NCBI GenBank assembly: GCA_903813345.2 | Contig: CAIIXF020000012.1 | Coordinates: 15,990,020 to 16,054,019, forward strand | Reading direction: 5' to 3' | DNA length: 64,000 nt | From: Owenia fusiformis | Taxonomy: Eukaryota > Annelida > Polychaeta > Sabellida > Oweniidae | Shown here: positions 1-64,000 of the stretch, one piece after another | Layout of the letters: every line of letters begins with the position of its first letter | Numbering within the stretch: the first letter of the stretch is position 1 | Translations under genes and position numbers: made by a program | Notes under the pieces: model-generated | The model's input: the letters and a program-made list of their open reading frames with translations, nothing else | The model's database searches: none | Told to the model about the DNA's origin: nothing

Positions 1-372
1 ATAAATTGAGTTTCATGTTCAGACTATTTGATGAAATATCAATTTAGCTTCATTCTTAGGCTATTTTATTAAAGATAAATTGAGTTTCATGTTTAGACTA
101 TTTAATGAAAGATCAATTTAGCTTCATGTTTAGATTATTTAATTAAAGTTAAATTGAGCTTCATATTTAGGCTATTTACATAAAGATAAATTGAGCTTCA
201 TGTCTAGACTATTTAATGAAAAATCAATTTAGCTTCATATTTAGGCTAATTGATTAGATAAATTGAGCTTTATGTTTAGGCTATTTAATTAAAGATAAAT
301 TGAGCTTCATGTTTAGGCTATTTTATTAAAGATAAATTGAGCTTCACGTGTTGGCTATTTAATTGAAGATAA
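1..372. repeat. 37-bp minisatellite, about 10 copies
   Basis: About ten degenerate copies of a unit near 37 bp, built on AAATTGAGCTTCATGTTTAG followed by GCTATTTAATTAAA. Two variants are mixed, one with ATAAATTGAGC and one with ATCAATTTAGC. The array runs off the left edge of the window, so its full length is unknown. No open frame of note. Confidence 0.85.
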
Positions 373-1354
373 AAAATGAAAAGCAATGAAAAGAGGTTAT
401 TATAGCAGCCAGTATTTTTTATTTTCTGATTTAAACAAAGTATTTGCCAAAACACTGTTCATAAGAGCCACTTTTTATTCAGGTTTTACTCTAATAAAAT
501 AGTATTTAATTGTGAATGCACATGTAATATTTATAGCACTTTCAATCTATTCTGGATTATTTATTTCTACGTAATACTTATACTCTGATGTAATGTATAA
601 TTTGGAAACAGTTCAGTCAACCTGCAGTATGTTAAATAAAGAATTGTTTACTACCAACATGATATTGTTTTTGTTCTTGTAACTACACTATCAGTACAGT
701 AGTTTAAAAGAGGGCTTCATCTGCACTATTTGAATTACAGATCTTAAGTCTCTCACCTTATCAAAATGGGTTGAATAATTCCAGGACTTTTTAATGAGTA
801 TTGTCATCATGGTTACCAAAGCAACCATTAAATCTTAATCTATTAAAGTAAAGGTGTATCTTAACATTGAGAGTTCGAGGAAATAAGTGTCGGAACCAAC
901 ACAAGATGTTTGTGCAAAACATTTTGAATTACCTTTATATCTAGCTTATGTCTTTCACATTTAGCCTCAGACTTCCCCCCCCCCCTGAACATTAGTCTTC
1001 CACTCAATGTTTTTAACAAAATAAAACGTTGGCTAAAAACAATAGATTCACAGGGTGACCTCATCTTGATCCACAAGGTGTCAGTTGTACCTTCCTCTCT
1101 AGACCAATGGAAAGTGACAATGGGGTGACCAACTTTTCCTTAGTTGTCATTATCAGACCCAAGTTACCATTGATACCAAATTACCAATATGAATGGACAA
1201 TAACCCCCGGGTTCAATAATTCTATGACATTGGCCCCTAAATAATGAGCCAATGGCTAATTCAACTGACAGGAAAATAAGGGTGATCATATTCAAATTTA
1301 AAACCATACAGATTTCAGAGATTATTTTCTAATGGATGGGCCATAAGCTTAATA
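373..1354. other. Non-coding flank, no gene seen
   Basis: Unique-looking AT-rich sequence between the minisatellite and the large foldback element. An AATAAA hexamer near 636 could be the poly(A) signal of a plus-strand gene lying left of the window, but no coding exon was recognised. A C-run lies near 976-986. The only open frame over 60 codons (minus, 861-1076) has no recognisable domain. Confidence 0.5.
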
Positions 1355-1362
1355 AGCATAAT
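1355..1362. repeat. Left 8-bp target-site duplication AGCATAAT
   Basis: AGCATAAT directly abuts the left end of the foldback element; the identical octamer abuts its right end at 29191-29198. Confidence 0.85.
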
Positions 1363-1890
1363 TCCCTTAGGAAAAAACCCATGTTTTTACATGCGTGGCG
1401 AAAGATGGCACATGTTCTTACTTTACTTCACTTTAACTTGCTTCATTTTGCCCCATGTGTGGCGTGGCATGTTGTTGTAAAAACAAGAGATGGCACTCTT
1501 GATTTTACTCCACTTTTACACGGGGCAAACTGTGGCAGAACATGAACAATGTGGCAAAATCATGTAACTCTTGTCTTGGTTTTACATGACTCCGCCATGT
1601 TTTTCCCACTGTGTGTAAGTATGGGGAATCGTGGTTACATGAAATAACATGAAATGTAGTACATTTTAGAGAAAATAGAGGGACTTACTTGTGCTCCTTA
1701 ATTCACCTGGTTAGGTGTTTTTATTTCATTCTATTTTTATTATTTTACATTTCTGACAGTTTTTAGGCATTAAGGAGCCCTAACCAAATAAACTATGAAA
1801 AGGCAGATTTTCTTTTGGAAACCAACTTCTCGAGTTAATCATATTTTCATATTCTAAAACTGCATCCATGAACCTGTAGTTAAAGCTGTA
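1363..1890 (+). repeat. Left terminal inverted repeat of the giant foldback element
   Basis: Matches the reverse complement of 28640-29190 almost throughout, including an open stretch that looks like a 60-70 codon frame in both arms (1336-1545 plus; 29007-29195 minus). That frame starts outside the element on the left side and resembles no known protein, so it is not called a gene. Frequent ACATG/CATGT words occur. Confidence 0.85.
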
Positions 1891-2960
1891 TATAGTAGAA
1901 AATTGAACCTGTAGTAAGTAATTGAACCTATAGTTGAACCTGTAGTTGAGAGTTTTACATGTAATTGAATTGAACCTATAGTTGAACCCGTAGTTGAAAG
2001 TTTAACATGTAATTGAATAGAACCTATAGTTGAACCCGTAGTTGAGAGTTTAACATGTAATTGAATTGAACCTATAGTTGAACCCGTAGTTGAAAGTTTA
2101 ACATGTAATTAAAAAGAACCTATAGTTGAACCTGTAGTTGAGAGTTTAACATGTAATTGAATTGAAACTATAGTTAAACCCGTAGTTGAGAGTTTTACAT
2201 GTTATTCAATGAACCTATCGTTGAACCCGTAGTTGAGAGTTTTACATGAAATTGAATAGAACCTATAGTTGAAGCTGTAGTTGAGAGTTTAATATGTAAT
2301 TGAATTGAAACTATAGTTAAACCCGTAGTTGAGAGTTTTACATGTTATTCAATGAACCTATAATTGAACCTATAGTTTGTCAGTTTAGTTGAAAATAGAA
2401 CCTATAGTTGAACCTGTAGTTTAGAGTTTTACATTTAAGTGAATAGAAACTATAGTTGAACCCGTAGTTGAGAGTTTTACATGTTATTCAATGAACCTAT
2501 AATTGAACCTATAGTTTGTCAGTTTAGTTGAAAATAGAACCTATAGTTGAACCTGTAGTTTAGAGTTTTACATTTAACTGAATAGAACCTATAGTTGAAC
2601 CCGTAGTTGAGAGTTTTACATGTTATTCAATAAACCTATAATTGAACCTATAGTTTGTCAGTTTAGTTGAAAATAGAACCTATAGCTGAACCTGTAGTTT
2701 AGAGTTTTACATTTAATTGAGTAGAAACTATAGTTGAACCCGTAGTTGAGAGTTTTACATGTTATTCAATGAACCTATAATTGAACCTATAGTTTATACG
2801 TTTAGTTGAAAATAGAACCTATAGTTGAACCCGTAGTTTAGAGTTTTACATTTAACTGAATAGAACCTATAGTTGAACCCGTAGTTGAGAGATTTACATG
2901 TTATTCAATGAACCTATAATTGAACCTATAGTTTGTCAGTTTAGTTGAAAATAGTTTAGA
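1891..2960 (-). repeat. Left satellite arm (minus orientation)
   Basis: Tandem copies of units built from GAACCTATAGTTGAACCCGT, AGTTGAGAGTTTTACATG and a TTATTCAAT or TAATTGAAT linker. It is the same family as the right arm (3036-10681) but in opposite orientation. A second-order repeat of about 110-120 bp, marked by TTTGTCAGTTTAGTTGAAAA, is evident from 2370 on. Confidence 0.85.
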
Positions 2961-3439
2961 GTTTTAGAGTTTAAAAATTCATGTTTCATCACAACCATGA
3001 ATAACAATTTTCAATTCGATTACATGTTAATCTCTCCCAACTACGGGTTCAACTATAGGTTCAATTCGATCACATGTAAAACCCTCAACTACGGGTTCAA
3101 CTATAGGTTCAATTCAATTACATGTAAAACTCTCAACTACGGGTTCAACTATAGGTCAATTCAATTATATGTAAAACTCTCAACTACGGGTTCTATTTTC
3201 AATTAAACTGGAAAACTACAGGTTCAATTAAATAACAAGTTAGCTTCAAACTACAGGTTCAACTATAGGTTCAATTGAGTAATATGTAGAAACCATTAAC
3301 TTCGGGCTTAACTATAGGTTTAATTCGATTACATGTAAAACTCTCTCTCAACTACAGGTTCAACTATAGGTTCAATTGAACATGGGTTAATATGGGTTCA
3401 ACTGTATTCCATTACATGTAAAACTCAACTACGGATTAA

Positions 3440-6400
3440 AATTTAACTCAAGATTAATGTTTAGGGGTGCATCATTGTTAAATGATATTTTTAAATTCTC
3501 TATAGAATTACAAGTAATGAAATAATTTAGTGTATCAGAAACAGCTTCAATTATGTGATTTATCTGTAATTATTAATTTGGAGAAAAAACACTTGCAACA
3601 TATTTTCTCTGATTTACATAGAGTTATTCCTTATATTTCATGTAAAATGTGGACATTGAGAAGAATATATAAGAAACTTGTGGGCAAATGGAGCAAAGTA
3701 AAGCAAAAACTGAAAAAGTTCATGCATTTCATGGCAAAGTGTGGCGGCTAAATAAACAAATGCCAATTAAGAAAAGTAAACAAGTAAACAAACTCAGTAG
3801 GATATTTTGTTTAAATTTTGGCATATTAACATGTTAACTTGCAGTGTGAATTTGATCAGATTAGAAAATAATAAATTGCTATTTCAAGAAATTAATAAAA
3901 CATTTTTCTTGTTCTAGTAGAATTATTGGTCAAAAAATTGAAATAATTGAACAATTAAAAGAAAAATGTAATGACTCAGTTTAAATGTCCAAAGATTGAC
4001 TGAAAGCGTCAAGGTTCAGTTGAATAATGTCATTCACTTAAAACTACAGTTAGTACGTTAAACCCTAAACTACGGGTTCAACTATAGGTTCAATTTGATT
4101 ACATGTAAAACTCTCAACTAAGGGTTAACCTATAGGTTCAATTCGATTACATGTAAAACTCTCCCAACTACGGGTTCAACTATAGGTTCAATTCGATTAC
4201 ATGTAAAACCCTCAACTACAGGTTCAACTATAGGTTCAATTCATTTACATGTAAAACTCTCAACTACGGGTTCAACTATAGGTTCAATTCAATTATATGT
4301 AAAACTCTCAACTACGGGTTCAACTATAGGTTCTATTTTCAACTAAACTGGCAAACTACAGGTTCAACTAAATAACAAGTCAGCTTCAAACTACGGGTTC
4401 AACTATAGGTTCAATTGAGTAATACGTAGAATCATAAACTATGATTGAACAATTAAACCCTCAGTTTAAATGTCCAAAGATTGACTGAAAGCATCAAGGT
4501 TCAGTTGAATAATGCCATTCACCTAAAACTACAGTTAATACGTTAAACCCTCAACTACGGGTACAACTATAGGTTCAATTTGATTACATGTAAAACTCTC
4601 AACTAGGGGTTAAAAAAAATTTAACGACTCAGTTTAAATGTCCAAAGATTGACTGAAAGCATCAAGGTTCAGTTGAATAATGCCATTCACCTAAAACTAC
4701 AGTTAAAACTTTAAACCCTCAACTACTGGTTCAACTATAGGTTCAATTTGATTACATGTAAAACTCTCAACTAAGGGTTAACCTATAGGTTCAATTCGAT
4801 TACATGTTAAACTCTCCCAACTACGGGTTCAACTATAGGTTCAATTCGATTACATGTAAAACCCTCAACTACGGGTTCAACTATAGGTTCAATTCAATTA
4901 CATGTAAAACTCTCAACTACGGGTTCAACTATAGGTTCAATTCAATTATATGTAAAACTCTCAACTACGGGTTCTATTTTCAACTAAACTGGCAAACTAC
5001 AGGTTCAATTAAATAACAAGTTAGCTTCAAACTACAGGATCAACTATAGGTTCAATTGAGTAATATGTAGAACAATTAACTATGGGCTTAACTATAGGTT
5101 CAATTCGATTACATGTAAAACTCTCTCTCAACTACAGGTTCAACTATAGGTTCAATTGAACATGGGTTAATATGGGTTCAACTGTATTCCATTACATGTA
5201 AAACTCAACTACGGATTCAAATTTAACTCAAGATTAATGTTTAGGGGTGCATCATTGTTAAATGATATTTTTTAATTCTCTATAGAATTACAAGTAATGA
5301 AATAATTTAGTGTATCAGAAACAGCTTCAATTATGTGATTTATCTGTAATTATTAATTTGGAGAAAAAACACTTGCAACATATTTTCTCTGATTTACATA
5401 GAGTTATTCCTTATATCTCATGTAAAATGTGGACATTGAGAAGAATATATAAGAAACTTGTGGGCAAATGGAGCAAAGTAAAGCAAAAACTGAAAAAGTT
5501 CATGCATTTCATGGCAAAGTGTGGCTGCTAAATAAACAAATGCCAATTAAGAAAAGTAAACAAGTAAACAAACTCAGTAGGATATTTTGTTTAAATTTTG
5601 GCAAATTAACATGTTAACTTGCAGTGTGAATTTGATCAGATTAGAAAATAATAAATTGCTATTTTAAGAAATTAATAAAAACATTTTTCTTGTTCTAGTA
5701 GAATTATTGGTCTAAAAATTGAAATAATTGAACAATTAAAAGAAAAATGTAATGACTCAGTTTAAATGTCCAAAGATTGACTAAAAGCGTCAAGGTTCAG
5801 TTGAATAATGTCATTCACTTAAAACTACAGTTAGTATGTTAAACCCTCAACTATGGGTTCAACTATAGGTTCAATTGGATTACATGTAAAACTCTCAACT
5901 AAGGGTTAACCTATAGGTTCAATTCGATTACATGTAAAACTCTCCCAACTACGGGTTCAACTATAGGTTCAATTCGATTACATGTAAAACTCTCTCAACT
6001 ACAGGTTCAACTATAGGTTCAATTCAATTACATGTAAAACTCTCAACTACGGGTTCAACTATAGGTTCAATTCAATTATATGTAAAACTCTCAACTACGG
6101 GTTCAACTATAGGTTCTATTTTCAACTAAACTGGCAAAGTACAGGTTCAATTAAATAACAAGTTAGCTTCAAACTACGGGTTCAACTATAGGTTTAATTG
6201 AGTAATATGTAGAATCATAAACTACGATTGAACAATTAAAAGAAAAATGTAATGACTCAGTTTAAATGTCCAAAGATTGACTGAAAGCATCAAGGTTCAG
6301 TTGAATAATGCCATTCACCTAAAACTACAGTTAATACGTTAAACCCTCAACTACGGGTTCAACTATAGGTTCAATTTGATTACATGTAAAACTCTCAACT

Positions 6401-8246
6401 AAGGGTTAACCTATAGGTTCAATTCGATTACATGTAAAACTCTCCCAACTACGGGTTCAACTATATGTTCAATTCGATTACATGTAAAACCCTCAACTAC
6501 GGGTTCAACTATAGGTTCAATTCAATTACATGTAAAACTCTCAACTACGGGTTCAACTATAGGTCAATTCAATTATATGTAAAACTCTCAACTACGGGTT
6601 CTATTTTCAACTAAACTGGCAAACTACAGGTTCAATTAAATAACAAGTTAGCTTCAAACTACAGGTTCAACTATAGGTTCAATTGAGTAATATGTAGAAC
6701 CATTAACTACGGGCTTAACTATAGGTTTAATTCGATTACATGTAAAACTCTCTCTCAACTACAGGTTCAACTATAGGTTCAATTGAACATGGGTTAATAT
6801 GGGTTCAACTGTATTCCATTACATGTAAAACTCAACTACGGATTCAAATTTAACTCAAGATTAATGTTTAGGGGTGCATCATTGTTAAATGATATTTTTT
6901 AATTCTCTATAGAATTACAAGTAATGAAATAATTTAGTGTATCAGAAACAGCTTCAATTATGTGATTTATCTGTAATTATTAATTTGGAGAAAAAACACT
7001 TGCAACATATTTTCTCTGATTTACATAGAGTTATTCCTTATATTTCATGTAAAATGTGGACATTGAGAAGAATATATAAGAAACTTGTGGGCAAATGGAG
7101 CAAAGTAAAGCAAAAACTGAAAAAGTTCATGCATTTCATGGCAAAGTGTGGCGGCTAAATAAACAAATGCCAATTAAGAAAAGTAAACAAGTAAACAAAC
7201 TCAGTAGGATATTTTGTTTAAATTTTGGCATATTAACATGTTAACTTGCAGTGTGAATTTAATCAGATTAGAAAATAATAAATTGCCATTTCAAGAAATT
7301 AATAAAAACATTTTTCTTGTTCTAGTAGAATTATTGGTCAAAAAATTGAAATAATTGAACAATTAAAAGAAAAATGTAATGACTCAGTTTAAATGTCCAA
7401 AGATTGACTGAAAGCGTCAAGGTTCAGTTGAATAATGTCATTCACTTAAAACTACAGTTAGTACGTTAAACCCTCAACTACGGGTTCAACTATAGGTTCA
7501 ATTTGATTACATGTAAAACTCTCAACTAAGGGTTAACCTATAGGTTCAATTCGATTACATGTAAAACTCTCCCAACTACGGGTTCAACTATAGGTTCAAT
7601 TCGATTACATGTAAAACCCTCAACTACGGGTTCAACTATAGGTTCAATTCAATTACATGTAAAACTCTCAACTACGGGTTCAACTATAGGTCAATTCAAT
7701 TATATGTAAAACTCTCAACTACGGGTTCTATTTTCAACTAAACTGGCAAACTACAGGTTCAATTAAATAACAAGTTAGCTTCAAACTACAGGTTCAACTA
7801 TAGGTTCAATTGAGTAATATGTAGAACCATTAACTACGGGCTTAACTATAGGTTTAATTCGATTACATGTAAAACTCTCTCTCAACTACAGGTTCAACTA
7901 TAGGTTCAATTGAACATGGGTTAATATGGGTTCAACTGTATTCCATTACATGTAAAACTCAACTACGGATTCAAATTTAACTCAAGATTAATGTTTAGGG
8001 GTGCATCATTGTTAAATGATATTTTTTAATTCTCTATAGAATTACAAGTAATGAAATAATTTAGTGTATCAGAAACAGCTTCAATTATGTGATTTATCTG
8101 TAATTATTAATTTGGAGAAAAAACACTTGCAACATATTTTCTCTGATTTACATAGAGTTATTCCTTATATTTCATGTAAAATGTGGACATTGAGAAGAAT
8201 ATATAAGAAACTTGTGGGCAAATGGAGCAAAGTAAAGCAAAAACTT
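3440..8246 (+). repeat. Higher-order repeat carrying a 73-codon open module
   Basis: A non-satellite module starting near ACTCAAGATTAATGTTTAGG recurs at about 3440, 5220, 6850 and 7980; module spacings measured at the open frame are 1780, 1627 and 1127 bp. Each holds the same open stretch (3530, 5310, 6937, 8064) beginning VYQKQLQLCDLSVIINLEKK. The first codon is GTG, with an in-frame TGA four codons upstream and no ATG start, and the fourth copy is interrupted by satellite. The identity between copies is explained by recent block duplication, so this is treated as repeat, not gene. Confidence 0.75.
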
Positions 8247-9139
8247 ATAGCCAACAACAGGTTCAACTATATGTTCAATTCAATTACATGTAAAACTCTC
8301 AACTACGGGTTCAACTATAGGTTCAATTCAATGAATTATATGTAAAACTCTCAACTACGGGTTCAACTGGGGATTCTATTTTCAACTAAACTGGCAAACT
8401 ACAGGTTCAATTAAATAACAAGTTAGCTTCAAATGATGTGTTCAACTATAGGTTCTATTTTCAACTAAACTGGCAAACTACAGGTTCAATTAAATAACAA
8501 TTTAGCTTCAAACTACGGGTTCAACTATAGGTTCAATTGAATAATATGTAGAACCATTAACTACGGGTTCAACTATAGGTTCTATTCAATTACATGTAAA
8601 ACTCTCAACTACGGGTTTAACTATAGTTTCGATTCATTTACATGTAAAACTCTCAACTACGGGTTCTATTCAATTACATGTAAAAATCTCAACTACGGTT
8701 TCAACTATAGGTTCATTAAATAACATGTAAAACTCTGAACTACAGGTTCAACTATAGGTTCTATTCAGTTAAATGTAAAACTCTAAACTACGGGTTCAAC
8801 TATAGGTTCAATTTTCAACTAAACTGACAAACTATAGGTTCAATTATAGGTTCATTGAATAACATGTAAAACTCTCAACTACGGGTTCAACTATAGGTTC
8901 TATTCAATTAAATGTAAAACTCTAAACTAAGGGTTCAACTAAAGGTTCTATTTTCAACTAAACTGACAAACTATAGGTTCAATTATAGGTTCATTGAATG
9001 GCATGTAAAACTCTCAACTACGGGTTTAACTATAGATTCAATTCAATTACATGTTAAACTCTCAACTAAGGGTTCAACTATAGGTTCTATTCAATTACAT
9101 GTAAAAATCTCAACTACGGGTTCAACTATAGGTTCATTG

Positions 9140-10681
9140 AATAACATGTAAATCTCTCAACTACGGGTTCAACTATAGGTTCTATTCAGTTAAATGTAAA
9201 ACTCTAAACTACGGGTTCAACTATAGGTTCTATTTTCAACTAGGTTCAATTATAGGTTCATTGAATAACATGTAAAACTCTCAACTACGGGTTCAACTAT
9301 AGTTTCTATTCATTTAAATGTAAAACTCTAAACTACGGGTTCAACTATAGGTTCTATTTTCAACTAAACTGACAAACTATAGGTTCAATTATAGGTTCAT
9401 TGAATAACATGTAAAACTCTCAACTACGGGTTCAACTATAGGTTCTATTCAGTTAAATGTAAAACTCTAAACTACGGGTTCAACTATAGGTTCTATTTTC
9501 AACTAAACTGACAAACTATAGGTTCAATTATAGGTTCATTGAATAACATGTAAAACTCTCAACTACGGGTTCAACTATAGTTTCTATTCAATTAAATGTA
9601 AAACTCTAAACTACGGGTTCAACTATAGGTTCTATTTTCAACTAAACTGACAAACTATAGGTTCAATTATAGGTTCATTGAATAACATGTAAAACTCTCA
9701 ACTACGGGTTCAACTATAGGTTCTATTCAGTTAAATGTAAAACTCTAAACTACGGGTTCAACTATAGGTTCTGTTTTCAACTAAACTGACAAACTATAGG
9801 TTCAATTATAGGTTCATTGAATAACATGTAAAAATCCCAACTACGGGTTTAACTATAGGTTCTATTCAATTACATGTTAAACTCTCAACTACGGGTTCAA
9901 CTATAGGTTCATTGAATAACATGTAAATCTCTCAACTACGGGTTCAACTATAGGTTCTATTCAGTTAAATGTAAAACTCTAAACTACGGGTTCAACTATA
10001 GGTTCTATTTTCAACTAGGTTCAATTATAGGTTCATTGAATAACATGTAAAACTCTCAACTACGGGTTCAACTATAGTTTCTATTCATTTAAATGTAAAA
10101 CTCTAAACTACGGGTTCAACTATAGGTTCTATTTTCAACTAAACTGACAAACTATAGGTTCAATTATAGGTTCATTGAATAACATGTAAAACTCTCAACT
10201 ACGGGTTCAACTATAGGTTCTATTCAGTTAAATGTAAAACTCTAAACTACGGGTTCAACTATAGGTTCTATTTTCAACTAAACTGACAAACTATAGGTTC
10301 AATTATAGGTTCATTGAATAACATGTAAAACTCTCAACTACGGGTTCAACTATAGTTTCTATTCAATTAAATGTAAAACTCTAAACTACGGGTTCAACTA
10401 TAGGTTCTATTTTCAACTAAACTGACAAACTATAGGTTCAATTATAGGTTCATTGAATAACATGTAAAACTCTCAACTACGGGTTCAACTATAGGTTCTA
10501 TTCAGTTAAATGTAAAACTCTAAACTACGGGTTCAACTATAGGTTCTGTTTTCAACTAAACTGACAAACTATAGGTTCAATTATAGGTTCATTGAATAAC
10601 ATGTAAAAATCCCAACTACGGGTTTAACTATAGGTTCTATTCAATTACATGTTAAACTCTCAACTACGGGTTCAACTATAG
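9140..10681 (+). repeat. 775-bp block duplicated in tandem within the satellite arm
   Basis: The distinctive junction TTTTCAACTAGGTTCAATTA occurs twice, 775 bp apart (near 9234 and 10009). The order of sub-variants between them is the same, including the TCTGTTTTCAAC variant and the AAAAATCCCAACTACGGG variant, so two consecutive blocks are near-identical. The nested element begins just after the second block. Confidence 0.75.
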
Positions 10682-10685
10682 GTTC

Positions 10686-13600
10686 CAGCGGTGGCGGTAG
10701 GCATATATTTTTGTGAGTCATCATGACTCAGGTAGTTTCAAAAAAGTGAGTCACAAGAAAAAAAGTTGAGTCAAAGCTATAAAAGTGTTTTTCTTGAGTA
10801 AAAATGCATACAAAATGTAGAAACCACATACAAAATTTATTTTTTGATTTTGTGCATACCTTTTATTGTACTCTTATAGCACATTAACAACTAACAATTA
10901 ATTAATTAGGCAATTGCAAGAAAAATGTCACTATTAATCATCTGATTATCTGGTCCAGCGAGTCATGGGTGTGAATGGAGTGGGAGAGGAGTTTCTCCCT
11001 GTGTGGAGTTACACAAATTGGGGTCAAAGCGTTTCATGTTGAAATTCAACATTTTTGCAATCATTCCAAAGTCTCAAACGGCAATATAAGTCCGACCACA
11101 ATACTGGGCATCATTTAAATTGCATACGGTAGAATCTTGTAATTATAGCTGATCAAATGAAACCGAAAGTAGATTTGTTTTCATACCTAATTTATCATCA
11201 TTACCCCCCTTAATGTGCGATCGACTGGATTTTCATGTGCCCATTATCTATCTTCATAGGATCAGCTTCAGATCTAGTGAATCGAAGATCTTAACTTGAG
11301 GGAGTTAATTGAAAATACTTGGTGAAAACTTACGATAGATCGGTCACTGTGAGCACCATTGATAAACCTACTGCGCATTACATCTGCGCATGCTGATGAA
11401 GGGGACGGCTCAAGGGAACTTGCTAACTTAGCGAAGGAATTTTGCGAACTTGCGAAGGAAACTAAAGATTCGTAAATCTAGCGTGTGAACATTCAAGGGA
11501 AGATTGTATGCGGTAATTTAGATAAATATACAATCACTAAAGTCCTTAGAAGGGAGTATGAAATTAATAAATTATTGTTCAATGTTATGTTCGTTTTATT
11601 GCATTTTTGATACGCCCCCTAGCAACGTGCTTCATGAGATAAACAAATCGAGGGATCGATCAATGTTTTCAAGTTTATCAAGTTGAATCTGAATCGGGTC
11701 AATATAACCTACTTGAGATTTGTTTTGCTCATCGTATAGGAAAAGTAGTACTTAATACACTAGTTCGCTACTTTGTAGATGTATGGCACGTATATGTGTA
11801 CATGTATTGGCAATTAATGTTTGGTGATAGCTAGTAGGAGTGTCAGGGACCGCTGACAGATTATTATTTTGAACCCAAAAATTGAATTACATTTTTGGCG
11901 GTCTCAGTAAATCAATGGGGTAATCAGGTCCTACGTGCTTTTTACAGGCCCAGAAATCAATGCTCGCTTATAAATGTAGCAAAATCTTTTTTCGTTCGTG
12001 GGATATTTTTTTCACCATATAACCGAACGGGACGTTTTTGAATAGGACTACATGATCTGAATGGATGTGAGGATTCGATGGGCTGGGATTTGAGAAATTA
12101 TGATTTGAACTTTGCCAATTTTACATGTATTCCAATGGGTGAAAAAGTAAGTTGCTTTCTACCTAATATCAACCACATTTATTAGTGAATTTCGAGAAAT
12201 ATGTCGAATTTAGCCATATTTCGCATATCTTTCTATGGAACCATTTAAAGTTTTGCAAATTAACCCCTAAAATTCTGGAGACGACGATCTGAATTTTGCT
12301 GAGTCAGCAATTTTCGTTTTTTTCATTGAAAACAGTACTTTTCAGCCTAAATTGCTACATTTCTGCTCTCTTATCAAGTAATTTGATGCAGTTCTTGCCA
12401 AATTAAAGGAAACACACCCCAAACGTTCCAAAGTGTGCGAAGTTCCAACATTTTGACCCTTTAAACCCACGAAAGACCCAATTTTAAAGGGACGTATTCA
12501 GTAAACCTGCACAAAAGACAATGCTACTTGAACTAGCCATCAGAAGTTCATGAAAAACGAAAAATCAATGATGTTCAGTTTAGTAAAGTAGCAAATAGTC
12601 CTACTTATGAGAGAATATAAATCACTTAAGCAATTTGTACAACTTTAAACAGCTGTTTTAAGTAGATTAGTATCGTTATGGGCAAAAATCCCCCAAAATA
12701 GCCCAAAATTTGTCCAAAAATTCAAAATTTTCATGCTCAAGGCTGAATTATTTTGCCTATTTTGCTACATTTATCAGTGCAGTGACAAGAAGTCTTGTGG
12801 ATAGCGCAACTTTTCCTGAACGTTTCTCTAATAAGATATTTTGATGACAAAATAACTACATTTAGTCTGGAATAAATTGTCACAAAATATAATGACCCCA
12901 GGGGTCAAGAGAACCCTATAAAATCAAAAGTGCTGAGGGGATTTGAGCAAAAATGTACATATCACTTCATAAAACCCCGAACTTTAAAATTCATATTGAA
13001 TAAAATGCACATTCAGTCAACCATGACACTAATAGGGTCAATATAACCTACTTGAGATTTGTTTTGCTCATCGTATAGGAAAAGTAGTACTTAATACACT
13101 AGTTCGCTACTTTGTAGATGTATGGCACGTATATGTGTACATGTATTGGCAATTAATGTTTGGTGATAGCTAGTAGGAGTGTCAGGGACCGCTGACAGAT
13201 TATTATTTTGAACCCAAAAATTGAATTACATTTTTGGCGGTCTCAGTAAATCAATGGGGTAATCAGGTCCTACGTGCTTTTTACAGGCCCAGAAATCAAT
13301 GCTCGCTTATAAATGTAGCAAAATCTTTTTTCGTTCGTGGGATATTTTTTTCACCATATAACCGAACGGGACGTTTTTGAATAGGACTACATGATCTGAA
13401 TGGATGTGAGGATTCGATGGGCTGGGATTTGAGAAATTATGATTTGAACTTTGCCAATTTTACATGTATTCCAATGGGTGAAAAAGTAAGTTGCTTTCTA
13501 CCTAATATCAACCACATTTATTAGTGAATTTCGAGAAATATGTCGAATTTAGCCATATTTCGCATATCTTTCTATGGAACCATTTAAAGTTTTGCAAATT

Positions 13601-16600
13601 AACCCCTAAAATTCTGGAGACGACGATCTGAATTTTGCTGAGTCAGCAATTTTCGTTTTTTCATTGAAAACAGTACTTTTCAGCCTAAATTGCTACATTT
13701 CTGCTCTCTTATCAAGTAATTTGATGCAGTTCTTGCCAAATTAAAGGAAACACACCCCAAACGTTCCAAAGTGTGCGAAGTTCCAACATTTTGACCCTTT
13801 AAACCCACGAAAGACCCAATTTTAAAGGGACGTATTCAGTAAACCTGCACAAAAGACAATGCTACTTGAACTAGCCATCAGAAGTTCATGAAAAACGAAA
13901 AATCAATGATGTTCAGTTTAGTAAAGTAGCAAATAGTCCTACTTATGAGAGAATATAAATCACTTAAGCAATTTGTACAACTTTAAACAGCTGTTTTAAG
14001 TAGATTAGTATCGTTATGGGCAAAAATCCCCCAAAATAGCCCAAAATTTGTCCAAAAATTCAAAATTTTCATGCTCAAGGCTGAATTATTTTGCCTATTT
14101 TGCTACATTTATCAGTGCAGTGACAAGAAGTCTTGTGGATAGCGCAACTTTTCCTGAACGTTTCTCTAATAAGATATTTTGATGACAAAATAACTACATT
14201 TAGTCTGGAATAAATTGTCACAAAATATAATGACCCCAGGGGTCAAGAGAACCCTATAAAATCAAAAGTGCTGAGGGGATTTGAGCAAAAATGTACATAT
14301 CACTTCATAAAACCCCGAACTTTAAAATTCATATTGAATAAAATGCACATTCAGTCAACCATGACACTAATAGGGTCAATATAACCTACTTGAGATTTGT
14401 TTTGCTCATCGTATAGGAAAAGTAGTACTTAATACACTAGTTCGCTACTTTGTAGATGTATGGCACGTATATGTGTACATGTATTGGCAATTAATGTTTG
14501 GTGATAGCTAGTAGGAGTGTCAGGGACCGCTGACAGATTATTATTTTGAACCCAAAAATTGAATTACATTTTTGGCGGTCTCAGTAAATCAATGGGGTAA
14601 TCAGGTCCTACGTGCTTTTTACAGGCCCAGAAATCAATGCTCGCTTATAAATGTAGCAAAATCTTTTTTCGTTCGTGGGATATTTTTTTCACCATATAAC
14701 CGAACGGGACGTTTTTGAATAGGACTACATGATCTGAATGGATGTGAGGATTCGATGGGCTGGGATTTGAGAAATTATGATTTGAACTTTGCCAATTTTA
14801 CATGTATTCCAATGGGTGAAAAAGTAAGTTGCTTTCTACCTAATATCAACCACATTTATTAGTGAATTTCGAGAAATATGTCGAATTTAGCCATATTTCG
14901 CATATCTTTCTATGGAACCATTTAAAGTTTTGCAAATTAACCCCTAAAATTCTGGAGACGACGATCTGAATTTTGCTGAGTCAGCAATTTTCGTTTTTTC
15001 ATTGAAAACAGTACTTTTCAGCCTAAATTGCTACATTTCTGCTCTCTTATCAAGTAATTTGATGCAGTTCTTGCCAAATTAAAGGAAACACACCCCAAAC
15101 GTTCCAAAGTGTGCGAAGTTCCAACATTTTGACCCTTTAAACCCACGAAAGACCCAATTTTAAAGGGACGTATTCAGTAAACCTGCACAAAAGACAATGC
15201 TACTTGAACTAGCCATCAGAAGTTCATGAAAAACGAAAAATCAATGATGTTCAGTTTAGTAAAGTAGCAAATAGTCCTACTTATGAGAGAATATAAATCA
15301 CTTAAGCAATTTGTACAACTTTAAACAGCTGTTTTAAGTAGATTAGTATCGTTATGGGCAAAAATCCCCCAAAATAGCCCAAAATTTGTCCAAAAATTCA
15401 AAATTTTCATGCTCAAGGCTGAATTATTTTGCCTATTTTGCTACATTTATCAGTGCAGTGACAAGAAGTCTTGTGGATAGCGCAACTTTTCCTGAACGTT
15501 TCTCTAATAAGATATTTTGATGACAAAATAACTACATTTAGTCTGGAATAAATTGTCACAAAATATAATGACCCCAGGGGTCAAGAGAACCCTATAAAAT
15601 CAAAAGTGCTGAGGGGATTTGAGCAAAAATGTACATATCACTTCATAAAACCCCGAACTTTAAAATTCATATTGAATAAAATGCACATTCAGTCAACCAT
15701 GACACTAATAGGGTCAATATAACCTACTTGAGATTTGTTTTGCTCATCGTATAGGAAAAGTAGTACTTAATACACTAGTTCGCTACTTTGTAGATGTATG
15801 GCACGTATATGTGTACATGTATTGGCAATTAATGTTTGGTGATAGCTAGTAGGAGTGTCAGGGACCGCTGACAGATTATTATTTTGAACCCAAAAATTGA
15901 ATTACATTTTTGGCGGTCTCAGTAAATCAATGGGGTAATCAGGTCCTACGTGCTTTTTACAGGCCCAGAAATCAATGCTCGCTTATAAATGTAGCAAAAT
16001 CTTTTTTCGTTCGTGGGATATTTTTTTCACCATATAACCGAACGGGACGTTTTTGAATAGGACTACATGATCTGAATGGATGTGAGGATTCGATGGGCTG
16101 GGATTTGAGAAATTATGATTTGAACTTTGCCAATTTTACATGTATTCCAATGGGTGAAAAAGTAAGTTGCTTTCTACCTAATATCAACCACATTTATTAG
16201 TGAATTTCGAGAAATATGTCGAATTTAGCCATATTTCGCATATCTTTCTATGGAACCATTTAAAGTTTTGCAAATTAACCCCTAAAATTCTGGAGACGAC
16301 GATCTGAATTTTGCTGAGTCAGCAATTTTCGTTTTTTCATTGAAAACAGTACTTTTCAGCCTAAATTGCTACATTTCTGCTCTCTTATCAAGTAATTTGA
16401 TGCAGTTCTTGCCAAATTAAAGGAAACACACCCCAAACGTTCCAAAGTGTGCGAAGTTCCAACATTTTGACCCTTTAAACCCACGAAAGACCCAATTTTA
16501 AAGGGACGTATTCAGTAAACCTGCACAAAAGACAATGCTACTTGAACTAGCCATCAGAAGTTCATGAAAAACGAAAAATCAATGATGTTCAGTTTAGTAA

Positions 16601-19600
16601 AGTAGCAAATAGTCCTACTTATGAGAGAATATAAATCACTTAAGCAATTTGTACAACTTTAAACAGCTGTTTTAAGTAGATTAGTATCGTTATGGGCAAA
16701 AATCCCCCAAAATAGCCCAAAATTTGTCCAAAAATTCAAAATTTTCATGCTCAAGGCTGAATTATTTTGCCTATTTTGCTACATTTATCAGTGCAGTGAC
16801 AAGAAGTCTTGTGGATAGCGCAACTTTTCCTGAACGTTTCTCTAATAAGATATTTTGATGACAAAATAACTACATTTAGTCTGGAATAAATTGTCACAAA
16901 ATATAATGACCCCAGGGGTCAAGAGAACCCTATAAAATCAAAAGTGCTGAGGGGATTTGAGCAAAAATGTACATATCACTTCATAAAACCCCGAACTTTA
17001 AAATTCATATTGAATAAAATGCACATTCAGTCAACCATGACACTAATAGGGTCAATATAACCTACTTGAGATTTGTTTTGCTCATCGTATAGGAAAAGTA
17101 GTACTTAATACACTAGTTCGCTACTTTGTAGATGTATGGCACGTATATGTGTACATGTATTGGCAATTAATGTTTGGTGATAGCTAGTAGGAGTGTCAGG
17201 GACCGCTGACAGATTATTATTTTGAACCCAAAAATTGAATTACATTTTTGGCGGTCTCAGTAAATCAATGGGGTAATCAGGTCCTACGTGCTTTTTACAG
17301 GCCCAGAAATCAATGCTCGCTTATAAATGTAGCAAAATCTTTTTTCGTTCGTGGGATATTTTTTTCACCATATAACCGAACGGGACGTTTTTGAATAGGA
17401 CTACATGATCTGAATGGATGTGAGGATTCGATGGGCTGGGATTTGAGAAATTATGATTTGAACTTTGCCAATTTTACATGTATTCCAATGGGTGAAAAAG
17501 TAAGTTGCTTTCTACCTAATATCAACCACATTTATTAGTGAATTTCGAGAAATATGTCGAATTTAGCCATATTTCGCATATCTTTCTATGGAACCATTTA
17601 AAGTTTTGCAAATTAACCCCTAAAATTCTGGAGACGACGATCTGAATTTTGCTGAGTCAGCAATTTTCGTTTTTTCATTGAAAACAGTACTTTTCAGCCT
17701 AAATTGCTACATTTCTGCTCTCTTATCAAGTAATTTGATGCAGTTCTTGCCAAATTAAAGGAAACACACCCCAAACGTTCCAAAGTGTGCGAAGTTCCAA
17801 CATTTTGACCCTTTAAACCCACGAAAGACCCAATTTTAAAGGGACGTATTCAGTAAACCTGCACAAAAGACAATGCTACTTGAACTAGCCATCAGAAGTT
17901 CATGAAAAACGAAAAATCAATGATGTTCAGTTTAGTAAAGTAGCAAATAGTCCTACTTATGAGAGAATATAAATCACTTAAGCAATTTGTACAACTTTAA
18001 ACAGCTGTTTTAAGTAGATTAGTATCGTTATGGGCAAAAATCCCCCAAAATAGCCCAAAATTTGTCCAAAAATTCAAAATTTTCATGCTCAAGGCTGAAT
18101 TATTTTGCCTATTTTGCTACATTTATCAGTGCAGTGACAAGAAGTCTTGTGGATAGCGCAACTTTTCCTGAACGTTTCTCTAATAAGATATTTTGATGAC
18201 AAAATAACTACATTTAGTCTGGAATAAATTGTCACAAAATATAATGACCCCAGGGGTCAAGAGAACCCTATAAAATCAAAAGTGCTGAGGGGATTTGAGC
18301 AAAAATGTACATATCACTTCATAAAACCCCGAACTTTAAAATTCATATTGAATAAAATGCACATTCAGTCAACCATGACACTAATAGGGTCAATATAACC
18401 TACTTGAGATTTGTTTTGCTCATCGTATAGGAAAAGTAGTACTTAATACACTAGTTCGCTACTTTGTAGATGTATGGCACGTATATGTGTACATGTATTG
18501 GCAATTAATGTTTGGTGATAGCTAGTAGGAGTGTCAGGGACCGCTGACAGATTATTATTTTGAACCCAAAAATTGAATTACATTTTTGGCGGTCTCAGTA
18601 AATCAATGGGGTAATCAGGTCCTACGTGCTTTTTACAGGCCCAGAAATCAATGCTCGCTTATAAATGTAGCAAAATCTTTTTTCGTTCGTGGGATATTTT
18701 TTTCACCATATAACCGAACGGGACGTTTTTGAATAGGACTACATGATCTGAATGGATGTGAGGATTCGATGGGCTGGGATTTGAGAAATTATGATTTGAA
18801 CTTTGCCAATTTTACATGTATTCCAATGGGTGAAAAAGTAAGTTGCTTTCTACCTAATATCAACCACATTTATTAGTGAATTTCGAGAAATATGTCGAAT
18901 TTAGCCATATTTCGCATATCTTTCTATGGAACCATTTAAAGTTTTGCAAATTAACCCCTAAAATTCTGGAGACGACGATCTGAATTTTGCTGAGTCAGCA
19001 ATTTTCGTTTTTTCATTGAAAACAGTACTTTTCAGCCTAAATTGCTACATTTCTGCTCTCTTATCAAGTAATTTGATGCAGTTCTTGCCAAATTAAAGGA
19101 AACACACCCCAAACGTTCCAAAGTGTGCGAAGTTCCAACATTTTGACCCTTTAAACCCACGAAAGACCCAATTTTAAAGGGACGTATTCAGTAAACCTGC
19201 ACAAAAGACAATGCTACTTGAACTAGCCATCAGAAGTTCATGAAAAACGAAAAATCAATGATGTTCAGTTTAGTAAAGTAGCAAATAGTCCTACTTATGA
19301 GAGAATATAAATCACTTAAGCAATTTGTACAACTTTAAACAGCTGTTTTAAGTAGATTAGTATCGTTATGGGCAAAAATCCCCCAAAATAGCCCAAAATT
19401 TGTCCAAAAATTCAAAATTTTCATGCTCAAGGCTGAATTATTTTGCCTATTTTGCTACATTTATCAGTGCAGTGACAAGAAGTCTTGTGGATAGCGCAAC
19501 TTTTCCTGAACGTTTCTCTAATAAGATATTTTGATGACAAAATAACTACATTTAGTCTGGAATAAATTGTCACAAAATATAATGACCCCAGGGGTCAAGA

Positions 19601-22600
19601 GAACCCTATAAAATCAAAAGTGCTGAGGGGATTTGAGCAAAAATGTACATATCACTTCATAAAACCCCGAACTTTAAAATTCATATTGAATAAAATGCAC
19701 ATTCAGTCAACCATGACACTAATAGGGTCAATATAACCTACTTGAGATTTGTTTTGCTCATCGTATAGGAAAAGTAGTACTTAATACACTAGTTCGCTAC
19801 TTTGTAGATGTATGGCACGTATATGTGTACATGTATTGGCAATTAATGTTTGGTGATAGCTAGTAGGAGTGTCAGGGACCGCTGACAGATTATTATTTTG
19901 AACCCAAAAATTGAATTACATTTTTGGCGGTCTCAGTAAATCAATGGGGTAATCAGGTCCTACGTGCTTTTTACAGGCCCAGAAATCAATGCTCGCTTAT
20001 AAATGTAGCAAAATCTTTTTTCGTTCGTGGGATATTTTTTTCACCATATAACCGAACGGGACGTTTTTGAATAGGACTACATGATCTGAATGGATGTGAG
20101 GATTCGATGGGCTGGGATTTGAGAAATTATGATTTGAACTTTGCCAATTTTACATGTATTCCAATGGGTGAAAAAGTAAGTTGCTTTCTACCTAATATCA
20201 ACCACATTTATTAGTGAATTTCGAGAAATATGTCGAATTTAGCCATATTTCGCATATCTTTCTATGGAACCATTTAAAGTTTTGCAAATTAACCCCTAAA
20301 ATTCTGGAGACGACGATCTGAATTTTGCTGAGTCAGCAATTTTCGTTTTTTCATTGAAAACAGTACTTTTCAGCCTAAATTGCTACATTTCTGCTCTCTT
20401 ATCAAGTAATTTGATGCAGTTCTTGCCAAATTAAAGGAAACACACCCCAAACGTTCCAAAGTGTGCGAAGTTCCAACATTTTGACCCTTTAAACCCACGA
20501 AAGACCCAATTTTAAAGGGACGTATTCAGTAAACCTGCACAAAAGACAATGCTACTTGAACTAGCCATCAGAAGTTCATGAAAAACGAAAAATCAATGAT
20601 GTTCAGTTTAGTAAAGTAGCAAATAGTCCTACTTATGAGAGAATATAAATCACTTAAGCAATTTGTACAACTTTAAACAGCTGTTTTAAGTAGATTAGTA
20701 TCGTTATGGGCAAAAATCCCCCAAAATAGCCCAAAATTTGTCCAAAAATTCAAAATTTTCATGCTCAAGGCTGAATTATTTTGCCTATTTTGCTACATTT
20801 ATCAGTGCAGTGACAAGAAGTCTTGTGGATAGCGCAACTTTTCCTGAACGTTTCTCTAATAAGATATTTTGATGACAAAATAACTACATTTAGTCTGGAA
20901 TAAATTGTCACAAAATATAATGACCCCAGGGGTCAAGAGAACCCTATAAAATCAAAAGTGCTGAGGGGATTTGAGCAAAAATGTACATATCACTTCATAA
21001 AACCCCGAACTTTAAAATTCATATTGAATAAAATGCACATTCAGTCAACCATGACACTAATAGGGTCAATATAACCTACTTGAGATTTGTTTTGCTCATC
21101 GTATAGGAAAAGTAGTACTTAATACACTAGTTCGCTACTTTGTAGATGTATGGCACGTATATGTGTACATGTATTGGCAATTAATGTTTGGTGATAGCTA
21201 GTAGGAGTGTCAGGGACCGCTGACAGATTATTATTTTGAACCCAAAAATTGAATTACATTTTTGGCGGTCTCAGTAAATCAATGGGGTAATCAGGTCCTA
21301 CGTGCTTTTTACAGGCCCAGAAATCAATGCTCGCTTATAAATGTAGCAAAATCTTTTTTCGTTCGTGGGATATTTTTTTCACCATATAACCGAACGGGAC
21401 GTTTTTGAATAGGACTACATGATCTGAATGGATGTGAGGATTCGATGGGCTGGGATTTGAGAAATTATGATTTGAACTTTGCCAATTTTACATGTATTCC
21501 AATGGGTGAAAAAGTAAGTTGCTTTCTACCTAATATCAACCACATTTATTAGTGAATTTCGAGAAATATGTCGAATTTAGCCATATTTCGCATATCTTTC
21601 TATGGAACCATTTAAAGTTTTGCAAATTAACCCCTAAAATTCTGGAGACGACGATCTGAATTTTGCTGAGTCAGCAATTTTCGTTTTTTCATTGAAAACA
21701 GTACTTTTCAGCCTAAATTGCTACATTTCTGCTCTCTTATCAAGTAATTTGATGCAGTTCTTGCCAAATTAAAGGAAACACACCCCAAACGTTCCAAAGT
21801 GTGCGAAGTTCCAACATTTTGACCCTTTAAACCCACGAAAGACCCAATTTTAAAGGGACGTATTCAGTAAACCTGCACAAAAGACAATGCTACTTGAACT
21901 AGCCATCAGAAGTTCATGAAAAACGAAAAATCAATGATGTTCAGTTTAGTAAAGTAGCAAATAGTCCTACTTATGAGAGAATATAAATCACTTAAGCAAT
22001 TTGTACAACTTTAAACAGCTGTTTTAAGTAGATTAGTATCGTTATGGGCAAAAATCCCCCAAAATAGCCCAAAATTTGTCCAAAAATTCAAAATTTTCAT
22101 GCTCAAGGCTGAATTATTTTGCCTATTTTGCTACATTTATCAGTGCAGTGACAAGAAGTCTTGTGGATAGCGCAACTTTTCCTGAACGTTTCTCTAATAA
22201 GATATTTTGATGACAAAATAACTACATTTAGTCTGGAATAAATTGTCACAAAATATAATGACCCCAGGGGTCAAGAGAACCCTATAAAATCAAAAGTGCT
22301 GAGGGGATTTGAGCAAAAATGTACATATCACTTCATAAAACCCCGAACTTTAAAATTCATATTGAATAAAATGCACATTCAGTCAACCATGACACTAATA
22401 GGGTCAATATAACCTACTTGAGATTTGTTTTGCTCATCGTATAGGAAAAGTAGTACTTAATACACTAGTTCGCTACTTTGTAGATGTATGGCACGTATAT
22501 GTGTACATGTATTGGCAATTAATGTTTGGTGATAGCTAGTAGGAGTGTCAGGGACCGCTGACAGATTATTATTTTGAACCCAAAAATTGAATTACATTTT

Positions 22601-25600
22601 TGGCGGTCTCAGTAAATCAATGGGGTAATCAGGTCCTACGTGCTTTTTACAGGCCCAGAAATCAATGCTCGCTTATAAATGTAGCAAAATCTTTTTTCGT
22701 TCGTGGGATATTTTTTTCACCATATAACCGAACGGGACGTTTTTGAATAGGACTACATGATCTGAATGGATGTGAGGATTCGATGGGCTGGGATTTGAGA
22801 AATTATGATTTGAACTTTGCCAATTTTACATGTATTCCAATGGGTGAAAAAGTAAGTTGCTTTCTACCTAATATCAACCACATTTATTAGTGAATTTCGA
22901 GAAATATGTCGAATTTAGCCATATTTCGCATATCTTTCTATGGAACCATTTAAAGTTTTGCAAATTAACCCCTAAAATTCTGGAGACGACGATCTGAATT
23001 TTGCTGAGTCAGCAATTTTCGTTTTTTCATTGAAAACAGTACTTTTCAGCCTAAATTGCTACATTTCTGCTCTCTTATCAAGTAATTTGATGCAGTTCTT
23101 GCCAAATTAAAGGAAACACACCCCAAACGTTCCAAAGTGTGCGAAGTTCCAACATTTTGACCCTTTAAACCCACGAAAGACCCAATTTTAAAGGGACGTA
23201 TTCAGTAAACCTGCACAAAAGACAATGCTACTTGAACTAGCCATCAGAAGTTCATGAAAAACGAAAAATCAATGATGTTCAGTTTAGTAAAGTAGCAAAT
23301 AGTCCTACTTATGAGAGAATATAAATCACTTAAGCAATTTGTACAACTTTAAACAGCTGTTTTAAGTAGATTAGTATCGTTATGGGCAAAAATCCCCCAA
23401 AATAGCCCAAAATTTGTCCAAAAATTCAAAATTTTCATGCTCAAGGCTGAATTATTTTGCCTATTTTGCTACATTTATCAGTGCAGTGACAAGAAGTCTT
23501 GTGGATAGCGCAACTTTTCCTGAACGTTTCTCTAATAAGATATTTTGATGACAAAATAACTACATTTAGTCTGGAATAAATTGTCACAAAATATAATGAC
23601 CCCAGGGGTCAAGAGAACCCTATAAAATCAAAAGTGCTGAGGGGATTTGAGCAAAAATGTACATATCACTTCATAAAACCCCGAACTTTAAAATTCATAT
23701 TGAATAAAATGCACATTCAGTCAACCATGACACTAATAGGGTCAATATAACCTACTTGAGATTTGTTTTGCTCATCGTATAGGAAAAGTAGTACTTAATA
23801 CACTAGTTCGCTACTTTGTAGATGTATGGCACGTATATGTGTACATGTATTGGCAATTAATGTTTGGTGATAGCTAGTAGGAGTGTCAGGGACCGCTGAC
23901 AGATTATTATTTTGAACCCAAAAATTGAATTACATTTTTGGCGGTCTCAGTAAATCAATGGGGTAATCAGGTCCTACGTGCTTTTTACAGGCCCAGAAAT
24001 CAATGCTCGCTTATAAATGTAGCAAAATCTTTTTTCGTTCGTGGGATATTTTTTTCACCATATAACCGAACGGGACGTTTTTGAATAGGACTACATGATC
24101 TGAATGGATGTGAGGATTCGATGGGCTGGGATTTGAGAAATTATGATTTGAACTTTGCCAATTTTACATGTATTCCAATGGGTGAAAAAGTAAGTTGCTT
24201 TCTACCTAATATCAACCACATTTATTAGTGAATTTCGAGAAATATGTCGAATTTAGCCATATTTCGCATATCTTTCTATGGAACCATTTAAAGTTTTGCA
24301 AATTAACCCCTAAAATTCTGGAGACGACGATCTGAATTTTGCTGAGTCAGCAATTTTCGTTTTTTCATTGAAAACAGTACTTTTCAGCCTAAATTGCTAC
24401 ATTTCTGCTCTCTTATCAAGTAATTTGATGCAGTTCTTGCCAAATTAAAGGAAACACACCCCAAACGTTCCAAAGTGTGCGAAGTTCCAACATTTTGACC
24501 CTTTAAACCCACGAAAGACCCAATTTTAAAGGGACGTATTCAGTAAACCTGCACAAAAGACAATGCTACTTGAACTAGCCATCAGAAGTTCATGAAAAAC
24601 GAAAAATCAATGATGTTCAGTTTAGTAAAGTAGCAAATAGTCCTACTTATGAGAGAATATAAATCACTTAAGCAATTTGTACAACTTTAAACAGCTGTTT
24701 TAAGTAGATTAGTATCGTTATGGGCAAAAATCCCCCAAAATAGCCCAAAATTTGTCCAAAAATTCAAAATTTTCATGCTCAAGGCTGAATTATTTTGCCT
24801 ATTTTGCTACATTTATCAGTGCAGTGACAAGAAGTCTTGTGGATAGCGCAACTTTTCCTGAACGTTTCTCTAATAAGATATTTTGATGACAAAATAACTA
24901 CATTTAGTCTGGAATAAATTGTCACAAAATATAATGACCCCAGGGGTCAAGAGAACCCTATAAAATCAAAAGTGCTGAGGGGATTTGAGCAAAAATGTAC
25001 ATATCACTTCATAAAACCCCGAACTTTAAAATTCATATTGAATAAAATGCACATTCAGTCAACCATGACACTAATAGGGTCAATATAACCTACTTGAGAT
25101 TTGTTTTGCTCATCGTATAGGAAAAGTAGTACTTAATACACTAGTTCGCTACTTTGTAGATGTATGGCACGTATATGTGTACATGTATTGGCAATTAATG
25201 TTTGGTGATAGCTAGTAGGAGTGTCAGGGACCGCTGACAGATTATTATTTTGAACCCAAAAATTGAATTACATTTTTGGCGGTCTCAGTAAATCAATGGG
25301 GTAATCAGGTCCTACGTGCTTTTTACAGGCCCAGAAATCAATGCTCGCTTATAAATGTAGCAAAATCTTTTTTCGTTCGTGGGATATTTTTTTCACCATA
25401 TAACCGAACGGGACGTTTTTGAATAGGACTACATGATCTGAATGGATGTGAGGATTCGATGGGCTGGGATTTGAGAAATTATGATTTGAACTTTGCCAAT
25501 TTTACATGTATTCCAATGGGTGAAAAAGTAAGTTGCTTTCTACCTAATATCAACCACATTTATTAGTGAATTTCGAGAAATATGTCGAATTTAGCCATAT

Positions 25601-28507
25601 TTCGCATATCTTTCTATGGAACCATTTAAAGTTTTGCAAATTAACCCCTAAAATTCTGGAGACGACGATCTGAATTTTGCTGAGTCAGCAATTTTCGTTT
25701 TTTCATTGAAAACAGTACTTTTCAGCCTAAATTGCTACATTTCTGCTCTCTTATCAAGTAATTTGATGCAGTTCTTGCCAAATTAAAGGAAACACACCCC
25801 AAACGTTCCAAAGTGTGCGAAGTTCCAACATTTTGACCCTTTAAACCCACGAAAGACCCAATTTTAAAGGGACGTATTCAGTAAACCTGCACAAAAGACA
25901 ATGCTACTTGAACTAGCCATCAGAAGTTCATGAAAAACGAAAAATCAATGATGTTCAGTTTAGTAAAGTAGCAAATAGTCCTACTTATGAGAGAATATAA
26001 ATCACTTAAGCAATTTGTACAACTTTAAACAGCTGTTTTAAGTAGATTAGTATCGTTATGGGCAAAAATCCCCCAAAATAGCCCAAAATTTGTCCAAAAA
26101 TTCAAAATTTTCATGCTCAAGGCTGAATTATTTTGCCTATTTTGCTACATTTATCAGTGCAGTGACAAGAAGTCTTGTGGATAGCGCAACTTTTCCTGAA
26201 CGTTTCTCTAATAAGATATTTTGATGACAAAATAACTACATTTAGTCTGGAATAAATTGTCACAAAATATAATGACCCCAGGGGTCAAGAGAACCCTATA
26301 AAATCAAAAGTGCTGAGGGGATTTGAGCAAAAATGTACATATCACTTCATAAAACCCCGAACTTTAAAATTCATATTGAATAAAATGCACATTCAGTCAA
26401 CCATGACACTAATAGGGTCAATATAACCTACTTGAGATTTGTTTTGCTCATCGTATAGGAAAAGTAGTACTTAATACACTAGTTCGCTACTTTGTAGATG
26501 TATGGCACGTATATGTGTACATGTATTGGCAATTAATGTTTGGTGATAGCTAGTAGGAGTGTCAGGGACCGCTGACAGATTATTATTTTGAACCCAAAAA
26601 TTGAATTACATTTTTGGCGGTCTCAGTAAATCAATGGGGTAATCAGGTCCTACGTGCTTTTTACAGGCCCAGAAATCAATGCTCGCTTATAAATGTAGCA
26701 AAATCTTTTTTCGTTCGTGGGATATTTTTTTCACCATATAACCGAACGGGACGTTTTTGAATAGGACTACATGATCTGAATGGATGTGAGGATTCGATGG
26801 GCTGGGATTTGAGAAATTATGATTTGAACTTTGCCAATTTTACATGTATTCCAATGGGTGAAAAAGTAAGTTGCTTTCTACCTAATATCAACCACATTTA
26901 TTAGTGAATTTCGAGAAATATGTCGAATTTAGCCATATTTCGCATATCTTTCTATGGAACCATTTAAAGTTTTGCAAATTAACCCCTAAAATTCTGGAGA
27001 CGACGATCTGAATTTTGCTGAGTCAGCAATTTTCGTTTTTTCATTGAAAACAGTACTTTTCAGCCTAAATTGCTACATTTCTGCTCTCTTATCAAGTAAT
27101 TTGATGCAGTTCTTGCCAAATTAAAGGAAACACACCCCAAACGTTCCAAAGTGTGCGAAGTTCCAACATTTTGACCCTTTAAACCCACGAAAGACCCAAT
27201 TTTAAAGGGACGTATTCAGTAAACCTGCACAAAAGACAATGCTACTTGAACTAGCCATCAGAAGTTCATGAAAAACGAAAAATCAATGATGTTCAGTTTA
27301 GTAAAGTAGCAAATAGTCCTACTTATGAGAGAATATAAATCACTTAAGCAATTTGTACAACTTTAAACAGCTGTTTTAAGTAGATTAGTATCGTTATGGG
27401 CAAAAATCCCCCAAAATAGCCCAAAATTTGTCCAAAAATTCAAAATTTTCATGCTCAAGGCTGAATTATTTTGCCTATTTTGCTACATTTATCAGTGCAG
27501 TGACAAGAAGTCTTGTGGATAGCGCAACTTTTCCTGAACGTTTCTCTAATAAGATATTTTGATGACAAAATAACTACATTTAGTCTGGAATAAATTGTCA
27601 CAAAATATAATGACCCCAGGGGTCAAGAGAACCCTATAAAATCAAAAGTGCTGAGGGGATTTGAGCAAAAATGTACATATCACTTCATAAAACCCCGAAC
27701 TTTAAAATTCATATTGAATAAAATGCACATTCAGTCAACCATGACACTAATAGGGTCAATATAACCTACTTGAGATTTGTTTTGCTCATCGTATAGGAAA
27801 AGTAGTACTTAATACACTAGTTCGCTACTTTGTAGATGTATGGCACGTATATGTGTACATGTATTGGCAATTAATGTTTGGTGATAGCTAGTAGGAGTGT
27901 CAGGGACCGCTGACAGATTATTATTTTGAACCCAAAAATTGAATTACATTTTTGGCGGTCTCAGTAAATCAATGGGGTAATCAGGTCCTACGTGCTTTTT
28001 ACAGGCCCAGAAATCAATGCTCGCTTATAAATGTAGCAAAATCTTTTTTCGTTCGTGGGATATTTTTTTCACCATATAACCGAACGGGACGTTTTTGAAT
28101 AGGACTACATGATCTGAATGGATGTGAGGATTCGATGGGCTGGGATTTGAGAAATTATGATTTGAACTTTGCCAATTTTACATGTATTCCAATGGGTGAA
28201 AAAGTAAGTTGCTTTCTACCATCACGGGGCTTTAAAAATTATAAGAAATACCGAAATGAGAAAATGATCGGTAGGAAGGAGGCTCGATTGCGCTGAACGA
28301 AATGTTAGATTTCCGGAATTAGCAAAATTATAAATTTGATCAATCACGTATTTTCACGTATAGGGATCAATTTAACCAAGTACCAAGCGGGGATTTTGCA
28401 TGTGAAACAAACGTGCGTCAGAAAGACTCGGTAGACAATGAATATTTGCGTCAGAGTTGCAAAAATGTGAGTAAAAAACGTAAAAAATTGCGTTAACGCC
28501 ACCTCTG
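10686..28507. mobile_element. Nested 17.8-kb TIR element carrying a 1338-bp satellite
   Basis: The left end reads CAGCGGTGGCGGTA and the right end, on the minus strand, reads CAGAGGTGGCGTTA (12 of 14 match). It is flanked by GTTC on both sides. Joining the flanks at one GTTC restores the host monomer (CTATAGGTTCTATTCAATTA), so the insertion is clean and younger than the surrounding satellite. Contents: about 1.0 kb of unique left sequence with repeated GAGTCA words, the 1338-bp array (11696-28220), then 287 bp of unique right sequence. No transposase frame is seen. A CAGxGGTGG terminus is hAT-like, but the 4-bp duplication is not the usual 8 bp, so the family is open. Confidence 0.7.
11696..28220 (+). 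repeat. Tandem array: 12.35 copies of a 1338-bp unit
   Basis: Units begin GGGTCAATATAACCTACTTG at 11696, 13035, 14373, 15711, 17049, 18387, 19725, 21063, 22401, 23739, 25077, 26415 and 27753. The last is cut at 28220 after 468 bp. The first unit is 1339 bp because of one extra T in a T-run near 12320; every later spacing is exactly 1338. All lines compared by eye were identical. The unit has no frame of 60 codons on either strand. Inside it are TGTCAG-GGACCG-CTGACA and GACCCC-A-GGGGTC inverted repeats, and the word TGCTACATTT recurs. Near-zero divergence means very recent amplification, ongoing homogenisation, or an assembly effect. Confidence 0.95.
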
Positions 28508-28680
28508 GTTCTATTCAATTACATGTTAAACTTTCAACTACGGGTTCAACTATAGGTTCAATTCAATTACATGTAAAGCTCTCAACTACAGGTTCAACTA
28601 TAGCTTCAATTACTTGTAAAACTTTCAACTACAGGTTAAATTTTCTACTATATACAGCTTTAACTACAGGTTCATGGATG
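28508..28680 (+). repeat. Distal remnant of the right satellite arm
   Basis: Two to three monomers of the GGTTCAACTATAGG satellite resume directly after the nested element and run into the right TIR, confirming that the nested element split a pre-existing array. Confidence 0.8.
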
Positions 28681-29190
28681 CAGTTTTAGAATATGAAAAT
28701 ATGATTAACTCGAGAAGTTGGTTTCCAAAAGAAAATCTGCCATTTCATAGTTTATTTGGTTAGGGCTCCTTAATGCTAAAAACTGTCAGAAATGTAAAAT
28801 AATTAAAGTAGAATGAAATAAAAAACATCTAACCAGGTGAATTAAGGAGCATAAGTAAGTCCCTCTATTTTCTCTAAAATGTACTACATTTCATGTTATT
28901 TCATCATTTTCATGTAACCACAATTCCCCATACTTAAACACAGTGGGAAAAACATGGCAGAGTCATGTAAAACCAAGACAAGAGTTACATGATTTTGCCA
29001 CATTGTTCATGTTCTGCCACAGTTTGCCCCGTGTAAAAGTGGAGTAAAATCAAGAGTGCCATCTCTTGTTTTTACAACAACATGCCACGCCACACATGGG
29101 GCAAAATGAAGTGAACTAAAGTGAATTAAAGTAAGAACATGTGCCCTCTTTCGCCACGCATGTAAAAACATGGGTTTTTTCCTAAGGGTG
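28640..29190 (-). repeat. Right terminal inverted repeat of the giant foldback element
   Basis: Reverse complement of 1363-1890, with scattered substitutions and small indels. It ends CCTAAGGGTG and is followed by AGCATAAT. The divergence between the two TIRs is visibly greater than that between the 1338-bp units, so this element is older than the array inside it. Confidence 0.85.
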
Positions 29191-29198
29191 AGCATAAT

Positions 29199-29949
29199 AG
29201 GTATTTACCTTAACTAACAAAATTCTTACTTTACATCATCCTTATTTTAATTTATTTATAATACAAAATGTACAACATACAGTATGAATGTTACAAGAGA
29301 TGAGCATTTGCTTGAATTCAGTCATCCTTAACTCTTAGCATTCCATTTCTAGACCATTTCACTGGATTTGAACTTGTGGTCAGCTATTTTTCCATGACAT
29401 GTAGATGGAATGGAAAAACCAAACTTAACAAGTATACTCAATGGCAGTCTAGAACATCTTTTCATTTTACTCATTTAAATACATAAGAGGGGGAAATAAT
29501 CCACAATTCAAAGATGAACTTAATTCATGTAAAATGACCCTAAAGGTGATCCTGTCTTCATGTAGAGATAACCATAGTCATTAAGCTAGGTTCATCTTTG
29601 AATTCTGGGTAAGAGCATTCTCTGGCTCTATTATTTATACCAGGATGCATGCCAACAGGAAGTGTTCAAGAATACCAGTTAAACTTCTTCAAACAGAGAG
29701 GCTAGAAAATTCCTTCACTCAGTATTTGAAGAGCTACTGTATCCTTGCTGTTTCCCTCCATAAGATATTAAGGAAGTCATGTATATAGTTAATGAGAGTT
29801 CGCAATTCTCCGATGACCACTTGAGCTCTTCAATTAGGAGGGGTGTAGAATTCCAAATCCTATACTAGAACATATAGTTTAGCGGGTGCAGTGTATTGAG
29901 GCTTCAAATTTCCTAGATATATATCCAAAATATGATACACTACCCAGTA
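29199..29949. other. 3' flank of PTRH2, no gene seen
   Basis: AT-rich and without a recognisable exon. Minus-strand AATAAA words (plus TTTATT) lie near 29250 and 29625 and could serve PTRH2 polyadenylation. Confidence 0.4.
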
Positions 29950-32900
29950 TCATAAAAGTTTTAAATGTCCTGTTACTTTGTTTATAAGTTCTTCTGGACC
30001 TGGAAAAATAAAGCATAAATAGTAAGTAGACTTAAATATTTTATTAAGCACAGAGGTCACATACATTGAACAGTGCCCTATCACCCACGTAAGTTAATTA
30101 CAGTACCCAGTACATGTATTGAAAAATGCTTAAAATTGGTAAAAATATCTTAATTTTGAATGCAAATTAATATGAAACTCAGAACCAACCCACAACTTCC
30201 ATTTGGCAAATTCCTGATTTATCCCAGAGTTTTTGATATCCTATAATTCCCTTATAATTTCAGCGATTAAGTGAACAAATTTAAAATCCTAGATTTTTCC
30301 AGGTGTGGAAGTTAATAACTTACCTGGTCCAACTCCTAGCGTAGTAGTAGACCCTGGAGCTATTTGTGTCCTACCAGCATCCTTTATTATGCTATAGTTA
30401 AGTCCTAGTGCCCTTGCTTGCTTTAATAATTCAATACTGGAACAAAATCAAATACAAATCTGTTACTCAAAAACGTGAAAATTTTTAAGTACTGAAGTTA
30501 AAACTGCCAAGTACCGCAGTTAAAACTGTAAAGTACCGCAGTTAAAACTGCCAAGTACCTCAGTGTGGTGCAAAAGGTATTTCAATTACACACGTTTTAC
30601 TGTATTAATGGTAGACGGCTGTAGAGCAAATAATGCGCCCACTTTGACTTCTTAAAAATTGACTGATTAGTAATTCTCATTCAAGTTTGTTTGAAATTTA
30701 AAAATATTGATTGACAAATGAAAGTCTAACTGCAGCAATCTTAAAGGCCCGGTTGTTTGAGAATAACATCGAACGCAAATTCCTTTATCCAAAAACAAAA
30801 TGTCCATCAAACCCCCCCCCCCCCTTGGCAATACATGTATTTTGAAAGCAATTTCAATAAAGAGCCCACGGGCCAAATAATGACTCCTGTAGGCCTTAAG
30901 TCAAGAAACACTCTGGAATGGCACATTCTGCCTACTGGATGTACCAATATCATATGGGCCAATCAGATTGCTAGAAATCACACTTTCTTGAAGTAATTTT
31001 CAATACTGTACTTACAGCCCTTCTTCACTATCAATTTTTGTGACAACTTTAGGCTGTCCCATCATAACCCATTGTTCACACAAGACAGGGTTTTTCATGG
31101 CTAACTTCATATAAGCTCCAACTGCTGCATGTGAACACTGGAAATAAAGAGATATTTATTTTTAGTCTCTTTAGACTCATTTAAAATTTGGAAAAGCCAG
31201 CTGGTCCTATATCTCAGTGGTAGAGCAATCGCTTTATAGCGAGGGGACGTTGGTTCGATCCCCACTGGGGTGGACTGACTTTTTCACATCAGCCCTTAGC
31301 ACAGGATTTCATACTATGTTTTCATTAACTAATTTCTCAATTTGATTTGAGGCACAGTTATAACTGGCTTGTTTTTCACTTTCTAAGTGTGAATCATAGT
31401 CAACAGGGGATATGATAAATTAGAATGTTTACGATACATTGTAGAAGATAAGATTATATATTTTTCACTCTGTTTTATTCGTTCTTAAACCCTAGAGGAA
31501 AAACTCACATATGTAGCAGGCTTGTAGCCAGTCCCTCCCCCCCCCCCCTCCCTGGCCAAAAATTCTTTTAACATCTTGCAGTTTTTCACCATTCTGAGAA
31601 TTTTTTAAGTGGTTTTTGCCATTTTAAGACCAAAATTGTCAAAAGTGAACCCCCTTGGAATTTTCCAAAAAGTGAACCCCCCTTGGCAAATCCTGGCTAC
31701 GGGCCTGTGTAGTGACTTTTGATCAACAGAATGACAAAGCTCATGCACCACATATATTATAAATGAATTTATCTTACTTGTGCTGCCATCTTTCCTTTCC
31801 CCATTTTTAGATCTGATCTGATGACCATTACAAGTTTCAATTCTCCACTATCACTTGGCATCGGCATCTGAAGTAAATACATTTAATGATGTCATTATAG
31901 TGTACTGCATTATAGCAAAACAGAAAATATAACTATCTGTAATATGTCCTTATCTGAGTATTGCTACAAGGGCATCAGAAATTACACATAAATTAAAACA
32001 TATCAGTGGCGGATCCAGGAACCAACAAGGGGGGGGGGCCAAAATTTCCGGTCAGAGAAAAAAACTTCAAATCTAAAACCAAAAAGTGGGCCCAAATTTT
32101 GAGGCCCATTTTCTTCAAAATTTAGCCTGAAATTAAAAAATAAGGCCTTAGAAGGCCTGGTAATGACCCCATGCCCCCCCCGGATCCGCCACTGCATATA
32201 TTATGTGGACTGAAAAGGGAGATTCTCTGAATGTTCATTGTCAGTGTTCTTCCTAACATGCAGGCCTGTAGGCAGGATTTGTCAAGGGGGTTCAGTTTTC
32301 AAAAATTTCCAGGGGGGTTCACATTTGACAAAATGGTGAAAAACTGTATGATTTTGAAAGAATTTTTGGCCGGGGGGGGGGGGGGGGGGGGTTCGCAGGG
32401 TTCGGGCCTAACATGTACCTATTGATCTTGACAAAAACAGGTCAAATTAAGATTTACCTTACAGGCTAGCACCTTACCATGTTCAGTAAAAAAAACTGAA
32501 GAGTGGAGACTTAAGTCTACTGTTTGAGCATGGTAAATTTTCTATTTTATGAAGTAGCGTTAGAAATTTCCGGAGATAAGTTCAATTTTTAAAGTTCATA
32601 TGGAAATTTTAAATGCTACTACTTCGTAAATTTCTTATTTCTCACTAGAAAATCTCCACTCAGGGACAAAGACAACTCCTAATCTAAAGAGAAGCAGCTG
32701 ATAACTTATTTACCTTCATAAATGGAGGATGGAGATGTAGGACATTTAAAGATAATATACTAAATAAAGGACTCTTGATTGGTCGTTATTTGTGTTGTCG
32801 CGATGTGCCATAATCGTACATCGATGCATCGGCAATTTTCAGTAGTAAACATCGATGCACATCGCGATGTACATCGAGAAAAAGTCTGAGAAAAGTGCAT

Positions 32901-33624
32901 TGAAATACCGAACGCTAATGCACTAAAATACCGAACAGATCAAATCAAAAAGAGTACGCTGGTACATCCGGGAACTTCTAGTAACGGTGAAATGAAAGTA
33001 AAGTAAATTTTTTTAGATTAATGGTTCATTTCAACAAGTTAAAACAGTTTTAAAGCGAAAGAATATCAGAAAACATTGGAAAATGAAATAAGACATGAGG
33101 AATGTAAGCGATTTGCGTCAATATAAGATAAAAAAGGGTGATTTTTAGCAAATTAAATTTTTTTAAAAACATCGATGTTTTGTTTCAGCATGGGCTTTCA
33201 ATCTAATTGAAAGCCCATGGTTTCAGACATCGATGCATCGCCCGAATCAGCTTTGACGATATAGTCATTGGATTGGTTATTTGAAATCAAATCTCAAATC
33301 TAATAACAACAAAGAGTGAGTCCCGTAACAGGCCCGTAGTTCGAGCAAACCCCCCCCCCAACCCTTCAAAAAGTGACCCACATGGCAAATCCTGAACAAG
33401 CTTATGTCCCGGAAGTGGTCCATATTCTCCAATGTTCAATTGATGCATACCTCATTTTCATTAGAAGCTCCTCTACAAGCTTCTTCTTTCACTTTCCTGG
33501 AAGCTCTTCCTGACATTCTGTAAAAATTTCTCATAATTTTTGGCCCAAGTACCATTCCAAAACAAAGTCCTATACCAACACCTATGGCTACGCCATATGC
33601 CGTCTTCGAATCCGTGGGTAACAT
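29950..33624 (-). CDS. PTRH2: Peptidyl-tRNA hydrolase 2, mitochondrial (Bit1), complete
   Basis: Five coding exons on the minus strand: 33451-33624, 31778-31867, 31016-31137, 30324-30436, 29950-29999. All introns are GT-AG and all phases join, giving 182 aa (human PTRH2 is 179). The protein starts [15 protein letters not shown], with one membrane-spanning N-terminal segment (about residues 9-28), as expected for outer-mitochondrial-membrane PTRH2. The Pth2 domain follows: [20 protein letters not shown], then [32 protein letters not shown] and [18 protein letters not shown] at the C-terminus. The family cleaves peptidyl-tRNA released from stalled ribosomes and, in vertebrates, also acts in anoikis signalling. 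It is divergent from ANAPC7 across 211 bp. Introns are loaded with small TIR elements, but the frame is intact. Function comes from homology recognised by eye. Confidence 0.95.
30487..30564. repeat. 25-bp minisatellite, about 3 copies, in PTRH2 intron 4
   Basis: Tandem copies of AAGTACCGCAGTTAAAACTG with small variants, lying between PTRH2 exons 3 and 4. Confidence 0.75.
31200..31276 (+). tRNA. tRNA-like sequence (pseudogene or SINE head)
   Basis: An A-box-like stretch (TATATCTCAGTGGTAGAGC) is followed 32 bp later by a perfect B box (GGTTCGATCCCC), and then CTTTTT as a Pol III stop. The anticodon arm TCGC-TTTATA-GCGA has a 6-nt loop, and the acceptor ends do not pair well, so it is not a credible working tRNA. 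Present in PTRH2 intron 2. Confidence 0.5.
31517..31707. mobile_element. Small TIR element, CAGGCCCGTAGCC family, copy 1
   Basis: Ends CAGGCTTGTAGCCAG and, inverted, CAGGCCCGTAGCCAGG, enclosing a C-run and G/T-rich sequence. Flanked by TGTAG on both sides, a 5-bp target duplication. Lies in PTRH2 intron 2. Confidence 0.75.
32004..32194. mobile_element. Small TIR element, CAGTGGCGGATCC family
   Basis: 191 bp with inverted ends CAGTGGCGGATCC, a G-run just inside the left end and a C-run just inside the right end, flanked by CATAT on both sides (5 bp). No coding capacity. CAG-starting ends with a short duplication suit a non-autonomous hAT-type element; this is inference. Confidence 0.8.
32261..32410. 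mobile_element. Small TIR element, CAGGCCCGTAGCC family, copy 2
   Basis: Starts CAGGCCTGTAGGCAGG and ends GGGTTCGGGCCTA, with a long G-run (about 32373-32391). Flanked by ACATG on both sides (5 bp). The last base of the right end differs from its relatives. Confidence 0.7.
32501..32661. mobile_element. Small inverted-repeat element
   Basis: Left arm GAGTGGAGAC...ATGAAGTAGCGTTAGAAATTTCC is matched inverted by GGAAATTTTAAATGCTACTACTTCG...TCTCCACTC. It forms a hairpin of about 160 bp. No target duplication was identified. Confidence 0.6.
32795..33255. repeat. ATCGATGCATCG-rich palindromic repeat
   Basis: Contains ACATCGATGCATCGGC near its left end, ACATCGATGCACATCGCGAT soon after, and GACATCGATGCATCGCCC near its right end, an arrangement of opposed short palindromes. 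Likely a degraded non-autonomous DNA transposon; family not recognised. The 31-bp micro-palindrome at 33189 sits inside it. Confidence 0.45.
33182..33226. mobile_element. 31-bp perfect palindrome with 7-bp direct repeats
   Basis: 33189-33219 is a perfect inverted repeat with 13-bp arms CATGGGCTTTCAA around the loop TCTAA. GTTTCAG stands immediately on each side (33182-33188, 33220-33226). It shares its half-sequence with the 21-bp palindrome at 44906. The pattern is what an insertion with a 7-bp target duplication would leave. Confidence 0.65.
33329..33400. mobile_element. Degraded copy of the CAGGCCCGTAGCC family
   Basis: Begins CAGGCCCGTAG, then a C-run and GTGACCCACATGGCAAATCCTG as in the full copies, but the right TIR is not recognisable. 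Lies in PTRH2 intron 1 close to exon 1. Confidence 0.55.
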
Positions 33625-33835
33625 AACTTTAACACCATGTAATGAAACTTTGATTAGACTTCAATTTCTCATGTAAACAGAGAAATTGCAATAAGTTGTG
33701 AAATTTTGTATTTTTCATGCGGGAACATCCGGAAGTGGAAGTCTGGACGGAGCATGCGCATTAAAGGCGCGCGATTTTGACCTACATTTGAAATTTTATA
33801 TTTTATTGCAAATATCGTCGATACCTAGTGCCAAT
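33625..33835. promoter_or_regulatory. Bidirectional promoter between PTRH2 and ANAPC7
   Basis: 211 bp separate the two start codons, which face away from each other. It contains an ETS core CCGGAAGTG (33729-33737), an NRF-1-like GCATGCGCA (33752-33760) and an E2F-like GGCGCGCGATTTTG (33766-33779). No TATA box is evident. ETS and NRF-1-like sites suit a housekeeping or mitochondrial gene and an E2F-like site suits a cell-cycle gene; usage is inferred. Confidence 0.55.
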
Positions 33836-36289
33836 ATGAGTCTTTTTGATCAGATTAAGCTTCTACACGAATCAGAGCTTTACGATGATGTCAAATTGGT
33901 GGTGAGTTGTATCACATTCTTTTGATATCAAGCATTTTTCAAAATTTGTAATTTCAAAAAAATATTTTAAATTTGTGGGTGATAATAGAGTACCTGTACC
34001 TGTCAACAAGGATCATATATATCTTGATTTTCTAGATTTGGCAGTTATACAAGCTCGAGATAACACCATAAATGTTCATCATATTCTAACCTTCTTCTAA
34101 GGTCACTATATCGTTGCCTTCGTCCAAAGATAAATCCCTGCATATTTTTTACTCTGCCAGATGTGAATCATGTCGCTGTATATGGCCCTGGGTCATGTCG
34201 TAATCATAAAATTTGAAATCGAATGTTCGCCAGTTTTCCACATCACCATTTGAATTGCGAGTTTTGGTTTTATCTACCTTACCAAAAATTCCAAAACAAA
34301 CATGAAGTGATCAATGTGTTCCAGATGGAATTACTTCTAGCCAATTCTAGAGACTAAACTATGTAGAGTTCAGTATTGCAGGCCAACTGTCTCGCAATTT
34401 GCGTATTTGTCACGTATTTGCTGATGAAATTGAAGTCAAGCCCATATATGTCACGCGAATACGAAATCGGAATTTCTTCAGATTATTCCCAAGCAAAAAT
34501 ATTTCGGACTGTTATTTTTAACTAGATGGGAATCGAAAAAGCATTAACAATATCACGGATATATATTTTTCACAGGGGAATATTGTTCTTACAATATGTG
34601 AGCATAATCCAGAGTTCATGTCGATGCCTATGAGGTTCCAACTGATGGTGTACTATGGAAATTCTCTCTACCACACAGAGGAATTTAAAAAAGCAGAGGT
34701 ACAGTATAGAAAATGCACTAATGGGATATCAGATTTTTTGGCATTTCTAGAGTATGACATAATATCATAGCAGGGGTTTCATTAGCTGCAGCAGGCAATA
34801 TGCGATTTTCACCAGTTGTTTTCACAAAACCACCTGTTGTTTTCAAGGAATTTTCAATTTTTCCATGTTAAATTTATGATTTCCATTAATTTTGCCTGTT
34901 GTTTTCATTTATTCAGCCTGTTGTGAGAAATTCTAGTGAAACCCCTGCTCAGTATGATCCAGGATCAGGAGTTTTATTCAAATTTCTGGAAACAAATGAA
35001 AATAACAGAGAATATTTTACTTGAAATCAAAATTAAAATGGTTGCAGAATCTCTCAAAACAACAGACAGGCTAAAATTTATGTTTAAAAATAATTGTGAT
35101 TGTCTTCATGTCAACTTACTATAAGTTATTGAATAATCGACTTCGTCTCGTTCCAATACAGAATTTCTCGAGCAGAATATATCCCGTATTGCACTTCAAA
35201 TTATTCTATAACGTTTTTATCGTGTGATCCTCTGTATTGCTACTGAGAATGCCCCCCCCCCGTACCAATATTTTCTGTATTGCGAAGAAGATGATCAATG
35301 GAAACAATCTCAGTAGCAATACAGATTGGTACAGCACATGACCTGACCAATCAGAAGGCTTCATTTTACAGATCATACAATAAATATGTATACATGAACA
35401 TATCTGATGCATTATATTGAAACCGTATCCTCTCCTATTTTGATCAGCTTCCACATGCATTTTAATTACATTTTTACTGATATTATATATTTGTTGTAGA
35501 ATGTGTATCGCAAGGCACTTCAAACTAAAAAAGTGTTGAACAAAACAAAGTCAACAAAATGTACAGTAAGTGGATTTATTCATTTGTATCCAGGAGCCTG
35601 TTTTGAAATTATCTTATGTACATATATGTGAATTATGTATGTACTTGTATGTGAAATATGTTCATTTGGGTGATATTCCAAAGTTACAAAATGTGTGGAA
35701 AGAGATTATGATGTAGCATATTTGCAGTATTTTCACAACTGTACAATATTTAATTGCTATATACTTGAACTCTAATTTGTTTACATGGAATATCCATTTT
35801 TCATACCTTTAATAAAAAAAGTAACTAGTAAAAATCAAATTTCTGATACAGAAGGTAAAAAGCATGAAAATTAATTTCAAAATTGACTTAGAATTGCAAA
35901 AGCGAAATATTCCAAAATCAATCATTGATTGTATATACTACAATCCGTGATAATAAATCAGTTTAAATTAAAACATATTAAACATGATAAAATATCAAGA
36001 TGGCAATTGTTCCTTATATCTAACATAAGCCCCTGACATTAACATTTAAGCACACCCTTGGGTGCTATGATATGCCTTAGGCAAGTGGCTATTAGTAACT
36101 TTAGGCTCAAATATAGCCTAAACTATATTGCTGTTCTGCTCAAAGGTGTGAAATTATTCACACTGTGTTTTTTTATTTTATTAAGAGTATTTGTTCTTTA
36201 TTTAGGACCTGCCCTCTGAAGTTGATGTGAAGTACAAGATACACCAATGTCTGTATAATCTCAAACAATACAAAGAAGCTATCAACATG
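33836..36289 (+). CDS. ANAPC7: Anaphase-promoting complex subunit 7, N-terminal exons only
   Basis: Four exons, all phase 0: 33836-33901, 34576-34698, 35500-35565, 36206-36289 (113 codons). They give MSLFDQIKLLHESELYDDVK, NPEFMSMPMRFQLMVYYGNS, NVYRKALQTKKVLNKTK and DLPSEVDVKYKIHQCLYNLK. This follows the start of human APC7 closely, including the MALQQKKALSK-like and LPSE(I/V)(E/D)VKYK segments. APC7 is a TPR-repeat scaffold subunit of the anaphase-promoting complex, an E3 ubiquitin ligase of mitosis, and is normally about 560 aa; the TPR superhelix and C-terminus are missing here. A good donor (ATG|GTAAGT) follows exon 4, but no fifth exon was found before the opposite-strand P450 genes or beyond them. 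Either the gene continues past the window across a very long intron, or this is a truncated copy. Confidence 0.85.
34771..34947. mobile_element. Small TIR element in ANAPC7 intron 2
   Basis: Inverted ends CAGGGGTTTCAYTAG enclosing repeated TGTTGTTTTCA words. CAGGGGT-type ends are typical of non-autonomous hAT elements. No clear target duplication. Confidence 0.6.
35232..35327. repeat. Short hairpin repeat in ANAPC7 intron 2
   Basis: TCTGTATTGCTACTGAGA and its inverse TCTCAGTAGCAATACAGA flank a C-run and a second inverted pair (GTACCAATA / GATTGGTAC). It probably derives from a small TIR element. Confidence 0.5.
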
Positions 36290-36545
36290 GTAAGTTTACA
36301 ATTTAGCTCAAACAATACAAAAAACTATCAATATTGTAAGTTTACAATTTAGTACAAGATACATCAATGTCCATACAATCTCAAACAATACAAAAAAGCA
36401 ATTAATATTGTTATTTTGCAATTTAGTACAACATACACCAATGTTTGTACAATTTCAAACAATACAAAAAAGCTATCAATATTGTAAGTTTGTGATTAAG
36501 CACAAGATACACCAATGTCTGTATAATCTCAAACAATACAAAGTA
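36290..36545 (+). repeat. Degenerate tandem copies of ANAPC7 exon 4
   Basis: Directly after exon 4, the last about 60 bp of the exon (TACAAGATACACCAATGTCT, CTCAAACAATACAAA) recurs about three times, near 36355, 36427 and 36490, plus a short fragment near 36308. The copy at 36427-36485 keeps an AG before TAC, stays open in the exon's frame (YNIHQCLYNFKQYKKAINI-like) and ends in ATT|GTAAGT. So the duplicated segment carried its splice signals and part of a TPR helix. Confidence 0.75.
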
Positions 36546-36599
36546 GTTACATTGCTTAAAGTCTTCAAAAAATTGTTTCAAATTTCAGAATATTTTTGA

Positions 36600-37199
36600 C
36601 TCATGCCTATTTTCCAAAAATTCCCAAAGTGCATACTTTATTTAAAAGCCCCATGTAGAATTTAAACCACTGTGGCTAATCTTGTAGTCTCATATTTGTT
36701 ATAATTATATGACCACCCTCCAAGCAGAAAGCTGAATGTCTTATAGTACGGTGTTATTTATGCATTCAAGAATATTCACACATAGTCATAGGCAAGGTGT
36801 GTAGATCACACTATTTCACGTAACTGCATTCTGTAATATAACCAATAATGCATTTGTCGTATGGCTCTCAAGGTGATAACTGGACTCACAGATTGAAATT
36901 GATGCTTTGCCAACTTGACCCTTGCAAAAAGTTTTATTGAAAATATGTTTTTTAGTGATTTTGTATCTTTTAGGTGATTTTGCAGAATATATTGCGCAAT
37001 GTATGAAAGGAATTTAAGCCCAAAACTCAATGCATGTGGCTGCTTCATTTAACTCAGGTATTGTTTCCTAAACTTTACATAATTGCTACACGGTCATGCA
37101 ACGATTTGGACACACCTTCAATAGAATGCTTCAGCATACAATGTACTGAGGCGAGGGCTTAAATCCTTAAATCAAAGCATGTCTCATCTGCTATAGCGT
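36600..37199. other. ANAPC7-P450 A interval, no further exon seen
   Basis: From about 36720 the sequence is recognisably related to the 3' flank of P450 B (both share a GGTGTTATTTATGCA stretch and GTCTCATnTGCTATAGCG just beyond the stop), so the segmental duplication starts at or before here. Confidence 0.5.
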
Positions 37200-40100
37200 T
37201 TATTTTCCACTTTCTCTGTCTTTGACAATAATGTTGAATGGGCCAGGTTGAATTGAGATTCCGTAGGTGAATTTGGTTGGGTCAGGATCTGGTGGGTTGT
37301 TTTTATCTTCAGGGAAAATCTCCAGTTTTTGTAGTAGACTAGTGACAAACAGGAACATTCTCACTTTGGCCATTGCTTCTCCTAAACACTCTCGCTTACC
37401 AACTCCAAATGGTAGAAATCTATTGAGAAAGTAGTTAGGGCAACATTAAAACACAATACAAGCCATGCCTCATATTTTTGTTGTAAAGCAAATAAAATGT
37501 AGAAACTCATATGGAATCATCAGAAAAATGGTAGAATTTATAGTGCACTAATTCTGTAATAAATACATGTAACATTCCAATACAATTCTCTCTAAACAAA
37601 TTTTATTGTTGTAAACCCCAAACAACTGTAGAAACCCATGAAAACTCATTAGAAAATGGTGGATATTGTACTGCACAAACACTACTGTAATATATACATG
37701 TATGACTTACGATTTTCTCTCATTTCCTGGAAGCAAGTTACCTTCTTCATCTAAGAATCTTTCCACTTTGAACTCATATGGCTCATCAAAGTACTTCTCA
37801 TCATGATGTAATGCCCAGATGTTCATCCAAACCTTGTCAAAAAGTAGAATATTGTAACATGGGTCATTTGGCGCATGGTTTATATTGGCGAATTCAAGAT
37901 GAATCCCCAGGGTATTTGATCTGTATGGTACCATGAACTCAAGTGGAGTTCATCTTCAGGTAAAAAATCATGTCTGTTGTATATTAGTTGAGAAAAACAA
38001 AACAAATCTAATTACTCATCGCCTCAAAGGTTGGGATTTAAAAAAAAAATTATTTATAGTTTATTTTATTTTCACAAAAAAACAATAATTAATACAATGT
38101 CATTTGGCTTGGCTCAAAGAGCATTATAAGCCAAGTAAAACCTTGTAATCAAGGTAACATGTTTAAAGATTCACTCAACAGGGGCCTGGATTGGGATTGA
38201 GAAGAAGAGAGAAAATATTACAGACATGATAGCTAATATTTAACTTTTATCAAGTAACATTCAAAATAAAAGTATATGTACTCATGAGGCCACACAAAAT
38301 GCTGTCTGTTTCTAAAAAAAGTAATAAACAATTAGAGAGCCGCCAAATGTCAAAAAATGAAAAAATTGCTAATTCAGTTATACGAAGCAGCATCTTCATC
38401 CAAACCATGTCAAATAATTAATAATGTCGACAACTTTTTGTGTACATCGATATATTTGACACTCTCCCTTAACTTCTTGAAAGATATTTGTTGTAAAGTA
38501 ATGCAAATAGAAATGACACAATTTACTTACAAACCAGGTTATCAAATATGTGATAAAAATTTTCAAGTGTTAGTCCATTTGTCACTTTCTTGACGATGAA
38601 TATTTAAAAACATGATGTTTTTCTGTGCAAATACTATCATTAGGGAATATTGGAGTGATTTAGCTGGGTTGCCAAAAAATTAACGTTGGGGAAAATTTTT
38701 GTATCTATCACCATGGTAACGTACCAGGTACATGGTGGTATCCCAACGCTAAGTCAATAGTCAACGCCATGTTAAACCATGCACCCCTCCCTAATTAGCC
38801 GATATACTTTTTTCCCCAAACTAACTTTTTGTCCAACCCAGTTAAATCACTTCAGAAAACCCTTGTTATTATAAATTAAACATAAAACATCGTGTTTTTT
38901 ACAATTCATAGGTTCACTATAGTATGTATAGGGGTGACAAATGGACTATGTTGTTTGTGAACAATTTGAATGTCATAACACTCAAGGGACAACCATTGAA
39001 AAACTAAAGGATATTTTGAAAATGGAAAGATGGAAAATAGGACACTGACTGAAAAACAAAGAGCATAATTGTAGATCATTTTGAAAATGGAAAGGTGGAA
39101 AATAGGACACTGACTGAAAAACAAAGAGCATAATTGTAGATCATTTTGAAAATGGAAAGGTGGAAAATAGGACACTGACTGAAAAACAAAGAGCATAATT
39201 GTAGATCATTTTGAAAATGGAAAGATGGAAAATAGGACACTGACTGAAAAACAAAGAGCATAATTGTAGATCATTTTGAAAATGGAAAGGTGGAAAATAG
39301 GACACTGACTGAAAAACAAAGAGCATAATTGTAGATCATTTTGAAAATGGAAAGATGGAAAATAGGACACTGACTGAAAAACAAAGAGCATAATTGTAGA
39401 TCATTTTGAAAATGGAAAGGTGGAAAATAGGACACTGACTGAAAAACAAAGAGCATAATTGTAGATCAACACATAAAATACAACTAATCCTTTTATCAAT
39501 TCTGGTATTAACCATCTCATGTCTCAAATCAAAATATGTCAAGTGATCAAGCCCATGATGACTTGTGTGATTTCATTCATGTATTGTATATACATGTATT
39601 TGTTTCAATTAGCAGAAGAAAAACATTATTAAATAAATAAAAATGAAGACCTTCATTTTATTTTATTTAATGTCATTTTTGTTATTCTTACCTGTGTGCC
39701 ATATGGAACTTTGTAGCCCCCCACGCTAGTATCACAAAGGGTTTTATGTGCGATTGACAATGTAGTAGTCGTAGAGTAGCGTAGAATTTCTAAAATGGCA
39801 GCTTCTGTATAGTGCATGTTATGCCTATCCGCAAAAGTTGGTAGGCGACCATCACCAATGACATCATCAATTTCAGCTTGTATATTTTTCTGGACATCAG
39901 GATGGTTGACGAGAATCATCAGAAAAGATTTTAAAGTTGATGATGTTGTTATGATACCTAATGTTGGAAAATGCAAATGCAATTCAATGTTCTATTTAAT
40001 ATGTGCCTCAGGTGTCCAGAATCTGTACCTCCTTCTTCCCCCTGCTATAAACACTTCAAATTGCAGTAACATAAAAGCATACCTGAGCAGGAGGTACATG

Positions 40101-43100
40101 TATATAAGAGATAATTTGATTAGCTGTCTCAATGATGCAACAGCAAATCAAATTGCAAGTTCTTAAACGGGGAATCCTAACTGCTTATCCCAGGGGGAGG
40201 AGAAAGAAGATATTCTGGATCTTGAAGCCCTGAGATCAGAGAATGTAAAGACCTGAGCCACTGTTTTCTTGAAAATTGAATGTTAGTTAGCCTATTATAC
40301 CCTAGAATAAACCAAGAATGTTTAAAGGAAAATGAAATCAGATGATCAAAATTTTCATTCTATTGACCACAAAGCCAGAAGAACAAGTCGAATTCACTGA
40401 GAATCCAATAATTGAAATATATAAGAAATAATTACCAGCTACAAGAAGATCGAACAGAGCTCCGTGTATTTCATCTTGGCTGATTTCTCCTTGTTTGTAA
40501 TGCTGGTGAAAAACTTCACACACACTTCTACTTCTAGTCTCATCACTGTGCAAACTAAGCTGTAAAATAAAATGAACATGTCTTATATGTAATGCTTGTG
40601 CAAAACTTAAAGTTGTACCCAAACCATTTTATTTGACTTATAGATATACATTGTATTTATCTTACTGTATGGAAGGCCATTCTTTACGAAGATAAGCCAT
40701 CAACACTTCCTCATGATACCAGGGACTGATTTCATTTTCAGAGCAGAAATTTTATGTCACATGACAGGACGTTTGTGATTGAAACAATTTCCTGCGAAAT
40801 ACAATTTTGTAAATAATAATGAAATCCTCTTATGTTGAGCCAATTATTGCATGGTTGAGGCTACTCTTATCAATTTTTTGCAAAGGGTATAATATCACTT
40901 GCAATTAAGTGCAGAATCAATCGGGCTGAAATGCTATTGAAATCAGTTCTACCACAAAAACAGACACGTGCTGACTTTATATCCCTGATATCATGATAAA
41001 ATGAATTTTTGGAATTGTTGATGGTTCACCATCGTAATAGGTAATAAGCTAGCACCCAAAAATGTATTAGTTCGTGAACAAATTGAAATTACTTGTTTCT
41101 TATGTATTTTTATGTGATACTTCAGAAAATGTTTGTCTGACGCGCCGTATCCGGGGCGAAAGTTGTCAAATTGGCGTTTTCGACCCTAAAATGGAAAATT
41201 ACAGGGGGTACTTTATCATCACTCGATAAATCATTCTGTTAGTCTTCAATCATCATAATAATTTTATGGGGAGTTGATTGGATCATGCTGAGGTAGTATG
41301 TAAAATTTCAATGCTCTGTCACTCATGGTTGTCATGGAAACCACAATTTTCGTTCAAAATATCCTTAATTTTGCAAAACCTGAACATGTACATCATGTAG
41401 AATATGGATTATTTTTCGAATCAATACATATCAGCACATTTTAGCACACTCAAAATAACCAGTACAGTTCAAACATTTGTTTAAATATAAAGGATATTGC
41501 AATTTACATGATTGGTCAGTGTCAAAGAACATACAATTACATGAGTGATCAAAAGTGGGCGTCGCCCCCATAATAGTAGTTGATTGCTATACTCTATAAA
41601 AACAGAGTTTAACTTGACTTTTGAGATACATTTACACTAGACTTATTTGATTATATTTTATATCAAGCATTTCTGGTAAATAATGTACATCTAAGTGTCA
41701 TAGTTATTGCATGAGGGGGGGGGGTACAGAGGGGGCTAGTAAAAGAATTGGGAGGAGGCAGAGCTAATCAGCCTTAAGTATCTATCTCATCTGGATTTCA
41801 TGGGGTACATCTTCTGCATGGGTCTTCTTCATATTCATCTCAGTATATGGGATATTACAACTTACATGATTGGTCAGTGTCAAAGAACATACAATTACAC
41901 AAGTAATCAAAAGTGGGCGTCGCCCCCATACTAGAGTAGATGATTGCTATTCTCTATAAAAAACAGAGTTAAACTTGACTTGAGATACATTTACATTGGA
42001 CTTCTTTGATTATACTTTATATTTTCTGGTAAATAATGTACAACTCAGTGCAATGGTTATTGCATGAGGAGGGGTGAGGTTAGTAACAGAATTGGGAGGG
42101 GGCAGAGTTAATCAGCCTTAGGAATAAATTCTTTCTTTTGGACTTCTTCATAGAGTATTTTCTGGGTCTTCTTAGTTATCTCAATATACTGTATATAGTT
42201 ATTGTATGGGATGGGGGTAGTAACAGAATTGGGAGGGGTGGGGGGAACAAGTCAGCATTAAGTATCAATTTCATCTTCAGAGTTCTGGATTTCATAAGAT
42301 ACATCTTCTGGAGTCTTTCTGATTCATCTCCTGGTGCTATATCAACAATCATTTGTCTGAGAATACCAGTCAATACCCAATGCAATGGTGGAGTCATTCA
42401 GTTTCCATCCATGTTCATCTTCTGCTGGAATGTCAGGGTTTACAATATGGGCCATATGCACGATAAGTGCTTTGTAGTAAGCTCTTGACAAGGTGGAAGA
42501 AGACTGATGTCGGTTCATTCACAGTCTTTGATTGTTTTATGGGGTCTAAACTTCTATTTCAATTGGTTTATGTGGTTTTGCTGGTGTAAGACATTGTGGC
42601 TTAACATAAATGTTTTTTTATTATATTAATCAGTCTTCTTTTGTTTGCAGTCCAGCACTACACTTTGCTGTATTCTGTGCTTATCCTAACACATTGATTG
42701 CAGGACTTATAAATGAAAGATATGTAGTCTTTAAAATGCACATGAGAGATGGATTGAAAATGTGTTTATTCGTTGTGACAATATTACTCTTTGGGCCCAT
42801 ATGGGCCCTAAGGAAATATCATACTAAATTTCATGGATTCTCTGATGGGTTGTTTTGTTTCTGGAGCTGGCAGAAAATACATGTTTTTCAAGATACTTCT
42901 AACAGCAGAGTGATTATGTGATAATGAAATCCAAAATTCTATAAACGAACCTGATAGGAGAAGAAGTGGGTGGTGGCACATCACCTTATCAAATGTAGAA
43001 ATACATGAGTCCCTTAAGATTGGAATGAGTTCATGAATAAGGATGCAAACAAGAAGCAACTATACCAGTTACACTTAATTGAATAAGACCAGAATATGCC

Positions 43101-46100
43101 AAGAAAAAATCTACTGTGTAGCAGGTGGGAAATGCCATATCCTTTCTAGTGATCATCATGATAAACCATGAAATTTTATTTCTTCCCAGCCCTTCAGGTG
43201 AGACAGAAAGATGCTATGAGTATCAGAATGTCTAGTTATGGCAATACAATAACAACTATAGATGAGCCTTCACATAGTCTGATCATTTTCATTCTTGTGA
43301 TTTATCGCATGATATTGATATATAAACAATCTCTCAAGAGAAAATACCACTAAACACTTGCAGATTTGAGAGTCATTCAACTGGGACTCAATATGGTGCT
43401 CCATCTTTTTAAAATGTGCTATCCTGCCCCTTCAAAGCCTTGCACTTACTTCATCTAGCGAAGGTATGAAGGCTGCATATATTATGCCAGGCCCTAGATG
43501 GGAGTAGTAACAGAATAATTGGGAGGGAGTAGAGCTCCCTCCTAGGTCTGAAACCACTTCCCCACCCTAACCTCATGTAAAAACTATACTACTAAACATA
43601 TTTATGAGAAATGGTTTATATAAATTATATTTGAACATGACTGTATTCACACCTTCTATAAACTGTGAACAAAGTCAACATTTTACCCAGGGTATATATG
43701 TCAACACTACCCTTGGTAATACGAGTAATGTGTGACATCAAGAGGGCTGTAGTAATGGCAGACCATAAGTTGAATATTCGAAAAATTTTGGGGAGTTTTC
43801 ATGTTTGAATTGTAATATATACCTCAGAGCAGGTGTGATATTGACAATGACCCCTTAGGGCTAGGTACAAAAGCTTTCGAACCCCTCACTCCCTTGCATA
43901 GCCATGTGGAGTGTATAATAGAAGTATAGATGACGTATAGATGACAGTGATCTTCCAAGCATTAAAGCAAGTGGGTGCAGTACCCACCTGAGGTTTTGAA
44001 AATAGGTTTGCACCCACCTGAAAATCCATATGCACCCACTTGAAAGTTAGAGAAATCATGAAAAATTGGCATATTTTGACCAATTTTGGTCTAAATTGTG
44101 AAAATGAAAATTTTGTACCCACCTAAGAAGAAATCCTGGGGAGATCACTGAATGATCTTAAAACTCAAGTTGACCTCTGTTTGTAGAGAATGAACCATAT
44201 ACTGTTGTTGGGGAGATTCCCACTTTTGATCACTTATGTAATTGTTTGGTCTTGGATACTTACCTATCATGTTTATTGTAATATCCTATATATTGAGATG
44301 AATATGAAGAAGACCTAGAATATGTACATGTTCCTTAGTAAATCCAGAACGAAGTATTATGAGCCCCCTTCCAGTTTCTATTACTAGCCCCCCCCCTCTC
44401 TCTCTCAACCTGCCTCTCATGCAATAACTATTAAACTCAGATGTCACTGGTCAGTATCGAGCGATGGTATATGCCATATAAGCCTGGTTTAGTTCAAATA
44501 TCAAAGTATTACACCGACTATAAAGAAGTTTAAGTCAATGAAAACTATAAATATCTTCTCAACTGACACCAGTGAGATGTACATTATTTACCTGAAATGG
44601 TTGATATTAAGTATAATCAAAGAAGTATAAATGATAAATATATATATATCTTGAAAATTCTACTTAAATCCTGTATTTATAGAGAATGGAAATCATCTAC
44701 TATTATGAAGGTGATGATGCGTACTTTTGATCACTTATGTAATGGTATGGTCTTTGACACCAATCATGTAAAATGTAGTACCTATATATTGTAATGAAAA
44801 TGAAGAAGACCCAGAAGATGTAACTTTTGAAAATCCAGAACTATATAAATGACAATTATACTAAGGCTGATTAGCTCTGCCCCCTCAAAATTCTGTTACT
44901 ACCACCATGGGCTTTGAAAGCCCATGCTACCACCCGCCCCCCCCCCCTCCGCTCCCATGCAACAACTTTTACACTTATATGTACATTATTTACCAGAAAT
45001 GCATGATATTAAGTATATTTAAAGAACTTCAATATAAATGTATCTCAAAAGTCAAGTTAAACTCTGTCTAATTCAGAGAATGGTAATCATTTACTATTAT
45101 GGGGGCGACGCCCACTTTTGATCACTTATGTAGTAGTATGGTCTTTGACACTTACCAATTATATAAATTGCAATATCCTTTATGCTTAAACAAATGCTTG
45201 AACTTCCCTGGCCATTTTGGGTGTGCTAAAATATTCTTATATCTGTTGATTTGAAAAATAATCCTCATTCTATATTATGTCCCTTTACAGGTTTGGCCAA
45301 AATTAAGGATTTTTCAATGAAAATTGTGGTTTCCATGGCAACCATGAGTGACAGGTGATTGAACCTTAACATACTACCTCAGCATGATCCAATCAACTCC
45401 CCATAAAATTATTATGATGATTGAAGACCAACTGAAGGATTTATTCAATGATGATAAAGTACCCCCTGTAATTTTCCATTTTAGGGTCGAAAACGCCAAT
45501 TTGACAACTTTCGCCCCGGATACGGCGCGTCAGACAAACATTTTCTGAAGTATCACATAAAAATACATAAGAAACAAGTAATTTCAATTTGTTCACGAAC
45601 TAATACATTTTTGGGTGCTAGCTTACTACCTATAAAGTGTGGCTTTCATACGGTAAGATACACTGTAGCATTAATATCTCTAAATCAAGTAAAGTGGTTT
45701 GAGTACAACTTTAAGATTTTTATTTTTCTATATATGGTCTTTTTGTGAATTTCAGTCAAGTAAAAATATTTATTTAATCATTAGAACTTTTTGATTTAGC
45801 GCCAGAATAACTTGGCACACAGCATGATTGTCAAAACTGTCATGACCTCAAAACGTGTGCAAAAATAACATTTCAGAGGTGGACAGTTTTATCTTAATGA
45901 ATTGTGTTTGTGCGGAAATATCACAAGCTTTGTAGTCAAAATAAAAAGAGATATTATTTGTGCTAAATACAAGCTAATAAGAGATTCCAAAATTGGTTTT
46001 TTGTAACTTTAAAAAACTTCACATACATGTACACTTCTAGTCTGATCACTGCAAGCTTAGCAGTTATTGGTTCAATACTTCACATAAACTGTACCTGTAG

Positions 46101-47838
46101 TCAGCTTGTTCGTAGCAGCAAAATAGAATTAAATTGATGTATCCATTATCACATACCAATAATGGATTCATCAATTCATACCTTTTTCTCGGCTGTATTC
46201 ATCCAGTCTGAAAATAGTTTCTCTCGTATCGACTTGTGTTCTTTTAGAATTTCAAAGGATTCATTTCCAAAGTATCTTAGCCATGGAAACATGTCTAATT
46301 CAGCCCCTAGCCCTCCTGAGCCACATCTCTCCATGCTTTTTACCAGGTCACACACCAGTTGGAACTCATGAGAACTTTTATCAATTTGTTCTCCAACAAG
46401 CTAAAATTAAATGGTAATTCATTTGATATGTATAATGTGCACAATGGTATTTTTTGCTCTCTCTTGGCTTCATATATTGATTCTGAAACAAACTACTGTA
46501 AACAATTAGAATATTCAAGAATTTCATGACATATGTTATATTTCAAACTTTTACACATCAACTGTCCCTTTAAAGGAATATTCCTTGCCAAACCATCTCT
46601 CTCCTCATATGGTAGCTATAACCATATATATGCTTGCCATGTTTAGCAAAACACGCAAAAATGTTTTGATATGGTCAAATTTGATCACTTAGAAATGTGA
46701 TGCTCAATTCCAGTAAGCTGCCATCTTTTAAAATTTTAAACAGGAAGTGATGTCATCGACTCTCAACTTTGCATATAGCATTAGGTGAGGAGCTATTAAG
46801 AATTACAAAACCAGCTAAATATTCTTTTTCAACTTTGTATCATATTTAATCCTTCTGAAAATCTCTTCTTTTATTCTAAGTTGACAAGCCCTTAAAATAT
46901 TTTTGCACAGAAAGTAATGATCACTTGTCTAGAAGTGATTTTGTGCTACTTTCCTATACTGTTATGGGCAAGGTTATAGAAGTTGAGAGTTGATGACATC
47001 ACTTCCTGCAAGAAATCTTAAAAGATGGCAGCTCACTGGAAATAAGCACTAGATTTTTAAATGATCAATATTGACCACATTAAAACATTTTCCCATGTTT
47101 TGATAAATATGGAAACTATATATATGATTATAGCTACCATATCAAGAGAGAAAGGGTCTGGCAAGGAATATTCCTTTAATTCAGTTTATTTTTGATAGAT
47201 TTACCATGTTATATGTGAGATATGTCTTTAAATGCCTCTGTTTTCTAAAGTTTAAAATGCAAGTTAGGAGGCAATAAAGGCGATGTTCTACTCACCAGAA
47301 CTGTCATAATATTTGTTATGCATTGATCCACAGACTCCCTTGGGTCAAATGGAGTGTTACCGTGACTTTGAAATCTTGAAATACAGTCCTGGATTTCATC
47401 TGATGCTAAAATTGCTATTCTGTCCATGCCATCTCCAAACTGCTTGAGTCCCCGGTGAGCTATTTTCTTTACTCTCTTCAAATCTTGTGATAAGTCTCGG
47501 AAGGTTATATCTTTGTCACCGCCAGGGGTTACAAAGTTTATCCTCCATGAGAAAGGACGTCCAGCAAAATCCTCAGATTTTTCCAACAGCGCTTCTCTCA
47601 TGACATCATTCTCACTCAACACAACAATCTCTTCATTAAACATTTGGATTTTGAAAACATTTCCATGTCGTTTGCTCCATTCATGTAACTGAACATACGG
47701 AGTTTGTGAAATCATTTGAAAAGCATTACCAATGACTGGTAATCCCCTTGGTCCTGGAATGTCCAATCTTTTCCAAACCCTTTTCTGTATTATCCACAAT
47801 AAAATGAGAGAAAAAATGAATAGCACTGCTGGCAACAT
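37200..47838 (-). CDS. Cytochrome P450 A, CYP2-clan (CYP1/CYP17-like)
   Basis: Six minus-strand exons: 47296-47838, 46182-46400, 40436-40559, 39692-39957, 37711-37832, 37200-37419. All junctions are GT-AG and the frame joins to 497 aa, a normal P450 length. The start is taken at MLPAVLFIF; the open frame extends nine codons further, but only to a GTG with a TGA just upstream. Order: N-terminal membrane anchor (about 3-19), proline hinge DIPGPRGLPVIGN, FAGRP, I-helix AGIITTSS, K-helix EILR, KVERF, heme loop FLPFGVGKRECLGE with the cysteine ligand. It should be a microsomal heme monooxygenase; the substrate is unknown. Oddities: the I-helix has Ile where Asp/Glu is usual (AGxD/ETT), and the C-helix WxxxR is replaced by LKRVK. 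Introns carry a 5.4-kb foldback element, a TTAA element and a 65-bp minisatellite. Tandem paralogue of P450 B. Confidence 0.92.
38654..38851. mobile_element. Small TIR element in P450 A intron 4
   Basis: The ends AGTGATTTAGCTGGGTTG and, inverted, AGTGATTTAACTGGGTTG run into TTAnnnTTGGGGAAAA on each side. About 198 bp, non-coding. No equivalent was seen in the matching intron of P450 B. Confidence 0.7.
39010..39469. repeat. 65-bp minisatellite, 7 copies, in P450 A intron 4
   Basis: Exact 65-bp spacing of GACACTGACTGAAAAACAAA at 39041, 39106, 39171, 39236, 39301, 39366 and 39431. The only obvious variation is A or G in GGAAARRTGG (order A,G,G,A,G,A,G), suggesting partial growth by 130-bp dimers. 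The repeat is open through on the minus strand in successive frames, giving five overlapping 61-codon frames that are not genes. Confidence 0.95.
40610..46008. mobile_element. 5.4-kb foldback element in P450 A intron 2
   Basis: The arms are inverted copies: 41036-41420 (GCTAGCACCCAAAAATG..., GCGCCGTATCCGGGGCGAAA) matches 45300-45634 inverted, and an outer pair (40610-40680 against 45645-45714) extends it. Each arm has about three tandem copies of a unit near 358 bp (in the left arm at 41505 and 41863) holding AAAGTGGGCGTCGCCCCCAT and G-runs; the right arm carries them inverted (44150-45190). The roughly 1.6-kb centre (42500-44150) has several 60-100 codon frames with no recognised domain. P450 B lacks it: B reads GTGCAAAACTTCACATAC where A has GTGCAAAACTT, the element, then AAACTTCACATAC. 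It inserted in an 86-bp exon-3 repeat unit, probably duplicating AACTT or slightly more. Confidence 0.75.
44899..44933. mobile_element. 21-bp perfect palindrome with 7-bp direct repeats
   Basis: 44906-44926 is CATGGGCTTT-G-AAAGCCCATG, flanked by CTACCAC on both sides (44899-44905, 44927-44933). It is the same half-sequence as the palindrome at 33189, with a shorter centre. It sits within a repeat unit of the foldback element's right arm and is absent from the sister units. Confidence 0.65.
46574..47175. mobile_element. 602-bp TTAA-flanked TIR element in P450 A intron 1
   Basis: The ends are AGGAATATTCCTTGCCA and its inverse, flanked by TTAA on both sides. Inverted homology continues inside (TAAAAGATGGCAGCT, GAAGTGATGTCATC and AGTTGAGAGT match opposed copies). 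P450 B has the uninterrupted site CCCTTTAATTCAG near 57390. A TTAA duplication points to the piggyBac or Kolobok type; there is no transposase frame. Confidence 0.85.
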
Positions 47839-48689
47839 TTTGAATGATTTCAACTTCCAACTCACACTTGTTCAATCTTGAGAAACAACCATGTATATAT
47901 TAAAGGGGTGGTATACAATTATACGAGGGTCATTCAAAATTGTTGACATTTTTTGCTTATCAGAGAGTTAATGTTTTGTTAAAATTGTTTTAGTGTTTCT
48001 GACTCATTGAAAGTACAACTGACATATTTGAACCAGACAGCTTCAGGAAAATTTGTAAATGGCAACTATTTTGGCAACAAATTCCAAATTGTTACTAAGA
48101 ATAGCTTATATTATGCAGCACAAGTATTAACACCTACACAAATGAATGCAACATGTTAAATGTAAATAGGTCATTATACAATAACTAACTTAGTATACCA
48201 ACCCTAATATGTTGTAATGGTGGTTTACACATTATATGAGTGGACATTTGATGATTCGAAATTTCAACACTTTTTTTAACAACCCTCATATGTGTTTTTT
48301 ATTATACGTGTTATTTTTGATTTATCTTTTTGTCATGTTCTATCATATTTCGGTGAGTTTGACACAGTCGAGTATTAGAGGTCACTTGAGATGTTGAAAT
48401 CAAGATAATTTGTGTCACTCCATTTAGGTCTTATACAACTTACATTGCTTTTTATGTCAAGTGGTGACATATTTCTATAGTCTGTAAAATTTCTATGGAT
48501 GACATTTGGTGTTTGGTAGTAGTTAATGTTTTTCATTTGATGTGTGTGCCATTTTGCATGTAAATGACGTTAATGCCTTGAAATTATGTTGTTGTCAAAA
48601 ATACACTGAAGGATTAGCTGTTTGAGTTTTGAGACATAGAATAGATTTTAAAAAGGACAAATGTATTGTTTCAGTTGCATTCATCTGCT

Positions 48690-48790
48690 TCTTGTCTTAC
48701 CAAATCTCACAGCCATAGCATAAAGTAGAGGTCTTGGGTTCAAACCCAGGTCACAGCGCTTCTTGTGATTTGTCTTTGACCTATGACTGC
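48690..48790. repeat. SINE-like stretch with B box, A copy
   Basis: GTCTTGGGTTCAAACCCAGG resembles a Pol III B box and T-arm. No convincing A box or tRNA fold was found. The same stretch occurs at about 59020-59120 with one change in the stem (CCCACG). Confidence 0.35.
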
Positions 48791-48994
48791 TGACCTATAC
48801 CGGCGATTACTAGAGTGCTGCTAACTCGATAAAAGGCTGGCGCTGGCTAGAATTGTCTATGGTTCCAGCCAGGATAAAGATACCAGTTCTTCAACTTGAC
48901 AATGGGAAGAACTGCTCTACCTAAGTGACTAATATGTCATGTTATGACATCTAAAGAGTCGATAAAAGATATATATATATTGGACTGACTAATG

Positions 48995-49196
48995 CAGGCC
49001 CGTAGCCACGATTTGCCAAGGGGGGTTCACCTTTTGGAAAATTCCAGGGGGTCACTTTTGACAATTATGGTCCAAAAATGGCCAAAATCACTTAAAGAGT
49101 GCTCATAATGGTGAAAAACTGCATGATTTTGAAGGAATTTTTGGTCAGGGGGGGGGGGTTCGCTCGAACCCATCAACCCCCCTGGCTACGGGCCTG
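48995..49196. mobile_element. CAGGCCCGTAGCC-family element upstream of P450 A
   Basis: The ends CAGGCCCGTAGCCA are inverted, with a G-run inside the right end. Flanks TAATG and TGATG differ by one base, consistent with an aged 5-bp duplication. Present at the same place upstream of P450 B, so it predates the gene duplication. Confidence 0.75.
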
Positions 49197-49201
49197 TGAT
49201 G

Positions 49202-49341
49202 AATACAAAATGCTCATCAAACATTGCAGATGCAAATGGCACAAAATTCGAGCTGCTAGGTGGATTTGCTGAACAGTGCTGACATTTTTGCCTTAACATT
49301 TGACACATGTTTTCTGCAATGGTTGATGAGCATTTTGTATT
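49202..49341. mobile_element. 140-bp hairpin element upstream of P450 A
   Basis: AATACAAAATGCTCATCAA and its inverse close a 140-bp segment with about 28-bp arms (AMCATTGCAGA continues them). The shared copy is at 59534-59673 upstream of P450 B. Confidence 0.75.
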
Positions 49342-49690
49342 AATCTTGTCTAGATAGTAATTCAGGAGTCCTCATGATATCTCGTCTTCCAGGTTTCAAG
49401 AATCTTTGTATTTCTGATTGCCAATACATGCGAAAAACTTTTGAACTTTTTAGAAGAACTTTATTTTACAAAAATGTGGTTAAACGGGGATTTAAGCTTA
49501 AAGATTTAGAATTTGTACGAGTTATACAAATGGCAAGTATTTTGAAATTATGTCTCGTATTTGTCAAATTATATGAGTGGGGATCTGAACTGGTGTACAT
49601 ATCTCACCAATCTTGACAATCAAATTGATTAGGATAGGGTCCTGAAGTTCAAATTTTGAATCATTTAATAATTTTTTTAATTTCATTTTC

Positions 49691-50743
49691 CTAAATAGTG
49701 AATTTATAGTTTTCATAACTATGTAAGAATAAGAATGCCATCTATTTTTCTCTCTAAGATTAAATCACAATTATAAAACAAATAACTATGATCAGTACTT
49801 TATCTCATCCTACTTGAACTTAATGAAAATAAAAGATCATTTTTAACTTTAATTTGTAGCTTTGTGTAAAATGTATCTGTTATGTTTGAACCTATCAAAG
49901 ATATACACTTAAATAACATGTTACGTAGGAGAAACAATGTTAGATTTAAGATAGGAGTGAAGCATTGAGGTTTTTTGAAACTTCACAAAAGATAAATATA
50001 GTACAGTATATAGCATAATTAAATTATGAGCAAGATATGAGGGAAACGAGTGGCAAAATAATAAGGCCCATCTGAACGAAACGAAACTTGATCAAAAACT
50101 TTATTTCACATAAAATCAATATAAAACCTTTGTGATGAAATCATGTTTCTCTGAAAAGGGGTTCTCTCATGTCAAGTAGATAGAAATTTCCAAAGTAAAG
50201 TGCACTTCTGAACATTTTTGGTTTTTTTTATTTCAGAACATGAGGAACCATTGATTGTTTTTTGTGTTATATTATTGTGTATAACATACCTAATGAAGCA
50301 TTTTTATGCAAGCCAATAGGAAAGTTAGTGGGCTATATTGACCCATATTGCCGATTACCACGATGCCCCATTATAAATTGTTTTGATATTAGATAACTTA
50401 TTTAAAATAACCATGACAATATCATGACATCATGTTTCATTTCAGTCAGATTCTACTCGCACATGTAGATGTGTGACGTCATTGATACAAAGTAGCCATT
50501 AGGATAATTGTATGTAATACATGTACATCAGCTATGTCACTATGAAGTGAAATTTGCCTTCGTTCTTGCCCAAATATAGAGCCTCTCTAGTCTCAAGGTC
50601 TGCTTATATTGGGAGAACTCAGGTATATTTCACGTAAAAGTGACATGACCTCTAAAATGTTCAGTAGATATCTGAATGTCTGTTATAGTGGGGTGTTATT
50701 TATGCAAACATGAATAACTGAAGCCTGTCTCATGCTATAGCGT
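49691..50743. other. Spacer between the two P450 duplication units
   Basis: AT-rich, no exon recognised. The unit A homology stops close to 49690, and homology to P450 A's 3' flank resumes around 50640, so the duplication junction lies in this kilobase. Confidence 0.5.
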
Positions 50744-53700
50744 TTATTTTCTACTTTCCCTGTCTTTGACAAAAATGTTGAATGGGCCAGGTTGAATTGC
50801 TATTGCGTAGGTGAATTTTGTTGGGTCTGGATCCGGCGGGTTGTTTTTATCTTCAGGGAAAATCTCCAGTCTTTGTAGTAGACTAGTGACAAACAGGAAC
50901 ATTCTCACTTTGGCCATTGCTTCTCCTAAACACTCTCGCTTACCAACTCCAAATGGTAGAAATCTATTGAAAAAGCACAAAGGGCAACAATAACAAAAAA
51001 ACAATCAAATCCAATCCAATTGCTCGATACATTTTGTCGTATAGCAGATAGAATAAAGGACCTCATATGGAATTTTTGGAAAAATGGTAAAACTGTACTG
51101 TACACACATTGTAACATGTCACAATATAATACAAACCTATCTAAAGAAATCTAATATTTATCAATAAATGGTAGAACATATACTCTGTTTTATATATGCG
51201 TGTACATGTAACATGACTTAATACGATTGAAATCTCTATAAACAAATTTTGTTGTCGTAATAAAATGTAGAAGCCCATTCAAAATCATCAGAAAATGGTG
51301 GAAGTTATACTGCGCAAACAATACTGTAATATGTTAATATGTACATGCATGACTTACGATTTTCTTTCATTTCCCGGAAGCAAATTACCATCATCATCTA
51401 AGAATCTTTCCACTTTAAACTCATATGGCTCATCAAAGTACTTCTCATCATGATGTAATGCCCAGATGTTCATCCAAACCTTGTCAAAAAGTAGAATACA
51501 TGTAAATGTAACATGGTTTTTTGGCGCATGGTTCATAGAAGGGAATCTATTCGTACTATGTACACAAATAGAGGTGAAAATATCTGTCTATCATTAATTA
51601 GCTGAGATAAGCTACTCATTGCCTCAAAGGTTGGGGAGCAAGCAAGAACATTGGCCATATGACAGCTAGTGACAGCTGATCTTCTCAGAAGAACTTGGGT
51701 TAATATCTCAAATACAGTCATGTGGCATAGTATTGCTAGAATCCATTTTCAGTAGTAAGAATAGGGGTTCTCAGACATGTCAAACAGGACATTAAAGCTT
51801 AACTGAAGCCTTTTTGAATTTTTTGCTTAGTACTACAAGATCAAAATATATAAGCACAAATGCCAAAAAGGAAAGGGTGACTAACTTTAAGGAAACCCAA
51901 CAAGAAAAGCATACTGTAAGTGTAAATCTGTCATAAGAAAAGTAGACCCTATATATCCCAAAACCATGATCTAACGTGAAAAGAAACAATGTCTAACATC
52001 CCCCTCCCCCCTCCAATCGAGAAACCAATATCACAATCCAGGACCAGAACACCAAGAGACATTTCATTCATACTGAAGTCATTACAATACATGTTGAAGA
52101 AAAATTGAAAAATTGATAGCCAATACTCATAACATCAAAAATAGTTTTAGATACTAGTACTCATAAAAGATAGAGTATTCAGTCTCAAATGATGTGGGAT
52201 AGATAAAATCCAGTCTCGAAGTCCATAGGCAATTCAAAGGGTCAACATCCGTTTGCAAAGCCATCATCATAATCTATAAAACACAACAATTCACAATGGT
52301 CATCAGGAGAAAACTATGGCTGGTTTCGATCCCTATTTCTCAACCATTAATGCCATAGCCGGGATCCACCTCAAAAGGTGCCAAGTGAAAAAATTGTGAG
52401 TTCATTGCCAATTTTTTATACCATTCCTACATTCTTCAGCATCTCCAGTGGTAAAATTTGAAATTAATGAATTATATTTTTCAGCAAAGCCCAGAAAGGA
52501 TTTCTTAAAGCTGGACTTTGCCCCGAAACGCGCACAATCTTGGGTTGTTTTGGGGGTGAACTTTATCATTTTGAGCTTAATGAAAGATAGAATGATGAAC
52601 AAATGGGGCAAATCTTGTGTAGAAATACTTACGATAAATGAGTCATTTCAAAGATTTTCCATTGAATTGCTTCGATCGGAGCCGGCGATATGATTTTGGA
52701 AAGGTTTCTAAATGAAGAACGTGACGTCACTTCCGAATCATAGCATTCGAAATAAGTAGCGTTTAATTACTCCCATCATTCATTATGACACGGTGGTCTA
52801 GCGGTAGAATGCTCGCTCAGCATGCGGGAGGCCCGGGTTCGAATCCCGAATTAGCCTTTTTATTTTTTTAAAAATAAATGATTGTTCTTTGATATTACGC
52901 AGAAAAAAAACAATTTTTATTTATATAAACTTTATATTAGAGCTTGAAAATGTAAAAACAATATATGTCAACATTTTGGAGCGATGTGCAGGTTTAAGTT
53001 TTTACAAGTTTAACCTTATCCTAACAGCTTGGTCACTAAAATATGGTGTCTTGATTTGAAATCTAGATATTTTAAACACGCCCTGCTATATCTAATAAGC
53101 TGGGATACATAAACTCCATATGCTGGATATATATAGAGATTATCCTATATGAGGTTCAGGATATTGGGATTATCCCGAGGCTAATATATTTGCCCGAGGG
53201 CCGCAGGTCCAGAGGGAAAATATATTATATTGGCCAAGGGATAATCCCAATATCCTGAACCGACTATAGGATAATATGTTTATTCCATACCAATCTTGGT
53301 CATCTGGTTCACATTGTTCAATCGTGGAAATATTTTAGAATATTCATGTCCAGTTTTTTTTTCTTGGCCGTGAGCGGATTTTCCTGTCCTGTCAAATATT
53401 CCCATATTTATTTTCTCGAATTTTTAATTGATAAAGTGGATGCTGCTTCCCTTTTTTAAACCATCAAACAGATCCCAATTGTCTGTGTTTTCTCCATTGT
53501 CGTTTACAGTCATTATGCGAACATAACAAATTATGAACAAATATGCGAGCAATATGCGATATACTAAATCTGCCCGCTCGGAGCGTGACGTAAAGCTATA
53601 TCTGCCTGCTGATGAAAATATGTTTTCACAAACTGGCTTTATGTACCTGTAACAGGTCCAAGTATGGGATAAATATAAAAATATACCCATATAAATATAT

Positions 53701-56700
53701 TGTGTATTAAGTGATTGACCCCATTATGATTTGTCTGATTTTATTCATATATTGTATATTTTTTGATTCAATAAGTAGAAGAAAAACATGAATCAAAATG
53801 AAGCCCCTTTATTTTTATTAATGTAATTATCCCATCGAACGAAGTTCGGAGGGATATAGGGAACGCCTCTGTCCGTCCGTCCATCCGTCTGTCCGTCCGT
53901 CCGTCTGTCCATCAGTCCGTCCGTCCGTCCATCCGTCCGTCCGTCCATCCTTCCGGCCAATAACTCAAATACCGTTGGACTGATTTTGTTCATATTTTGT
54001 ACACATATACCCTATTGGGGTAGAAATTCTGCTCGAAAGCCGATTTTCAAAATGGCCACTCATTTCAAAATGGCGGCCATTTTAGTGCCGAATTTACAGT
54101 AATTTAGGTGCAATATGTAAAACTGTAATAGCAATATGTTTTAGATGTAAAAAAATTATATAGGACATTAATAAAGCTAGAAATGTAGATATTAAAGAAG
54201 CACATGGCAGCCATCTTGAAAAATGGCGGCCTTTACTCGTTATTTTACGATTTTTGCTGTAACTCGAAAAGTAGTGGAGCAATTTTGTTCATATTTGGTA
54301 TATGAATACTATAAACATTGCACACTGTCTTTTGAAAAATGGCCGCCATTTTAACCTATTTTACTATAACTCGAAAAGTAGTGAAGCGATTTTGTTCATA
54401 TTTGGTATGTGAATACTAAAAGCATGACACACTATCCTATGACACTTTTAGTAGAAGGCGGCCATTTTGAAAATTTTTTTGAAAAATGGCAGCCATTTTA
54501 ATGTATTTTATAATAATTATCCCAACGAACGAAGTTCGGTAGGGATACGAAGTTCGGTAGGGATATAGTGAAGCCCTCCGTCCATCCGTCAGTCAGTTAG
54601 TCCTTCCGTCCGTCCGTCTGTCCGTCCGGAAGATAACTCAAATATAAGTTGACAGATTTTCTTCATATTCAGCGGAAAGATGTATATTGGTGAATAGTTT
54701 TACGCAAAAAAAAACTTTTTCAAGATGGCTGCCGCTTTAAAAATGACGGGACTTATTCGCAAAAATCATAAATTTTTCATTCTAAACCAAAGTAATAAAT
54801 ATTATTGTTTGAAATTTTGGTAGTATATTTGCAACATCTATCTATTTCATATATATTCTGTGTTTTTCATCCTGACCCCCAGGGGCCATATATGGGGGGT
54901 CAGGAAAACAGAAATTTTCGCTTATTTTTAGATCTTTCTTAAGTATAGATTTATTATACTCAAATTAAAGGCAATTAAGAGTAGATTGCAAATATTGTAT
55001 CTTTTTTTCTGATTCGAGCCTCGTAAAATTCAAAATGGCCGTCTAATGTACGATTTCGCAATAATTTTTCGATCCCTTCAAAGTATGGCTATATTATACT
55101 CAAATTTTGGAGTAGATCACAATTATGGTATTATTTTTCAGATTTGTACCTCAGAAAATTCAAAATGGCTGCTTTGCAGGAATTCGCAATTCTAAAATCT
55201 AAATTTTTCAATTTTAACCAAAGTAATGAGTATAATTGATTGGAATTCGGTAATTGATATTTTGTTTGTTGGGATTTGCTACTCAGCAGAGTTGCCGTTA
55301 TCTAGTTCGAAAAGTAGTGAAGCGATTTTGTTCATATTTGGTATGTGAATACCGTAAGCATGGCACACTGTCTAATGACACTTTTGGTAGAAGGCAGCCA
55401 TTTTTCAAAATGGCCACCATTTTAACGTATTTTACTATAACTCGAAAAGTAGTGGAGCGATTTTGTTCATATTTGGTATGTGAATACTATAAGTATGGCA
55501 AATGGTCTAATGACACTTTTGGTAGAAGACGGCCATTTTGAAAAATGCCTGCCATTTTTGCTATATACTTTGTTTGTAAAAATGCCATCCATGGCTGTTC
55601 GATGGGATTCGCTACGCTTTGGCGTTTCCGTTGTTCTGGTTTAATTTACTCTTACCTGTGTACCACTTGGAACTTTGTAGTCCCCCACACTGGTATCACA
55701 AAGGGTTTTATGTGGAATAGACAATGTGGCAATTGTAGAGTAGCGTAGAATTTCTAAAATGGCAGCTTCTGTATAAGGCATGTTATGCCTATCTGCGAAA
55801 GTTGATAGGCGACCATCACCGATGACATCATCAATTTCAGCTTGTATTTTTGTCTGGACATCAGAATGGTTGATGAGAATCATCAACAATGATTTTAAAG
55901 TTGATGATGTTGTCACAATACCTAATGTTGGAAAATACAAATGCAATTCAGTGTTCTATTGCATATTCAGGGCCAGTGTTTTATCGAACATTGTACGTTC
56001 ATTAGTCTATAATACTCTACATTAAACTAAGAATGTTTGAGCAAAAGTATTTAAATCAGATGTTATACAGATATTTCTTTTGTCTACCATAATGCCAGAA
56101 GGGCAAGTAAAATATGACCCTGTTTAAGTGCTACACTTATTCACCAAGAATAGAAAAATTGAAATAGATAAGTTACCAGCAACAAGAATATCGAACAGAG
56201 TTCCATGTATTTCATCCTGGCTGATTTCTCCTTGTTTGTAATGCTGGTGCAAAACTTCACATACACTTCTAGTCTCATCACTGTACAAGCTTAACTGTGA
56301 AATAGGATGAACATGTCTTATGTGTTATGTTAGTGCAAAACTTCACATATACTTCTAGTCTCATCACTGTGCAAGCTTAGCTGTAAAATAAAATGAACAT
56401 GTCTTATGTGAAATGCTTGTGCAAAACTTCACATACACTTCTAGTCTCATCACTGTGCAAGCTCAGCTGTAAAATAAAATGAACATGTCTTATTTGTTAT
56501 GCTAGTGCGAAACTTCACATACACTACTAGTCTCATCACTGTGCAAGCTTAGCTGTGAAATAAAATGAACATGTCTTATTTGTTATGCTAGTGCAAAACT
56601 TCACATACACTACTAGTCTCATCACTATGCAAGCTTAGCTGTAAAATAAAATGAACATGTCTTATGTGAAATGCTTGTGCAAAACTTAACATACACTTCT

Positions 56701-58056
56701 AGTCTCATCACTGTGCAAGCTTAGCTGTAAAATAAAATGAACATGTCTTATTTGTTATGCTAGTGCAAAACTTCACATACACTTCTAGTCTCATCACTGT
56801 GCAAGCTTAGCTGTGAAATAAAATGAACATGTATTATGTGTTACACTAATACAAAATTTAACATACACTTCTAGTCTCATCATTGTACAAGCTTAACAGT
56901 TGTAAGTTCAATACTTCACATATACTCATTTTGTAAGTGACATAATGTAATGAAATTAATTTGTCCATTATTGGATACCAATAAATAGCTCATCAATTCA
57001 TACCTTTTTCTCCGCTCTTTTCATCCAGGCTGAAAATAGTTTCTCTCTTATCGACTTGTGTTCTTTGAGAATTTCAAAGGATTCATTTCCAAAGTATCTT
57101 AGCCATGGAAACATGTCTAATTCAGCACCTGGCCCAGCTGCGCCACATCTCTCCATGCTTTTTATTAGGTCACACACCAGTTGGAACTCATGAGAACTTT
57201 TATCCATTTGTTCTCCCACAAGCTTAAATTAAATGGTAATTCATTTGATATGTATAATGTACACACTGGTATTTTGTGATCTCTCTTGGCTTCATATATT
57301 GATTTTGAAACAAACTACCATAAACAATTAGAATATTCAAGAATTTCATGACATGTGTTATATTTCAATCTTTTACACATCAACTGTCCCTTTAATTCAG
57401 TTTATTTTTGATAGATTTACCATGTTATATGTGAGATATGTCTTTAAATGCATCTGTTTTCTAAAGTTTAAAATGCAAGTTACTGGAGGCAATAAAGATG
57501 ATGTTCTACTCACCAGACCTGTCATAATATTTGTTATGCATTGATCCACAGACTCCCTTGGGTCAAATGGAGTGTTACCGTGACTTTGAAATCTTGAAAT
57601 ACAGTCCTGGATTTCATCAGATGCTAAAATTGCTATTCTGTCCATGCCATCTCCAAACTGTTTGAGTCCTCGATGAGCTATCTTTTTTACTCTCTTCAAA
57701 TCTTGTGATAAGTCTCGGAAGGTAATGTCTTTGTCACCGCCAGGGGTTACGTAGTTTATCCTCCATGAGAACGGACGTCCAGCAAAATCATCAGATTTTT
57801 CCAACAGCGCTTCTCTCATGACATCATTTTCACTTAACACAACAATCTCTTCATTAAACATTTGGATTTTGAAAACATTTCCATGTCGTTTGCTCCATTC
57901 ATGTAACTGAACATACGGAGTTTGTGAAATCATTTGAAAAGCATTACCAATGACTGGTAATCCCCTTGGTCCTGGAATGTCCAATCTTTTCCAAACCCTT
58001 TTCTGTATTATCCACAATAAAATGAGAGAAAGAATGAATAGTACTGCTGGCAACAT
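50744..58056 (-). CDS. Cytochrome P450 B, CYP2-clan, paralogue of A
   Basis: Six minus-strand exons: 57514-58056, 57004-57222, 56177-56294, 55656-55921, 51358-51479, 50744-50963. GT-AG junctions and phases are identical to P450 A, joining to 495 aa (two residues fewer, in exon 3: DETRSVCEV against DETRSRSVCEV). Anchor, DIPGPRGLPVIGN, FAGRP, EILR, KVERF and the heme loop FLPFGVGKRECLGE are intact. The I-helix reads AGIVTTSS, so the acidic position is Val here and Ile in A; the LKRVK replacement of the C-helix WxxxR is shared. Exon 1 differs from A by only a few residues (for example NFV to NYV, EDFAG to DDFAG); exons 2-6 differ somewhat more. Start chosen at MLPAVLFIL as in A. It should be a microsomal monooxygenase; the substrate is unknown. 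Confidence 0.92.
52402..52740 (-). other. Possible small gene in P450 B intron 4 (unrecognised)
   Basis: On the minus strand a promoter-like TCGGAAGTGACGTCACG (ETS plus CRE, about 52718-52734) is followed by about 85 bp, then a strong donor (ATC|GTAAGT near 52633). A pyrimidine tract and AG near 52574 come next, then an open frame whose first ATG gives MIKFTPKTTQDCARFGAKSS and continues 55 codons to a stop at 52402. Two short upstream ATGs would precede it. No family was recognised. The layout looks gene-like, but it may be a 5' exon fragment or chance. No equivalent was seen in P450 A's intron. Confidence 0.25.
52787..52856 (+). tRNA. tRNA-like gene or pseudogene, anticodon-like AGC
   Basis: A good A box (TGGTCTAGCGG), perfect B box (GGTTCGAATCC), anticodon stem CTCGC/GCGGG with loop TCAGCAT (AGC, alanine if real), then a T-run terminator. 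Against function: the acceptor strands GACACGG and ATTAGCC do not pair, and position 33 is C, not the near-universal T. The body resembles tRNA-Gly. Probably a decayed tRNA or a tRNA-derived repeat. Confidence 0.5.
53106..53285. mobile_element. Palindromic element with GGATAATCCC arms
   Basis: GGTTCAGGATATTGGGATTA (from 53153) is mirrored by TAATCCCAATATCCTGAACC (to 53261). The outer ATTATCCTATA is mirrored too. The centre is GCCCGAGGGCCGCAGGTCC. Non-coding, in P450 B intron 4. Confidence 0.7.
53824..55640. mobile_element. 1.8-kb (GTCC)n-bearing element in P450 B intron 4
   Basis: Starts near ATTATCCCATCGAACGAAGTTCGG. Contains (GTCC)n tracts (about 53868-53960, 54577-54626), a second internal start (54515) and five related modules of CTCGAAAAGTAGTGRAGCGA, TTTTGTTCATATTTGG and AAAATGGCGGCCATTTT. 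The right side ends with an inverted CGATGGGATTCG, echoing the left CCCATCGAA. P450 A has the uninterrupted sequence (TTTAATGTCATTTTTGTTATTCTTAC near 39668, in two halves), so it inserted after the duplication. It ends only about 15 bp from the exon 4 donor. Confidence 0.75.
56221..56912. repeat. 86-bp tandem repeat spanning the P450 B exon 3 acceptor
   Basis: AGTCTCATCA recurs at exactly 86-bp spacing: 56271, 56357, 56443, 56529, 56615, 56701, 56787, 56873. The first is real exon 3. Each of the seven extra copies repeats the 5' part of the exon (minus strand: TTGCACAGTGATGAGACTAG-like) together with the preceding intron end (TTTATTTTACAG). Up to seven decoy acceptors therefore lie upstream of the real one. 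P450 A keeps a comparable copy on each side of its foldback insertion (40559-40609 and 46010-46080). Confidence 0.9.
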
Positions 58057-59323
58057 TTTGAATGATTTCAACTTCCAACTCACTCTTGTTCAATCTTGAG
58101 AAACAACCATGTATATATTAAATGGGTGGTATACAATTATACGAGGGTCATTCAAAATTGTTGACATTTTTGCTTATCAGAGAGTTAATGTTTTGTTAAA
58201 ATTGTTTTAGTGTTTCTGACTCATTGAAAGTACAACTGACATATTTGAACCAGACAGCTTCAGGAAAATTTGTAAATGGCAACTATTTTGGCAACAAATT
58301 CCAAATTGTTACTAAGAATAGCTTATATTATGCAGCACAAGTATTAACACCTACACAAATGAATGCAACATGTTAAATGTAAATAGGTCATTATACAATA
58401 ACTAACTTAGTATACCAACCCTAATATGGTGTACTGGTGGTTTACACATTATATGAGTGGACATTTGATGATTCGAAATTTCAACACTTTTTTTAACAAC
58501 CCTCATATGTGTTTTTTATTATACGTGTTATTTTTGATTTATCTTTTTGTCATGTTCTATCATATTTAGGTGAGTTTGACACAGTCGAGTATTTGAGCTC
58601 CCTACACTCGAGAAATGTTAAATTGATTAACCTTGTTGAATTTTCATTGTATGAAATTAAATGTTATAATATATGAACTTGAAATAAAAAAATGATTAAT
58701 AGAAAAAAAAACACTCGAGCCATTGAAATCAAGATAATTTGTGTCACTCCATTCAGGTCTTATACAGCTTACATTGCTTTTTATGTCAAGTGGTGACATA
58801 TTTTTATAGTCTGTAAAATTTATATGGATGACATTTGGAGTTTGGTAGTAGTTAATGTTTTTCATTTGATGTCTGTGCCATTTTGCACGTAAATGACGTT
58901 AATGCCTTGAAATTATGTTGTTGTCAAAAATACACTGAAGGATTAGCTGTTTGAGTTTTGAGACATAGAATAGATTTTAAAAAGGACAAATGTATTGTTT
59001 CAGTTGCATTCATCTGCTTCTTGTCTTACCAAATCTCACAGCCATAGCATAAAGTAGAGGTCTTGGGTTCAAACCCACGTCACAGCGCTTCTTGTGATTT
59101 GTCTTTGACCTATGACTGCTGACCTATACCGGCAATTACTAGAGTGCTGCTAACTCGATAAAAGGCTAGCGCTGGCTAGAATTGTCTATGGTTCCAGCCA
59201 GGATAAAGATACCAGTTCTTCAACTCGACAATGGGAAGAACTGCTCTACCTAAGTGACTAATATGTCATGTTATGACATCTAAAGAGTCGATAAAAGATA
59301 TATATATATTGGACTGACTAATG

Positions 59324-59528
59324 CAGGCCCGTAGCCACGATTTGCCAAGGGGGGTTCACCTTTTGGAAAATTCCAGGGGGGTCACTTTTGACAATTTTGG
59401 TCCAAAAATGGCCAAAATCACTTAAAGAGTGCTCATAATGGTGAAAAACTGCATGATTTTGAAAGAATTTTTGGTCAGGGGGGGGGGGGGTTTGCTCGAA
59501 CCCATCAACCCCCCTGGCTACGGGCCTG
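59324..59528. mobile_element. CAGGCCCGTAGCC-family element upstream of P450 B
   Basis: Orthologous by position to 48995-49196; the G-run is longer here. The flanking TAATG/TGATG state is shared with the A copy. Confidence 0.75.
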
Positions 59529-59533
59529 TGATG

Positions 59534-59673
59534 AATACAAAATGCTCATCAACCATTGCAGATGCAAATGGCACAAAATTCGAGCTGCTAGGTGGATTTG
59601 CTGAACAGTGCTGACATTTTTGCCTTAACATTTGACACATGTTTTCTGCAATGGTTGATGAGCATTTTGTATT
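59534..59673. mobile_element. 140-bp hairpin element upstream of P450 B
   Basis: Counterpart of 49202-49341, with slightly better matched arms (CATCAACCATTGCAGA). Confidence 0.75.
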
Positions 59674-60025
59674 AATCTTGTCTAGATAGTATTCCAGGAG
59701 TCCTCATGATAGCTCGTATTCCAGGTTTGAAGAATCTTTGTATTTCTGATTGCCAATACATCCGAAAAACTTTTGAACTTTTTAGAAGAACTTTATTTTA
59801 CTAAAATGTGGTTAAACGGGGATTTAAGCTTAAAGATTTAGAATTTGTACGAGTTATACAAATGGCAAGTATTTTGAAATTATGTCTCGTATTTGTCAAA
59901 TTATATGAGTGGGGATCTGAACTGGTGTACATATCTCACCAATCTTGACAATCAAATTGATTAGGATAGGGTCCTGAAGTTCAAATTTTGAATCATTTAA
60001 TTTTTTAAATTTCATTTTCCTAAAT

Positions 60026-60329
60026 CAAGGAGGATTGGCTCCCAGAGTGCAACATCGATATTCTGTCCCATATATGGGCATGTCGTGCTACAAAATTTGA
60101 ATTCCAACAGCCGCCATTTTGTTCACTTCAACATTTGAATCGTAAATTTTGGTCTTATTTCCTAACGAAAAATTCCTAAACTCACAGGAAATGATCGAGA
60201 TATTGGTTCGAATCTTTTGAACTGTTTATTTTGAATTTATAATCGATTATAATTTCAGAAAATAACGACATCTCGGCGTTTTCATTGTTGGAAAATATCG
60301 ACTTCGATTCTGGGAGCCAATCCTCCTTG
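60026..60329. mobile_element. 304-bp TIR element with 9-bp target duplication
   Basis: The ends CAAGGAGGATTGGCTCCCAG are perfectly inverted for 20 bp; TTCCTAAAT flanks both sides (60017-60025, 60330-60338). The paralogous place upstream of P450 A (near 49689) has a single TTCCTAAATAGT, an empty site. A 9-bp duplication suggests a Mutator-like non-autonomous element. Confidence 0.9.
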
Positions 60330-60338
60330 TTCCTAAAT

Positions 60339-60888
60339 AGTACTCTAAGAGCGAGGAGGAAAATTCTTAATAAATGGAGTATAGTTGGTTTGGCAGCATT
60401 TTCAGTTAGAGGGAAGTCTTGGATGAAAATTCTACCTAGGTGATAGCTTCACAGAGTGGTACATAATTCTTTTTTTTCAGGGGTTAGCCCCCCACCCCCC
60501 AAAAACACCCCACCCCCTGGAAAATATTTTTTTCATTCTCAATTATTTTAGATATCTTGATGTTTGTAAGTTACATACATAGACATTATATATATGAATC
60601 ATTTTCAAAATAAATAATGCCAATCACTCCTACAGAATTTGGAAAATACTACAAAGTATGTTCCCCAGGGGGCAAATTCGTGACACATTTTTTTACTCTT
60701 TAGAGCCTCACTTTTCAATCAGACACTGGAAGACATTGAAAAATTTCATGTGAATTGCCTAGTAGCAGGGCTATAAGCCCTGAAAGGTTCAAACTAATTG
60801 AATAAGTAGGAGCTGAGAAAAAAATTGTTGATTTTTTGAAAAATTTGACATTTTTGAGAGGGGTGATTTTGTGTATGACTATAGCTGA
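60339..60888. other. Non-coding stretch before the 181-bp satellite
   Basis: Contains a T-run and C-runs (60478-60520). No exon or element boundary could be assigned. Confidence 0.4.
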
Positions 60889-63505
60889 TGTCTATGGCTT
60901 CCAGATCTATCCCTCTTTGATGATAAATATGGTTTAGAAGTATGGAACTAAGATGTAAAAAATAATTAAAATGGGTTTTAAGGAAGTATCATGTTTTAAA
61001 CAAGTTTAAAATTCGAAGAATTGTACAATATCAGGTCTGAATTTACAAATTTTAGGTAAGACCTTGGATGAGCCGTAGATTTTTTACATCTGTCCCCCTT
61101 TGATGATATTTATGGTTTTGTAGTATGAAACTAAGATGTACAAAATAATTTAGATGGTTTTTAAGAAGGTTTAAGAATTTTAACAAGTTCAAAATTTGAA
61201 GAATTGTACAATATCAGGTCTGAATTTATGAATTTCAGGTAAGACCTTGGATGAGCCTTATATTTTTTACATTTGTCCCTCTTTGATGATATGTATGGTT
61301 TTGTAGTGTGAAACTAATTAGTGAAAAATAATTAAGATTGATTTAAAGAAAGTTTAAGGATTTTAAATGAGTCCAAAATTTGAAGAATTGTACAATATCA
61401 GGTCTGAATTTATGAATTTCAGGTATGACCTTGGATGACCCTTATGTTTTTTAAATCCTTCCCTCTTTGATGGTATTTATGGTTTTATAGTGTGGAACTA
61501 AGATGTAAAATATAATTTAGATGAATTCTAAGAAGGTTTAAGCATTTTTAACTAGTTCAAAATTTGAAGAATTGTACAATATCAGGTCTGAATTTACGAA
61601 TTTCAGGTAAGACCTTGGATGGCTCTTATGTTTTTACATCTGTCACTCTTTGATGATATGTATTGTTTTGTAGTGTGGAACTAAGATGTAAAAATGGTTT
61701 AGATGGTTTTGAAGAGTGTTGAGGGATTTCAATGAGTCCAAAATTTGAAGAATTGTACAATATCAGGTCTGAATTCTTGAATTTCAGGTATGACCTTGGA
61801 CGACCCTTTTGTTTTTTACATCTGTTCCTCTTTGATGATATTTATGGTTTTATAGTGTGAAACTAAGATGTAAAATAGAATTAAGATGAATTTTAAGAGA
61901 TTTAAGGATTTTAACAAGTTCCAAATTTGAAAAAATTGTACAATATCAGGTCTGAATTTACGAATTTCAGGTAAGACCTTGGATGGCTCTTATGTTTTAC
62001 ATTTGTCACTCTTTGATGACGTATTGTTTTGTAAAGTGGAACTAAGATGTTAAAAATGATTAAGATGGTTTTGAAGAGTGTTTAGGGATTTTAATGAGTC
62101 CAAAATTTAAAGAATTATACAATATCTGGTCTGAATTTTCGAATTATAGGTATGACCTTGGACGACTCTTTTATTTTTTACATCTGTCCCTCTTTAATGA
62201 CAGTTATAGTTTTACAGTATGGAACTAAGATGTAAAATATAGTTTAGATGAATTTAAAGAAGGTTTAAGGATTCTAACAAGTTCAAAATTTGAAGAATTG
62301 TACAATATCAGGTCTGAATTTGCAAATTTTAGGTAAGACCTTGGTCCTTGGATGAGCCTTATATTTTTTTTACACCTATCCCTCTTTGATGATATGTATG
62401 GTTTTGTTGTGTGGAACTAAGATGTAAAAAATAATTTAGATCCATTTTAAGAAGGTTTAAGGATTTTAATTTGAAGAATTGTTCAATATCAGGTCTGCAA
62501 TGAATGAATTTCAAGTATAACCTTGGTTAGTGCATATGATTTTAACACCTATCCCCTTTTCATGATATATTTGGTTTTGTTGTGTGGAAATATGTATAAC
62601 ATAATTTACATCGATTTTAACGAAGCTTTACATTTTAGACAAGTTCAAAATCTTGGCGTATTGTACAATATCAAATCTGAAATAAATGAATTTAAAGTAT
62701 AACCTTGCTTGGCCCTTATATTTTTTACATCTATCCTTTTTTGATGATATATATGATTTAGTAGTGTGGAGCTAATATATAAAACATAATCAAGATGGGT
62801 TTTAAAGAAGTTTAAGGTTTTAAATAAGTTCAAATTTTCACAAATTGTACAATATCAGAGCTGATATTAATGAATTTTAGGTATTATGTTTTTTACATCT
62901 ATCCCTTTTTGATGTCATATATGCTTTAGTTGTGTTGAACTAAGATGTAAAACAAAATTTAGACAGGTTTTAAAGAAGTTTAAGGTTTTAAACAAGTTCA
63001 AATTTTGACGAATTGTACAATATCAGAGCTGATATTAATGAATATTGGGTATTTAGGTGAGCCTTATGTTTTTTACATCTATCCCTTTTTGATGACATAT
63101 ATGCTTTAGTAGTGTTGAACTAAGATGTTAAACAAAATTTAGACAGGTTTTAAAGAAGCTTAAGGTTTAAACAATATAAAAAATGGAAAATTGTATAATA
63201 ACAGGTCTGGAATTTATTAATTTTAGGTATAACTGTGAATGGCCCTTATTCGTTTTTTACATATATCTCTCTATGATAACAATTATGGTTTTGTAGTATG
63301 AAACTAAGATGTAAAACATAATTTAGATGGGTTTTAAGGAGGTTTAGGGTTTTAAACCTGTTCAAAACTTGACAAATTGTACAATATCATATCTTCTGAC
63401 ATTAACAAATTTCAGGTATGTATCTCTCTATGATGATATATATGGTTTAGTAGTATGGAACTTAGATGTAAAACATAATTTAAATGGGTTTTAAGGAAGT
63501 TTAAA
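60889..63505 (+). repeat. Divergent satellite, about 14 copies of ~181 bp
   Basis: TTGTACAATATCAGGTCTGA recurs near 61021, 61204, 61388, 61572, 61753, 61936, 62115, 62298, 62479, 62661, 62845, 63013, 63191 and 63378 (spacing 168-187 bp). Each unit continues with TTTCAGGTAAGACCTTGGAT, TACATCTGTCCCTCTTTGAT and GTGTGGAACTAAGATGTAAA. Copies differ clearly, more so to the right, so this is an old array. Confidence 0.9.
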
Positions 63506-63860
63506 GGCAGAATCAGATCTATGGGTGTGATAAAATTACAAGCAACATGTACAATTCATGTACCAATCTATTCCTTACAATCTCAAATTCAATATCTCCA
63601 AAAGGATTCAAGATGTGTTAAAAATTGATGAAGTAATAATGGATTCAAAAAGCAAAAATGGGTGAAAAATGTTTAAATTCTCCCAAAGTAATAAGAATGG
63701 TAGAAATAATACATTATTGTAGAAATCTTTAGTTTTCCTGAAATATAGTGTGCACTTTGGGGATTATTAGCAAATAGACATGAAAAGGAATGACATAAGC
63801 CAGAAATATTCAAAAAGGTCCATGTGCAATATGGCAAGTGATTTTAGACGGTCATATATT

Positions 63861-64000
63861 TCACCATGAGTACTTTCTACACTACAAAACCATACATATC
63901 TTCAAAGAGGGACAAATGTAAACAATATATGGCTCACCAAAGGTCTTACCTGAAATTCGTAAATTCAGACCGGATATTATACAATTTTTCAAATTTTGAA
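63861..64000 (-). repeat. Inverted copy of the 181-bp satellite at the window edge
   Basis: Reads as the reverse complement of one unit (CACTACAAAACCATACATAT, AAAGAGGGACAAATGTAAAC, GGTCTTACCTGAAATTCGTA). The spacer 63506-63860 is unrelated and shows no gene. It suggests a third foldback element with inverted satellite arms, cut by the window end. Confidence 0.8.

What the first reader, a model, noticed from the sequence alone, without database searches (positions are those of the whole stretch)
10686..28507. A TIR element that carries a 16.5-kb near-identical 1338-bp satellite
Thirteen unit starts are spaced exactly 1338 bp apart except the first (1339, one extra T), and no other difference was seen by eye. 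The array is bounded by unique element sequence and matching 14-bp ends, so the satellite belongs inside a mobile element. No open frame explains conservation, so the identity implies very recent rolling-circle or unequal-exchange growth. Known tandem-core elements (such as the bivalve pearl/Helentron family) have shorter units and no such TIRs.
Basis: partly seen in the sequence, partly recalled or inferred. Interest (0 to 1): 0.85.

Follow-up and report, generated by a model that had tools for sequence, protein, structure and literature searches.

The report
Transposon-ended satellite nested in transposon
A 16.5-kb run of near-identical repeats turns out to be a tandem-amplified mobile element that landed inside an unrelated transposon; relatives of it, from single copies to a run of about 63 kb, sit at many other places in the same genome and suggest how jumping DNA can seed satellite DNA.

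Summary
The array is real (13 x 468-bp A alternating with 12 x 870-bp B, 11696-28220, one 1-bp difference), but it is not part of the TIR element. That 1.29-kb element has 48 other full copies examined, none with the array, and empty copies show that the array inserted with a 3-bp target duplication (ATC). The A/B modules occur across the genome without these TIRs: solo A, A-B-A, A-B-B-A and arrays up to about 63 kb. Of 33 loci with both sides read, 28 have an exact 3-bp duplication, including all 7 arrays of four or more A tested. The target consensus C|TNA|G and GG-starting ends match the NuwaII group of PIF/Harbinger-like (PHIS) DNA transposons. Best reading: A is a NuwaII-type non-autonomous transposon; two copies flanking B form a composite A-B-A that moves by its outermost ends and expands by recombination between A copies. 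In some arrays A is missing exactly at a 5-bp TAATA repeat, giving B-B (93 junctions, 6 loci). The layout mimics tandem TRIMs (TDRx_I(x-1)), but LTR-type ends, primer site and purine tract were not found. No transposase partner was found. New variant of a known kind.

The parts
10686..11695 (+). Left part of host TIR element (ends CAGCGGTGGCG..), a separate repeat family of about 1.29 kb
   Evidence: 40 scored matches (capped); 48 distinct full copies, 32 with exactly 5-bp target duplication
28221..28507 (+). Right part of host TIR element (..CGCCACCTCTG)
11693..11695 (+). Left copy of 3-bp target duplication ATC of the array
   Evidence: empty-site comparison
28221..28223 (+). Right copy of 3-bp target duplication ATC
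11696..12163 (+). A module 1 of 13 (468 bp, GGGTCAATATAACC..AAGTTGCTTTCTACC); its left end is the outer left end of the composite
12164..13034 (+). B module 1 of 12 (871 bp, one extra T)
13035..27752 (+). A modules 2-12 and B modules 2-12, alternating, period 1338; 12 B-A and 12 A-B junctions, 0 B-B in the whole window
27753..28220 (+). A module 13 of 13; its right end is the outer right end of the composite
8510..10685 (+). 48-bp tandem repeat into which the TIR element was inserted (left side)
   Evidence: flanks printed
28508..28637 (+). The same 48-bp tandem repeat, right side

Best explanation
The feature is a composite DNA transposon of the form A-(B-A)n, here n = 12, inserted into a copy of an unrelated TIR element, which itself sits in a 48-bp tandem repeat. 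A (468 bp) is a non-autonomous element that inserts like the NuwaII group of the PHIS (PIF/Harbinger-like) superfamily: 3-bp target duplication, target C|TNA|G, ends starting GG. Two A copies around an 870-bp stretch B form a unit moved by its outermost ends, presumably by a transposase encoded elsewhere. Once inserted, the direct A repeats let the unit grow or shrink by unequal recombination: solo A, A-B-A, and arrays up to about 63 kb. In some arrays A is missing at the TAATA that flanks it, leaving exact B-B. Shown: nesting, module structure, duplications, target consensus, local homogeneity, B-B junctions. Inferred: the transposase class, origin by double insertion, growth in place, and loss of A by precise excision or deletion.
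For: Nesting: 48 distinct full host copies, 0 with A/B; A/B in 2 of 60 fetched host loci, both the window's own; empty junction in 9 printed copies and ATC duplication. Modules elsewhere: 180 A left ends and 248 A right ends at up to 2 mismatches, 0 in the reversed-pattern controls. Target duplications: 13 of 13 loci, including 7 arrays of four or more A; 13 of 17; the A-B-B-A at C8 (TAT, read by eye); the deletion derivative at C5:3.47M (ATG); not C3:11.95M: 28 of 33 in all. Target consensus over 26 sites: C 17, T 18, N, A 15, G 17 (uncorrected binomial p 5e-8, 2e-4, 8e-3, 5e-8 against the window's base composition), matching C|TNA|G and GG-starting TIRs of NuwaII in PMC4482050 (section 8). 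Weak TIR: 10 of 17 positions, shuffle p 0.004, length 17 chosen after seeing the match; same pattern in a 3154-bp relative with TCT duplication. The derivative at C5:3.47M keeps 16 bp of the left A end. Local amplification: at C9:7.20M, 16 of 17 listed A starts share one variant start with 1336/1337 spacing, and the first A lacks it; the two A copies of a locus share variants. B-B: 93 matches, all exact though 2 mismatches were allowed, in 6 A-bearing loci.
Against: TIRs are imperfect and short. In the one long relative, the 2240 of 3154 bases scanned show no frame of 90 aa or more. 5 of 33 loci lack the duplication: C6:39.95M has 1 bp, C1:36.56M has 2 bp, at C5:42.19M and C6:40.53M the left side read was B and not an outer end, and C3:11.95M has 17 bp of B tail left of A and no duplication. 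The window's own duplication, ATC, is off consensus. TAATA around inner A copies is 5 bp, not 3. One A-B-A copy (L074) has 4 extra bases at the B-A junction. Reads were not available, so the unit count rests on the assembly.
Confidence: 0.72

Rival explanations
1. A tandem TRIM: a small non-autonomous LTR retrotransposon in which A is the terminal direct repeat and B the internal domain, multiplied as TDRx_I(x-1).
For: Same layout, including solo repeats and arrays; biv-TRIM reaches TDR58_I57 (PMC6934838, passages) and Cassandra forms long arrays (PMC7215508, passages). The two A copies at a locus share variants, as LTRs would.
Against: A runs GGG..ACC, not TG..CA; a primer-site start TGG does not occur in the first 72 bases after A, and in the opposite reading it first occurs after 11 bases; no purine tract is seen before A in either reading (judged by eye). 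Duplications are 3 bp with a C|TNA|G target. B-B junctions without A are not part of the TRIM pattern as I know it.
Confidence: 0.12
2. Rolling-circle or circle-based amplification: A-B circles are amplified outside the chromosome and multimers are inserted through A ends.
For: Units within an array are nearly identical; whole arrays have clean 3-bp duplications; variable A:B ratio.
Against: The edge A differs from the inner ones at C9:7.20M, and neighbouring units share length variants at C9:14.83M and C7, as expected for growth in place. Helitron-type insertion gives no target duplication (recalled).
Confidence: 0.2
3. One reading: a TIR element that carries its own satellite.
For: The array lies between matching TIRs in this copy.
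Against: 0 of 48 other full copies carry it; empty junction with a duplication; modules elsewhere without these TIRs.
Confidence: 0.02
4. Assembly expansion of one or two units.
For: The array is nearly perfect and reads were not available.
Against: Nine loci, the window included, have four or more A with differing lengths and A:B patterns (for C10 the A copies are inferred from B spacing and the two ends). Variants private to a locus are seen where sequence was read and at C9:7.20M. The unit count may still be off.
Confidence: 0.05

Closest known systems
NuwaII group of the PHIS (PIF/Harbinger-like) DNA transposons (PMC4482050)
   Same: 3-bp duplication, C|TNA|G target, ends starting GG (section 8 read)
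   Different: No transposase in A, B or the composite; TIRs imperfect; composite with internal tandem units
Tandem TRIM retroelements: biv-TRIM (PMC6934838), Cassandra (PMC7215508)
   Same: Repeat-internal-repeat units multiplied as TDRx_I(x-1), with solo repeats (passages read)
   Different: No primer site, purine tract or TG..CA found; 3-bp C|TNA|G duplications; B-B junctions; 1338-bp unit against TRIMs under 1000 bp
CMITE tandem arrays in corals (PMC2872659)
   Same: Non-autonomous DNA transposons in tandem (abstract and section 16 read)
   Different: Related to piggyBac; described as arrays of full-sized MITEs rather than of an element plus a second module
TE dimers seeding satellites (McGurk and Barbash, as cited in review PMC12628747, passages read; the term double insertion for their model is recalled)
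   Same: Two nearby insertions supply direct repeats for expansion
   Different: Here the expanded arrays still have both outer ends and target duplications
Helitron/Helentron elements with central tandem repeats (review PMC12628747, passages read)
   Same: Satellite units inside a mobile element
   Different: Clean 3-bp target duplications, whole-unit direct terminal repeats

Membership tests
NuwaII (PHIS superfamily) | 3-bp target duplication | tested here: met
   28 of 33 loci; empty site in window
NuwaII (PHIS superfamily) | target C|TNA|G | tested here: met
   C 17, T 18, A 15, G 17 of 26 sites; the window's own site is off consensus
NuwaII (PHIS superfamily) | TIRs of 13-46 bp, most starting GG | tested here: inconclusive
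   both ends start GG; 10 of 17 match, shuffle p 0.004
NuwaII (PHIS superfamily) | autonomous member with DDE transposase and Myb/SANT protein | tested here: inconclusive
   150 DDE_Tnp_4 matches scored in the genome; none within 20 kb of listed A ends (partial lists); long relative only partly read; Myb/SANT not searched
TRIM / LTR retrotransposon | primer binding site after the left repeat and purine tract before the right repeat | tested here: not met
   sequences next to A in both readings, judged by eye and by TGG position; no tRNA comparison was run
TRIM / LTR retrotransposon | TDRx_I(x-1) tandem layout with solo repeats | tested here: met
   window 13 A and 12 B; solo A at C1:10.0M; 26 of 37 loci from the first 100 listed right ends have one end
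TRIM / LTR retrotransposon | repeat ends TG..CA and 4-6-bp duplication (recalled) | tested here: not met
   GGG..ACC and 3 bp
Helitron/Helentron | no target duplication (recalled) | tested here: not met
   3-bp duplications
Hammerhead retrozyme / Penelope-like repeat | self-cleaving ribozyme motif (recalled) | tested here: not met
   Rfam scan of window 26700-28520 at E up to 5: only a sub-threshold snoRNA hit
Satellite carried by the CAG..CTG TIR element | array present in other copies of the element | tested here: not met
   0 of 48 distinct full copies; A/B in 2 of 60 fetched loci, both the window's own

The most novel reading that the evidence does not exclude
Whole satellite arrays of tens of kilobases are themselves transposable: in an A-(B-A)n array any A left end can pair with any downstream A right end, so one array is a nested set of composite transposons that sheds solo A, A-B-A and longer blocks to new C|TNA|G sites, where they regrow. 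The satellite is then mobile, not only transposon-derived.
Probability: 0.3. Interest if true: 0.75.

Novelty: new variant of a known kind. Interest (0 to 1): 0.5.

Why it matters
How dispersed transposons turn into satellite DNA is usually inferred from decayed remains. Here one genome shows what look like the steps side by side, most of the recent copies about 99% identical: solo element, composite with one internal unit, a two-unit form, and arrays of about 4.5 to 63 kb, the seven with both ends read still having outer ends and target duplications. It is also a DNA-transposon counterpart of tandem TRIMs, and it warns that TDRx_I(x-1) layout alone does not identify an LTR element.

Tried and rejected
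LTR/TRIM reading: rejected as membership for lack of primer site, purine tract and TG..CA, and for the C|TNA|G target. Ribozyme-bearing retroelements: no Rfam match. Search for an autonomous partner: 136 of 150 DDE_Tnp_4 places (the rest were mostly second pieces of the same places) against 84 typed A-end places, 0 within 20 kb. Variant right ends (7 matches, control 0) and variant left ends (37 matches against 34 in the reversed control, so mostly chance) gave one pair, C8:95523-98676, non-coding as far as read. Two early probes for the empty junction (end) found nothing because they were badly placed; it was read by coordinates. A print was off by one base and my first notebook entry speaks of an extra G at the left edge; one search shows there is none. 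Host species: I guessed Owenia fusiformis from genome size and what look like 12 large contigs; not tested, and the listing showed no paper with that name. Literature searches. None of their listings showed a description of NuwaII-type elements forming A-(B-A)n arrays; only 2 papers hold the word NuwaII, of which I read parts of one, and the library lacks most subscription papers. Seen: PMC2872659 abstract and section 16; PMC4482050 passages and section 8; PMC4561436 abstract; PMC2836001, PMC7215508, PMC6934838, PMC12628747 passages only. LTR end and duplication rules, the PIF target site and helitron rules are recalled.
Full report
Observation. The window holds 16,525 bp of tandem units at 11696-28220. 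In register with copies elsewhere, the unit splits into A (468 bp) and B (870 bp): 13 A and 12 B, with 12 B-A and 12 A-B junctions and no B-B. The only difference between units is one T in a T-run of the first B; the same column has the extra T in two other loci (L011, L074), so it may be homopolymer noise. No frame of 70 aa or more exists in the two pieces scanned.

It is not the TIR element's satellite. Of the 60 loci fetched with them, only the window's own two hold A or B; 48 distinct full copies could be delimited, median length about 1.29 kb, none with A or B, and 32 have exactly 5-bp target duplications (40 have 5 to 7 bp, 8 fewer). Nine empty copies printed around the junction read GAATC|AC(A or G)GGG, whereas the window reads GAATC, array, ATCACGGGG. 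The array is therefore a separate insertion with a 3-bp duplication, ATC. The TIR element in turn interrupts a 48-bp tandem repeat, so three repeats are nested.

The modules are a genome-wide family. In the 498-Mb genome, A left ends match 180 times and A right ends 248 times at up to 2 mismatches, with none in the reversed controls. A search with an older-looking left end gave 79 matches at up to 2 mismatches. The first 100 listed right ends fall into 37 loci: 26 with one end, 6 with two, 5 with 4 to 20 (the list was cut at 100 of 248, covers C1-C7 only, and cuts the C7 array short). Loci with at least four A are C1:17.64-17.70M (62.9 kb), C1:41.89-41.94M (45.8 kb), C7:3.53M (28.5 kb), C5:37.2M (20.6 kb), C9:14.83M, C9:7.20M, C10:22.80M, C2:9.57M (4.5 kb) and the window (at C10 the A copies are inferred from B spacing). 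All 57 B matches listed lie in loci where the lists or fetched ends also show A; that list holds only the best-scoring matches.

Ends and targets. Both sides were read for 33 loci, chosen because both ends were known from the listings or fetched loci. 28 have exact 3-bp duplications: 13 of 13 (7 of these are arrays of four or more A), 13 of 17, one A-B-B-A (TAT, read by eye from the output) and one internal-deletion derivative (ATG). The five misses: C6:39.95M with 1 bp, C1:36.56M with 2 bp, C5:42.19M and C6:40.53M where the left side proved to be B, and C3:11.95M, where A has 17 bp of B tail on its left and no duplication. A few further loci were read on the left side only and are not counted. 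Over 26 sites the base before the duplication is C in 17, the first base T in 18, the last A in 15, and the base after G in 17 (p values). This is C|TNA|G, which PMC4482050 gives as the target of NuwaII, with TIRs of 13-46 bp that mostly start GG (section 8). A's ends start GG on both sides and match at 10 of 17 positions (shuffle p 0.004; length chosen after seeing the match). A 3154-bp relative at C8:95523-98676 has the same end pattern and a TCT duplication.

Which part moves. At C5:3.47M the element is 16 bp of A's left end, then B from about 279, then a full A, still flanked by ATG. The stretch between the duplications thus runs from the first A start to the last A end, as in a composite element whose outer ends count. 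Whether the inner deletion came before or after insertion is not known.

How it grows. Units are identical within the window array apart from the T, and the seven B copies compared in L012 show the same variants, while B differs by about 1% between loci. At C9:7.20M, 16 of 17 listed A starts carry the same changed start with spacing 1336 or 1337, and the first A does not: one founder unit was multiplied and the edge was spared. Length variants cluster in neighbours at C9:14.83M (three in a row) and C7. Both A copies in A-B-A loci share variants (L010, L074) and differ from each other at few columns in the four loci compared. Growth in place by unequal exchange between A copies explains these; amplification before insertion is not excluded.

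B-B. In six loci A is missing between some B copies; all 93 such junctions match the searched 25-mer exactly, with a single TAATA where B-A-B has one on each side. Numbers of B between A vary from 1 to 12. PIF/Harbinger elements are reported to excise precisely by duplication-derived microhomology (PMC4561436 abstract; 109 of 110 events in PMC2836001, passage). Loss of A by excision is thus natural for this class, but a deletion between TAATA repeats, or one event that spread, fits as well.

Origin. Two A insertions around a stretch B would give A-B-A at once, in line with the transposon-dimer route to satellites cited in PMC12628747 (passages). I saw no B without A, but only the best B matches were listed, so the source of B is open.

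Membership. It inserts like a NuwaII-type element. I do not file it as a proven member, because no transposase partner was found. It has the layout of tandem TRIMs, but fails the primer-site, purine-tract and end tests.

Verdict. It is a new variant of a known kind.

Noticed in passing
window 10686-11695 and 28221-28507; L014-L072: A 1.29-kb non-autonomous TIR family (CAGCGGTGGCG..CGCCACCTCTG) with mostly 5-bp target duplications; scored copies match the window's left part at 95-99%. I could not assign its superfamily.
   Followed up: partly
window 47245-47871 and 57397-58089, minus strand: Two near-identical frames matching the N-terminal part of cytochrome P450, about 10 kb apart: looks like a recent tandem duplication.
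   Followed up: no
L080 (C5:37207700-37208340): Right of the C5 array lies a diverged A relative that ends CTTTCCATC and is followed by TGA, the same three bases as both array flanks, as if a related element shares or was targeted at that site.
   Followed up: no
G000 C9:7202394-7223772: Array of at least 17 A starts in which every listed A but the first has the same altered start and the spacing is 1336/1337.
   Followed up: partly
G000 C8:95523-98676, minus strand: 3154-bp relative with A-like ends and TCT duplication; no frame of 90 aa or more in the 2240 bases scanned.
   Followed up: partly
window 60905-63389, 56237-56895, 39013-39468: Further tandem arrays of about 183, 86 and 65 bp.
   Followed up: no
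window 1920-8538: Many separate blocks of the 48-bp repeat, in both orientations, between other sequence.
   Followed up: no
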